From positions 9,744,001 through 9,808,000 of the forward strand of contig OX335665.1 in the NCBI GenBank assembly GCA_946894095.1: a stretch of DNA of 64,000 bases. The letters are read 5' to 3'. Made by a program: the position numbers and the translations under genes. Below, piece by piece: positions 1 to 64,000 of this stretch. Source of the stretch: Incurvaria masculella (lineage: Eukaryota; Arthropoda; Insecta; Lepidoptera; Incurvariidae). How positions within the stretch are numbered: the stretch's first letter is position 1; every line of letters begins with the position of its first letter. The notes beneath the pieces were generated by a model. It was not told the DNA's origin. It worked only from the letters and a program-made list of their open reading frames with translations, and did not search any database.

Positions 1-149
1 AATTTGCCCTCTTTTACCCCCTTCAATACCCCCAACAGTTCAATTAAAAAAAAACCTCTCATACTGAGCAATCTCACCCGTAAAGAAAGCTACTGTAACT
101 AAAAAATCACATTTCTGGGTTCGCGGGCTTAAGAAATTCGATGTTTGTT

Positions 150-362
150 GTATTTAAGTACCAAACTACTGAACCGATTTTGATAAAAAAAAAATGGGAC
201 CAACTAGAAAGTATACCCTTTCGAACAAAAAAAGATTTTTTCAAATCGGTTCAGGGGTCTTCGAGTAATCGGTGAACATACATAAAAAAAAAAAGAGAAA
301 AAAAAAAAAAAAAAAGATTCCGACGAATTGAGAACCTCCTCCTTTTTTTCGAAGTCGGTTAA
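150..362. repeat. Interspersed repeat ending in a GAAGTCGGTT motif
   Basis: An AT-rich block contains short phrases (AACCGATTTTGAT near 172, AAATCGGTTCA near 243, GACGAATTGAGAACCTCC near 322, GAAGTCGGTT near 351). The same phrases recur in the same order at 59220-59575. This shows an old dispersed element. Its class is not clear from the sequence, and the poly-A stretches inside make a MITE or retroelement tail both possible. Confidence 0.5.
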
Positions 363-1010
363 AAACGCCTACACAGTTAAAATGCCGCGGCTTTGCAACA
401 CCAGGCTGCCGAGCTTTGTTATATTTAAAAAATCATTGTTTGTACAATATACCTGAATTTCTTATCATATTTGACCCATTTAGTTTATAAAAGTTCATAT
501 CTTTGGTACCGTACCAGACCGGTCAAATGAAATCCGTAGATATTTTAGTAGACAAATCAAATTTATTACTCATAATGCTAGTTACCGGTATAAAGTTTTA
601 CATTATTTTAAACTTTCATAACTATAACAATCCCATGTTTTAAATAAAATTTAGATTAAAAAAACATATAAAGTAAGGTTTTTAGCAATGTTTAGATGAG
701 CGCATTACCTTTACATTCCGTTCTCTATAGTTATAAACACATTGAGAACCAACCAGAGTTTAAAAAAACATAATATTATCAAGAGTTTTTATGCAGTGTT
801 GACATTCTAATATGCACATACCAACTTGAGGAATACCCACGCTCAATATTGACAGGCTCTGGTAATGATTACATATTCCTACTTTTAAAAACTAATTTCT
901 GATGTACGGGTTAACACGACACTTGGCTCAGAATTGGATCCTCCTCCCGCTGCCCTGCGCGGAGCGCTGACCACAGTGTCTGTTAGGTAAATCACTGTAC
1001 CGCGTTTGCT
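363..1010. other. AT-rich non-coding stretch
   Basis: No coding pattern, RNA gene or recognisable repeat is visible here. The stretch is AT-rich with scattered stops in all frames. Confidence 0.5.
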
Positions 1011-1316
1011 TTTTAGGGTTCCGCACCGAAAGGGTGAAAACGGAACCCTATTACTAAGCCTCCGCTGTCCGTCCGTCCGTCCGTCCGTCCGTCCGTCCGT
1101 CCGTCCGTCCGTCCGTCCGTCCGTCCGACCGTCTGTCACAGGGCTGTATCTCATGAACCGTAATAGGTAGGCAGCTGAAATTTTCACCGAGTGTGTATTT
1201 ATTTTGCCGCTATAACAAGGTAAAATAAAAAAATAATAAAAATTAAAGGGGGTCCCCATACAAAAAACGTGATTTTTTGGTGTTGATGGTACGGAACCGA
1301 TGGCCGGTGTTTTTTT
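1011..1316 (-). repeat. Interspersed repeat family X, copy 1, with (GTCC)n expansion
   Basis: This is one of seven copies in the window of a roughly 300-bp repeat. Read on the minus strand it starts near ACCGGCCAAGTGCGAGTC in better copies and ends in a hairpin of AGGGTTCCGT and ACGGAACCCT followed by A residues. This copy has about 15 GTCC units at 1066-1128, longer than in the other copies. The terminal hairpin just before a CTAA end resembles a Helitron 3' end, but that is only a guess. Confidence 0.7.
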
Positions 1317-1654
1317 ACTCCACTTCTCCTCTGGTAAAATGGGAGGTTCTAAGGCACCTAACTCCTACCGCTCAGGTCATGGGTGTGTTTGTTTGAAAGA
1401 TCTCTCAAAAATTGTAGTCGATTTAACTTTGGTTCCCAAAATTTTAAAGGTCCCTATTATACTGTTTTTTCTTTTCTTTTAGTTGGTTCCTGGGATCATG
1501 ACCACAATGCAAAATCAGCTCTATATGGCAAGTTTAAGTTTCAGCAACGCCTCAGCTGATATTGTGCCGCCCTTATCCCACAGTATATAATACAGGGGCA
1601 GTTGTCTAATGGAGTACCATCTATCGTCAACTGTTGTAGTAACAAAAACATTTT

Positions 1655-1900
1655 CTCTGGGAGCCGTGGGGTGGCGCTACTAGGGCCTAATGTGTCGTCA
1701 TATTATCCTGTTTACAGCACCACAGATTACTCATATTAGCACCGAGTTCTTGTATGAGTAAAACAAAGCATAGTATTCCATCAAGTTTGTCTTGCAACCA
1801 TCAATTTTCAAAAATAGTGGCTTTGAAATTTTATTTGGTCGGGAGTGACCTTTTGTGCGATGATTTTGACTGATCTGGCTTTAATCATACACTGAGGTTG
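1655..1900 (-). mobile_element. Decayed arm of the right-edge foldback element family
   Basis: Phrases such as GGGTGGCGCTACTAG, GCACCACAGATTAC and GATTTTGACTGATCTG occur here in the same order as in the right arm at 63470-63887. Many substitutions and losses separate them, so this is an old relative of that foldback family. Confidence 0.55.
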
Positions 1901-2039
1901 CTGTACTCTCGTGCAACAAGTGGTAGCGGCCATGGATTTGATTTGACTTCTCGGAGTGCAGGACAGAGGTATCCTGCACCCTGTATATTACCCCCAAGGA
2001 TTTATAAGCTGCAGCCTACTTACTGCTTATTTACGATCG

Positions 2040-2095
2040 TATTCAGAGTAAACCTGTCAAAACTTAGTACAGGATTAGCACCGGACTAACCATAC
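2040..2095. mobile_element. Left half of an inverted-repeat MITE split by a retrotransposon
   Basis: The segment starts TATTCAGAGT and ends ACTAACCATAC. The matching right half lies at 7371-7430 and ends ACTCTGAATA. Intact relatives at 10939-11086 and 19172-19287 have the two halves joined. The Jockey-type element at 2096-7370 has inserted into it and duplicated the central CTAACCATAC. Confidence 0.8.
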
Positions 2096-2566
2096 CTACG
2101 ACACACACACTTCACAGACGCACGCCGAGCCGGACGCACGCTCGCGCCGATGAGTCAGCATCGCTCGCCGGGAATTCGCCCGGCTCGACGTCGCTTCTGG
2201 GAAGCAAAAGGCACTGCGACTCTGCCTGGCTCTCGCTGTTCTTTTTAGAACAGTGATCCGAATTCGAAGTCGACTCTGTTGTCGGTACGGCACAGTGAAC
2301 CTTGGGCCGGACTGTAGGCACACGCCGAAGCTCTTACCTTTCCCGGTAGGGCTGAGCAACCAAGGCTAGCTGTGCTTCACTGCCGGAGCAGATCCCACCC
2401 TCCCTTCCCAATAATCCCGTCTCACCTTCTGTTTGGTTGTCGTCCACGGACGGCCTCCTCGGATTGTGAGCCTATAGGTACACACCCTTCACAAAGGGAC
2501 TCAGGTACACACCCTTCACCAAGGGGATAGTTTTCTCACAGTAGGCACTGGTAAGTCCCCCCAAAG

Positions 2567-4159
2567 ATGGCGGCGGTCACGCCGACCCCCGCCATGAAAT
2601 GGTTTTTTACCCTCCCTAAGGAGAGGCAGGACATCCTTTTCGAGAGGGAGCAGCCCACAGATGTACCGATGACCGGCGATGAGTCAGACGGCAGTGCCTC
2701 TGACTCATCGACGCGCACCCTTAAAGGAGGATACTCGGCGAACGAGTCCGAGGACGGCGGCGGTGACGGTTTCACGACCGTCACACGCAAAAGAAAACGC
2801 CTATCCCGTTTCGCCCGGGATTCGCCCCTCTCGCCCTCGCCCTGCCCCTCTCCCCTTCCAGAGAGACGCGCCCCCGAGGCGACGGACACCGTCGCCAGCC
2901 CGCCCCTTAGCCCGACACCAAAGTCGGCAAAGAAGAGCGCGGCGGCGGTGCCCGCCGCCCCCCCCACCCCGCCCCCGCCCCCGCCCGCGCGGCCGGCGTC
3001 GAGCACTTCCGCCGAGCCGCCGGCTCCCGCGCCTCGAGGGCCGAAGGCCCCGCCTCCGATTTTTATCCAGGACAAACAGTCCTGGAACAAAATCTCTTCG
3101 GCCCTCAAGGCCAAGAACATTAATTTTACGGGTGCCCAGAACACCCAGCAAGCCATCAAGGTCACGGTACCTTCGACCACCGACTTTCGGACGCTCACGG
3201 CGTTCCTTCAAAGAGAGAAGATTGGGTTCCATACCTACACTCTCGAGGAGGAACGCATGCTGCGCGTGGTGATCAGAGGGATACCAAAAGAGATCCGAAA
3301 GGAAGAGATCCGGGAGGATCTCGTCAGCCAGGGTCTACCCGTGCAAGAAGTGCACAGGCTCACTAGCCGCAAGGACAAGAGCCCTCTGGACCTTGTCCTT
3401 GTGGTCCTAGACCACAGCGAAGAAGGCAAGCGCATTTTCGCCGTCAGGACCGTGTGCCACATGGGTGGACTCCGATTTGAGAAGCCCTACAAAACGGGAC
3501 TTGTTGGTCAGTGCCACAAGTGCCAAAAGTACGGGCATACCTCCCGGAACTGCTTCGCCCGACCCAGGTGCGTGAAATGCCTAGGTGATCATGGCACCCA
3601 GGACTGTTCCCGCACCAGGGAATCGGTCGAACCCCCGGCGTGCGTCCTCTGCGGGCAAGCTGGGCACCCGGCCAACTACCGCGGATGCAAAAGAGCTCCG
3701 CAGAGGACCAAGAAAGGATCTCAGACCTCCCGCCCTGCTGGGCGGAGGGCACCCCCCGCGCCCTCAGCGCCGCCCGCGCCCGCCACTACATATGTGCCGG
3801 CACCCCTCCCCCTCTCCAACCCGTGGAAGGAGCGTGCTCCGAAGGTAGCGAGCCCGCCCCCCACCACGTCGGCGGCGCCGGCTATAGGCACCTCGCCACC
3901 AGCTCTACCACGGGCCTCTGAACCTGCCCCGAAGAGACCGACTTTGGTTCCGGGTGCCGCAACAGGCGGCGCCCGGAATCCTCTCGGGGCCGGGTCGAGA
4001 CTCGCGTATGTGGCATCCCTCCTCAAGGGCGGTATCCTCGACCAGATCGAGGCCGAACTAGAGAAGGAGACTGGCGACGGCATGGCCACGATCAATGTGT
4101 GCTTGAAATACAAGCACATCATCGACGCCCTCGGCGGCAGACCGACTTCACACAACTGA
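2567..4159 (+). CDS. Jockey-type ORF1, nucleic-acid-binding Gag-like protein
   Basis: This 530-residue ORF encodes the RNA-binding partner of the element, which in this family coats the element RNA and takes part in forming the RNP. Residues 1-165 are low complexity, rich in Pro, Ala, Ser and charged residues. Residues about 225-310 look like the pre-C2HC domain found before zinc knuckles in Jockey-like ORF1 proteins. Three CCHC knuckles follow: one starts at C316 (CHKCQKYGHTSRNC), one near residue 336 (CVKCLGDHGTQDC, one residue shorter than the classic spacing) and one from C359 to C374. The tail is Pro-rich. The ATG has a good context (A at -3, G at +4). It ends 10 nt before ORF2, which is in another frame. 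Confidence 0.92.
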   Translation: MAAVTPTPAMKWFFTLPKERQDILFEREQPTDVPMTGDESDGSASDSSTRTLKGGYSANESEDGGGDGFTTVTRKRKRLSRFARDSPLSPSPCPSPLPERRAPEATDTVASPPLSPTPKSAKKSAAAVPAAPPTPPPPPPARPASSTSAEPPAPAPRGPKAPPPIFIQDKQSWNKISSALKAKNINFTGAQNTQQAIKVTVPSTTDFRTLTAFLQREKIGFHTYTLEEERMLRVVIRGIPKEIRKEEIREDLVSQGLPVQEVHRLTSRKDKSPLDLVLVVLDHSEEGKRIFAVRTVCHMGGLRFEKPYKTGLVGQCHKCQKYGHTSRNCFARPRCVKCLGDHGTQDCSRTRESVEPPACVLCGQAGHPANYRGCKRAPQRTKKGSQTSRPAGRRAPPAPSAPPAPATTYVPAPLPLSNPWKERAPKVASPPPTTSAAPAIGTSPPALPRASEPAPKRPTLVPGAATGGARNPLGAGSRLAYVASLLKGGILDQIEAELEKETGDGMATINVCLKYKHIIDALGGRPTSHN

Positions 4160-4169
4160 CGGACTTCCA

Positions 4170-7103
4170 ATGGATGTACAACCCACATCCTCTCCCTCCC
4201 AAAGGATAAAGCCAAGAGCCTTATCCATTGTGTACTTCAACGCGAATGGACTCAAAACCCAGCGCGATGAAGTACACGATCTCCTGTCCAAATATCAAGT
4301 CGATGTGATGCTAGTGCAAGAGACCTTCTTGAAACCTAGCATATGCGACCCAAAAATAGCAGGATACGCTATCGTCCGAAACGACCGGTTGAACGGCCGC
4401 CTCGGCGGTACGCTCATCTACTACAGAAGGTCTCTGCACTGCGTTCCCATCGACCCTCCTGCCCTGACGAACATAGAAGCATCAGTCTGCCAAATAGCAA
4501 TGACCGGCCATCAGCCGATAACCCTAGCCTCAGTCTATCTCAGCGGTGGCAAAGAGGTACTCGAGAGTGACATCGAGGCACTCCTTAACCTAGGTGACTC
4601 TGTCCTTCTGGCAGGGGACCTAAATGCCAAGCACGCACGTTGGACATCCAACTACACCAACCCGAACGGGAGCCGCCTCGATGCACTGGTCGACAAGTGC
4701 CACTTTGACATCATAGCTCCTATGACGCCCACTCACTATCCCTGGAATCCTGATCACAGACCTGACGTCCTCGACATAGCCCTCCTGAAAAACGTAGCAC
4801 TCAGGCTGGGACTCCTAACGACGCTACACGAACTAGACTCGGACCACAGACCTGTACACCTTAAGCTAGGAGCGCAGACTGATGTCCTCCCTCCGACCAA
4901 GACAATAACTGACTGGCGCAAGCTCACCACGATCCTCCAGACCATGTCGTCGCCCCACCTGGATAGGATCCCCAACGTGTTGACTTCGGGCGAAGAGGCA
5001 ACGCTGGCGGTCGAGGCCCTAACAGAACACCTTCAAACCTCCATCAAGGAGTGCTCCAGACAGATACCAGCGGCAAACGATCGCCGCTGGGAACTGCCTG
5101 ACGATATTAGGAACCTGCTTAGGGCCAAGAACAGAGCCATGCGTGACTATAGTTTCTTCCCCTCAGACGAAAACCGTATACAGATGCGTGCCCTGCAGAG
5201 AGAGGTCAGGCACTGCATGTCTGAGCTCAGAAACAATAGTTGGGAAAACCTATTGGGGGAGATACGTCCCTCCCACCAAGCATACTGGGGGTTGGCGAGG
5301 GCCCTCAAGTCAGACACTGTCTCAACCATGCCGCCCCTGGCAAGGGCGGATGGGACAGTCGCCTTCCTCGATGAGGAGAAGGCAGAGCTACTCGCCGACT
5401 CCCTCGAAGCCCAATGCTCCCCTAGCCTCCAGCCAGTGGATGCACGGCACGTTGACCAGGTCAACGAGGAGGTAGAGCGGAGGACTTCACTCCCTCCCAC
5501 AGCCCTTCTACCCGAAGTCACTATTGATGAGGTTCAAACCCTCATCAAGAACCTCCGACCCCGAAAAGCCCCGGGTGCTGACGGCATCTCAAATAAGGTT
5601 CTCAAGAACCTTCCAGTCAACCTTATTGTCCTCTTAGTCCACATTTTCAATGCAGCCCTGCAAAGCTGCACGTTCCCAGCGGCTTGGAAGGTGGCCACCG
5701 TAATAGGTATCCACAAACCTAACAAGCACCGCTCGGAACCTTCCAGTTACCGCCCCATCAGCCTCCTATCCTCTCTGGGGAAGATCTATGAGCGAGTAAT
5801 CCTAGCCCGACTGAAGGATTACATCGACTCATCGAACCTCCTCATCAACGAGCAGTTTGGCTTTCGCGCCAAACACTCTTGCATCCAACAAGTACACCGC
5901 ATCACGGAGTACAACCTCAAGGGCCTCACCCAACGCCGTCACACCAAAAGCACGGGAGCACTCTTCTTCGACGTAGCGAAGGCATTCGACAAAGTCTGGC
6001 ATAGCGGCTTGTTATACAAGCTGTACCGTCTACGGGTGCCAGACAGACTGGTTCTCATCCTCCGGGACTATCTCAGAGAACGAAGCTTTCGTTACAGAGT
6101 CGAAGGGGCGCTCTCGTCGCCCCATCCTATTCGAGCCGGAGTTCCGCAAGGCTCCGTGCTATCCCCCACGCTCTATTCTCTCTATACCAACGACATTCCG
6201 CGTGTGCGGGATGTCGAGCTGGCTCTATTCGCAGATGACACTGCCCTCTACCGGACAGGTCCATCTGCGGTCACGATCTGCAGACACCTCCAGAGAGGAG
6301 CCAACGCCCTGGGCGATTGGTTCCTCAGATGGAGGATCGAAGTGAACCCCGAAAAAAGTGCAGCAATGTACTTCAGCCGGGGCTCCTCACGACCAGATCG
6401 CACCCTCCCTCCCATCACCCTTCTTGGTCGGCCCATCCCATGGGTGGAGCAGACCAAGTACCTGGGCGTCACCCTCGACAGTGGGATGACGTTCAAACCC
6501 CATATCAAGCGCGTGCGTGACCACGCCGCGTTTGTCCTAGGCCGTCTCTATCCTATGCTAGGCAGGAAGAGTAAAATGTCCCTTAGAAATAAGGTGACAA
6601 TTTACAAAACCTGCATCCGTCCCATCTTCTCCTACGCCAGTGTGGTCTTTGCGCATGTAGCAAAGACCAACCTGAAGCCCCTCCAGACCCTCCAGAACCG
6701 CTTCATGCGACAGGCGACTGGTGCCCCCCTCTACGTGCGGAACGTCAATCTCCATCGGGACCTTGGCCTTCCAACCGTAGCCCAACACTTCAAAGAAGCC
6801 TCTACCCGCTACTTTGAAGGGATCCCTTCCCACCCGAATCCGCTGCTCGTGAAGGCGGCAACGTACGCCACCTTCCCGAGCATCCGACCCATCCCACCGC
6901 ACAGACGTCGCCCTCGTCACGTCCTGGTCGACCCAGACGACGAGACGACCGTCCTCAACGCGGCCCTAGCACCGCCACCATGTCCTTCCCGCTCCCGTCC
7001 CCGACTCAGGACGAGCAGGCCCCGCTGTACTTTCAGCAGGTTCCGGCACGTCCCAGGTCGCTTCTCCCCGACACGCCCCAGCGCTTCACGCAACGTCCCT
7101 TAG
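4170..7103 (+). CDS. Jockey-type ORF2, endonuclease and reverse transcriptase
   Basis: This 977-residue polyprotein would nick the target and reverse-transcribe the element RNA. The AP-like endonuclease covers about residues 18-232, with the expected motifs: NANGL near 24-28, the QET glutamate at 51, GDLNAKH near 149-155 and SDHRP near 224-228. The reverse transcriptase covers about 460-740, with RKAPGADGI from 465, the first catalytic aspartate near 601 in FFDVAKAFD, AGVPQGSVLSP, and FADD at 687-690. No RNase H domain is visible, and the length fits the Jockey clade. The last 60 residues are Arg/Pro-rich. The ORF1 stop and this ATG are 10 nt apart in different frames, so translation by reinitiation is likely but not shown. 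Confidence 0.94.
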   Translation: MDVQPTSSPSQRIKPRALSIVYFNANGLKTQRDEVHDLLSKYQVDVMLVQETFLKPSICDPKIAGYAIVRNDRLNGRLGGTLIYYRRSLHCVPIDPPALTNIEASVCQIAMTGHQPITLASVYLSGGKEVLESDIEALLNLGDSVLLAGDLNAKHARWTSNYTNPNGSRLDALVDKCHFDIIAPMTPTHYPWNPDHRPDVLDIALLKNVALRLGLLTTLHELDSDHRPVHLKLGAQTDVLPPTKTITDWRKLTTILQTMSSPHLDRIPNVLTSGEEATLAVEALTEHLQTSIKECSRQIPAANDRRWELPDDIRNLLRAKNRAMRDYSFFPSDENRIQMRALQREVRHCMSELRNNSWENLLGEIRPSHQAYWGLARALKSDTVSTMPPLARADGTVAFLDEEKAELLADSLEAQCSPSLQPVDARHVDQVNEEVERRTSLPPTALLPEVTIDEVQTLIKNLRPRKAPGADGISNKVLKNLPVNLIVLLVHIFNAALQSCTFPAAWKVATVIGIHKPNKHRSEPSSYRPISLLSSLGKIYERVILARLKDYIDSSNLLINEQFGFRAKHSCIQQVHRITEYNLKGLTQRRHTKSTGALFFDVAKAFDKVWHSGLLYKLYRLRVPDRLVLILRDYLRERSFRYRVEGALSSPHPIRAGVPQGSVLSPTLYSLYTNDIPRVRDVELALFADDTALYRTGPSAVTICRHLQRGANALGDWFLRWRIEVNPEKSAAMYFSRGSSRPDRTLPPITLLGRPIPWVEQTKYLGVTLDSGMTFKPHIKRVRDHAAFVLGRLYPMLGRKSKMSLRNKVTIYKTCIRPIFSYASVVFAHVAKTNLKPLQTLQNRFMRQATGAPLYVRNVNLHRDLGLPTVAQHFKEASTRYFEGIPSHPNPLLVKAATYATFPSIRPIPPHRRRPRHVLVDPDDETTVLNAALAPPPCPSRSRPRLRTSRPRCTFSRFRHVPGRFSPTRPSASRNVP

Positions 7104-7370
7104 TTGCACAATACACCACACACACTTTTCAGGCTCGTGCGCCTTTTGCGCCCGCCAAACGACCGGCTATCCTTTTTAACGCCGACAGGCCAAAGGACAT
7201 TAGGGGGGTGTTTTAGTGGGTAGGTCTGGCCTAGGGTTAGGTTAGACTCGCCAACCAGTCCCACATAACCTGATTCCGGAATCAGGTATGCGTAAAGCAT
7301 TTCACCTCCCCAGCCTCTTGCAGCCTCCGCTGGGCTACAAGGAGGTTCGGAAAAAAAAAAAAAAAAAAAA

Positions 7371-7430
7371 CTAACCATACAAAAACCGGTTAAGTCCGGC
7401 GTATTCAATTTGGTCCGCCCACTCTGAATA
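7371..7430. mobile_element. Right half of the split MITE
   Basis: It begins with the duplicated CTAACCATAC and ends GTCCGCCCACTCTGAATA, the inverted complement of the TATTCAGAGT end at 2040. Together the two halves give an element of about 105 bp before the retrotransposon arrived. Confidence 0.8.
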
Positions 7431-8289
7431 AAGCTCTCTAATGATAATATGGTACAAATTCACAATTATGTATGTAGATTCAAAAACACAGTTGATAAAC
7501 ATTGGCAAACATTTTTTTACTTACCTACAAAGTGTTGGAAGGCTGTGTATACCTTTTTAATTGGATAGGTAGAAGTAATGTGAGGGCAATCCGTAGCAAC
7601 GCAAGCAGCAATCAATATCTGTTACTTGATCGCGAACTGATAATAATGCCCAATAATCAATAAAGGCAGGTACACCGGGCAGCGGACGCGAGCGAGATAA
7701 GCAAAGCAAGCAACGCAGTAATATTAGATATCTATTGTCTATGGTGCAGCCTCAGAGCTGAAAATGTGATTGTGTTCCAACTAGCGCACTACACAGAGAT
7801 CTCATTTGTTCCTGTTCGTTGATCGTTTTTACAGATTTGTCAAAAAAGCGTTCTTTGATTGAGGTCACACTTGTTCGTTGAAAACAGCCGTTTTAGTCGA
7901 TTTTGGAGAAATCGCTCTATGGTAGCTGTGAAATAAAATTAAAAGAAACAAACTGTACATATAAGTAGATAGTAGGTAGACATATAGTATTGATATTTGA
8001 CTTATGCATTTTAGTTTTTATTGTCATACTGGGCGTATTCGGAGAAGGCTTTGCCGATAGTACGGTGGAGTTACCATGGTAAATGAAGTTGCCGGGTGAA
8101 TAGTCAAATGAGTGATTTAATCTGACGTTCAGTTGCATTTCGAACTATGCTAACTGGTAAATGTAACTTCACTCGGCCGAATAACACGTCGTTTGACACT
8201 TACCATGGTACGAAATCGCAGCCACACGGCGAAAGCATGGACATATAATATGTACAAATTTGAACATGTATCTCAATCGGCAAAAGACG
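7431..8289. other. Non-coding stretch without a recognised feature
   Basis: Short ORFs on both strands lack codon bias or any known motif. No repeat shared with the rest of the window was noticed. Confidence 0.4.
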
Positions 8290-8612
8290 TGGTGAGTTAA
8301 TTCTACGCGTTTGTGGAATCAATTGCCTCTTAACATTAGGGAAAGTGCTTCTTTGTCTATTCTTAACTTAAAATCAATATTATAACAATGTCTGTTTGTT
8401 ATGCATAGTCTTAAGTTATCTAATGTTATCTAAGTCTGATTTTGGTTTTTGGATTTTGTTTAGATTAAAGCAACTTAATGTTTCTTACTACCTCTTAATA
8501 ATTTGTCTAATATTAAGGTTAGCTGTTAGAGATTGCCTTTAGCAATAAGTTCGCCTTTGCATTCTATGTAATAATAGTTGTAAGCAATAAAGAATATGTT
8601 AATTTCATTTCA
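8290..8612 (+). mobile_element. 3' end remnant of a CR1/Jockey-like retroelement
   Basis: A translated phrase resembling TRLWNQLPLNIRESASL, typical of the C-terminal end of CR1- or Jockey-like ORF2 proteins, is followed by AT-rich sequence that ends in the short repeat TTTCATTTCATCAT. No longer frame survives. Confidence 0.45.
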
Positions 8613-8929
8613 TCATCTCTCTATAGTTTTTGGAGGTGATTGAGTCACAAATTCAGACATATATTTCATATACTCTGGTCGTTTTGTTCCCAGCGACTGA
8701 AAATAGATCACGGTTCCATTTTCAACGAAACGGAAGCATCGCGGATTCGTGCGAACGAATGTCATATCACACGAGTCTTTTTCAACGAAGCGTTCAATAG
8801 GATCAACGCAACGAACAAGTGTGAACACCTTTTAAAGCCGATATCGCACACATTACTTGAAAACGAAACGCAAAATGGTGCCTGCACCTCTGAGCGCAGT
8901 TAGGTTCTGGATGTGTGACCATTTTCAAC

Positions 8930-8975
8930 CATTGAGGTGGGCCGTGGTTCGGATTCCACGTAAAACTGTAGGTCT
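8930..8975 (+). mobile_element. SINE body fragment
   Basis: The phrase GTGGTTCGGATTCCACGTAA with AACTGTAGGT after it matches the body of the SINE copy at 18739-18960. A second small piece in reverse orientation lies at 9981-10035. Both are short and diverged. Confidence 0.45.
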
Positions 8976-9111
8976 CCCAATGTAGGCTCACAATAAGTGT
9001 CTCAATTATCTCTAAAAGCCATTATTTTAACCACTCACTACTATATTTTGGCCGTAAAAAATAAAACCTAAATACTTTTTACATAACTATGCCTGTCGCT
9101 TTCGATATCTT

Positions 9112-9745
9112 TCTTACAGACCTCAAAGCGATAATACCATTTACACGTTTTGCTGATGACACCAAATTCTTCGGAGATCCTGTCATAAGCCACCAATTAA
9201 TTCAAGACAACCTCGACCACATCATGCATTGATTGGCTTCTTACACTAAACGCAGCAAAATGTACTGTACTGCACATACGTCCTAAAAATCAGCATCATA
9301 AAACCGCACCGCTAAATATGTAATTGAGGGAACCTTTGTAAACCCTGTCAATGTCAGAAAGATCTCGGTGTAATTGTGTCACAGGACCTTAAATGGGAAC
9401 CACATATTGTAGAAGTCGTAAAAAAAGCAAACTCACTCCTTCATATGATCAGGAAAGCATTATTTTATATGAATTCCGATTTATCCCTTAAACTCTACAA
9501 AACATATGTTCGACCTCTTCTCGAATACTCTTACCAAGTGTGAAATCCCTACTTTATCAAGGACATTGATTTACTTGAGAAGGTCCAGAGGCGGGCAACC
9601 AAGATGGTTCCATCCCTGAGGAACAAGTCATATGGAAGCCGCTTGGACGCACTGGGTCTTACTACATTTGAACAAAAAAGGCAAAGAGGAGACCTCATCG
9701 AAACACAAACGAAAATTTTAAATGGCCATTACGACGTAAAGCGTG
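9112..9745 (+). pseudogene. Degenerate CR1/Jockey-like reverse transcriptase fragment
   Basis: Broken frames read RFADDTKFFGD (the catalytic RT motif), then DLGVIVSQDLKWEPHI, LYKTYVRPLLEYS and LEKVQRRATKM, in the order found in the palm and thumb of non-LTR reverse transcriptases. In-frame stops and frame changes interrupt it, for example after EYSYQV near 9543. The 5' part of the protein is missing. This is a dead 5'-truncated copy of a different element from the intact one at 2096-7370. Confidence 0.75.
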
Positions 9746-10383
9746 TCGTTTTGCGTAACATAAACGAGGCGCGTACTGCAAGCACACGCTGCGCGTTTCG
9801 GACCGCAGTTTATTTTCGTTTGCCTCGTCAGCGCCAAGAGAGGCAAGTTAACTGTTCGCTCCGATTGAAATATATTTAAACGTAAAAAAAATAATGTTGG
9901 TGAAACATGACATTGATTGCTAATACCACACAACTACCAAATAAATTTCATTTAATTTCAGTTTATAAGCAGCGGAAGGGGACACAGTTTTATATGGGTT
10001 TCAAACCACGGTACAGCTCGCATTCATAACGAAATGCACCCAACCAGGTTTATTTCAGATTATTTCAACTCAGAAAGAAAGAAAGTAGGCGAGGATTTTG
10101 GAATTTCGAAATTTTGGAGGTATTTCGGAAACAAAAAAAATTAAGTGTACTTTTACGACTAGCAATATTGAAAAAGTCTTATTTATATTCTTATGAATGT
10201 CAATGGCGAGTAGAAATTAAAAAATAGCAATCAACATACGATCGCAGACTGAGCGTTAACTCAACGCGACTGGGCGGGTCGCAACGGCCGAAGGCGGTAA
10301 GTCCCAACAAACCATAGACAAGTGTACCTCTGCACAAATTCAGCGTTGGGATCGGTACGATACGATATACAAATAATCGTATT

Positions 10384-10890
10384 TTTAGGGTTCCGTACCC
10401 AAAGGGTGAAAACGGAACCCTATTACTAAGCCTCCGTTGTCCTTCCGTCCGTCCGTCTGTCTGTCACAGGGCTGTATCTCATGAACGGTAATAGGTGGGC
10501 AGCTGAAAATTTCACAACGTGTGTATTTATTTTGCCGCTATAACAGCGGCAAAATAAATGAATGAATTCAGTTAACTTGTATTGTTTTTATTATGAATTT
10601 AATGTAGATCCTGAATTGTTTATTTTGATAATTTATTTGACAATTTTGAATTCTATCGATTTTATACTATTCTTAACGTGATTTTATTATGTACCTTTTT
10701 TGACGTGTCTAAGTGTATGATTGTATACCAAAAAAAAAAAAGACCTAATAAAATGAAATGAAACAATAAATAGGTAAAAGTAAAAATAATAAAAAAATAA
10801 GGGGGTCCCCATACAAACAACGTGATTTTTTTGTGTTAATATTGAACGATGGTACGGAACCCTTCGTGTGCAAGTCCGACGCGCACTTGG
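10384..10890 (-). repeat. Interspersed repeat family X, copy 2, with a nested insertion
   Basis: Both ends match family X: AGGGTTCCGTACCC at the left and CGCGCACTTGG at the right. The copy is about 200 bp longer than the others because a non-LTR 3' tail (about 10545-10770) sits between GCCGCTATAAC and AATAAATAGGT, which adjoin in other copies. Confidence 0.7.
10545..10770 (+). mobile_element. 3' tail of a non-LTR retroelement nested in repeat X
   Basis: An AT-rich segment ends in an A-run followed by AATAAAATGAAATGAAA, a tail typical of CR1- or Jockey-like elements. Its position splits a family X copy. No coding part remains. Confidence 0.5.
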
Positions 10891-10938
10891 AAGATTTTTA
10901 CAATGTCATCGAGCGTATCGGTACGATATTAGTATTTA

Positions 10939-11086
10939 GTATTCAGAGTGGGCGGACTAACTTTAATACGGGTATTAACGCCGGACTAAATAGCATGACG
11001 CGGACTAGCACCGGACTAATCATACAAAAGTGCTATTTAGTTTGGCGATAATCCCGTATTAAAGTTAGTCCGCCCACTCTGAATAC
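10939..11086. mobile_element. MITE with 34-bp terminal inverted repeats
   Basis: A 148-bp element whose ends (10939-10972 and 11053-11086) are near-perfect inverted repeats beginning GTATTCAGAGTGGGCGGACT. The core holds GCACCGGACTAATCATAC, also seen in the copies at 2040-2095 and 19172-19287. No coding capacity. Confidence 0.85.
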
Positions 11087-11170
11087 GACTGCTAGCATTT
11101 GAAAAAAGATTTATTTAAAGAAAAGATATATAAGGTGAAAAGAGATATAGAACACCGCACGCGTTCCGAA

Positions 11171-11194
11171 CATGGAGGTGAGATCACCTCCATG
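11171..11194. repeat. Short perfect hairpin
   Basis: Two 11-bp arms, CATGGAGGTGA and its complement, are separated by GA. It has no poly-T tail and no flanking context that would identify a function. Confidence 0.5.
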
Positions 11195-11449
11195 GTTCCG
11201 AATTAAAAAAATGACAGCACAGAGTGACAGTTCTAGATGAGCCTGTCACCACAGTTCGCTTGCCTGCAACTTAGCACACAGACAGAGGCTCCAAGTTCGC
11301 ATGCCCCAGTCAATGCTAGTCTTGCCTCCAATGCCCGTATTCACTACTGGCGTAGTGTCAGTATGTATTATATATTCTTTGGTAGTGTGTATTAGGTTGT
11401 TTCTGGATTGGTTATTGGCTACGATACTCCAGGAACTTTAGCCTTAAAT

Positions 11450-12287
11450 CAGCACTTAGAAAAACATTAAATCCGAAATGCAATTTTTTTCTCATAAACG
11501 TAGTATTTCATGTGGACGTGTGTACATTAAGTTTGCAACATTTTGGGGGGTCCGGAAGATAGAAATAAAATATGAAATATGTTTAAAAAATGATATCTCC
11601 TAAACAAATATTTAGAAATGTTATTTAAAAATGTTATATGTTAGCTAATTTTAGGTGTAATATTACTGTGAATTTGCAACAATTTTTTTATTTACGGAAC
11701 TGTGTAATTTTTTTTTGTACTTTTAATATCTGTAATATTTAATATCTGCAAAGCAAATAATGAAAATTCTATTTTATTTTCTGAAATTGGAAACTGACCG
11801 CAAACTCTATATTCTGTGAAATTTGTAAAATGTTGCAAATATTAGAAGCACATTTTTTTTCATTTATAATGTTTACATTCACACAAAAGAAAAACAAAAA
11901 ATTCGAAATACGTATAAAATCGTTCGTTGTATAGTTTCTAAAGAATTTAATTTGCTTTTACATATTCTAGAAAGAAATATAGCAATAGCAAGTTAGGTTC
12001 GCGGCATAGATTTATTTTAGTAAAAACACTTTTTTAAATACATTTACGTAATTACAAAATTGTTGCAAATTTACAGTTACATTACGCCTTAAAAGACTTA
12101 ACATATAATTTTGTTTAATACCGTTTCTAAATATTTGTTTAGGAGATATATATTTTTTAATAAATTTTAATTTTTTTTTCTATCTTCCGGGCCCCGCTAA
12201 ATGTTGCAAACTGAATGTAAGCATATGAACATGAAATTATATATTTCTGAGAAAAAAAAAATCATTTCGGATTTCAAGTGCTTCTCA
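11450..12287. mobile_element. Foldback element with about 240-bp inverted arms
   Basis: The left arm (11450-11697) and right arm (12048-12287) are imperfect inverted complements. Shared phrases in mirror order include AAATCCGAAATG, GTTTGCAACATTT, GAAGATAGAAA, ATCTCCTAAACAAATATTT and AATTTGCAACAATTTT. The 350-bp centre is unique and AT-rich. No transposase frame is present, so it is a non-autonomous DNA element. Confidence 0.75.
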
Positions 12288-12607
12288 AACCGTATCTACC
12301 CCGGTCTACGATGCGGCGCGGGCCAAAGGGACAGGGGCGCGTCAGGTGCTTAGTAAATCGCATAATTTGATTGGTCATTTCTGTGGTTATTTATGTATTT
12401 ACATCTCCTTTTTGAGTGTTCGTTTCGATTTCTTTCTTGGAGATTATCAATTACAAATTATTGGGTCGGGGAAAAAGTATTTTTGCATATAGTACCTATT
12501 CTATGTATACACATTTTTTGACAGACAATTTAAACGGAGCAACGTATGAAACAGTATTCAAGAAAAGACTTGCACCCCTATTCGATGATATACCTCTAAC
12601 AAGACCC

Positions 12608-12788
12608 GGGGGTCCATTCAGAGTAACAGTGAGTTCGGAACCGTTATTGATACTTCCCACGAATTTACGGGACAGACCAGATTTTTACCTAACTGTAATG
12701 ATGTTCAAGAAGTGTGGAAACATTGACTATTTAGTGAGTTGACATTTAGTGACGAATTCGAACTCACTCTTGCCCTGAATGGACCCCC
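12608..12788. mobile_element. Small inverted-repeat element
   Basis: GGGGGTCCATTCAGAGTAACAG at the left is mirrored, with changes, near 12760-12788 (GAACTCACTC and CCTGAATGGACCCCC). The enclosed 100 bp is not coding. Confidence 0.45.
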
Positions 12789-13568
12789 AGCACGACGATG
12801 GATGTCCTGCTCACTATCAACTAGACGTTCGAAACTATCTCAGCCAACAGTTTCCGAACCGATGGATTTGGAGAGGTAGGAGTTCCGTGACCCGCGAGGA
12901 GTCCTAAATTGACGCCCTTGGACTTTTATGTCTAGGGTCATATGAAGGAGTGACGCAGTAATAAACAACCGCGAAGAACTGGCGGAAATAATACTAGCGG
13001 CACGCGCAATATTGAAGAAAACATTATTAAACAGAGTAACTAGATGGGAAGTAAGAAAACGTACTGTCTTAGGAATGAGGATGCTCGCTTTGAATAACTT
13101 CTTTGAATAAATAAATACATACGTTAAAATCATAGACATAAAATTGTAGAGTGGTTAAAATTGTTACTTGGTTTTTAATTTTATAAATAAATTATTTGAA
13201 AACGTTGGACACAATACCGATCTGCACTGACAACATTGTAATTATTTATGGATCCAGAATGTCTTTCCGAATAGTAAATACCTCGTTTGAAAGCTAAGGA
13301 AAGGTAAAAGTTTTTAAAGCAAAGTGCATACTTTTTTAAATAAAATTACATTTAACTACAATTTATTTGCTTTGCTAAAATTTGTACAATGCTCTGAACT
13401 CTTTCTATTGTGTTTTTTTTTTCTGTAAGATATTTAAATATGCTTTTATGTCCTGGGATAATTTATTTTAAGATGTATGAAAAGAATTTAAGAACATGAA
13501 AAAACAAATACCCCTTTTTATTTATAATATTTTGTAGTCGGGTATTAAATACACAGTATTACAAAATG

Positions 13569-13569
<1 letters not shown>
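12789..13569. other. Non-coding AT-rich stretch
   Basis: No coding or RNA signal is visible. Small ORFs lack recognisable motifs. Confidence 0.4.

Positions 13570-13606
<37 letters not shown>
13570..13606. repeat. (TA)n microsatellite
   Basis: An uninterrupted run of about 18 TA dinucleotides. Confidence 0.95.
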
Positions 13607-13609
<3 letters not shown>

Positions 13610-13919
13610 AAAAACCAAGCAATTTTTTATAAAGATAAATATGGTTATATAAATAAAAATGATCTCTATGTTCTCGAACGAATCAATCGAATTGCCAGTA
13701 ACCTTGTATTAACAATACTCTCAACAATAATCTAAAGTGTTGCTTAACTAATAGGCGAGGCGTTCTCATACTGCGCATTATTTGTCGAAAGTATTATCAT
13801 AAAGTACCTAGTTCTTTTAAAGCTTTATTTCCCTTAGAAATGTATCGTTGTTTCGCGATCGTCTCTAAATATGTACAAATCAAGTTCGTTGAAAAATGCA
13901 ATGTAACTACTTGGTTAGT

Positions 13920-14060
13920 CAGCGCCGAATGCTATGTAATGGGTGTTGAGGCCCCCATCAAATATCGCAAAAATTTCATCGACGTACCGTTCCCAGGTTT
14001 TAACATGGATAGGCGCTTGTTGCAAGGCATTCTTTTCAAATTCTCCATATGTTTATCCTA
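13920..14060 (-). pseudogene. Penelope-like reverse transcriptase fragment
   Basis: On the minus strand a short open stretch reads ALQQAPIHVKTWERYVDEIF followed by AIFDGGLNTH. The W-RYVDxIF block is the catalytic palm motif of Penelope-like reverse transcriptases, here with DE where DD is usual. Stops soon follow on both sides. The piece is not the missing palm of the copies at 20597-22638 as far as can be seen, because the two do not overlap. Confidence 0.5.
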
Positions 14061-14431
14061 GTACCTTTGATCTCTCAAAACAGCCCCCAATACTGGTTTT
14101 TCATGATAAAGGGACCTTCAGATGTATCGAATCATTCCATGAACGACGACTTTTAAGACATGCACCGATATAAATTCAGTGGGATTACTTGTATTATTTG
14201 GAAATGCACTTTTAAAAACTTCCAGCGTTAGGTATATATTTAGATTCATGTTCAATTAGTTCTCCGATAAAAAAAGGTCTATGGGTTCTACAAGAAGAAT
14301 CACGTATCACAGAAATATCTTCAGACTGTGGTTATAGCACAAACCTAACAAACTGTCGAGTATTACTCTAGCAGCCAAAAAATATATAACTATACTGCAG
14401 CGCATATACACAAGGCAAGTCTGAGCCGGTA

Positions 14432-14762
14432 GTCTCAGTACTCACCTAAATTGGCGTTTACGTAACTTAGTTCCGTAAAAACGTCAAACTCCATACAAGT
14501 TTTTACTAGATATTTTGTGGTTTTACTTCTTCAAGCTGTTAAAGTCAAACTCGGACTTCCGATTCGTATGAAAACGCTGAGTCGTCGTAAACGGCAACGT
14601 CGACTTATTTACGGTAACGTTGAGTAAGCTGTCAAATCAAACTGACTCGCAAATGGTAGTTCGCTTAATGCCCACTGCGCGCGCTCTTGAATTTCTCCAT
14701 ACATTTGAAAACGCCAGGCGATCGGTTTGCCGTAAACGCCAATTTAGATGACAACTGAGACT
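14432..14762. mobile_element. MITE with about 31-bp terminal inverted repeats
   Basis: The left end (14432-14462) starts GTCTCAGTACTCACC and ends TTGGCGTTTACG. The right end (14731-14761) is its inverted complement with a few mismatches. The centre holds further GTAAACG-like phrases in both directions. No ORF. Confidence 0.65.
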
Positions 14763-16032
14763 TCGGGTGCAGAGCTCAGATGAGTCAAATCATACTGGAT
14801 TCCCCTTGAACCAAAATATAAAGCGACAACCTACGGCATTTCCGAGTGAAGAAGACGAAATCCAGATCAGATTTATAATTGCATTTATGCCTGCCATCAA
14901 TTTATTTTATTTATTTAAGAATTTACTGAGAATAAGCCTAGAATAAGCTTAGATGGAAAAGGAATAATAAGCTTGTTTCCTGTTCTGAGGAAATAGTCCT
15001 TTCATTCAAAATCACAGACCGAATGAGTTCAATCATACGAAGATTTACTTAACTACTCATATTTCTTCTTCATTTAAAAAAAGCGGGATTTTGGGCGTCA
15101 CGTTCAGGGCGCTTGCAGGACGCGTCCTAAAAGAGCGAAGCCGTGGTTATCACGATCGGATGTTTTCTTCATATAGATAATTTGGTCGCTGTCAATGTAG
15201 CCGCAAGTTCAGCGCAGCGCACTCACTGGTCAGAGGGGAGGGGGGGGGGGGGAGGCAGACATGGCCGACGAGCGACGTGAGGATGTGTGGCGCGCCGCTT
15301 CTGGCTATGGTGGGACTCCCGCCGACAGTCGTGTATGTTACGTGCATTTTCCGATTGCTAGTTAAACCAGTTAGATGTGGCGGCAGCGAAGTGGGTCAGA
15401 CGGTACATAGAAGCACGCCTAAGTACACACGCGGGACGGACAGACGTGGCAGGGTGACACGGACACTACGATAAATAAAATTAACACCTTGCAAACGAAA
15501 TAATTCCCTACCTTCATTTGTGTAAGAGCAAGTCATGGCAGCTCAGTGTCGTTACTTTTATGTCCAGTTTAGCATTTGTGAGTATTACCTTGAGCCCGAT
15601 TGAGACTCATTTCATCAAGAGTACTGCTTATTTAGCACGACAGGTGGCGTCTCAGCGACCTACCCTCAAGTATCTGTAAAACCTATCACATAGCATACAA
15701 GATAAAATAGAATAAACATGAAAAACATATTTACTCATTCAGTGTAATGAAAATTACTCAATTTGATGGATTACCGAAAGTAAAATTATCGATGTGCTCC
15801 CAAATGTAGCTCATCATTTGAAGTCGTGGAAAAGAAAATCACACAATAATATAGTATATCATATTTAATTACATACTTCGTGTTGCTCAATTACATAAGA
15901 AATAGCTTTAAGTCTATTTTCCTTCAATCCATATTTTTCGTAGCGCCCGTATCGTCGATTACGCCTTATCTTAATAGGCGGAATTTCCGCCGTGTCTCTT
16001 CCGCTGCGAAACGCTTCCATTAATTTTCGTTT
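14763..16032. other. Non-coding stretch with a G-run and a GC-rich patch
   Basis: A 13-G run near 15238-15252 is followed by a GC-rich patch to about 15470. It contains ATGGCCGACGAG at 15261, which opens a 34-codon frame (MADERREDVWRAASGYGG...). A GTATGT donor-like site lies inside that frame. It could be an isolated 5' exon, but no second exon was found, so no gene is called. Confidence 0.3.
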
Positions 16033-16334
16033 AAAAAAAACCGGCCAAGTGCGAGTCGGACTCGCACACGAAGGGTTCCGTACCATCGTACAAGATTTCA
16101 CACAAAAAAATCACGTGTTTTGTATGAGCTTTAATTTTTATTATTTTTTAATTTTACCAGTTTTTCTTATTTGTTGTTATAGCGGCAAAATAAATACACA
16201 CTCTGTGAAAATTTCAGCTGTCTACCCATTACGGTTCATGAGATACAGCCCTGTGACAGACGGACGGACGGACGGCCAGCAGAGGCTCAGTAATAGGGTT
16301 CCGTTTTCACCCTTTGGGTACGGAACCCTAAAAA
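16033..16334 (+). repeat. Interspersed repeat family X, copy 3
   Basis: A nearly complete copy, from ACCGGCCAAGTGCGAGTCGG to the terminal hairpin CCGTTTTCACCC / GGGTACGG and a CCCTAAAAA end. It has three GGAC units where copy 1 has about fifteen. Confidence 0.75.
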
Positions 16335-17727
16335 GCCTTCCTCGGACAGAAAAAGTTTCGCGATTAGCACAAAATTGTCATAAGTCTAAGCCCGGTTTGG
16401 CGAAGAGACGGCTGAGTTAATCAATTTTTAAACACGTCACTTCTGCATACGCATAGAGTTCCTTCCATACTGTCCACACAAAGTGACGTGTTTGATCATA
16501 CTTTGACGTTGATTTTGATTTTTTGTCCTTTCGTTCACTCGATCCTAAATCTTAGCTCGCAAGAAATAAGATCGAAAATGATTCCGAAAAAAATGGCGCG
16601 AATCGTATGCAGGCTCGATTCTCGCCCTTATTTCTTGGAGGCTAAGAGTTATGAGCATACAATTTCGCGGCTTTATTGCGCCAAACTGCGTCGCGGAACT
16701 TGTATGGTGCTCGCGCGGTCTGCAGCGGAAGAGACTCGGCGGCAGCGACGCGACGGACGCACCAAAGTCTGTGGTAGCGCACCGTCTCAATTCTGTGGTT
16801 GGCGCGCGCGCGCGGAAGTAACGTCTGACCTTACGACTCTATTTTTTTGCAATCAGCAGAATATGCTGCGACATTTGGTAAGATGGTAAGAACCGTGTCG
16901 GCTGCAAAGGCTATCGGCTTTTTCATTTCAACTGGCCTCAATTAATTTCCCCCCTGCACGACCACTCTCGGGTGATTCTTCATCGTGCGCCGTGCGCCGC
17001 GGCCACGGGCTGCCTATTTCCACGGACGACGAACCGAACAAACTTTACCCGGAAAAGGTTGGACGATATTACAAGCTGAGCGTCCAAGAATACTTTCATA
17101 TTGAAGCGCTTGTGTAAAGCCCTTGATAGGACCCCGTTCCGCAAAAGGAAAAAAGAATCCCTTACGATCGCTCCGTTGTCCGTTTGTCTGTCTGTCTTCT
17201 GTCTAGACCATTTTTCTCAGGAATGCAAGGAGGTAGGTACCATGGTAAATTATTTGCCAAATTCTTAGGTCTATGGACCCTTGGAGCAATAAGAAAATCA
17301 AGCTTTTAAGTCAACGAGATAAAAAAATACAGCCATTAATGCCGCATATTTTGACCCTCAGAAATAAATCAAATCTATAGTGTACTTCTCGTTGACCTAA
17401 AATTTGAAATTTGGCACCAAGCAAGATCTCACAGCTCAAGCTCAAAAAACCAAAAATTATTCATTCATAACATAAAAAAATACGGAATGAACCAAAAAAG
17501 TCATGTGGCGATTGGTGCTTCTAATTTCACCAGATTCCCCGAACTCCCACCTAAGATTACTGAGATTTCTAAACAATTTTAAACCAGATGCGTCATTTAA
17601 AATGTGTCAAAGTGACGTCACAAAGTGCTACTTTCCGTTAGTCTTAATTTCTGATACGACTATTTATCTCAGCCTTAGGCTGAGGTAACATTATAGGAAA
17701 AAGGTAACATTATAGGAAAAAGGTAAC
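16335..17727. other. Non-coding stretch, partly GC-rich
   Basis: 16680-17060 is richer in CG dinucleotides, with GCGCGCGCGCGC near 16803 and GCCGTGCGCCGCGGCC near 16988. It looks promoter-like, but no exon can be tied to it. 17617-17685 carries the same terminal phrase (GACTATTTATCTCAGCC) as the MITE end at 29778-29834. Confidence 0.3.
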
Positions 17728-17843
17728 ATTATAAAATAATAATAATTAAAGGGGGGCCCCATACAAAAAACGTGTTTTTTTTGTACATCTTGTGGTACGG
17801 AACCCTTCGTGTGCGAGTCCGACTCGCACTTGGCCGGTTTTTA
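17728..17843 (-). repeat. Interspersed repeat family X, copy 4, truncated
   Basis: Only the end with CGTGTGCGAGTCCGACTCGC and ACTTGGCCGGT is present. It lacks the GTCC run and the hairpin. Confidence 0.65.
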
Positions 17844-18009
17844 TTATATGTTTGTTCCAGCTGTGTGAGCTTTTATTTACTTTATTTTTCTATTGTTATG
17901 CAAATGCACTGTGAGCTCGCCTTAATAAATAAATAAATAAATACATACCCCGGCAACCGGTAGCGTGACAAAATAAATGAGATTCTATAAAATCGTGATT
18001 CATAAGAGA

Positions 18010-18135
18010 TGCATTCGACTCGCTATCGCGGTGATCCCGTCCCGGTCGCCGCGGCGGGCGCGCCGCCCCGCCCCGCCCGCCGCGCCGGGGGACGACCGGC
18101 CACGTGACCACGCACGTGTCACCCTTCCCTTCAGT
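18010..18135. promoter_or_regulatory. GC-rich patch with two E-boxes, possible promoter
   Basis: A CpG-dense block includes a GC-box-like run (CCGCCCCGCCCGCC near 18064) and two CACGTG E-boxes at 18101-18106 and 18113-18118. Such a patch in AT-rich surroundings is typical of a regulated promoter, but no transcribed exon was recognised beside it. A repeat origin is equally possible. Confidence 0.25.
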
Positions 18136-18217
18136 TCCCGCAATCAGTCTCGTTTGGTTATTTTTACCCCCCCCCCCCCCCACCCCACCTGTCCGTATCC
18201 GAAACACGCGCAGAATA

Positions 18218-18306
18218 CGGACGGACGGACGGACGGATGGACGAACAGCGGTGGCTTAGTAATAGGGTTCCATTTTCACCCTTTGGGTACGGAACCCTAA
18301 AAAAAC
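18218..18306 (+). repeat. Interspersed repeat family X, copy 5, terminal fragment
   Basis: Only the GGAC run and the terminal hairpin (GGGTTCC ... GGGTACGGAACCC) are present, preceded by a C-run at 18169-18181. Confidence 0.65.
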
Positions 18307-18738
18307 GAACGAAACCATTGTTTCTGTTATTATATTGTTTGTTCAAATGTTGAATGGAACGAAAAGAAAGTTCCCTTTTTCCCCAACCATGCTTATGAAC
18401 CACGCAGTGTTGCCAGTTCCCAAGTTATATCCATTTTCCTGGGACTTTATTGCCAAACTTTGAATATATGTACTTACATAGGTATTTTAAAAGGGTACTA
18501 TTGAGAACTAACACGGAACCTGTACCTATAGGTACGCCCCGCCCTATCAAAGCAGTTAGTGTCATGTGATGTCTTATCTGAGCAAGTCTGAACTGTCAAG
18601 TTGTTTACAACTGACCGATTGCAAGGCGCCAGGCCTATGTTTGACTGATAACGTTTTTCGTGATAAGTACTACAGGTATTCCTTGGTAGCCGACTGTTCA
18701 TCTTTCAACACTTGCACACTCCATTTCGGTAGACACCA

Positions 18739-18960
18739 GCTCGCGGCTCGTAGCCTAGTGGCGCGGGGACTGGCCTAGCGTACCAGAGGTCTGGGTTCTA
18801 TTCCGAGATGCACCACTGTCTTTCTCTTTTCGAGTTCGACAAGTGCATTTCGTCACGAATGCTAGTTGCTCCATGGTTCGGAATCCATGTAAAACTGTAG
18901 GTCCCCTTCCCCTACTAGGTGGTAGGGTTTAAACCTGCCCGAGTTGGTACCATCGCATTG
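18739..18960 (+). mobile_element. tRNA-derived SINE
   Basis: The head holds an RNA polymerase III box A (TAGCCTAGTGG, 18751-18761) and box B (GGTTCTATTCC, 18794-18804), about 33 bp apart as in a tRNA gene. The body that follows (GGTTCGGAATCCATGTAA, CTACTAGGTGGTAGGG) is shared with copies at 31401-31663 and, in reverse, 45976-46385. The 3' tail is missing here. Confidence 0.75.
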
Positions 18961-18961
18961 A

Positions 18962-19063
18962 TGCTCTCTGAATAAGACTGTTTGGGATTCTTGGTGTTGA
19001 CCTAACGCATGACTGAAACTTCGGAGGATAAATCTTAAATCTAACAGTCTTATTCAGAGAGCA
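18962..19063. repeat. Hairpin with 21-bp perfect arms
   Basis: The arms at 18962-18982 and 19043-19063 are exact inverted complements beginning TGCTCTCTGAATAAG. The right arm runs into the TATTCAGAG end of the adjacent MITE copy, so the hairpin probably arose from two MITE ends in opposite orientation. Confidence 0.7.
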
Positions 19064-19156
19064 CCTGTCAAAACTTAGTACGAGATTAGCACAGGGCTAA
19101 CCATACAAAAACCTGTTTAGTCCGGCGTATTAATGTTAGTCTGTCCACTCTAAATA
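19051..19156. mobile_element. MITE of the TATTCAGAG family, diverged copy
   Basis: It runs from TATTCAGAGA through CACAGGGCTAACCATAC to CACTCTAAATA, in the same order as the copies at 2040-2095/7371-7430 and 19172-19287. Confidence 0.7.
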
Positions 19157-19171
19157 CGGCTGTAACAGCCG

Positions 19172-19287
19172 TATTCAGAGTGAACCTGTCAACACTTAAT
19201 ACGGGATTAGCACCGGAATAAGCATACAAAAAAGGGTTAAGTCCGACCTTAATATGCGTCCTAAAGTTTGTCCGCCCACTCTGAATT
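19172..19287. mobile_element. MITE of the TATTCAGAG family
   Basis: It runs from TATTCAGAGTGAACCTGTC through GCACCGGAATAAGCATAC to GTCCGCCCACTCTGAATT. It is 15 bp from the preceding copy in the same orientation. Confidence 0.75.
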
Positions 19288-19496
19288 CTGCAGCATGAGT
19301 CTTCAATGGTGTATCAGGATGTATTTCACGCCGGACCAAAAGTTATTATTATATTCTTTGCCAAAACATTGTAGTGCAGACAAGGTCTTGCGTCGGGTAT
19401 TGTTCGCATCCGTGCGACAACTTAATTGAAACTAAACAAAAGATGCTCAACATTTCATTTACTAACCAGAAGTAAATGTACTAGTGTAATGCTCAA

Positions 19497-19892
19497 AGAT
19501 CTTGGCTGCATCGTCTCACGTCCGAAGAGCATGCGAGTAGGTGGGCCAACCGTCTAGACTGTAGGCAGTCTAGGGCGGCTTTACCTACCCTAAATAAGGG
19601 ACTGGCCCGCAAACTTATAAGCCTGGATAGGGCAAAACTTAGGAAGTTTGTGGGACTTATGACGGGTCACTGTCTACTGAACAAGCACCTGCATACACTC
19701 GGAATTACAGATAGTCCTCTGTGCAGGGCCTGCATGGAGGAAAACGAGACCGCTGAACATGTGCCTCTGCAGTGCAACATGCTCAGCGAACGACGGAGGG
19801 TTCTGCTGCTTTCGCCCACATCGCTTGCGCAGGTCTGCAGACACCCGGGCCGCCTCGTCACCTTCATAGACGACATTGGCTGGCTAGGGTAG
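19497..19892 (+). pseudogene. C-terminal tail of a non-LTR retrotransposon ORF2
   Basis: An open stretch of about 130 codons reads RKLISLDRAKLRKFVGLMTG, then HLHTLGITDSPLCRACMEEN and ETAEHVPLQCNML. The C-x2-C ... H-x4-C knuckle after the GH-LL-HL block is typical of the end of ORF2 in I/R1-like elements, beyond RNase H. Reverse transcriptase and RNase H are missing, so the copy is 5'-truncated. A CAA-rich tail lies at 19961-19985. The ATG at 19650 is internal. Confidence 0.7.
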
Positions 19893-20596
19893 CAAGAATT
19901 GAGGGGGCGTTGTACAAAGGACAACTCAACGTGGGACCAAGTGCAGGCAGCGACCACCCCCAAACAAACAACAACAACAACAACATGCGGTGAGCTTGGC
20001 AGGATCCCAGATAAAGTCCTTATTAAACAACAACTTTCTTCGCACATATAAATGCATGAAGGTAATAAGATTGTCAGTTTTTGAGTAAGTCGTGTAGTGC
20101 TATGAAAATAGCTTTATCAAACCCCCACTTGCTGATCAACCTGTTCATAGCCGATTTTGTGCGGATCCCTTTATCTAGTATCTTTAAAGTAAGGTCCAAA
20201 GAACTTGGACCTGTGCACGCGCCTCCAGTTCAGTTATCTTCGAATTTGTCTTCTTTTGTCCACTAGTAAAAATGAGAATAAACACCTGTTCTTTTCAGTT
20301 TTCAAGCCTTTACAGATAGCAGAAAAAGCAAGCTCCTGGAAGAAAGCGGGAAAGGAGATATTCGGCCCACAGATTTTTTTTTACATTAGGATACATGATT
20401 TTTTATGCTAACTAACCTTGGGCTTGGTGGCAACATGGGGTTGCATACAATTTTGCTGATGAATCGGGCAAGACATATAAAGAGACATCCCTTGCGAGTC
20501 TCTTAATTCTAGGATTCTTCTTTGTCATAAATCTTAAGCTTTCGCGTTTTTCACACATTATTAATGTTCTTAAGCGGGGCTTACACGAACAATTTT
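19893..20596. other. Non-coding stretch
   Basis: After the CAA-rich tail no coding or RNA feature is visible. Short ORFs on both strands lack motifs. Confidence 0.4.
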
Positions 20597-21545
20597 GAAG
20601 AAAGATAACTTTTAATACCTTTCTTAAACCCGACGTTTCGAAAGGAGTTGCATCCAATCGTGGTCACGGGAGAACTGAAGCAGCTCGCCTTCGCCACCGA
20701 GTAGTTCGTGCAGTTTCTCCAACTACCCTCACATTTATATTTAAGTCATTGCTAGGGATGTCCCTACACACAACACTGATCACGTCGACAGGTTTTACAG
20801 CACTCGAACCACTTTTTCTATGCGCATTAAATTGACTGATTACCGGATTCCATGCCGTAGATAATTTGTATCCATCTTCCCTATTGAAATTTTTATGTTT
20901 TTTAATCTCAATAGCTTCCCGTACAATTCGTGGATAGTAATGACGCTCGGTGGAGAGGATTTTTGGGTCATGGAGCTCGATCCAATGGTTTGTTCCGGTG
21001 TCAATAATGTGCTCGGCGATGGCTGATTTGTCCAACTGACGATTTCTTACAGCTGTAATATGTTCCTTGACCCGTTCGGAAATGGTGCGTTTGGTTTGGC
21101 CAATGTACGAACTTCCACAACTGCAATCAATCTTATATACGCCAGGTGTCTGTAATGGAATAAAATCTTTGGGTGAGCGTACGTGTTTAGCCATTTTGGA
21201 GAACGGAGTAAATACAGTCTTAATGGAGCACTTTTTTAGTACTGTTCCAATTTTATCCGTCACTCCTTTTACGTATGGCATAAACGCCGGCATCCTGTTT
21301 ACCTCTGGCTGTCTTACCCTGGGTGCACGCCGACGTCGCGTGGGCTTGTCACTCACATTATACCCATTTCGAGCCAATACCTTCCGCACATGTGTCAGTT
21401 CACTTTCTAAGTGTTCAGAGTCACAAAGTGCGTGTGCTCTATTCGTAAGTGAAGTAACAACTGACGTTAATTGACGAGGGTGGTGATGTGACGAAGCATG
21501 CAGATATATGTCCGTGTGTGTAGGTTTCCTGTACACAGAATGAGT
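20597..21545 (-). mobile_element. Penelope-like element fragment, left arm of palindrome
   Basis: A 949-bp 5'-truncated copy lies in reverse orientation to the one at 21546-22638. It carries the thumb of the reverse transcriptase and a GIY-YIG nuclease. The 5' (inner) edge is at 21545, where identity to the right copy stops. The 3' edge is near 20597, next to a GAAACGTCGGG phrase (in complement) shared with the right arm. Confidence 0.85.
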
Positions 21546-21617
21546 ACTGTACATTGAACAAGAAGTAGAACAATATCTGCAGTATCTCAACTCCATTAAT
21601 TCTAAAATGAGTTTCAC
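20664..21617 (-). pseudogene. Penelope-like ORF fragment with GIY-YIG nuclease, left copy
   Basis: The frame reads [21 protein letters not shown] and [20 protein letters not shown], the end of a Penelope-type reverse transcriptase joined to a GIY-YIG nuclease. It differs from the right copy at only a few residues (I for R in the TDxYLHA block, P for L before KILS, H for L before KNFN). One extra base near 20826 shifts the end of the frame, which then runs 45 codons further than in the right copy. The first 24 codons come from the junction, not from the element. The catalytic palm of the reverse transcriptase is absent. Confidence 0.8.
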
Positions 21618-22638
21618 CTACGAAATGGAGTCGGACAGATCTATAGCATTTCTAGACGTCAAATTAATGGTGGGACCAGAAGGATCTCTGGCTCATTCTG
21701 TGTACAGGAAACCTACACACACGGACAGATATCTGCATGCTTCGTCACATCACCACCCTCGTCAATTAACGTCAGTTGTTACTTCACTTACGAATAGAGC
21801 ACACGCACTTTGTGACTCTGAACACTTAGAAAGTGAACTGACACATGTGCGGAAGGTATTGGCTCGAAATGGGTATAATGTGAGTGACAAGCCCACGCGA
21901 CGTCGGCGTGCACCCAGGGTAAGACAGCCAGAGGTAAACAGGATGCCGGCGTTTATGCCATACGTAAAAGGAGTGACGGATAAAATTGGAACAGTACTAA
22001 AAAAGTGCTCCATTAAGACTGTATTTACTCCGTTCTCCAAAATGGCTAAACACGTACGCTCACCCAAAGATTTTATTCCATTACAGACACCTGGCGTATA
22101 TAAGATTGATTGCAGTTGTGGAAGTTCGTACATTGGCCAAACCAAACGCACCATTTCCGAACGGGTCAAGGAACATATTACAGCTGTAAGAAATCGTCAG
22201 TTGGACAAATCAGCCATCGCCGAGCACATTATTGACACCGGAACAAACCATTGGATCGAGCTCCATGACCTAAAAATCCTCTCCACCGAGCGTCATTACT
22301 ATCCACGAATTGTACGGGAAGCTATTGAGATTAAAAAACTTAAAAATTTCAATAGGGAAGATGGATACAAATTATCTACGGCATGGAATCCGGTAATCAG
22401 TCAATTTAATCGCATAGAAAAAGTGGTTCGAGTGCTGTAAAACCTGTCGACGTGATCAGTGTTGTGTGTAGGGACATCCCTAGCAATGACTTAAATATAA
22501 ATGTGAGGGTAGTTGGAGAAACTGCACGAACTACTCGGTGGCGAAGGCGAGCTGCTTCAGTTCTCCCGTGACCACGATTGGATGCAACTCCTTTCGAAAC
22601 GTCGGGTTTAAGAAAGGTATTAAAAGTTATCTTTCTTC
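21546..22638 (+). mobile_element. Penelope-like element fragment, right arm of palindrome plus spacer
   Basis: This copy is about 145 bp longer at its 5' end than the left one, and the extra part continues the reverse transcriptase frame upstream ([17 protein letters not shown]). Its 3' end mirrors the left arm out to position 22638. The two copies meet head to head, an arrangement known for Penelope-like insertions. Confidence 0.85.
21607..22440 (+). pseudogene. Penelope-like ORF fragment with GIY-YIG nuclease, right copy
   Basis: The frame is 277 codons from the first ATG but is open upstream to about 21549. FLDVKL near residues 15-20 and [13 protein letters not shown] near 33-45 are the conserved thumb-side motifs of Penelope reverse transcriptases. 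The GIY-YIG nuclease covers about 160-235, with GVYKI at 163-167, SYIGQTKR at 174-181 and a downstream KEH and AEH. In intact elements this nuclease cuts the target. The YVDD palm is missing, so the copy cannot move by itself. A one-base loss relative to the left copy near 22412 creates an earlier stop. Confidence 0.85.
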
Positions 22639-23392
22639 TTTGTCGTCAACAACAACCATCATTAAAGACTTTTATGTTGCGACAACACTACATTGATTAC
22701 CTTCATGACCGTCCTGATGATGTCACCAATAATCGGGTTGCTTACCTGAAATAAGAAAAAGAACAGACTTGTCAATTGTGTGGGGAAATTGGCATAGCAG
22801 TGACATCACAATGGGGGCCCCTCGATATAGGCTCAATACCTAAATTTCTAGGAAAAACCGAAACCCTTCAAATATCAGTCAAAGATATGTTCGTCCGAAT
22901 GTAGCAGCCGTTTTCTTAAATGCGAAAGTAACTCTAACTGTCTGTTACATTTCACACTTAAACCGCTGAACCAATTTTGATGAAATTTGGTATAGTGTCA
23001 CGTAGTGAAACGAGACCTACATACTGTCGGATGAATCATTGCAAGAGCCCGGGACTGAGCCATGAACCTGGCACGATACAATCATTTTAGGTTTTTTTAT
23101 TTATGTCAATTTTGAAAGGAGATTTTGTTTTACGGAAAAAGTTCATGGATCAGTCCATACAATTTTTATAATTTCTACTTTTGCACATTAATAGAACCCC
23201 AGGAGGCACAAATGGTCTGGCCATTGGCCACACGTGCTCTAAATTGAATCCCCGGAAGGTATTTATTTTTCATCACCTTTATTATTACTTTTATTTGTGT
23301 GATACCTTCATCAACTGAACCTGCACCCTCTCAGAAACGAGGGGGTCCAGAATCAAAGGTTGGAGGTCTCACCAAGTGACCTACACAGGGTA
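22639..23392. other. Non-coding stretch
   Basis: 22970-23010 holds a phrase (CTGAACCAATTTTGATGAAA) resembling a common insect dispersed repeat. Nothing else is recognised. Confidence 0.4.
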
Positions 23393-23560
23393 GCTTGGAT
23401 AGAGCTTAGCCTGGATGGAGCCAAGCTTGGATACAGCGAAGCCTGGATGGAGCCAAGCCTGGATGGAGCGAAGCTTGGATAGAGAGAAACGCGGGTGGAG
23501 CCAAGCCTGGATAGAGCCGAACCCGGGTGGACCCAAGCCTGGGTGGAACCTGGAACCTGA
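23393..23560. repeat. 16-bp minisatellite
   Basis: About ten diverged copies of AGCCTGGATGGAGCCA are in tandem. Variants such as AACCCGGGTGGACCCA keep the 16-bp spacing. The period is not a multiple of three and no stop-free coding signal supports a gene. Confidence 0.8.
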
Positions 23561-24910
23561 GCCAACTTCGTCACTGTACGGAGATTCCAGCGGGTCCTCC
23601 ATCGGTTGGAGAAGAGCGCTGGCTCAGGACAGGAGTGGAGCCCACCCCTCAGGTTGCACCGTACTGCAGTCAGATCGCCAGAAGAGAATAAAAAACCCTT
23701 TTATCCCCGAAAACTGTGGTTTCCTTGTTGTCAGAACCGTTTCCCAAACTAAGTCCAGAAAATCACGAACTTCATCCGTGACAATAGACAGAGTCAGGAA
23801 CTACCTTTTGAGGCGAAAATTAAACTCAAAGGGAGTGAAAAGGGGGAAGAAAGTTTGTATGGAAACTCATACAACACAAAATGTTAGGTTCAGTCCGAAA
23901 GGACAATGACTCGAGCGGAGCTGGGTACCTACCTCAGCTAGTATAATATAATCATCAAAAAACTGCCAAATGAACGGTCAAACTTATTCCAATGCATGCA
24001 CGTGCAAAAAAACAATTTAACAAACAAATGAAAGATCTATCCTCCTTTGAGACGCAGGGAACACTTGGAATTGTAAAAAAATTACAGTTGATAAAAAGAA
24101 AGCATACAAAGCCTAAAAAGTATAATGCTCGGGACGGAAATTGTTCTAACTGAGACTTCGGGTACAGGATGCAAAAACTGCCAAAATTGTGCAGAATGCA
24201 GATGTATTCTGCACTCTTTGCCCGACTTTGCACAAATGCAATTCAGTAATTTTACGCCTTACCTACATTTGAATGTTATTGCATTAAGCATAAAATATAA
24301 GAAATACGAGGAAACTAAAATGTTTAGGTTTTTTTATTCAACGTACACAGCAAAAAACCTCAATACCAATATCTGTAAAAAACAGCGCTACAAACTAACC
24401 TTGGACACGTACCACGGTACATAGCAGCGTTTGATAGTATTGTCAACGGAAAGAAGATAAAGTTTGAAAATATAGCGAATGGTTGACGATAGAAAGATGA
24501 AAACATTTACAGATCATGTGGGAAGACCACAGGCCAGGTGGGACAACGACATCAAGTGCGTCGGCAGAAAGCAGTGGTTCCGTACTGCTGAGGGTCGGGA
24601 GGACTGGAGAAAAATTGGAGAGGCGTATGTCCAGCAGTGGAGGCCAACACGCTAACCGACTGACTGACTGAGTGAAAGATTGATCGAATACTTCGTAAAG
24701 GTCACATATGTAGAACCCGTAATTGTAGGGCATATATCAAAATATGTATTCGTGGAAGAATCCTCCTTTACCGTATGGAACGACAGTTTGTATGTATGTA
24801 GTTATGCTATAGGGCTGATGAAGTCGGTGACGGCTGAAGCCCCCGAGAAACAGCTAAAGTTAAAAAGTCAAACTCAATTTTGTAACGTTATTATTGAAGG
24901 CGACACGCAC
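23561..24910. other. Non-coding stretch, probably intron of the AHCYL-like gene
   Basis: On the minus strand this lies just downstream of the exon 1 donor. Small ORFs on either strand lack motifs. No second AHCYL exon was recognised by eye, so it must lie further left or outside the window. Confidence 0.4.
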
Positions 24911-25187
24911 CGGTGTAGGAGGCGGAGCTGTAGGAGTCTGCGGAGGAGGCCGAAAGCGAGCGACTCCGGTAGCGCGCCGCCTTCTTGAGCGCGCCCGCCT
25001 TCATGCGCTGCGGGGCAAAGCCACCCGCGGCGCCCGCCACCGCGCCCTCCGCCCCCGCCGCCGCGCCCGCCACCGCGCGCACCTGCCCCGGGTCCGTCAC
25101 CGGCGCGTCCGCCGCCCCGCCCGAGCCCCGCGTCACGCTGTCCTTCCGCTTCACGCTCGGCTCGCCGGCGCCGCTCGCTTCCGACAT
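24911..25187 (-). CDS. First coding exon of an AHCYL/IRBIT-like gene
   Basis: The exon encodes 92 residues from ATG at 25187 and ends phase 1 at 24911, before a GTGCGT donor (24910-24905). The last part, RYRSRSLSASSADSYSSASYT, matches the Ser-rich regulatory segment of AHCYL1/2 (IRBIT), where SRSISQSSTDSYSS precedes the S-adenosylhomocysteine hydrolase-like domain. The split G at the donor would let the next exon continue with Asp, as in the family's YTDSSDDE. In animals these proteins bind IP3 receptors and other partners through this phosphorylated N-terminal region. The first 60 residues are Ala/Gly-rich and not conserved. Only this exon is in view, and the hydrolase-like body was not found. 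Confidence 0.72.
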
Positions 25188-27856
25188 TGGATATCCCTTT
25201 TTTTAAAGTATTAGTATAAGTATAGTATAGTATAGTAAACTATTTTGTGGATTATTTTTTGTAGGTAATTAGTATGTTTTTTTAAAGATTTTATCTTTTA
25301 GCCGTAATAAGGTATAAATGTTATTTTTATTTTGTATGATTAGTTTCTTCTACTTTTAATTTGAATTTATTCAGTAGGTAATAAAGTGTATCCGTTTTGC
25401 ATGAGTTACTATTCTATTTCTAGTCAAGCCATTGATTACTTACATACTTATTATATGGAACTGTACATGTAACAGTCAAATAAACAATTCTTGCTCAGAT
25501 TATTGAAAACTGCAATTTAGGGCTATTCCATGTGTTTTAATGAAAAACACTAGAATTTCACAAATGAAAAGCTTTTATCAATAATATTCTTGTAAAAATT
25601 AACACTTTTCATTAAAATCCTCTATATATTGAGGCGCTCGATACATTTTTTATGATAGTGGTTATAACTATTTATTCTAGCCGACCGTTAAAGCTTGTTT
25701 TAATTTGTGTTTTAATAATATAAAATTACACAATTTTTGGCAAAAACCTTGCAGCAACTACACAATATTCACTCTATTTAATTCTAAATGCACTCAAACA
25801 GCCTTCAAATGACGAATAATACAAAAAATCAATAAAAACAAGACAATTAATTTACAATGTCACATGGGATTGACATGAATAAACCTAATTTTGAAACAAG
25901 ATTTATGTACAAAACAAACGTCGATTAAACTGGATAAATTCATGAAGTTATTTAATTTTTTTCAGGGGTTTATATTTTAGTAAGCTTTTATAATATTGTT
26001 AACACAGCAGTATTGTTACCACTCAATTTAACACCGAGAATAACGTTTGCGTTTCGTTCACAAAATGCAAATAAACACTTTATATTGGGGACAATATAAG
26101 AACAGATTTTTTTTATTATCAAGAGTTAAAAAAATACAAGAGTCTGACAACGACTTAACGAGAAAAGCTTGCGAAAAGCACTGAAGAATTTTCACGAACG
26201 GTCGGCTCGGCGCGGTACGAGAAACGTCAAAAGGTACAGGTCTGCTCGTCTATATTGGCGCGACATCTCGCACGATCAATGAAAAAAAAGAAGTAGCATA
26301 GCCGACTGTTAAATCGAATCTGTAATGGAAGTAGCTGCAATAAAAAAGCTTACAGTTGTACAAAGTATCCAAGATTTTTTTTGGAACACCAGCAATTTTT
26401 TCATTAGTAGAAAACGAGGGTCGCATTCACATTAGCCTTGAAGTTACACGGCCTCATTTACATTGGTCGATCGATCTGTCGATACGCATTCGATGTGTGC
26501 GGCTCCCGTCCCCCGTGTGCGACCATGTGCGACGAAACATTGTAATGCGTGCAACAAAACTACCCGAATATGCAAGCATTTTTTGCGTACATCCTCAAAA
26601 TGATGTATCTAAGAAATTCCAGCTTGTTTGTATAATTGTAAATAATTAATTGTAAATTTGGCGTCGTTAGAGGAAAAGGGACAGACGTGACTCGTGGCTT
26701 TGTCACCTTTTTTTCAAACTTATTGTCATGACTTTAAGTACCGTTTTAGCTTGTTAGAATAATCGAATGTCACTCTATCTCTAGACAGAAGTAAAGTAAG
26801 TCAAAATCAAAATCAAATCTTTATTGCCGTTTTTTGCTTAGGTATATGTATTGGCTCACTCTTAAGAGGTACGTTAGTCAAACTAAAACTGCTTGGGTTG
26901 GCGTGCAATATGACATAGCATGTCAAATAAAATCATTTAAATTCGCATTAAAAATATAAAATAATCGAACGCATTGTAAAATAATTGAGTCAATACAATA
27001 TAATAGATTACATTTCTATTAAATTGTTTAGACAAATAAATTAACTGAACATAATATAATAACCATTGAAGACATTTAATGGGAATTATTCTTGACAAAA
27101 ACACAAGTTTCATAAAGTCTGTATGTATATTCGTGCCACCGTTTCATCGTATATTTTAAAATCCTGTCACTGGTAATATCGCCTGTACGACCCACCGCTA
27201 CTGGTAACCACAGAACATTTCCTGATGGTAACCCTTTAAAAAATGGACGCCCAATGAAATGTCAGACAGAACAGCCAATGTAGGATTTTGTAAAACACGG
27301 GTTATTTCGTGAATTCCGTGAGTTTCCTTCAATGTTTTTATTTATTGCCTAATTCACTATACCACTTTCAGATTCTCTGCTATTTCATTTAGTCCTACAG
27401 GTTGACACAACATTTAATAATATGGCTCCAAAGAACTGCATGTCGAATACGAAAACAAAAATATGCATTGCACGTGTCATCTTTTTGTTGTCCTTATTAT
27501 CTTAGCTTTGGAAGCTACCTCCTGTTTACTCGGGGTAATTGGTAATAATTGGTAACCTACAAAATGATTGTCCACTCGCCAAGCTATAACTTATAGCTAT
27601 ACCGGCATTCATTCAGTTGGAACTAATCGAAATAATCTTTAAATTATTCGAGAAATTGTTATACATCTTACTCAATTAACTCGAGAACTTACACACGGGC
27701 TTAGATAAACATTTATGACATTCGCTAAGTTGGCATATGCAGCAAATATCATAAGGAGTGATAGGTGAAAGTTTAGAAATGTCCATTGGAGCCATGGCGG
27801 AATAGAGCTTCGAATTCTTCTTTACAAACATCCATCTATCCAATCCTTCTTTTCAG
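25188..27856. other. AT-rich spacer between two divergent genes
   Basis: It separates the AHCYL-like exon (leftward) from the MIF4G-like gene (rightward), so upstream promoters and 5' UTR exons of both genes should lie here. No TATA box can be singled out. 26803-26830 (TCAAAATCAAAATCAAATC) looks like the start of a reversed retroelement tail. Confidence 0.45.
26803..27260 (-). mobile_element. Possible 3' UTR of a reversed non-LTR element
   Basis: The left edge, read on the minus strand, ends in GATTTGATTTTGATTTTGA, a tail type common in insect CR1-like elements. No coding part was recognised, so the right limit is approximate. Confidence 0.35.
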
Positions 27857-28340
27857 CGAGCATGTCTGCAGGGGGTCGCGGCCGGGGGTATCTGGGCCGC
27901 CATCACCTTCGAGACGAGCCGGTGCGTCCGGGGGACCCCACCACCCCCGCCTCCGTCGCCGGAGACAAGCCAACCCCCAGCGCGGACAGAGATAACAACT
28001 CCGGGGACAAGCCTTCCCACTCGCACTCGGGGGAGAGAGTTGCCCACGGAGGAGACAAGACTACCAAATCTGCAACGCCCCGCTCTGCTGACAAAGGCAG
28101 GGAGAAATCAACCCGCACTATTGACAAATCTGCAGTTTTAAACAAGGAGCAACCGTCTGCTGAGAGAAATCACTCCGGGGAGATGACGACACATGCGGGC
28201 GATAAGTCCACCCGTAGCGGGGACGCATCTGCCCGCTCGGGCGACCCATCCAACGCTTTGAGTGAGGAAGTGCAGTGTTTGGAGCCACCAAAAGATGTAC
28301 ATCATAGTGCTAGCATCGTTTTGGCCGATGCCAATAGCAG
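27857..28340 (+). CDS. MIF4G-like gene, exon 1 in view
   Basis: The exon follows a good acceptor (CCTTCTTTTCAG ending at 27856). The ATG at 27862 is five bases in. It encodes a hydrophilic region with repeats of GDK, SGD and SADK and ends phase 2 at AGCAG/GTGAAG. The region looks disordered. If an upstream coding exon exists, the frame is open through the five bases before ATG. Confidence 0.75.
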
Positions 28341-31300
28341 GTGAAGAACGCTTTCTTGTTCTATTTTTGTGTGTGTTACAGTTGTGTGTATGAGAGACAG
28401 GTGTTCAATACGAACATAAATATACACATTAATCTTAACGAACAAACATTTGCTGCATGGCAATATAATGACCATACGTCAGGACCGGCTGGCAAAATGC
28501 GCGCTCTTTTCCGATTCTGCCTGAGCGCCAATACAACGTGTAATGTTTATCTGCATTGAAATAAATAATTGACAGCACCAATAAGTGTTTTTATGTTCGC
28601 AACGAAAACCCAGCGACCTCAGTAAACCTTGAAGCAAACAACAGGATATGATCAAATGACACATGATCGACATTATGATATATACATAACATTACGCCGA
28701 TTCTCCAGATAAGACGGATTGAAATGTCTGCACCACCATCTGTCATTATTCTTTTGCCGTTCCTGCCTCTACTACTCCTGCCTCTACGACTCCCGCATAT
28801 TCGGTGCGGAACATTAAAGTAGTTGGTTTCTAATAGCACTGACTTTTACATGTTGAAGTCGAGTGAGAAGGTCTCCGTGCCTGTGCCTGGCCTGTTTCTT
28901 GGCCCTCGCTGTAGATCCTGACATCTTGGATTTCCTGCTGTGGCATGCTTCTTTAAGATGCATCCTTTCACATTTGGCCTTTATTTTCGGGTACTATTTG
29001 ACAACCTCGTTTGTGCCCCCTCTGCCGCGGTGTGTTGATCGGAACTGTCGGAACTATTGCTCTTGCTGTAGGAAGAGTTCAGGAGTGTTGGCGCTCGTCA
29101 CTTGCAGGTTGGTGGCGGAGGGTGCGGAGGAGGCGCGGCTCGGCGCCGACGACGCGGCGGCGCTCGCGGAGCTGATGCGCGTGGAGGAGCCCCACCGGCC
29201 GCTTGTCGCCATGGTGAGCACGGCCCTACTCCTCTCTTTATTTATTATTGTTGTTGGAATTGGATGACTAACACTTTTTTTATGTCACTGGACCTGGATG
29301 ACTAATACTACACATACTTAGATAAATAGTGGTAACCGAAACTAAAGACTAACGAAAAGTAGTACTTTGTTACGTAATTACGCAAGCAAACAGTAAAATA
29401 AAGAAACAAAGTTCTATCTACCAATCAATTAACATATTGAATGGACTACCGAATGAAATAAAGAGTGCAGATTCAACTAAGCTATTTATAAATCAACTTA
29501 AAGAGTTCCTGTTAGAAAATCCCTTCTACTCTCTCTGTGAATATTTTAAATATATTAAATAATGATAAATTAGAAGCTTAAATATAAGAAATAGTATTAT
29601 TTTTTAGTTATGCTTGTTGTATATAAAAATTAAATCGTCGGTGTATGTGATGTGTGTACCTATTTATAATGAAATGTTTCTATGCCTGCATGGTGATTAT
29701 TCTGAAACAATAAACAAACAAACAAACAATATTTTGGCACATTTTGTATGGACGAAATATCAAAGTAATGCAAAGTGACGTCAAAAGTACTACTTTTCTT
29801 AAGTCTTAGTTTCTGTTACGACTATTTATCTCAGCCCCACAGTCATGTCATTAGTCCAACAAACCACATTCCCTAAGGAATTAGGTGCCATTCCAAGACC
29901 TTCCCTTTATGAGCACGGCTACATTGATCTGAATGGATCTTTTAATTGCCGCTTTGACCATCTTTTCATCCTATGCAAAGGTAACAAGCAAGGTGGGCTT
30001 AACCGTACCACCTAAAAGGTGCTACAGTTTTAAAATAGAGAAAATCTTAAAACGACTACCCTCAATTTGCTTGAATAAAAAAAAATATTAACATGTTTCA
30101 GTTGGAGCAGTTCTCGCCAGGAGAGGACGGCATCGCGTTCAACCGCAAGCTGCGCGAGTTCGAGGCAACGCTCACGGCGCTCTGCTCCGACGACGCCCAG
30201 CTGCAGTCAGTATCCGTCCGCACCTTTGCCATGGGAAAGGACTCATTCTTTCACATGCCTAAGACATTCCACTCGCTCTTTCGAACAAGTGTAGTCACTT
30301 CTCTTACCCTACCACCAAACCTACCGTCACTACCAGCGAATATATTGAACACCTTAAACACCCAAAGGCCGACTGGAAGAAATCTTTTCGAGGGATTAAC
30401 CCACCTTTTTAGGGTTCCGTACCCAAAGGGTGAAAACGGAATCCTATTACTAAGCCTCCGCTGTCCATCCGTCCGTCCATCCGTCCGTCTGTTCGTCCAT
30501 CTGTCACAGAGCTGTATCTCATGAACTGTAATAGGTAGGCAGCTGAAATTTTCACAGAGTGTGTATTTATTTTGCCGCTATAACAATAAATAGGTAAAAT
30601 AAAAAAATAATAAAAATTAAAGGGGGGTCCCATACAAAAAACGTGATTTTTTGTGTAAAATCTTGTACGATAGTACGGAACCCTTCATGTGCAAGTCCGA
30701 CATGCACTTGGCTGGTTTTAAATGTTAAGTGCGGCATATGGCGTAATGTGCCCGACAACGGCCATGAGATTTCGAACGTTCAGGGGGGCTGCGAAACCCA
30801 CGCAGGCTGGCCAGGTGCTTCTTCGACCATATTTGGGGGACTTGTACATTGTTTACTGACCCTATAGATAAATAATCTCCAGGAACGGTAGTTCTTATTT
30901 TTGGAATGTTGGCTGTGAACTTTTTGTGCATTTTATCCCTTTTCGACGTTGAGCGAAGGTGGAAAGGGAACTGCTGGACAGCGTTCTGCAGCTCCGACGA
31001 GCATTCTCCCTGGTAGAGACAATAGAACACAGGAAGAGAACCTACATCTTATCAGAGGGTATCCAAATTCAGGGATTCTAGGAGCCAAGTGGGTACTCAG
31101 CTGAACCCTTCCACAAATGCAAATAATACTCTACGCAAGACCTTACTTATCTGCGCCAACTTCTCTACAATTACTGAAATATGGGTCTCCCATTTCAAGT
31201 CGTAGGTGATGTTCATTACCATGTCCTTTTGTGAATCCACTGGCTTGAGTTTGACATTGTTTAAAAAGTATGGTAATTTAGGATTTTTTCCCATGTGGAG

Positions 31301-34300
31301 CACAGTACATTTTTCAGCATTTAGGTTCAATAACCACTGTGAGGACCATTGCTGAACACTGTTTAGGTCCTCTAACAAGTCATGCACATTTGCATCCCTC
31401 TGTAGTTCGGAATCTATGTAAAAGTGTAGGTCCCCTTCCCCTGCTAGGTGGTAGGGTTTAAGCCCGTCCGGGTTGGTTAAAAAGATGTTCGAAGTGGCAA
31501 TGAAAAATTTTCCATTGTTTCCATCCAGTTCAATGTAGCCGTGCTCATAAAGAGAAGGTCCTGACATGGCACCTAATTCCTTCGGGAATGTAGTGTATTA
31601 GGATAATATCATAACGGTAGTTGTGTGGTATTAGCCATCCATGCCAGGTTGCATAAAAAAAAACCTTCGCCAGTGAGCACCCACTTGCCACGCATGCGTG
31701 GTTGAAGGCTCGAGGGATCAGCTAGCTAGAAGGCCCTCTCCGCTGTGCAGGCTGGCGTTCGCGTCGCTGCGCGGCGCGGCGCTGGGCAGCGCGGCGCTGG
31801 CGCGCAAGCTCGCGTCCGTGGGCGCCTCCTTCACGCGCCAGCAGCGCCAGAACGTGCTGCGGATGGCGCTGCTCAACGTCATGCAGAGCACCTTCGCCAG
31901 TGAGCACCCACGATTGATTGTTTTGCCTTCTGTGACACCCGTCCGCGCCCATCCACCTATATTTAGTATATAATAATAGTATGAAATTACTATTATTATA
32001 TTATTATTGATAGGCTAGCAGCTTTAAGCTGATGCGCCTATATCAAAACACTTTTTGAGTTGATACAATTTCGTATCAATAATGACGCGGGCTCTGTACG
32101 ATCTAATTCCAAGAGTGTGTGTACACCTAATAAAAGTAAATCACACGAAAAATCGGCCAAACCATTTCGCCTCCAATGTTATGTCTGACAGCCCCCCTCG
32201 CCAAACTTTAACTGGCGCTGCGAAGGTTGTATATGTTGGTAGGTCGGGCCACCTCGCAGACACAACTAGGTTGTCAATATGCGCATAACTGACAGTATCA
32301 GCCGGTGCACGGATGTTGCCAGTCGGCACAGGCGTTTAAAAGTGGAGACAGTTTCCAGCTTATATTTTGAATTGCTCGGTGCAGCAAAACCTGTTGCCCA
32401 ATTTTTCATTACATTAAATTATACTGCACCATGGGTTATGGTGACTGTGTTTATAATTGTTGATTTTACAATTCTAACAAATGTAACAAGCACGTTTGCC
32501 TAACATGGATACACGTGTGTGTTCTGTTTGGTATGTACCATTAATCTCCAGCCCCATTACCTATTTAAAGTATTTAATTATTTTGTGCATTTTTTTGTTC
32601 TTTATCTATTTGATTTCCATCACTGAAAATACTTGCGCTAATTTCGCCCATGCACATTTGCAGAACTAGACGTGCTGGAGCGAGCTTCACCACAGATTCT
32701 TACGAATGCCGCTACTCTCATGGGAGACTACTTTATGGGTAAATATTGCTGATTTCCCAAACTTCCCAAATACTCAAGACAACCAACTATTAAGAGCAAC
32801 AACATTCACGCAAAATAATTTGAGATTACAGAGCGACATTGAAGAAAATTCAACACTTTTTAATCTCTTCTCCCTCATGTGCATACTACATACAAAATAA
32901 CATTTTCACCCGAAATGAGATCATATTTTAAAAATAATAAAAAAAATGTTTGGCTTCTGAGGAATGTCGTGAACAAACATGTTTCTGTTTATTTTCCAAA
33001 TGCTTATTAGCTGTCGTTCAGCTATGCGGCTTGCAGGCTAGCGGTCTAACAGCTGCCATTATTATGGACACCCTTTTTTCCACACTAAATACAGCCAAGT
33101 ATGGTCCACGTTCATAGTGTGTATTGCCCTCTGTTATTCCTAATTTCCTAAAGTTAAAGCAATTAACTATGGTTTTATTGTGCAGAGGCACGCCTCGGCA
33201 ATGGCAGCAAGGTGCAGCTGCTGTGTGCTCCGCTTCTTCAGTACCTGCGCTCGCTGCTCGCCTGCGCCGACCGCCGCGCGCACCGGGCGCTCGCCACACA
33301 GGTATCTACTGCTGCAGTACCTGCGCTCGCTGCTCGCCTGCGCCGACCGCCGCGCGCACCGGGCGCTCGCCACACAGGTATCTACTGCTGCAGTACCTGC
33401 GCTCGCTGCTCGCCTGCGCCGACCGCCGCGCGCACCGGGCGCTCGACACACAGGTGTCTACTGCTGCAGTACCTGCGCTCGCTGCTCGCCTGCGCCGACC
33501 GCCGCGCGCACCGGGCGCTCGACACACAGGTGTCTACTGCTGCAGTACCTGCGCTCGCTGCTCGCCTGCGCCGACCGCCGCGCGCACCGGGCGCTCGCCA
33601 CACAGGTATCTACTGCTGCAGTACCTGCGCTCTCTGCTCGCCTGCGCCGACCGCCGCGCGCACCGGGCGCCGCGCGCACCGGGCGCTCGCCACACAGGTA
33701 TCTACTGCTGCAGTACCTGCGCTCGCTGCTCGCCTGCGCCGACCGCCGCGCGCACCGGGCGCTCGACACACAGGTGTCTACTGCTGCAGTACCTGCGCTC
33801 GCTGCTCGCCTGCGCCGACCGCCGCGCGCACCGGGCGCTCGACACACAGGTGTCTACTGCTGCAGTACCTGCGCTCGCTGCTCGCCTGCGCCGACCGCCG
33901 CGCGCACCGGGCGCTCGCCACACAGGTATCTACTGCTGCAGTACCTGCGCTCTCTGCTCGCCTGCGCCGACCGCCGCGCGCACCGGGCGCCGCGCGCACC
34001 GGGCGCTCGCCACACAGGTATCTACTGCTGCAGTACCTGCGCTCGCTGCTCGCCTGCGCCGACCGCCGCGCGCACCGGGCGCTCGACACACAGGTGTCTA
34101 CTGCTGCAGTACCTGCGCTCGCTGCTCGCCTACGCCGACCGCCGCGCGCACCGGGCGCTCGACACACAGGTGTCTACTGCTGCAGTACCTGCGCTCGCTG
34201 CTCGCCTGCGCCGACCGCCGCGCGCACCGGGCGCTCGCCACACAGGTATCTACTGCTGCAGTACCTGCGCTCTCTGCTCGCCTGCGCCGACCGCCGCGCG

Positions 34301-37300
34301 CACCGGGCGCCGCGCGCACCGGGCGCTCGCCACACAGGTATCTACTGCTGCAGTACCTGCGCTCGCTGCTCGCCTGCGCCGACCGCCGCGCGCACCGGGC
34401 GCTCGCCACACAGGTATCTACTGCTGCAGTACCTGCGCTCGCTGCTCGCCTGCGCCGACCGCCGCGCGCACCGGGCGCTCGACACACAGGTGTCTACTGC
34501 TGCAGTACCTGCGCTCGCTGCTCGCCTGCGCCGACCGCCGCGCGCACCGGGCGCTCGCCACACAGGTATCTACTGCTGCAGTACCTGCGCTCGCTGCTCG
34601 CCTGCGCCGACCGCCGCGCGCACCGGGCGCTCGACACACAGGTGTCTACTGCTGCAGTACCTGCGCTCGCTGCTCGCCTGCGCCGACCGCCGCGCGCACC
34701 GGGCGCTCGACACACAGGTGTCTACTGCTGCAGTACCTGCGCTCGCTGCTCGCCTGCGCCGACCGCCGCGCGCACCGGGCGCTCGCCACACAGGTGTCTA
34801 CTGCTGCAGTACCTGCGCTCGCTGCTCGCCTGCGCCGACCGCCGCGCGCACCGGGCGCTCGCCACACAGGTATCTACTGCTGCAGTACCTGCGCTCGCTG
34901 CTCGCCTGCGCCGACCGCCGCGCGCACCGGGCGCTCGCCACACAGGTATCTACTGCTGCAGTACCTGCGCTCGCTGCTCGCCTGCGCCGACCGCCGCGCG
35001 CACCGGGCGCTCGACACACAGGTATCTACTGCTGCAGTACCTGCGCTCGCTGCTCGCCTGCGCCGACCGCCGCGCGCACCGGGCGCTCGCCACACAGGTA
35101 TCTACTGCTGCAGTACCTGCGCTCGCTGCTCGCCTGCGCCGACCGCCGCGCGCACCGGGCGCTCGACACACAGGTGTCTACTGCTGCAGTACCTGCGCTC
35201 GCTGCTCGCCTGCGCCGACCGCCGCGCGCACCGGGCGCTCGACACACAGGTGTCTACTGCTGCAGTACCTGCGCTCGCTGCTCGCCTGCGCCGACCGCCG
35301 CGCGCACCGGGCGCTCGCCACACAGGTGTCTACTGCTGCAGTACCTGCGCTCGCTGCTCGCCTGCGCCGACCGCCGCGCGCACCGGGCGCTCGACACACA
35401 GGTGTCTACTGCTGCAGTACCTGCGCTCGCTGCTCGCCTGCGCCGACCGCCGCGCGCACCGGGCGCTCGCCACACAGGTGTCTACTGCTGCAGTACCTGC
35501 GCTCGCTGCTCGCCTGCGCCGACCGCCGCGCGCACCGGGCGCTCGCCACACAGGTGTCTACTGCTGCAGTACCTGCGCTCGCTGCTCGCCTGCGCCGACC
35601 GCCGCGCGCACCGGGCGCTCGACACAGGTGTCTACTGCTGCAGTACCTGCGCTCGCTGCTCGCCTGCGCCGACCGCCGCGCGCACCGGGCGCTCGACACA
35701 GGTGTCTACTGCTGCAGTACCTGCGCTCGCTGCTCGCCTGCGCCGACCGCCGCGCGCACCGGGCGCTCGACACACAGGTGTCTACTGCTGCAGTACCTGC
35801 GCTCGCTGCTCGCCTGCGCCGACCGCCGCGCGCACCGGGCGCTCGACACACAGGTGTCTACTGCTGCAGTACCTGCGCTCGCTGCTCGCCTGCGCCGACC
35901 GCCGCGCGCACCGGGCGCTCGACACACAGGTGTCTACTGCTGCAGTACCTGCGCTCGCTGCTCGCCTGCGCCGACCGCCGCGCGCACCGGGCGCTCGACA
36001 CACAGGTGTCTACTGCTGCAGTACCTGCGCTCGCTGCTCGCCTGCGCCGACCGCCGCGCGCACCGAGCGCTCGACACACAGGTGTCTACTGCTGCAGTAC
36101 CTGCGCTCGCTGCTCGCCTGCGCCGACCGCCGCGCGCACCGGGCGCTCGCCACACAGGTATCTACTGCTGCAGTACCTGCGCTCGCTGCTCGCCTGCGCC
36201 GACCGCCGCGCGCACCGGGCGCTCGCCACACAGGTATCTACTGCTGCAGTACCTGCGCTCGCTGCTCGCCTGCGCCGACCGCCGCGCGCACCGGGCGCTC
36301 GACACACAGGTGTCTACTGCTGCAGTACCTGCGCTCGCTGCTCGCCTGCGCCGACCGCCGCGCGCACCGGGCGCTCGACACACAGGTGTCTACTGCTGCA
36401 GTACCTGCGCTCGCTGCTCGCCTGCGCCGACCGCCGCGCGCACCGGGCGCTCGACACACAGGTGTCTACTGCTGCAGTACCTGCGCTCGCTGCTCGCCTG
36501 CGCCGACCGCCGCGCGCACCGGGCGCTCGCCACACAGGTATCTACTGCTGCAGTACCTGCGCTCTCTGCTCGCCTGCGCCGACCGCCGCGCGCACCGGGC
36601 GCCGCGCGCACCGGGCGCTCGCCACACAGGTATCTACTGCTGCAGTACCTGCGCTCGCTGCTCGCCTGCGCCGACCGCCGCGCGCACCGGGCGCTCGACA
36701 CACAGGTGTCTACTGCTGCAGTACCTGCGCTCGCTGCTCGCCTGCGCCGACCGCCGCGCGCACCGGGCGCTCGACACACAGGTGTCTACTGCTGCAGTAC
36801 CTGCGCTCGCTGCTCGCCTGCGCCGACCGCCGCGCGCACCGGGCGCTCGCCACACAGGTATCTACTGCTGCAGTACCTGCGCTCTCTGCTCGCCTGCGCC
36901 GACCGCCGCGCGCACCGGGCGCCGCGCGCACCGGGCGCTCGCCACACAGGTATCTACTGCTGCAGTACCTGCGCTCGCTGCTCGCCTGCGCCGACCGCCG
37001 CGCGCACCGGGCGCTCGACACACAGGTGTCTACTGCTGCAGTACCTGCGCTCGCTGCTCGCCTGCGCCGACCGCCGCGCGCACCGGGCGCTCGACACACA
37101 GGTGTCTACTGCTGCAGTACCTGCGCTCGCTGCTCGCCTGCGCCGACCGCCGCGCGCACCGGGCGCTCGCCACACAGGTATCTACTGCTGCAGTACCTGC
37201 GCTCTCTGCTCGCCTGCGCCGACCGCCGCGCGCACCGGGCGCCGCGCGCACCGGGCGCTCGCCACACAGGTATCTACTGCTGCAGTACCTGCGCTCGCTG

Positions 37301-40300
37301 CTCGCCTGCGCCGACCGCCGCGCGCACCGGGCGCTCGCCACACAGGTATCTACTGCTGCAGTACCTGCGCTCGCTGCTCGCCTGCGCCGACCGCCGCGCG
37401 CACCGGGCGCTCGACACACAGGTGTCTACTGCTGCAGTACCTGCGCTCGCTGCTCGCCTGCGCCGACCGCCGCGCGCACCGGGCGCTCGACACACAGGTG
37501 TCTACTGCTGCAGTACCTGCGCTCGCTGCTCGCCTGCGCCGACCGCCGCGCGCACCGGGCGCTCGCCACACAGGTGTCTACTGCTGCAGTACCTGCGCTC
37601 GCTGCTCGCCTGCGCCGACCGCCGCGCGCACCGGGCGCTCGACACACAGGTGTCTACTGCTGCAGTACCTGCGCTCGCTGCTCGCCTGCGCCGACCGCCG
37701 CGCGCACCGGGCGCTCGCCACACAGGTGTCTACTGCTGCAGTACCTGCGCTCGCTGCTCGCCTGCGCCGACCGCCGCGCGCACCGGGCGCTCGCCACACA
37801 GGTGTCTACTGCTGCAGTACCTGCGCTCGCTGCTCGCCTGCGCCGACCGCCGCGCGCACCGGGCGCTCGACACAGGTGTCTACTGCTGCAGTACCTGCGC
37901 TCGCTGCTCGCCTGCGCCGACCGCCGCGCGCACCGGGCGCTCGACACAGGTGTCTACTGCTGCAGTACCTGCGCTCGCTGCTCGCCTGCGCCGACCGCCG
38001 CGCGCACCGGGCGCTCGACACACAGGTGTCTACTGCTGCAGTACCTGCGCTCGCTGCTCGCCTGCGCCGACCGCCGCGCGCACCGGGCGCTCGACACACA
38101 GGTGTCTACTGCTGCAGTACCTGCGCTCGCTGCTCGCCTGCGCCGACCGCCGCGCGCACCGGGCGCTCGCCACACAGGTATCTACTGCTGCAGTACCTGC
38201 GCTCGCTGCTCGCCTGCGCCGACCGCCGCGCGCACCGGGCGCTCGACACACAGGTGTCTACTGCTGCAGTACCTGCGCTCGCTGCTCGCCTGCGCCGACC
38301 GCCGCGCGCACCGGGCGCTCGACACACAGGTGTCTACTGCTGCAGTACCTGCGCTCGCTGCTCGCCTGCGCCGACCGCCGCGCGCACCGGGCGCTCGCCA
38401 CACAGGTGTCTACTGCTGCAGTACCTGCGCTCGCTGCTCGCCTGCGCCGACCGCCGCGCGCACCGGGCGCTCGACACACAGGTGTCTACTGCTGCAGTAC
38501 CTGCGCTCGCTGCTCGCCTGCGCCGACCGCCGCGCGCACCGGGCGCTCGCCACACAGGTGTCTACTGCTGCAGTACCTGCGCTCGCTGCTCGCCTGCGCC
38601 GACCGCCGCGCGCACCGGGCGCTCGCCACACAGGTGTCTACTGCTGCAGTACCTGCGCTCGCTGCTCGCCTGCGCCGACCGCCGCGCGCACCGGGCGCTC
38701 GACACAGGTGTCTACTGCTGCAGTACCTGCGCTCGCTGCTCGCCTGCGCCGACCGCCGCGCGCACCGGGCGCTCGACACAGGTGTCTACTGCTGCAGTAC
38801 CTGCGCTCGCTGCTCGCCTGCGCCGACCGCCGCGCGCACCGGGCGCTCGACACACAGGTGTCTACTGCTGCAGTACCTGCGCTCGCTGCTCGCCTGCGCC
38901 GACCGCCGCGCGCACCGGGCGCTCGACACACAGGTGTCTACTGCTGCAGTACCTGCGCTCGCTGCTCGCCTGCGCCGACCGCCGCGCGCACCGGGCGCTC
39001 GACACACAGGTGTCTACTGCTGCAGTACCTGCGCTCGCTGCTCGCCTGCGCCGACCGCCGCGCGCACCGAGCGCTCGACACACAGGTGTCTACTGCTGCA
39101 GTACCTGCGCTCGCTGCTCGCCTGCGCCGACCGCCGCGCGCACCGGGCGCTCGCCACACAGGTATCTACTGCTGCAGTACCTGCGCTCGCTGCTCGCCTG
39201 CGCCGACCGCCGCGCGCACCGGGCGCTCGCCACACAGGTATCTACTGCTGCAGTACCTGCGCTCGCTGCTCGCCTGCGCCGACCGCCGCGCGCACCGGGC
39301 GCTCGACACACAGGTGTCTACTGCTGCAGTACCTGCGCTCGCTGCTCGCCTGCGCCGACCGCCGCGCGCACCGGGCGCTCGACACACAGGTGTCTACTGC
39401 TGCAGTACCTGCGCTCGCTGCTCGCCTGCGCCGACCGCCGCGCGCACCGGGCGCTCGACACACAGGTGTCTACTGCTGCAGTACCTGCGCTCGCTGCTCG
39501 CCTGCGCCGACCGCCGCGCGCACCGGGCGCTCGCCACACAGGTATCTACTGCTGCAGTACCTGCGCTCTCTGCTCGCCTGCGCCGACCGCCGCGCGCACC
39601 GGGCGCCGCGCGCACCGGGCGCTCGCCACACAGGTATCTACTGCTGCAGTACCTGCGCTCGCTGCTCGCCTGCGCCGACCGCCGCGCGCACCGGGCGCTC
39701 GACACACAGGTGTCTACTGCTGCAGTACCTGCGCTCGCTGCTCGCCTGCGCCGACCGCCGCGCGCACCGGGCGCTCGACACACAGGTGTCTACTGCTGCA
39801 GTACCTGCGCTCGCTGCTCGCCTGCGCCGACCGCCGCGCGCACCGGGCGCTCGCCACACAGGTATCTACTGCTGCAGTACCTGCGCTCTCTGCTCGCCTG
39901 CGCCGACCGCCGCGCGCACCGGGCGCCGCGCGCACCGGGCGCTCGCCACACAGGTATCTACTGCTGCAGTACCTGCGCTCGCTGCTCGCCTGCGCCGACC
40001 GCCGCGCGCACCGGGCGCTCGACACACAGGTGTCTACTGCTGCAGTACCTGCGCTCGCTGCTCGCCTGCGCCGACCGCCGCGCGCACCGGGCGCTCGACA
40101 CACAGGTGTCTACTGCTGCAGTACCTGCGCTCGCTGCTCGCCTGCGCCGACCGCCGCGCGCACCGGGCGCTCGCCACACAGGTATCTACTGCTGCAGTAC
40201 CTGCGCTCTCTGCTCGCCTGCGCCGACCGCCGCGCGCACCGGGCGCCGCGCGCACCGGGCGCTCGCCACACAGGTATCTACTGCTGCAGTACCTGCGCTC

Positions 40301-43300
40301 GCTGCTCGCCTGCGCCGACCGCCGCGCGCACCGGGCGCTCGCCACACAGGTGTCTACTGCTGCAGTACCTGCGCTCGCTGCTCGCCTGCGCCGACCGCCG
40401 CGCGCACCGGGCGCTCGACACACAGGTGTCTACTGCTGCAGTACCTGCGCTCGCTGCTCGCCTGCGCCGACCGCCGCGCGCACCGGGCGCTCGACACACA
40501 GGTGTCTACTGCTGCAGTACCTGCGCTCGCTGCTCGCCTGCGCCGACCGCCGCGCGCACCGGGCGCTCGCCACACAGGTGTCTACTGCTGCAGTACCTGC
40601 GCTCGCTGCTCGCCTGCGCCGACCGCCGCGCGCACCGGGCGCTCGACACACAGGTGTCTACTGCTGCAGTACCTGCGCTCGCTGCTCGCCTGCGCCGACC
40701 GCCGCGCGCACCGGGCGCTCGCCACACAGGTGTCTACTGCTGCAGTACCTGCGCTCGCTGCTCGCCTGCGCCGACCGCCGCGCGCACCGGGCGCTCGCCA
40801 CACAGGTGTCTACTGCTGCAGTACCTGCGCTCGCTGCTCGCCTGCGCCGACCGCCGCGCGCACCGGGCGCTCGACACAGGTGTCTACTGCTGCAGTACCT
40901 GCGCTCGCTGCTCGCCTGCGCCGACCGCCGCGCGCACCGGGCGCTCGACACAGGTGTCTACTGCTGCAGTACCTGCGCTCGCTGCTCGCCTGCGCCGACC
41001 GCCGCGCGCACCGGGCGCTCGACACACAGGTGTCTACTGCTGCAGTACCTGCGCTCGCTGCTCGCCTGCGCCGACCGCCGCGCGCACCGGGCGCTCGACA
41101 CACAGGTGTCTACTGCTGCAGTACCTGCGCTCGCTGCTCGCCTGCGCCGACCGCCGCGCGCACCGGGCGCTCGACACACAGGTGTCTACTGCTGCAGTAC
41201 CTGCGCTCGCTGCTCGCCTGCGCCGACCGCCGCGCGCACCGGGCGCTCGACACACAGGTGTCTACTGCTGCAGTACCTGCGCTCGCTGCTCGCCTGCGCC
41301 GACCGCCGCGCGCACCGAGCGCTCGACACACAGGTGTCTACTGCTGCAGTACCTGCGCTCGCTGCTCGCCTGCGCCGACCGCCGCGCGCACCGGGCGCTC
41401 GCCACACAGGTATCTACTGCTGCAGTACCTGCGCTCGCTGCTCGCCTGCGCCGACCGCCGCGCGCACCGGGCGCTCGCCACACAGGTGTCTACTGCTGCA
41501 GTACCTGCGCTCGCTGCTCGCCTGCGCCGACCGCCGCGCGCACCGGGCGCTCGACACACAGGTGTCTACTGCTGCAGTACCTGCGCTCGCTGCTCGCCTG
41601 CGCCGACCGCCGCGCGCACCGGGCGCTCGACACACAGGTGTCTACTGCTGCAGTACCTGCGCTCGCTGCTCGCCTGCGCCGACCGCCGCGCGCACCGGGC
41701 GCTCGCCACACAGGTGTCTACTGCTGCAGTACCTGCGCTCGCTGCTCGCCTGCGCCGACCGCCGCGCGCACCGGGCGCTCGACACACAGGTGTCTACTGC
41801 TGCAGTACCTGCGCTCGCTGCTCGCCTGCGCCGACCGCCGCGCGCACCGGGCGCTCGCCACACAGGTGTCTACTGCTGCAGTACCTGCGCTCGCTGCTCG
41901 CCTGCGCCGACCGCCGCGCGCACCGGGCGCTCGCCACACAGGTATCTACTGCTGCAGTACCTGCGCTCGCTGCTCGCCTGCGCCGACCGCCGCGCGCACC
42001 GGGCGCTCGACACACAGGTGTCTACTGCTGCAGTACCTGCGCTCGCTGCTCGCCTGCGCCGACCGCCGCGCGCACCGGGCGCTCGACACACAGGTGTCTA
42101 CTGCTGCAGTACCTGCGCTCGCTGCTCGCCTGCGGGTGGGGTGGTCTATCAGTGGGGATTGAGAATTACAAATTTATAGGTGCTTTTTCACACTGGGGAC
42201 ATTTCATTTTGGTTTAAAGTTAAATATATATATATATTTTTATTAAGATTCATCCACACAGAATTGTTTCACAATTTACATTAAAGAATTTTTTCCAGTA
42301 CATAATCGAAACTATCTATAATTACGGACGAACACAACATGTACAATGAGTTACGCTATTTTGTTTACAAAATGAAATAAGTAGCTTTGACTCTAATAAA
42401 AGAAAGAAAATAAAATAAATAATAAGTAAAAAAAACATAAGTAACAAAAAACAGAAATGCAAACTAAAAACAAAAATTAAGAAAAAACTAAGAACTTACT
42501 GAGAACTTGGCAATGTGTTTAACGACTTTTTGAATGAGTTTAACGAAGACAATATTTCAATATCATATGCTTTAGATAGTACGTTGAGGCTGCGTTTAAT
42601 TCTTGAAAGAGGTGAGTATTTACCAAGCTTTGTTCTACTTATGCCTATGTTAAAAGGAACAAAGTTAGACCGTCTTGCATTAAACCTTGGTACATTAAAG
42701 CCTATTTTGGCTAAAAGCAAAGGACAATTGATGAGATTGTTTGTAATTTTGAATATCAAAAGTGAGTCTGAAAACATTCTTCGCTGTTCCAGGGTTTTCA
42801 ATTTAAAGAAGTTTAGACAGTCGGAGTAATGTGGCAATGAGCGAGCACAATGGGCCGAAAAGGATAAATGATAAAGAAATTTCTTTTGGACATTTTCAAT
42901 GCGTATGATATGTACATTAAAGTGAGGGTTCCAGATGGGACTAGCGTATTCCAATATACTGCGCACAAGTGAATTATACAGTGTTAAATTAGACTCCGGG
43001 TCCGGCTGTCAGCTGTCAAAGTGAGAACAAGCAAAATGCGAGGCTCTAACAAAAAACATCTACAGCTCGTTAGATATCTATTTAAAAGTGTTTTGGCGAC
43101 CATCCCTGCATAGTTTAGTTGGCGATACAGAAGTGAAAGTGTGGACACAGCCGGGTTTGCGGTGAGTCCGTTCCAATTTAATTGTCAAGAATTTACCTAC
43201 CAACCACCACGCCGACGCGGACGATGACCACTACTGTCTTCACTTGACTAATATAATTAACCAGTGCAATAAACTTCTGTTATGGGCGAACAATAATGAT

Positions 43301-46300
43301 AGATATCGAACAAAACTAAGACAATTGCCTGTATCAAAATCAGAAAACATCCATAACCTCAAAAGTGTATACTAATTTCTTCGTGATAAACATAAAAATC
43401 AGCGCTATAATCGCCATCTGTTGACATTTGTCAGAACTTCCCAATCAAGTCCCGATTAGGTTGTTTTTCGAATAAAAGGACGATACTAGCACCGTCCAGC
43501 GTAATTTTGGTGCAACGTTTTCTTCCGCTAAAGACAAAATACCGCATATATCAGCTCACCACCGCTGCTGCCATCTAGTGCCACTCGTTCATATCGTTTA
43601 CGTCCACACATAACGATAGTATGATCTACTCAACCAACTAGCTTCTACTTAGCCAATGCAACAGACTAAAGCGCGCATGATACTTTCCATAGAGGTCGCT
43701 CGGCTCCACATCTCTTGTCTAATACACCATGGATGAAATAAAACAAATGTTATTAAAAATGCAGCAAGATATGAAACAACAAAAACAAGACATGGCAGAG
43801 ATGAAGGAGGATATAAAAAACACAATAAATAACAATATTAATGAGAAATTTGCTAGTATGGAACTGAAAAACGCACTTTTAGAGAAAAAAGTGGACGAAC
43901 AAAACGCAAAAATAAACTACTTAGAGAGACATATTAGACGCAAAAACCTAGTTATGTTCGGAGTAGAAGAACGCGAAAAATCCTATCAAGAACTAGAAGA
44001 TATTATTATGAACATAATAAAGACTCACTTCGGACTCACATATGACAGATGCAGCATTGAAGCTGTCAGAAGAATGGGGAAGAAAGGCGAAAAAATCAGA
44101 CCGGTTGTAATATCATTCACTACGATAGGTTTAAAATTAAATATTCAGAAAAACCAGTCTTGTCTACAAAACACTCCGTATTACATGAAGGAAGATTACC
44201 CAATAGATGTCCTCAACAAGCGCAAAGAACTCCAAGCTCAACTGCGGAATGAAAAAGAAGCAGGCAACACTGCCTTTATAAAATACGACAAACTTATAGT
44301 ATTGAGCAACAACAAACGTACCCCTCGCCCCCAGTTCAATAAGAGAAACCTGTCAGAATCTCCGGAAACATCGCACCGTAGCGGCGAAAAAGCAGAATAT
44401 GAAAATAAGCAACCATCCAAGAAAAACAAAGCTACTAACATAAAAGATTATATACTACAAAAACCAAAACTAACCTTTGCTTCGACAGATACCTCTCAAA
44501 GCCAGACGAAAACATCACTGCAAAACTAAGCTACCGCAGTCGGACCCACCCTCTTCACCCCCCCTCCCCCCATCTCCCAGCACGGCAGGTCACCGCGGGA
44601 GAGATCGACCAAAACCCTCCAAAAAAAAAAAAAAAAGTTTGCACCGTCACCACGAAATTACTACCAACAGAACCTCAACTTATCGAGCTAAATGCAGCGC
44701 ACCTAAGCGGTCACGATACATATAATGTATGAAGAAAAAATATATATACTTATATAGCTCTCTATTATAAGGAAAAAATAACCTGAAAAGGAAAGTAAGA
44801 AGAAATATCCTATCAAAATGGCACTTCAAGAAAGAACGGAACAAACTACCAATAAGCCTAAAAATGATAATAAAACCTAAAGAACTTTAAAAAATTTACA
44901 AAGAAAGATATAAGAAGATGCTATGATTCCTTTAGAATGAATTGGCATCAAGAAAAAAAAAATTACAAAGATCTGAACAGGAAAAGTGGAAATCCTTGGA
45001 GGAGGCTTTTACCCGAAAGGGGTCCATGCAACAATAAAAACGTAGCATTAATGATTCCTTTTTTTTGCATTATTTTCTTTTATTTTAATATTTATAGTTA
45101 ATATTTAAGGCAAAAACTGTACAACTGTTATTGCATGGAATCAAATAAAGCTTTATTATTATTATTATTATTATTAAATTAGACTCAATTAGATTTATCT
45201 CAGATACTATCAGGTATTTTAATATTCCTTCTTGGCAAAGATCATCCTTACTTCTAAATATCTAGAAATTAAAATGGAACACGGTATTTAAACGTAATAG
45301 TATATTTATCAACAACAAACATTTAATTATGTGTCAGCGCAGGTTGACATCTAAGATAAATAAATAAAAAAAAATCATTGCATAATAGGTACTTTGATGT
45401 ATCTTACGATCCAAGCAGAACTGAGTTGTCTCCCCTTGACGTTGGATGTGTGCGGTGGCCGCAGCTGATGCAGAATGGGCGCGAGCTGCTCGCGAGCAAC
45501 GCGCCCGAGCTGGAGGAGCTGTCCGTGTCGGTGCGCATCCGGCTGCTCTCCGCGCCGCCCGCCTGCCTTATCTGGCTGCTGCTCTCCGCCGACCTCTGCA
45601 TCAACAAGTTCCTGCCGCTGCCCGCCGGCCTGCAGGGCTTCTACGCCTCCAACCTGGACCTCGTGCCGGAGCCCGACTCGTACAGCGAGGTCTCCTACGG
45701 CTCATGGAGGAAGCCCGACGAGGAGGAGGAGCTCTCGCCGGCGAACGCGTCCGACGAGAGCTCCGCGAGGAAGCCGCGCCCCATCCTGGGCGCCGGCGCC
45801 GCGCTCACCCGCCAGAACAACAGCTTCCCGGAGGTCACGGCCGCCCACGACTCTCAGGTACTCTTTTCTTCCCATGTCATTATAGCTGTATGGAAAAAGG
45901 TCCTTTACCTATCTTATGACAAGAATGTTGTCAAAAGAACAAAGTGCTTCTTAGCTTTTTCACCTGTCAGAGGGATTTTTTTTTATGCGACCTGACATGG
46001 ATGGCTTATACCACACAACTACCGTTATGATATTAGCCCAATACACCACATTCCCGAAGGAATTATGTGCCATGTCAGGACCTTCCCTTTATGAGCACGG
46101 CTACATTGAACTGGATGGAAAACACGGACAATTTTTCATTGCCGCTTTGACCATCTTTTCATCCAATACGATGGTACCAACCCGGGCGGGCTTAAACCCT
46201 ACCACCTAGTAGGGGAAGGAGACCTACAGTTTTACATGGATTCCAAACCATGGAGCAGCTCACTTTTGCGACGCAATGCACTTATCTAACTTGGAAAGAG

Positions 46301-47759
46301 AAAGACAGTGGTGCATGTCAGAATTGAACTCGGACCTCTGGTACGCTAGGCCAGTCCCCGCGCCACTAGACTACGAGCCGCTACCTTTGACAAGAATGTT
46401 GTCAAAGGAACAAAGTGCTTCTTAGCTTTTACACCTGTCAGAGGTGTGACAGGGATCGTATTGGAATTTGAGGAAGTTGGAAAGTGAGATGTCATAGCCG
46501 TTTTAGATTAAGGTGATGTAGAACCAAAGATAATACTAATAATTACTTCGTAATAGATGGCCATATCCGTACAAAGTGGAGGCCTTCCGCAGTTGTTTGT
46601 GCCGGCAGCAATAAAACTCCAGGTACCTCAAAAATGTTAATGCCAAATGAAGCTTAGCGCTTGGCCCCGAAAGATGACATTCACTCGGCAGCGCCAAATG
46701 GTGCGGCTGTTAAGGGCTGACACATGTTTTGCTATGACGAGCACGCTGAGACAAGCTATTTAAATAGTTGAGTTCCACATTAAATTAATATTATAAGATG
46801 TGTTTTTCGTGTGCCGAAACTAATATTTCCGTTGTGGTTGCGTACTAATATTACCATCAGTTCTGTTTTTAATAAACTTAGATTAGTATCTGGGAGCCGG
46901 GGGTCTTCGGGACTCATCATGTTTAGGTTTTTTCTCCTGAATTTTCGATCTGCACGGGGAAGACTTGTGTAACGTATCAAGCGAGAGAAAATAGTTTACG
47001 AAACTACCCGCCGTCAAGCCCGACTCTCGTACCGATTTTTCACGGCACCCAACAGTAAGTTCTAATGTATGAATGTGATGGCAGGACGTGTGGAACAAGT
47101 CAGCGCTCGCCAAGCGGTACGACCTGAACTCGTGGCGGCAGCAGGAGCCCGGCGACAAGGACGACAGCCAGGAGGAGTTCCCCTCCGCCGACAAGTTCAT
47201 CCCGAGCCAGCAGTTCGTCCCGAACGAGGGCTCCGGCCCGTGGAGCGGCCCCCCGCCCGCGGGCCCCCCCGCGCACTACGCCAAGTTCAACCACGCCGCG
47301 CCGCCGTTCGCGCCGCCCGCCTTCACGACGCCGCCGCCGTTCGTCCCCGAGCGGACCGTCGCGGCCGTGCCGGCGCCCAACGAGAAGTTCAGCAACCCGC
47401 CGCCGTTCCTGCCCGAGCGCTACGACAAGCGCCCGCCGGAGAACTGGCGGCGCGAGCGCGCGGACTGGACGCGGCAGAAGTCGGAGGAGCCGGCGGCGAA
47501 CGGCGAGGCGGAGCGGCGCGGCGCGCGCGACGGCTCGGGGGACGCGCGGGCGGCGCGGCGCGAGGCGGGCCGGGAGGTGCGGGAGGGGCGGGAGGGGAGG
47601 CGGGAGGGTCGGCCGCGGCCGCCGCGCCGCGACGACGCGGACGAGCCGCCCGCGCCGCCGCCGGCGCCCGCGAGGCGCCCCGAGAAGCGCATGGACGTGC
47701 CGCGGAGCCGCAAGTACTGGGACCACGACGACCGACTAGACAAAGACTATAACAGTTAG
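27862..47759 (+). CDS. MIF4G-like translation factor (CTIF/Mextli type?), eight coding exons
   Basis: Coding exons: 27862-28340, 29108-29213, 30102-30205, 31751-31899, 32664-32738, 33186-33301, 45465-45857 and 47085-47759. All introns are GT-AG, the phases agree at every junction, and the total is 2,097 nt (698 residues). Residues 1-159 are low complexity with repeated GDK/SGD motifs. About 160-400 are helical (LEQFSPGEDGIAFNRKLREF, RQQRQNVLRMALLNVMQSTF, VQLLCAPLLQYLRSLLACAD) and resemble a MIF4G domain, the HEAT-type fold of eIF4G, PAIP1, CTIF and Mextli. About 400-698 are acidic and then Pro/Arg-rich, ending RKYWDHDDRLDKDYNS. I infer a cytoplasmic adaptor in translation initiation; the exact orthologue is not certain. 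Exon 1 is preceded by an acceptor at 27856, so a 5' UTR or further coding exon lies upstream. Confidence 0.78.
29108..29213 (+). CDS. MIF4G-like gene, exon 2
   Basis: The acceptor CACTTGCAG ends at 29107. The exon encodes LVAEGAEEARLGADDAAALA and LMRVEEPHRPLVAM and ends phase 0 before GTGAGC at 29214. Alanine-rich helices fit the start of a helical repeat domain. Confidence 0.75.
29319..29835. mobile_element. MITE in intron 2, split by a retroelement tail
   Basis: The left end (about 29319-29375, GATAAATAGTGGTAACCGAA) and right end (about 29778-29834, CTGTTACGACTATTTATCTC) are inverted complements. Between them lies a CR1-like 3' end at 29395-29727. The same terminal phrase occurs at 17617-17685. 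Confidence 0.55.
29395..29727 (+). mobile_element. CR1/Jockey-like 3' end with CAAA tail
   Basis: A short frame reads NGLPNEIKSADSTKLFINQL then KEFLLENPFYSL, the typical C-terminus of CR1-like ORF2. An AT-rich 3' UTR follows, and the segment ends in AATAAACAAACAAACAAAC. Confidence 0.65.
29836..30030 (-). mobile_element. SINE fragment in intron 2
   Basis: The phrases CCTTCCCTTTATGAGCACGG and GCCGCTTTGACCATCTTTTC match the reversed SINE copy at 45976-46385. Head and tail are missing. Confidence 0.6.
30102..30205 (+). CDS. MIF4G-like gene, exon 3
   Basis: The acceptor CATGTTTCAG ends at 30101. The exon encodes LEQFSPGEDGIAFNRKLREF followed by EATLTALCSDDAQL. The donor that keeps frame with exon 4 is GTCAGT at 30206, phase 2. 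An alternative GTATCC four bases later would break the join to exon 4. Confidence 0.7.
30406..30720 (-). repeat. Interspersed repeat family X, copy 6, in intron 3
   Basis: A complete copy, from the AGGGTTCCGTACCC hairpin to ATGCACTTGGCTGGTTTT. Confidence 0.75.
31100..31400 (-). pseudogene. CR1/Jockey-like reverse transcriptase fragment in intron 3
   Basis: The minus strand reads DLLEDLNSVQQWSSQWLLNL, NAEKCTVLHMGKN and YDLKWETHISVIVEKLAQIS, the region after the FADD motif in non-LTR reverse transcriptases. A 156-codon frame appears because the fragment is fused to antisense SINE sequence. It has neither endonuclease nor palm. Confidence 0.7.
31401..31663 (+). mobile_element. SINE copy in intron 3, 5'-truncated with A-tail
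   Basis: Body phrases (TTCGGAATCTATGTAAAA, CTAGGTGGTAGGGTTTAAGC, CCGTGCTCATAAAGAGAAGG) match the other SINE copies. It ends GCCAGGTTGCAT plus nine A residues. The tRNA-like head is missing. The sequence right after the A-tail is a copy of the exon 4 end and donor. Confidence 0.7.
31664..31683 (+). repeat. Duplicate of the exon 4 end and splice donor
   Basis: Twenty bases, CCTTCGCCAGTGAGCACCCA, are identical to 31891-31910, which spans the last 9 bp of exon 4 and its donor. The copy sits directly after the SINE A-tail in intron 3. Confidence 0.85.
31751..31899 (+). CDS. MIF4G-like gene, exon 4
   Basis: The acceptor CGCTGTGCAG ends at 31750. The exon encodes two amphipathic helices (LAFASLRGAALGSAALARKL and RQQRQNVLRMALLNVMQSTF), typical of HEAT-like MIF4G folds. 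It ends phase 1 at GCCA before GTGAGC. The last 9 bp and the donor region are duplicated upstream at 31664-31683. Confidence 0.78.
32664..32738 (+). CDS. MIF4G-like gene, exon 5
   Basis: A 75-nt exon after the acceptor CACATTTGCAG encodes KLDVLERASPQILTNAATLM and GDYFM. It ends phase 1 before GTAAAT at 32739. Confidence 0.75.
33186..33301 (+). CDS. MIF4G-like gene, exon 6, source of the giant array
   Basis: After the acceptor TTATTGTGCAG the exon encodes EARLGNGSKVQLLCAPLLQ and then the 20 residues YLRSLLACADRRAHRALATQ, ending phase 0 before GTATCT at 33302. Those last 60 bases plus the next 16 form the 76-bp unit repeated about 115 times in the following intron. The reading frame continues without a stop through the whole array to 42217 if the intron is retained. 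Confidence 0.8.
33242..42134 (+). repeat. Giant 76-bp tandem array derived from exon 6 and its splice donor
   Basis: About 115 near-identical units fill 8.9 kb. The unit is 60 bp of exon (TACCTGCGCTCG ... GCCACACAG) and 16 bp after it (GTATCTACTGCTGCAG, or GTGTCT in many units). Variant units are 92 bp (a 16-bp internal duplication of CGCGCGCACCGGGCGC, nine copies, all with TCT for TCG upstream) and 74 bp (loss of CA before CAGG, eight copies in pairs). A rare G-to-A change gives CACCGAG at 36061, 39065 and 41313. The array ends abruptly inside a unit at 42134. No stop occurs in any forward frame. It lies inside intron 6 of the MIF4G-like gene. Confidence 0.97.
42135..42495. other. Intron 6 sequence after the array
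   Basis: AT-rich intron. Forward frames that were open through the array stop at about 42162-42217. Confidence 0.5.
42496..42996 (-). pseudogene. CR1-like reverse transcriptase C-terminal fragment, in intron 6
   Basis: The minus strand reads LNLTLYNSLVRSILEYASPI, IENVQKKFLYHLSF and LKTLEQRRMFSDSLLIFKI, typical of the thumb region of CR1/Jockey-like proteins. The frame continues upstream across the element inserted at 42997-45173: the minus-strand sequence just right of it (45187 and up) reads on in frame as LIVSEINLIES. The fragment is 5'-truncated. Confidence 0.72.
43729..44529 (+). CDS. Non-LTR element ORF1 protein, coiled coil and RNA-binding domain
   Basis: The ORF is intact, 266 residues, with no near relative elsewhere in the window. 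Residues 1-65 form a coiled coil with regular hydrophobic spacing (MLLKMQQDMKQQKQDMAEM). LERHIRRKNLVMFGVEE at about 65-81 starts an RRM-like domain to about 150, and VLNKRKELQAQLRNEKEAG at about 164-182 belongs to the C-terminal domain of L1-type ORF1 proteins. The tail is Lys/Ser-rich. In this family the protein binds element RNA as a trimer. Here it is encoded without a partner ORF2. Confidence 0.8.
   Translation: MDEIKQMLLKMQQDMKQQKQDMAEMKEDIKNTINNNINEKFASMELKNALLEKKVDEQNAKINYLERHIRRKNLVMFGVEEREKSYQELEDIIMNIIKTHFGLTYDRCSIEAVRRMGKKGEKIRPVVISFTTIGLKLNIQKNQSCLQNTPYYMKEDYPIDVLNKRKELQAQLRNEKEAGNTAFIKYDKLIVLSNNKRTPRPQFNKRNLSESPETSHRSGEKAEYENKQPSKKNKATNIKDYILQKPKLTFASTDTSQSQTKTSLQN
44820..45035 (+). 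pseudogene. C-terminal remnant of RTE-like ORF2
   Basis: The last open stretch reads KKDIRRCYDSFRMNWHQEKK and WKSLEEAFTRKGSMQQ before a stop near 45034. W-xxLxEAF near the end is typical of RTE-type ORF2 proteins. The rest of ORF2 is gone, so an internal deletion joined the ORF1 3' flank to this end. Confidence 0.55.
45465..45857 (+). CDS. MIF4G-like gene, exon 7
   Basis: The acceptor GGTGGCCGCAG ends at 45464. The exon encodes LMQNGRELLASNAPELEELS, RIRLLSAPPACLIWLLLSAD and LPLPAGLQGFYASNLDLV, then an acidic Ser-rich segment, and ends phase 0 at CTCTCAG before GTACTC. It closes the helical domain and starts the disordered C-terminal part. It joins exon 6 in phase across the 12.2-kb intron that holds the array. 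Confidence 0.82.
45918..45973. repeat. Left copy of a 56-bp direct repeat around a SINE
   Basis: It begins GACAAGAATGTTGTCAAA and ends CACCTGTCAGAGG. The right copy at 46389-46444 has about two mismatches. Confidence 0.8.
45976..46385 (-). mobile_element. Near full-length tRNA-derived SINE in intron 7
   Basis: In reverse orientation the element starts with the tRNA-like head at 46385-46290 (TAGTCTAGTGGCGCGGGGAC in complement) and ends in a T-run at 45976-45984, the complement of its A-tail. This is the most complete of the SINE copies in the window, about 410 bp. It is flanked by a 56-bp direct repeat. Confidence 0.75.
46389..46444. repeat. Right copy of the 56-bp direct repeat around a SINE
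   Basis: It matches 45918-45973. Such a length is far above the usual 5-20 bp of a retrotransposition target duplication. Confidence 0.8.
47085..47759 (+). CDS. MIF4G-like gene, exon 8 with stop codon
   Basis: The acceptor TGTGATGGCAG ends at 47084. The exon encodes 224 residues: DVWNKSALAKRYDLNSWRQQ, a Pro/Phe-rich stretch with repeated PPF-xP-ER motifs, an Arg/Glu-rich stretch and the terminal RSRKYWDHDDRLDKDYNS. The segment KRYDLNSW could be a binding motif, but it does not fit the canonical eIF4E-binding YxxxxL pattern. Stop TAG at 47757-47759. Confidence 0.82.
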   Translation, partial: DVWNKSALAKRYDLNSWRQQEPGDKDDSQEEFPSADKFIPSQQFVPNEGSGPWSGPPPAGPPAHYAKFNHAAPPFAPPAFTTPPPFVPERTVAAVPAPNEKFSNPPPFLPERYDKRPPENWRRERADWTRQKSEEPAANGEAERRGARDGSGDARAARREAGREVREGREGRREGRPRPPRRDDADEPPAPPPAPARRPEKRMDVPRSRKYWDHDDRLDKDYNS

Positions 47760-48760
47760 TCTCTGGACCTCCCCGCGGTTTCTTAGTCTATGGATTGTGG
47801 TGGCGACTGCGACGGTCGCGCGGTTCCGTCGTCTATGGATTGTGACGGCGATGGTGACAGTTAATTTGTGAACAGTCTCAAAGTTTTGTTGTTTGTGGAT
47901 CAAGGTACTGACGGCGACGGTTAGTCTATGGACTGTCTAGCCGTTTGTTGTCTATGGATTGTGGAAACGACAGGCACGGTTAGCCTGTGAAGTGTATCGA
48001 CGTTTTGTTGTCTATGGATATTGGTATATCTAAATTCAAAGTACCGTTGCTTCGACACTCGCTCCAGAAATATTGCTTCAGGCGTTTGGAGAAATGTTGG
48101 ATGGATGGCCAATTTGGACCGTCGTGCATGCTATTTATTTTATTTCCCAAGTCTAAAGTTCAACTTAGTGATAATTATTCGCAATATGCTATATCGTCTG
48201 ATGAGATGTGCCAATGAGGCCCTATTAACCATAAACATTTTTTTAGATTGGAAACTGGCTTGACAATGAATGTAACCACACATTGTTGAGAGCTGTCATA
48301 TAAAATTAAGTTTTCCCTGAGTCGTCCATCCATGTATCTCGACTGAACTGATCTCGAGCGAGTCACTTTTATTCTGATTAGATTAGTACTTACTTAACTA
48401 CATATATTATGTAATGCAAGAAGGAAGCTTAAACAGTCCCTAAGAATTGTCGAAGGCCTCCTGTCTCCTTGCTCGAGGATCATTGATGTAAATTGTGCTG
48501 CTTTACCCGACTTACTTTTTTCATTGTGTTTTATCTTGTCCTCACCCAACCTATGCGAAGGAACAGTTGCTGCTCATATAGCAATGTCCATCCGTCAACC
48601 GCACACTGGTTGCATACATTTTTGAGTCCTCTGATGTGCCACCTTGCCCGTGTACAGGCTGTTTCAGAACAATTTTATTTTTCGTTACCGAAAACATAAT
48701 AATATTGTGTTTTCTGTATCAGTCAACGTCACTTGCCTGGAAATAAAATATTTTAACTAT
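47760..48760 (+). other. 3' UTR and 3' flank of the MIF4G-like gene
   Basis: 47785-48025 holds about five diverged repeats of TGTCTATGGATTGTGG-like phrases spaced by roughly 50-65 bp. An AATAAA signal at 48742-48747 is the best candidate poly(A) signal. Transcript evidence would be needed to place the end. Confidence 0.4.
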
Positions 48761-50400
48761 TAATTTATACTTTTGGTGTAAGACCTTTCTTATTGCAAAT
48801 TTGCATAATTCTAGATCAACGGGAAGTTTTTTTTATATATAATCGGACATTGTATTCATCTGGAACATAGACAAAGCAGACTTTTTTTATCTGTACAGTC
48901 TGAAACTTTACGGATGTAGTAAGGTAAAGCAAGTAACACTTAGTTTTTTTACATTAGACTAGTAAAAAAAATTGTGTACACGGTGTTCCAAAATAGTATC
49001 TTGGATTCAACGGAGTGCTTATAGCAACTATGAATAGCTATACCAAACCGAAGTGAAGCCTTGTTTCAGGTCTTGGATGATTCAAAATGCTTGATGCAAA
49101 AATTAAACAATCCGGGTTAATCTATTGATGATGAATAAAGAATATCATAAATGTAGAATGCACCATGCCTTTGCCCCTGGTAGTACCCCCAAAGAAACAT
49201 TGTGTGAAGAAACACCTGGCCTACTGCAGCCCCTGTGAAATTTCTAGAACCCATGGGCATCATTGGTCACCTTTTCAGTGAGGACCTGATGTAGAATAAA
49301 TGGCACAAGATAAAAAAAATACTTTGTATCTCTAAAAAATATTAAATCCAAAGCAGAACATGGCGTTGATAATTTGATATCACTTTTGTGCTTTTTTATA
49401 CATATTTTAAACATGTCTCAGCTTATGCTAAAAACAGCACAGCTTATTATGTTTTGGAATACCATGTACTTAAGTTCTTTTGGAACACTCAATGCTGTTC
49501 AGAAATTTCTTAAACGGATAATATGGTAAGGAATAATATTAAGTCAAATATGTAGATTTCATAACTAGAAAAAATTAATTAAGAAAAGTAAGAAATGATA
49601 GCAATTAATTTTAACTGAAACTCCGCCTTAGTCATTAAGAACTCGTCAGTCACCGGTGTAATGTGTGCTTCGCTTGCAGACGGTTCGAGACTTATCGCTC
49701 CGATTTCCAAAATTATGTTTGATGCCGGATTCGTTGAACAACATATATAGCTCAAGGTTTTTTCTTTAGTCAATATTGTTTGTATATAATTCTGTACTAT
49801 CACAATTATTTCGAGCGTGTCATATACAGTGGTTCTTCAGGATGGGTTACAGAAACTTCAGCATAGCGACGCGATCACAAAATGTGTCTCCCATTCCTGC
49901 AATTTCTGTAGATTATCACGAAACACTCTGTGTGTTGGCCGAGAAAACTCTTAGGAGGGTTGTAAACATTGATTTCTTAGTTTGTAGATTTAATATATCA
50001 TAATAAAAAGGAACCAAGAAGTGTTGGGTCAAACTCGTCGGCAGCACCCCTCTCTTTCTGGCTCCACTTTGATCGGGGATTTATAAAATTTGTAATGCTT
50101 ACAGTGAAGGAAAGCATGGTGAACTGTAACAATAGCTAGATGAAATAACAATGGGCTTGCCACTCTGACATTAGTCATCCGCTGGGTACTGCCGCTGCTG
50201 GATACCCAGAGGCCGAATATTATGTTATCGAGAGCCTGAAATGGCACCCATGTTGATTTTTATTTATATAAGTAGATTGGTTTTACAAATTGTGCATTCT
50301 CCAAATGATTTGGTTACATCTTATTGATATCTGTTGCGGCAATTTGTTTAATCTTATCGTGATTCTTGTGCCGATGCAAAGCTGAATGTTCATCTGATCT
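48761..50400. other. Non-coding AT-rich stretch
   Basis: No host exon, RNA gene or repeat shared with other parts of the window was recognised. Confidence 0.4.
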
Positions 50401-50705
50401 GTCATCGTCACAGACTATTCATAATGGATTTCTCGTGAAGGGTATACTCCGTCATCATCACAGACTATTCATAATGGATTTCTCGTGAAGGGCATACTCT
50501 GTCATCGTCACAGATTATTCATAATGGATTTCTCGCGAAGGGCATATTCTGTCAGCATCATAGACTATTCAAAATGGATTTCTAGTGAAGGGCATATTCT
50601 GTCATCATCACAGACTATTCATAATGGATTTCTCGTGAAGGGCATACTCTGTCATCGTCACAGACTATTCATTATCGATTTCTCGTGAAGGGCATACTCT
50701 GTCAT
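50401..50705. repeat. 50-bp minisatellite, six copies
   Basis: Units start at 50411, 50461, 50511, 50561, 50611 and 50661 with CAGACTATTCATAATGGATT or close variants, and end GTCATCATCA or GTCATCGTCA. A 67-codon frame through the array has no other sign of being a gene. Confidence 0.9.
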
Positions 50706-51214
50706 ATCAGTTGCAGCCTCAGAATGTATATTTTCCCAGGTTCCCTCAAAATCTATGCTTTGAATAAAAAACATTTTATCTAAACATCTTTTAAAATGTA
50801 TACTTTGAAAACGTCCGTTCAATATTTCAAAGTCTGATAACACGTGAGCAATGTGCGAGTGAGTATCTTCTAGAATTGCTTACTATGAAATCTCAGAGTA
50901 CATTTTTAATTTATTGTTATTTTTAAATAAAGTAAATGTGATTTTACTTTGCCTTATTGGACTTAATACTACTCATTACTGAACATACCTTTAAGGTCAC
51001 CCAGAGCTCAGTAAAACTTTAGGGTTTCCTTACTAATAGGAAGAACCCTAAAGAATTAGACCATGTTCTTCCGTCGTATCACATCAATGTAAGCCATTCA
51101 TTTTGCGGTGACTTCCAGTAAGTCCAGCTATTACCGAGCAGACAACCGGCACTGCAGCGATACAAATGAGTACCGATTGCAACATTTATATTGTGAATTG
51201 GTTTTGTGTGAAGA

Positions 51215-51310
51215 CTGAGTCCTCCCGTGAGCAGGCGCAGTGTAACCTGTGCGAAACGTCGGGAGAAAATATGTTAACATGGTGAGTCCCGAAAACAATT
51301 CACGATATCA
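51215..51310 (+). mobile_element. Possible Penelope-like element end fragment
   Basis: TCCCGTGAGCAGGCGCAG ... CCTGTGCGAAACGTCGGGAG resembles the CCCGTGACCACG ... CGAAACGTCGGG ends of the Penelope-like copies at 20597-22638. GCGCAG and CTGTGC before GAAAC can pair, a layout reminiscent of stem II of a hammerhead ribozyme. A clear CUGANGA core was not seen. Confidence 0.35.
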
Positions 51311-52436
51311 ATATACCCATGGAAGCCTTCAAAGTTACATTACAACATTTCTGTTGACAAAGTAGACATGACATATACTTGGGTTAGGTTCTCTTTCACC
51401 ATATCCGATTAAAGTCTTAATCTTAGCCCGTGAGAGCTGTTGTAAATTCCTTTACCATCATTCCAAAAAGTCCTCTTGAACAAACCGTTACACTGGTCAA
51501 TTTATTTTACGTTTTAGTAGTTTAATTATAAAAATAAGATAATTTTGAAAGAACTGAAATAACCAGCGAAAGTAGGAAAGTGTAATTGTTGTACAACACT
51601 ACGTAATTTTCCTGGTCACTGCAATACTTAACAACCTTCTAGGAAATATGGTCTACACCAATCGAGTGTTGTTAATTTTTTCACCAGTTGACCTTGACTG
51701 TGTTTTGAGTGCCAGTTGACCTTGACTATCAGTTAAAAAGTTCCACTCTCTTCGACTGCAACTTTCACTGGAAGTGGTGGCCCTAGCATTACAAGATGTG
51801 TAAGCTCTGAGCATCTTGTGCCTATGTATTCCTAATTTTAACGGGGGCCACCACCACTTGGCGAATTTTCGTTCGCACTACTGTGCCGTGATGCAGGTCC
51901 CAGTGTACATTTTTTATTGTTTGACATGTACAGTTGGTAAATGAGAAAGTAAAAAAGAAATACTTTGTTACCACTCGAGATATTTCAAAATGTAATCCAC
52001 TGTTTTTAACAGCTGGTCAACTATGTTAATGATTAGCTTCATACAACTTTAGAGAAAAGGTTTTTTGTACATTTCTGGTCGGACATCCCAAACAATGCTA
52101 AAACAGCATCGTTTTGTTTAAATCAATGTGGATCCGACCAGACCCGTTTGAATTATCTCTCTCTATTATTGTATGAAACTGGGAAATATACCGACCTCTT
52201 TGTAAACTTTATTTATTTTCTTAATTGTGTAATGATGGCGGGACTGTGGACTGTGTTGGGAACACGTTGTCAGTGTTGGAGTGATGTTGGTGCAATCGGA
52301 ATCTGAATGATCTAAATTGTTTGTAAATTTGGTAAATATATACATAGTTTCAGATGCAATGGACATACTTTCTTTTTTAGATTTTATACAACATTCAGAA
52401 AATATCATACGTATGTAGAATCAACCGTGAAGCAAG
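51311..52436. other. Non-coding stretch
   Basis: 51700-51735 repeats the phrase CCAGTTGACCTTGACT twice. Otherwise nothing is recognised. Confidence 0.4.
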
Positions 52437-52505
52437 GACCCATGAAAAGAATAAATAATAATAATAATAAGAGCTTTACGCTTCCGGTTTTAAGCACTAC
52501 TGAGT

Positions 52506-53279
52506 ATGTGGAAGTATAGAGGCAAGGAACTGCATGGACGGTTTCTCCGGGTACTAGAGTCGCCAAACACTCATCTCTTGGATTCAGTCCAATGGATGCG
52601 GTTTGGTGACCTATTCGGAGAAACTGAAGGCTTCGTTTGTGCCATTCAGGACCAAATGATCGTCACGCGTAACTTCCGGAAGTATATAATGAAGGATGGA
52701 TCGGTCGACATCTGTCGAGCCTGTGGCCAACCAGGTGAGACCATCCGCCATATTACTACCGGTTGTTCGCGCCTGGCGAGCGTTGAGTACCTGGAGCAGC
52801 ACAATCAAGTAGCCAAAATAGTCCATCAGCAACTTGCCTTTAAACACGGCCTCATAGACTCAGTAGTGCCATACTATAAGTACAAACCGGAAGACGTGTT
52901 AGAAAAAGATGGCACTAAGCTCTATTGGGATCGACCAATACAAACCGATAAGACAATCAAGTGCAACAAGCCTGATATTGTCTTGGTCGATCCCAAGTCC
53001 AATGAGATCTTCCTCGTAGACATAAAAATACCGCATGACGAAAACCTCGACAAGGCCGAAAATGAAAAGCTAATGAAATATTTAGACCTGGCCCACGAGG
53101 TTACCGCCATGTGGCGTGCACGGAAAACCACCATCGTGCCAATTGTTATGTCTACGAACGGCGGTGTTCCAAAGAATTTGGCCAAACAATTAGAAAAATT
53201 AGACATCGATATTGGGCTCCGAGTCCAGATGCAGAAAGCGGTTCTGCTCTCGAATACAAGAATCGTTTTGTCTCTGTAG
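52506..53279 (+). pseudogene. C-terminal part of a retrotransposon with restriction-like endonuclease
   Basis: The 257-codon frame is uninterrupted. A CCHC-type knuckle lies at about residues 69-87 (CRACGQPGETIRHITTGC). KPDIVLVD, then EIFLVDIKIP near 155-173, form the PD-(D/E)xK core of a restriction-like endonuclease, as in the RLE class of non-LTR elements (R2, R4 and NeSL groups). The LHGRFLRVLE and WMRFGDLFGETEGFVCAIQD blocks upstream of the knuckle are conserved in this protein type. The reverse transcriptase is absent, so the copy is 5'-truncated. An AAT-rich run at 52450-52470 precedes it. Family placement is from memory of the motifs. Confidence 0.72.
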
Positions 53280-53379
53280 CTCGGAGCGGGCTCATTGGAT
53301 TTTTCCCAGGTGGGACCTCCGTAAGGTTCAATACAGTTTTAGGTTTATATTTTTTAAGGCTACGATTTTGTATTTTTTA

Positions 53380-54051
53380 GATAATATAAACCTAAAATTA
53401 GTTAAACAAATATATAATGTGAATAATAATAAAATGTGTGCAGTTCACACATGGTCAGAGAACTAAATTTCGAGATACATTATATATTACATTATAATGA
53501 TGATGACGTCTTTCAAGTATTATACAGAAACACTTTATAATGTATTCTATCTCATCCCCTCGCGCTAAATCCTTTAAATTTTGTTTGTCCTACGTGTTTG
53601 AGGGATGATTTTTCAAGCGTCTAATAATCAGCCGGATAACTATTCGACGGATCCATTTACGCCTCTGCTTATAGTAAGTCCATATGTTTATTAGTAAAAT
53701 TACAGTCAGATAATTATGATAGAAGATACAATTCTCCGGTATTATCCGTCTCTTGACAAACGTATATTTGTGCTATCAGTCCGATAAATACTATCTGAAG
53801 ATTGAAAAATCAGCCCTTAGTGTTTGAAGTCCGTTCAATGTTTTTAAAACTGTTTTTTAGGATTCCCTCAAATGGTCTTGTCTTTCATATGATATGAGAT
53901 TACCGTAGTTAACACTCATATCGGGGTTTGTAAGAACGGCTCACTTACGGTGTGTTAGATGTTGCCCGACGGTTGGTCTACGTCAAACCGCGGTCACCAG
54001 GGAGGGTCTCCCCCTCGCGGTATCACATCAATATAATTTTCAAGATTAAAA
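53380..54051. other. Non-coding stretch with a small inverted-repeat element
   Basis: GTGTTTGAGGGATGATTTTT at 53594 is mirrored at 53802-53826, outlining a MITE of about 230 bp with a central GATAATTATGATAG part. The rest is AT-rich. Confidence 0.45.
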
Positions 54052-56104
54052 CAATAGTAAATGGTGTGGTGTCGTAGGCTGATAGTCAGTTTAGTATTAG
54101 CTAACCATGTCGTTACAATAGTAAATGGTGTGGTGTCGTAGGCTGATAGTCAGTTTAGTATTAGCTAACCATGTCGTTACAATAGTAAATGGTGTGGTGT
54201 CGTAGGCTGATAGTCAGTTTAGTATTAGCTAACCATGTCGTTATAATAGTAAATGGTGTGGTGTCGTAGGCTGATAAGTCAGTTTAGTATTAGCTAACCA
54301 TGTCGTTACAATAGTAAATGGTGTGGTGTCGTAGGCTGATTGTCAGTTTAGTATTAGCTAACCATGTCGTTACAATAGTAAACGGTGTGGTGTCGTAGGC
54401 TGATAGTCAGTTTAGTATTAGCTAACCATGTCGTTACAATAGTAAATGGTGTGGTGTCGTAGGCGGATAGTCAGTTTAGTATTAGCTAACCATGTCGTTA
54501 CAATAGTAAATGGTGTGGTGTCGTAGGCTGATAGTCAGTTTAGTATTAGCTAACCATGTCGTTACAATAGTAAATGGTGTGGTGTCGTAGGCTGATAGTC
54601 AGTTTAGTATCAGCTAACCATGTCGTTACAATAGTAAATGGTGTGGTGTCGTAGGCGGATAGTCAGTTTAGTATTAGCTAACCATGTCGTTACAATAGTA
54701 AATGGTCTGGTGTCGTAAGCTGATAGTCAGTTTAGTATTATCTAACCATGTCGTTACAATAGTAAATGGTGTGGTGTTGTAGGCTGATAGTCAGTTTAGT
54801 ATTAGCTAACCATGTCGTTACAATAGTAAATGGTGTGGTGTCGTAGGCTGATAGTCAGTTTAGTATTAGCTAACCAGGTCGTTACAATAGTAAGTAAATG
54901 GTGTGGTGTCGTAGGCTGATAGTCAGTTTAGTATTAGCTAACCATGTCGTTACAATAGTAAATGGTGTGGTGTCGTAGGCTGATAGTCAGTTTAGTATTA
55001 GCTACCCATGTCGTTACAATAGTAAACGGTGTGGTGTCGTAGGCTGATAGTCAGTTTAGTATTAGCTAACCATGTCGTTACAATAGTAAATGGTGTGGTG
55101 TCGTAGGCGGATAGTCAGTTTAGTATTAGCTAACCATGTCGTTACAATAGTAAATGGTGTGGTGTCGTAGGCTGATAGTCAGTTTAGTATTAGCTAACCA
55201 TGTCGTTACAATAGTAAATGGTGTGGTGTCGTAGGCTGATAGTCAGTTTAGTATTAGCTAACCATGTCGTTACAATAGTAAATGGTGTGGTGTCGTAGGC
55301 TGATAGTCAGTTTAGTATTAGCTAACCATGTCGTTACAATAGTAAATGGTGTGGTGTCGTAGGCTGATAGTCAGTTTAGTATCAGCTAACCATGTCGTTA
55401 CAATAGTAAATGGTGTGGTGTCGTAGGCGGATAGTCAGTTTAGTATTAGCTAACCATGTCGTTACAATAGTAAATGGTGTGGTGTCGTAAGCTGATAGTC
55501 AGTTTAGTATTATCTAACCATGTCGTTACAATAGTAAATGGTGTGGTGTTGTAGGCTGATAGTCAGTTTAGTATTAGCTAACCATGTCGTTACAATAGTA
55601 AATGGTGTGGTGTCGTAGGCTGATAGTCAGTTTAGTATTAGCTAACCAGGTCGTTACAATAGTAAGTAAATGGTGTGGTGTCGTAGGCTGATAGTCAGTT
55701 TAGTATTAGCTAACCATGTCGTTACAATAGTAAATGGTGTGGTGTCGTAGGCTGATAGTCAGTTTAGTATTAGCTACCCATGTCGTTACAATAGTAAACG
55801 GTGTGGTGTCGTAGGCTGATAGTCAGTTTAGTATTAGCTAACCATGTCGTTACAATAGTAAATGGTGTGGTGTCGTAGGCGGATAGTCAGTTTAGTATTA
55901 GCTAACCATGTCGTTACAATAGTAAATGGTGTGGTGTCGTAGGCTGATAGTCAGTTTAGTATTAGCTAACCATGTCGTTACAATAGTAAATGGTGTGGTG
56001 TCGTAGGCTGATAGTCAGTTTAGTATTAGCTAACCATGTCGTTACAATAGTAAATGGTGTGGTGTCGTAGGCTGATAGTCAGTTTAGTATTAGCTAACCA
56101 GATC
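54052..56104. repeat. 64-bp minisatellite, about 32 copies, with 772-bp higher-order repeat
   Basis: The unit reads AATAGTAAATGGTGTGGTGT, then CGTAGGCTGATAGTCAG and TTTAGTATTAGCTAACC, then ATGTCGTTAC. Marked variants recur 772 bp apart: the 4-bp insertion TAAGTAAATG at 54891 and 55663, GCTACCCATG at 55001 and 55773, CAGCTAACC at 54611 and 55383. A block of 12 units, one of them 68 bp, has therefore been duplicated. Stops occur in all frames. Confidence 0.95.
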
Positions 56105-57024
56105 GTTAAAAAAAAAAAACATTTTTGAATGAAACAACCGTTTCATCCGATCATGTTTAGGTTAAAAAATAAAAATCAATATATCAATAACAATTTATTG
56201 GAGATCAGTAAATGAGATTACAAGTCTCAAGCTGCTAAGAATGAGAAATTTCCAGCAACAATATCATTCATTCCGCAGTAATTTCAATTTAACTCTCAAT
56301 TTAAGTTGTCTGCTGGTAGTCTGTTGATAACACTGCCCTCTTACCATCGACCTTGCGACACCATACATCTCTTGCATGCAGCACTTAGATCTATCGTATC
56401 ATTTGTGATGATATATGTACATATGTAAGTACAATGGCTTTGGCTCGTTTGTTGCAACCTATGGAACCAAAAGCCCTGTCACATATTTAATATTTCATTA
56501 CCATCCGATCTCTGCTTTAAATAAAAACTTTCTATACGAGTTACTCAAGGCAAGTGCTTCCAAGTTGCTCTGTAGCAACGATAGCCATTTAACCGATGTT
56601 TTTTTCATGTGTAAATGTCATCACTATTTCCATAAACATGGAGAAAAAATTTAACATTCGTTAAATTAAAATATTTTTTAAGTCTAGTTTTTAGCGAGAC
56701 AACCTTTATACGCAATGCATAGGTGATTGTTAAGGAAACATCAATATTCTAGATTCGAACAATTAGGGACCTTTGACATCTTGCTAGGCATCATGCCAAA
56801 CGCACGGTTCTGTCTCCGTGCTTAACTGCTGAAAAACTATTATTTATTTAAACTAGACGCTTGATTTCCAATGGCGTTGTAAAATTGTATTTGATTTCCG
56901 AGTCTAGGGAAAGGTCCGAAAGTTCTAATTTATTGCGCTCTTTATTAACTTTGGATGTGGATCTAAACATATCAAAATTATATTACAGAACCCAACGGTA
57001 AATAATGCACATTTGACGATGGAA
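56105..57024. other. Non-coding AT-rich stretch
   Basis: No recognisable coding or repeat feature. Confidence 0.4.
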
Positions 57025-57140
57025 AGAGATAGTCGGTTAGTTTTGGCTTTGTAGAGCGTCGTCGCTGTCACATGCTGTCACTTAGTACCTGTGTACTGCG
57101 TGCGAGAGAGATGACAAAGCCGAAACTAGTCGATTGTCTC
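57025..57140. mobile_element. Small inverted-repeat element
   Basis: AGATAGTCGGTTAGTTTTGG with CTTTGT after it (57028-57052) is mirrored by ACAAAGCCGAAACTAGTCGA (57114-57133) with a few mismatches. No ORF. Confidence 0.5.
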
Positions 57141-58920
57141 CTTCCGGCGTCCCATGTGCATTCTTTTCTGATCGAGCGAATATTCATGACTCAATTGCTG
57201 GGTACCTTGATAGCGACTACTCCCACGAGGGAGCCACATACGGCGTCTGTCACGATCATACTTTAGTATTCATGAATAACTTCGACTAGGTATACCTTAA
57301 TCCTAATTATATTATAAATAAACATGTCAACGTTAAAAAGCGAACAATTTTACAAAAGTTACATCAGTATGACTAGTATTAGAAAATCACTATAAGCTTC
57401 TCACTATCTAATATATGTAGTTGGTGAACAATCTAGTTTGCAATTCTAACAAGGTGAACTTATTTTAAACACGTAACATGATAACCTGAGATTCCTTACC
57501 TCAACATACCTTTCTCTAAAGATATAACAGCCGGAGAAATCACTAATACGATAACATTTTTGATAACAAAAAAAATACAATGAAAAGAGTATCGCTAGTA
57601 CCAACAAGTACTCGCCAAGCTGGCCTTCCAGTGAGACTATGCATCTTCGACTAATGTCAAGATAGAAAATTTTAAATGCTGATTTAAATCTTATTGCTGA
57701 TGTCATTTTTCGCACAAACATATTACGTAACTACGGATTTACATAAGATGAGTGACGGATAATCACTTTTACTAGTGTAGCTTGGAGAGTCCTTGGCAAA
57801 CTACATAAAAGACAAGCTGCAAGAATAATCATTTTGGTGTGTGTTTATGTAATATCTTCTAATGAATAGAGTCCCACATACGTTATTTTGCGCCTGGCTG
57901 AGGGCACCACTGTCGTTTAAGAGTTACCACATGAAAAAAAATTACCCCATTAATCGGGAATATATTTACAGCCTGCTGTAAGAAAAAAATTTGAGGAAAT
58001 GAAAATTACTATTTTAGGTAAATAATATTATTCAAAATATAAAGAAAATTTTATCTTTCATCATTTTAATAAAAAAAATTGGTGTTGTAGAAGTCAGGTT
58101 ACTTACTACCGCTAGTTTCGTTTTTTTGAATTATATGAAGAAAATAAATCCCAACGTCAATCCCGGAGGTTATACCTCTGTCAAACGATATTTTTTTCCA
58201 TCGAATTTAGATTAGACTTTATACAGTATTTTTTTTATTTTGTTATAATATAACAAGGAGTTTTCGAGTACAACTCGTGATGGTATCAAACCACAACTAC
58301 TACTACCCTTCCGGAAAAACGGCGTATGGGTATGTATGTATGTATGTATGTAAGTATGGCTAACCTAAACCACAAACAAATCTTCACAAACTAATAATTA
58401 CTTAACAAAAAAATACCCTCAGCTTAAAATAAATAAGCAGTGGGTAACTTGCATTGTTAGAGTGGCAACACGTTCCCGTACCGCGAAGATGACAGTGCAA
58501 GATGGCGACTGTTTAGTTCCGATTTTGGCCACTCTATGAAGAGATAGCAGAAAAGAAAGTAGCGGTAGAGAAAAAAATGGTACAGAAAGTTTTTGTGACC
58601 CAGTTAGAGACTGAGGCTCTACTCTGTTCTAATCTTTTAATTACAGGAAGAAAACGAGGCGAAATGTCGAAAGTATTAACTCGGTTAGCCTAAATGCCAT
58701 TTCTTGTCTTTATTTTTTTTCATGTTTGGTGCAGTATGCAGCTCCCAGCTCGAACACAACTTAGTCTTGATTCGAATTGCACTAAAATTCCCAAAAATCA
58801 TCATTTGTCTTCCCTTTTTTCAATGGTACAGATAGATATACTGCATGCATGTCCATATCACTTAGCAATTTTATTAATATAATTTAGGAAAGTTTGGTCG
58901 AAGAGACCTGAACAAAAAAC
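57141..58920. other. Non-coding AT-rich stretch
   Basis: A (GTAT)n run lies at 58328-58356. No host exon was recognised. Confidence 0.4.
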
Positions 58921-59209
58921 AAATTTAACAAAAAAAAATAACCGACTTCAAAGGAAAAGCACTAAAAAGTAAAAAATAATTTTCATTTTTGTAGTTACGA
59001 TTTCTGTTATTTTTTGAGTCGGTGTCAGCCAAGGTTAGGTTAGGTTAGGTTAGGTTAGGTTCTCTTGATTGGCGCAGCGCGTGCCCGGCTGACGCCGACT
59101 CAAAAAATAACAGAAATCGTAACTTACAACTAACTCTATACGTATATAAAATTATTTTTTACTTTTTAGTGCTTTTCCTTTGAAGTCGGTTATTTTTTTT
59201 GTTAAATTT
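58921..59209. mobile_element. Foldback MITE with telomere-type (GGTTA)n in its loop
   Basis: The left arm (58921-59030) and right arm (59087-59209) are inverted complements. Shared phrases are AAATTTAACAAAAAAAA, AACCGACTTCAAAGGAAAAG, CACTAAAAAGTAAAAAATAA and CTGTTATTTTTTGAGTCGG. The 56-bp loop contains five GGTTA units at 59033-59061. No coding capacity. Confidence 0.85.
59033..59061. repeat. Interstitial (TTAGG)n telomere-type repeat
   Basis: GGTTA is repeated five times plus GGTT, the arthropod telomere motif, within the loop of the surrounding MITE. It is too short and too embedded to be a telomere end. Confidence 0.9.
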
Positions 59210-59219
59210 GTTTTTTTAT

Positions 59220-59575
59220 TTGTTTATTTTTAGTGAATCTGAAGTAAATTTACTAATTTGTTCACGTCCTTTCCAATAAAAAAAGAATCACTGAAATCGG
59301 TTGGCATTATATTGAGTTATTCGTCGATTTGTCGCGCACATCTTAATACAAATTTAAGATTTTTATGATTTTCTCACGGATATCATTGTCAGAACTTAAC
59401 CAAATTAAAATGGGACCACGTGGCAAGCACTAGCTATCATTTAAAAAAATAATCATCAAAATCGGTTCACCCAGGCAAAAGTTATGAGGTAACAAACATA
59501 AAAAAAAACAAAAAAACAAAAAAAAAACATACAGACGAATTGATAACCTCCACCTTTTTTGAAGTCGGTTTAAAA
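59220..59575. repeat. Interspersed repeat related to 150-362
   Basis: It shares AAAATCGGTTCA, GACGAATTGATAACCTCC and GAAGTCGGTTTA with the block at the left edge of the window, in the same order. Confidence 0.5.
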
Positions 59576-59601
59576 TAATAATAATAGACCAAGGTCTATT
59601 G

Positions 59602-59897
59602 AAAAAAACCGGCCAAGTGCGAGTCGGACTCGCTCACGAAGGATTCCGTACCATCGTACAAGATTTAACCCAAAAAAATCACGTTTTTTGTATGGGACCC
59701 CCTTGAATTTTTTTATTTTTTTATTTTACCTATTTGTTGTTATAGCGTCAAAAGAAATACACACTCTGTGAAAATTTCAGCTGCCTACCTATTACGGTTA
59801 ATGAGATACAGCCCTGTGACAGACGGACGGACGGACGGACAGCGGAGGCTTAGTAATAGGGTTCCGTTTTCACCATTTGGGTACGGAACCCTAAAAA
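59602..59897 (+). repeat. Interspersed repeat family X, copy 7
   Basis: A complete copy, from ACCGGCCAAGTGCGAGTCGG to GGGTACGGAACCCTAAAAA, with four GGAC units. Confidence 0.75.
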
Positions 59898-60878
59898 GCC
59901 TTCCTCGAGCTTTCGTGAATAACAATAATAAACTTCATATAGTACTAGGAGTTAATTTTAAACAACAATATAGTCTAAAACTAGATAAGGCAGCATGTTT
60001 ATAGGCTGTATAGATAAAAATGTTGCAGTTCCTATTTTAAATAATTTTCTAAACAATATAGGCAAATCCATAGACAAAGCATGCGCGCGCAGCGCGCATT
60101 TTTATGGGTAAATCAATATCAAGATCTGCTTCAATAAAAAAATGTTTGCCAAAGTACATATGTCTAAGAAGCGAGAGAATGGTCGTACTGCATGGCGCTA
60201 TCCCGATATACGCCTCTGAAACAGTGTAATTTCATGCATTAAATAACACATCTGTTTTCTATTTTCATCTATTTTTGTATGTGAATACAGTGGAGTCTCA
60301 CTAATCCAGCACTTCAGTACATCGGCATTTCCAGTAGTCTAGTAACGGCACCCTGCGTTAGTTACGCGAGAGTTACAAAAGTGGTCTAAAATCCGTCACG
60401 TTGTTTACCAACTCTCCCTTTGACGATAAGAGTTGATTCTGGCTTGTGTACTCTGGCGGTCACTCCGATTGTACTCGTATCGTGGAAACCGTGCCTCAGA
60501 GTTCACTCTGAGTCAGTTCAGAGTGTGTGCAATCATAGTGGACTGGGACCGTGCTCAACTTGTTCGAGTGGACTATTATAAGAGAGACATAACCTCACTT
60601 TTTTCAGTACTACACTGTTTGAAATATTTGTGTTTTTTTTTTATATATTTCATGGTCTTGTGTATTTATAGCGCAGGACTTTTAGTTTTGTCGAACTATA
60701 TGTATAAATCGGAAGAAGGGCTTTGGAACATAATATTGAAGAATTACAGAAACAAAGAAAGTCAGTTTTACAGAAAAAAGCTTTTTCCTGTCAATTTCTT
60801 TAGATTACATAAGAGTGAACTATGAAACGTGTAAACGATGGATGGATAGAGGATAGAGGCTACTCTGTCATACACACT
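59898..60878. other. Stretch with one unrecognised 130-codon ORF
   Basis: 60433-60825 on the plus strand is open for 130 codons (MILACVLWRSLRLYSYRG...). A hydrophobic segment of about 25 residues near residues 65-90 could span a membrane. No family is recognised, the composition is like the AT-rich surroundings, and there is no splice or promoter support, so it may be chance. A GCGCGC hairpin lies near 60085. Confidence 0.25.
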
Positions 60879-60985
60879 TAGCCCCGGTTGCACGTACCGT
60901 CCTGCACGTCAACATCACCGTCAACGTAAGATTAAACACTGATCAGTCAAAAGGACATCGCAAATTTTGTATGGGCTGGAAAATC
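60879..60985. mobile_element. Left end of a foldback element, possibly separated from its body
   Basis: TAGCCCCGGTTGCACGTACC and GTCAACATCACCGTCAACGT match the terminus at 62720. The body of a copy lacking this end lies at 62070-62700. About 1.1 kb of unrelated DNA between them may be a later insertion. Confidence 0.55.
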
Positions 60986-62069
60986 GTCACTAATTTAAGA
61001 GTTTTTGGATCGAACTACCATAGTTAAATTGTTTTGACTAAGGTGAATCCAAATTGATACATTTCAGACACTGTAAACTCATAGAAACGTCAGCAGATGC
61101 ATCTAAAGTCGCAGGGATGCATTTACTGAAGCGATTACTATTTTCGCAATTAGAACAAGAGTCTTGTTTACTGCAGCGCGCTGGGTGTCGCTTCCTGAGC
61201 CAGAGGTTCGTGGTTCGAGCCGCGCATCGCGTTCCATTATTTTTATGTTATAATCGGTTGCAGGTTATTCTTAGATTTTCTAGCTCATTTTAGTGGGCAC
61301 ACCACCATAGAAAGTTATTCTGAAGAATAAAATAAGCATATTGCTAGTTCAAGCACTTCGTATAGAAGATACATGAAATAGTATGTGAACTGAGATATTT
61401 ATTTGAGATTAGAGAAAAAAAATGGTAATTTGCTTATCTTGCCTCCAGAATGCGCAGTGTTGTGTGTATTCAATAGTTGGGAAAAACTTACGGAAACATT
61501 TTGGTGTCTCGGCACAAAATACTCATTTGGTTTTATTGACGGCTGTGTCTAGATTTCGAAATATATGAATTCGATTTTTTGCCTAAAAAGATATGCGGTC
61601 AACTATCTAAAAAGCAAAAAAAGTGGTAATTCGAGAGAAATGTGCAATTCAAGAAAACAAACACAACATATTATCACTATTATGCAATAGATGGCGCTGC
61701 GCATCGGATTATTATTTTAGCAAAAAAATTTTGTGTATCAATGTATTTATGAAAATAAAAATTATGGTACGGGTATTGGCACAATATACCTAATTGAAAA
61801 AAGAATTATAGTAAGAAATGACGAACATTTATATTATCGTAAATTGCTTAAATATCTGATAACAGATGGCTCTACTTTTTCTGCAAGGGAACTATTTGTT
61901 CAACGTCTGTTTAGATCGAATTATATTTGCTGGAGTTCTCATGAAAGTTGAAATATTTGAATATTCTAATCATTAGTAATAATTATCGATGGTTTCGAAC
62001 ACTATCGAGCACATTTCTGTTATACCAAAAAAGTCACTGGAGCTCCGGTTGCATATCTCCTTTGCGTTG
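60986..62069. other. Unassigned stretch
   Basis: 61174-61228 contains GTGGTTCGAGCC, a box-B-like phrase with a pairing T-arm, but no matching box A, so no tRNA is called. No coding feature was recognised. Confidence 0.35.
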
Positions 62070-62700
62070 CACGAAACTTAAACATTACTTTGATCGCTGA
62101 TGTTAACCGCTAATCGTAATCACTCCGGACCCATTGATCACCGTCAAAATCACGATCAAATAATAATTCAAAGTGTCAAAAGTCCTAATTTTTACATTTT
62201 TGCAGTTTTATTGGACCTTAAATAATAGGCAAACGTCGCCATTAATGGAATACAATGCTTTGTTTTTAGCCTGGCACTCGGTTCCACGGATTAAAAATAT
62301 CGGCGCCAAATCTATGTAATCTATGGTGCTACCAACAGCTGATAGCAAGCCGACATATTGGGCGCTAGTAGCGCCACCCCGCGGCTCCAAGAGCAACTGT
62401 TTTGTTTGTTAGTACGAATGATTGACGCTAGATGGTGCTACAATTGTGTCTGTCTCTTTCTGATAATATACTGTGGAAAAAGGACAGTACTATGTCAGCT
62501 CAGGCGGTGCTGAGAGTTGCCATACAGCAAACATTTTTGCCGATTGTTTCGAGGGACTATTTGTGGTCTGACGGCTGGCAAGCTAACTTTGACGAAAATA
62601 TGTTACGTGCAACTCAAATTCATATGATGGGCGATTAGCTGTCACATCATCGTCAAATGTAATCAGTAACGGATAACATTTTCGAGGCGTCGTGCACTCG
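62070..62700. mobile_element. Foldback-family copy A (direct repeat of 62793-63449)
   Basis: It runs from GTTGCACGAAACTTAAACAT to TCGTGCACTCG and lines up with 62793-63449 almost base for base, with scattered substitutions and small indels. Both contain TAGCGCCACCCCGCGGCTCC and TTTCGAGGGACTATTTGTGG. Confidence 0.8.
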
Positions 62701-62719
62701 ACCCTTAAAAGGCAACTCT

Positions 62720-63887
62720 TAGCCCCGGTTGCACGTACCGTCTTGCTCGTCAACATCACCGTCAACGTATGATTAAGGCCTGATCAGGCAAATTTTGTGT
62801 TGCACGAAACTTAAACATTACGTTGACCGCTGATGTTAACCGCTAATCGTAAACACTCCGGACCCATTGATCACCGTCAAAATCACGATCAAACTATAAT
62901 TCAAAGTATCAAAAGTTACTATTTTTATATTATTGTAGTCTTATTGGACCTTAAATAATAGGCAAACGTCGCCATTAATGGAATGCAATGCTTTGTTTTT
63001 CATAATTATTAGCCTGGCACTCGGTTCCACAGATTAAAAATTTCGGCGCCAAATCTATGTAATCTGTGGTGCTACCAACAGCTGATAGCAAGCCGACATA
63101 TTGGGCGCTAGTAGCGCCACCCCGCGGCTCCAGGAGCAACTGTTTTGTTTGTTAGTACGAATGGTTGACGCTAGATGGTGCTTCAAATGTGCCTGTCCCT
63201 TTCTGTTTATGTACTGTGAGAGAAGGGCAGTACTATGTCAGCTCAGGCGGTGCTAAGAGTTGCCATACAGCAAACATTTTTGCCGATTGTTTCGAGGGAC
63301 TATTTGTGGTCTGACTCCTGGCAAGCTAACTTTGACGAAAAATGTTACGTGCAACGCAATTTCATATGATGGGCGATTAGCCGTCACATCATCGTCAAAT
63401 GTAATCAGTAACGGATAACATTTTACGAAGCGTCGTGCACTCGGGCCTTAGGCCAAGTGAAACAGTTGCTCTTGGAGCCGCGGGGTGGCGCTACTAGCGC
63501 CCAATATGTCGGCTTGCTATCAGCTGTTGGTAGCACCACAGATTACATAGATATGGCGCAGAAATTTTTAATCTGTGGAACCGAGTGCCAGGCTAATAAT
63601 TATGAAAAACAAAGCATTGCATTCCATTAATGGCGACGTTTGCCTCTCATTTTAAGGTCCAATAAGACTACAATAATATAAAAATAATAACTTATGATAC
63701 TTTGAATTATTATCTGATCGTGATTTTGACGGTGATGGATGGGTCGGGAGTGTTTACGATTAGCGGTTAACATCAGCGATCAACGTAATGTTTAAGTTTC
63801 GTGCAACGCAAATTTTGACTGATCTGTCTTTAATCATACGTTGACGGTGATGTTGACGTGCAGGACGGTACGTGCAACCGGGGCTTA
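62720..63887. mobile_element. Foldback DNA element with about 420-bp inverted arms
   Basis: The left arm (62721-63145) and right arm (63470-63887) are inverted complements. The ends read AGCCCCGGTTGCACGTACCG and its complement, bounded by TA. The 324-bp centre repeats sequence of copy A. No transposase frame is present. A decayed relative lies at 1655-1900. Confidence 0.82.
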
Positions 63888-64000
63888 AAGTCAGAACGCG
63901 GCTTTGGCTAATTAGTGAGTATATATACCAACTTAAGAGCCCCTAAGTCACACCAACCCGGTACCATCATAATTCCACTAGAAACTTCTTAATGTTTAGT

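Follow-up and report, generated by a model that had tools for sequence, protein, structure and literature searches.

The minisatellite of the human gene IFI6 (6-16) is built from about 26 copies of a 12-bp unit. Downstream repeat units are described as acting as donors in IFI6 transcripts (PMC4526556). In the human ABCA7 gene, a variable-number tandem repeat (VNTR) in intron 18 includes the donor of exon 18, its 25-bp unit beginning at the GT and its copy number ranging from 12 to ~427; the ABCA7 account documents retention of one VNTR unit, describes skipping of the next exon as rising with array length, and associates array length with altered splicing and with disease risk in human (PMC5954066). 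Internal tandem repeats are also described within human segmental duplications, some of them at exon-intron boundaries where they alter gene structure; as summarised in that source they average a 30-bp unit, 4 copies and 160 bp, with transcript support (PMC2812944). Intron gain by one duplication that spans splice sites is described as well (PMC4974935; for Drosophila, PMC2891723).

The moth locus considered here lies in a window of 64,000 nucleotides (the whole stretch of DNA analysed), which covers 9744001-9808000 of a 9.95-Mb contig. Its central features are:

33239..42134, + strand, minisatellite: 115 full units (76, 92 or 74 bp) and a 28-bp partial unit, unit 1 being the end of exon 6
33239..33314, + strand, unit 1 (type B): the final 63 bp of exon 6, followed by the donor and 13 bases of intron

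Tandem Repeats Finder, run on the window, placed the array at 33239-42134, which keeps the end given in an initial annotation (33242..42134) and shifts the start 3 bases upstream. Cut at CAGTACCTGCGC, the array yields 116 units: 98 of 76 bp, nine of 92 bp, eight of 74 bp and the 28-bp partial, which comes last. The ~115 copies of a 76-bp unit, said to begin inside exon 6, are thus borne out with the addition of the length variants, as is the identity of the first unit with the exon's own 3' end, since unit 1 begins within exon 6 and closes with its donor. In our register a unit comprises 63 bp of exon (CAG and 20 codons) followed by 13 intron bases (GTATCTACTGCTG); in the earlier register it is 60 bp of exon, the GT and 14 further bases. 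CACAG/GT is kept by all 115 full units, the donor reading GTGTCT in 81 and GTATCT in 34. The native donor of exon 6 belongs to the first unit and recurs in the later ones.

The gene that carries the array is modelled as follows:

27862..47759, + strand, host gene, coding span: 8 exons that join to 2097 nt and 698 aa, free of internal stops; ortholog-guided model
33186..33301, + strand, exon 6: phase 1 in, phase 0 out, ending ...LLQYLRSLLACADRRAHRALATQ; acceptor gtgcag, donor GTATCT; ortholog spacing
33302..45464, + strand, intron 6: 12,163 bp, or 3,330 bp if the array is removed
45465..45857, + strand, exon 7: starts LMQNGREL; ortholog-supported

A database search returned 86 relatives of the host gene; every one bearing an organism name is lepidopteran, and about a third are nameless. 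The top match is from Bombyx mori (59% identical over 92%), and the highest identity, 66% over 71%, is to Hyposmocoma. GDYF and MQNGR are both present in 58 of the 86 proteins, and 57 of these 58 (several records coming from the same species) have the 45-residue spacing of the window, the exception being P0053 from Spodoptera exigua, with 27 residues and a differing residue string there. Because the spacing is shared by 57 of 58 records, the end of exon 6 appears to occur once in the orthologs, and the ATQ/LMQ junction of the model appears correct. Among the remaining 28 records, 26 begin, in the compared segment, at or just before LMQ, many of them on contigs of 1.3-4 kb, which would fit frames read off genomic contigs at the intron border. 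Compared with 49 ortholog records, the window agrees at 179 of the 219 columns that are at least 95% conserved and has no internal stop. A search of the genome with P0001 gave 6 matches, each an exon of the host gene, and the gene appears to be single-copy and lepidopteran. The full 698-aa model, used as a second query, found 69 proteins, none of them close enough to be a record of the same species. Within exons 7 and 8 (45465-47759) the G+C content at third codon positions is 0.97, and one alternative frame stays open nearly up to the normal stop. Upstream of the gene, a GC-rich minus-strand frame (MSEASGAGEPSVKRKDSVTRG...) at 24891-25202 may be the first exon of a neighbouring gene with divergent orientation.

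Calling the gene 'MIF4G-like' is justified by predicted structure and not by sequence models. The Pfam MIF4G model gave no match at E<=1 to residues 1-523 of the window protein or to any of 18 alignment members, and a PDB sequence search with 18 sequences gave no MIF4G match at E<=1. However, the predicted model of the ortholog P0003 (mean pLDDT 56.8 overall, 79-95 in ten-residue blocks across residues 71-290) resembles SLIP1 and Paip1, which have eIF4G-type folds, in fold comparison, and the host protein is predicted to have the MIF4G alpha-solenoid fold. The 20 residues of the unit run, in the P0003 model, from the latter half of helix 214-229 to the first half of helix 233-253.

The proposal that the array was seeded by the exon/intron border fits the distribution of its unit. 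Orthologs encode the unit 1 peptide once, in the same place, whilst a search of the 552-Mb, 31-contig genome with the unit gave 116 matches, all of them inside the array at 33239-42134 (such counts are lower bounds, very common words being skipped by the search tool). Because unit 1 is conserved in orthologs and the array is found at only one locus, the comparison supports the exon 6 end as the source and the array as its product. Derivation of the unit from dispersed satellite DNA or a dispersed element was considered and rejected, as all the genome matches found fall in one array.

Eight types of full unit are present (A 52, B 24, C 17, D 9, E 8, F 3, G 1, H 1). Unit 1 and 23 other units make up type B, which is identical to the exon 6 end. 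By our reading, about seven changes would separate the other types from B, and type H would be either a recombinant or a recurrence; the changes among types are five substitutions, including one at donor position +3 and a C>A before the donor, together with one 16-bp duplication and one 2-bp deletion. Along the array the types form a patchwork, their order showing nested, repeated blocks of 19, 14 and 12 units, and because blocks of units have been repeated, its copy number is likely to vary between individuals. Landmarks of this patchwork are:

33619..33710, + strand, first 92-bp unit: type D, with an internal 16-bp duplication; 9 units of this kind in the array
35567..35714, + strand, first pair of 74-bp units: type E, with a 2-bp deletion; 8 units of this kind in the array
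35791..37282, + strand, 19-unit block, copy 1: 1492 bp, the longest repeated block; identical to 38795-40286
38795..40286, + strand, 19-unit block, copy 2: identical to 35791-37282

A background sample of 200 kb, made up of twenty 10-kb stretches taken at random from parts of 19 contigs of this genome, contains three arrays with a period of at least 10 and a length of at least 200 bp, the longest being 359 bp. The 8.9-kb array is far outside this small sample in length, though the same window has a second array, of 2 kb. This second minisatellite, at 54051-56108 and 12 kb past the first, has 32 copies of a 64-bp unit that are 96% alike, with a strong GC skew of ~0.34, and its 32 genome matches are all at its own locus. 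A small tandem array of 6 copies of a 50-bp unit lies at 50398-50709.

The two ends of the array bear differently on how it arose. At the near end, the initial annotation had compared the exon's CTTCTTCAG with the CTGCTGCAG that lies between units, sequences that we find as described, and suggested that this short homology may have served the first duplication. In the frame of the exon, the CTTCTT/CTGCTG differences upstream of CAG fall on the third bases of two Leu codons; since they do, the likeness can be read as microhomology or as a sign that the duplicated segment started further inside the exon, both being compatible with the sequence. At the far end, the last unit breaks off after 28 bp. 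A simple 76-bp tandem duplication does not predict such an end without later trimming, so this breakpoint would either not be the original one or have been trimmed. The flank beyond it contains:

42230..42500, strand unassigned, start of a dispersed repeat, ~80-95 bp past the array: among 40 scored candidates out of 199, the best other copy is 96% identical

Because this repeat starts so close to the array and has so similar a copy elsewhere, the downstream flank must have undergone reworking, and the first breakpoint has probably been lost. A minus-strand frame at 42496-43008, adjoining the array end, is presumably a retroelement fragment by its look. Elsewhere in the window, a non-LTR retrotransposon at 2555-7103 has two long overlapping frames with PRE_C2HC, endonuclease and reverse transcriptase domains. 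Two opposed long frames at 20664-22440, of 317 aa (-) and 298 aa (+), are near-alike over most of their length, share YIGQTKRT... and are probably an inverted duplication; Pfam gave no match to them, and we take them to resemble a GIY-YIG endonuclease.

The observations to be explained are thus the anatomy of the array, the orthology of unit 1, the locus specificity, the block structure and the intact donors and frames. We hold with considerable confidence that the array is a locus-specific minisatellite that arose by duplication of the border, with the unit 1 donor mostly used and the rest spliced out. A tandem duplication across the exon 6/intron 6 border of a single-copy lepidopteran gene of predicted MIF4G fold would have copied a segment with 63 bases from the coding end of the exon, its donor and 13 bases of intron, and slippage and unequal exchange would have carried the array to ~115 units, unit by unit first and in blocks of up to 19 units later. 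Unit 1 would remain the working exon end, with its donor used in most transcripts, and the other 114 units would be removed within the 12-kb intron, though later donors may occasionally be chosen. In favour of this reading, the donor of exon 6 ranks third among the seven of the gene when scored with primate donor frequencies. We infer this mechanism of duplication, this choice of donor and near-neutrality; the array probably lengthens intron 6 with little function, any function being probably absent or slight.

The signals kept within the units raise a different prospect, that the array is active in splicing and that later donors or 60-nt mini-exons enter the mRNA, giving proteins with extra helical segments. 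The exon 6 donor CAGGTATCT scores 1.99, third of the host gene's seven (-2.22 to 4.68), and CAGGTGTCT scores 1.44, by donor frequencies for primates here applied to an insect; among the 499 GT sites of the gene outside the array, 24 score at least as high as the first and 35 at least as high as the second. From an acceptor-like CTACTGCTGCAG to the unit donor, 98 of 115 units form a 60-nt, 20-codon mini-exon (TAC...CAG, phase 0). The intron between adjacent mini-exons would be 16 nt, too short for splicing, and with one mini-exon skipped it is 92 nt in 96 of 113 cases. A later donor k used in place of donor 1 adds whole units, and when the 115 array donors, including the native one, are spliced to exon 7, 39 are in frame, 38 shift to a frame that reaches the last exon and ends no more than 7 nt from the normal stop, and a further 38 run into a stop at the exon 7 start, which speaks against an active array. 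The documented retention of one VNTR unit in ABCA7 (PMC5954066) favours such activity. The presence of the donor in all 115 units says less than it seems to, and was rejected as a sign of selection, since only about seven mutations, too few of them independent, separate the 8 full-unit types. As judged from the ortholog model, an extra copy of the 20 residues, which span mid-helix to mid-helix, is likely to upset the fold. When the first 314 read-through residues served as query in a protein search, nothing came up at E<=0.001, a weak test in which 7998 candidates of ~173-549 aa were scored and orthologs sharing exon 6 were missed too. Folded as RNA, three units show nothing out of the ordinary (z -1.29, with 20 of 200 shuffles doing as well). 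Use of extra donors or in-frame mini-exons is possible, and the 60-nt in-frame mini-exon and three open frames leave room for a coding role; as an account of the locus, an array active in splicing is nevertheless unlikely. Also unlikely is the idea of a living bank of >100 in-frame 20-codon mini-exons and spare donors, which would vary the length of the solenoid whilst exchange rewrites the exon end.

Coding potential could also be claimed for the array as a whole, for all three forward frames run open through it, with no + strand stop in any of the 8 full-unit types, and one frame spans it entirely:

33167..42217, + strand, stop-to-stop frame through exon 6 and the entire array: 3016 aa

Exon 6 would then be a giant coding exon with ~3,000 extra codons and a 76-residue period, and intron retention with full read-through would give a product of 3,314 aa. 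Three open frames are no surprise in themselves: a unit is stop-free by chance in 0.32 of 20,000 whole-unit shuffles, in 0.56 when only the 11 intron bases are shuffled, and in 0.36 with 11-mers drawn from the downstream intron. The giant reading also ends in intron sequence and drops the ortholog-conserved exons 7-8, and the weak, length-limited search just described found no similar protein; we find it scarcely credible. Tandem arrays are error-prone in assembly, and the true locus might have one, few or a very different number of units. However, the array and both flanks are within a single contig, whose end is ~166 kb from the end of the array, and the internal variants (types D, E and F) come in an order that is not random and is more than one block repeated. 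Common long reads are longer than the whole array, and an artefact is very unlikely.

A minisatellite grown from the border of its own exon provides a natural experiment in which the spliceosome chooses one donor among 115 near-identical ones 76 bp apart, and it also asks whether an array that has grown from the end of a coding exon can homogenise that exon. A single duplication across splice sites is a known route to new introns, and the moth locus repeats this step a hundredfold beside a conserved gene. If the mini-exon bank were real, a scaffold of translation-factor fold would vary its solenoid length by splicing, and unequal exchange would keep rewriting the 3' end of the exon, where unit 1 is identical to 23 other units.

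The multiplication of a splice donor about 115 times, which the initial annotation called unusual, stands as an observation, with a GT in 115 of 115 units, and its seeding by the exon is supported; the claim to rarity has to be reduced, given the ~427 donor-bearing copies described for the ABCA7 VNTR (PMC5954066) and the donors of IFI6 (PMC4526556). Like the ABCA7 VNTR, the moth array starts at and contains its exon's splice donor and has a GT in each unit; unlike the 25-bp ABCA7 unit, the moth unit is 76 bp long, has 63 bp of coding exon and an acceptor-like site too, and belongs to an insect. As in IFI6, the units carry donors; alternative donor use is reported for IFI6, and the later moth donors are candidates for it. 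The array shares with some of the human segmental-duplication repeats its position at an exon-intron boundary and is far from the 160-bp average given for them (PMC2812944). Both donor and acceptor-like sites are present in its sequence, and like the Drosophila case it is a tandem duplication carrying splice signals that makes new donor/acceptor pairs; as described, the Drosophila case is one duplication that gave a new, used intron, whereas the moth has ~115 copies beside an old one (PMC2891723). A literature search naming Lepidoptera showed no such array among the 12 titles and abstract beginnings that it gave from the library covered. Thus, the kind of array is already known from the repeated donors of human genes, and what is new here is that so much of the unit is coding, that each unit has an acceptor-like site and that the host is an insect.
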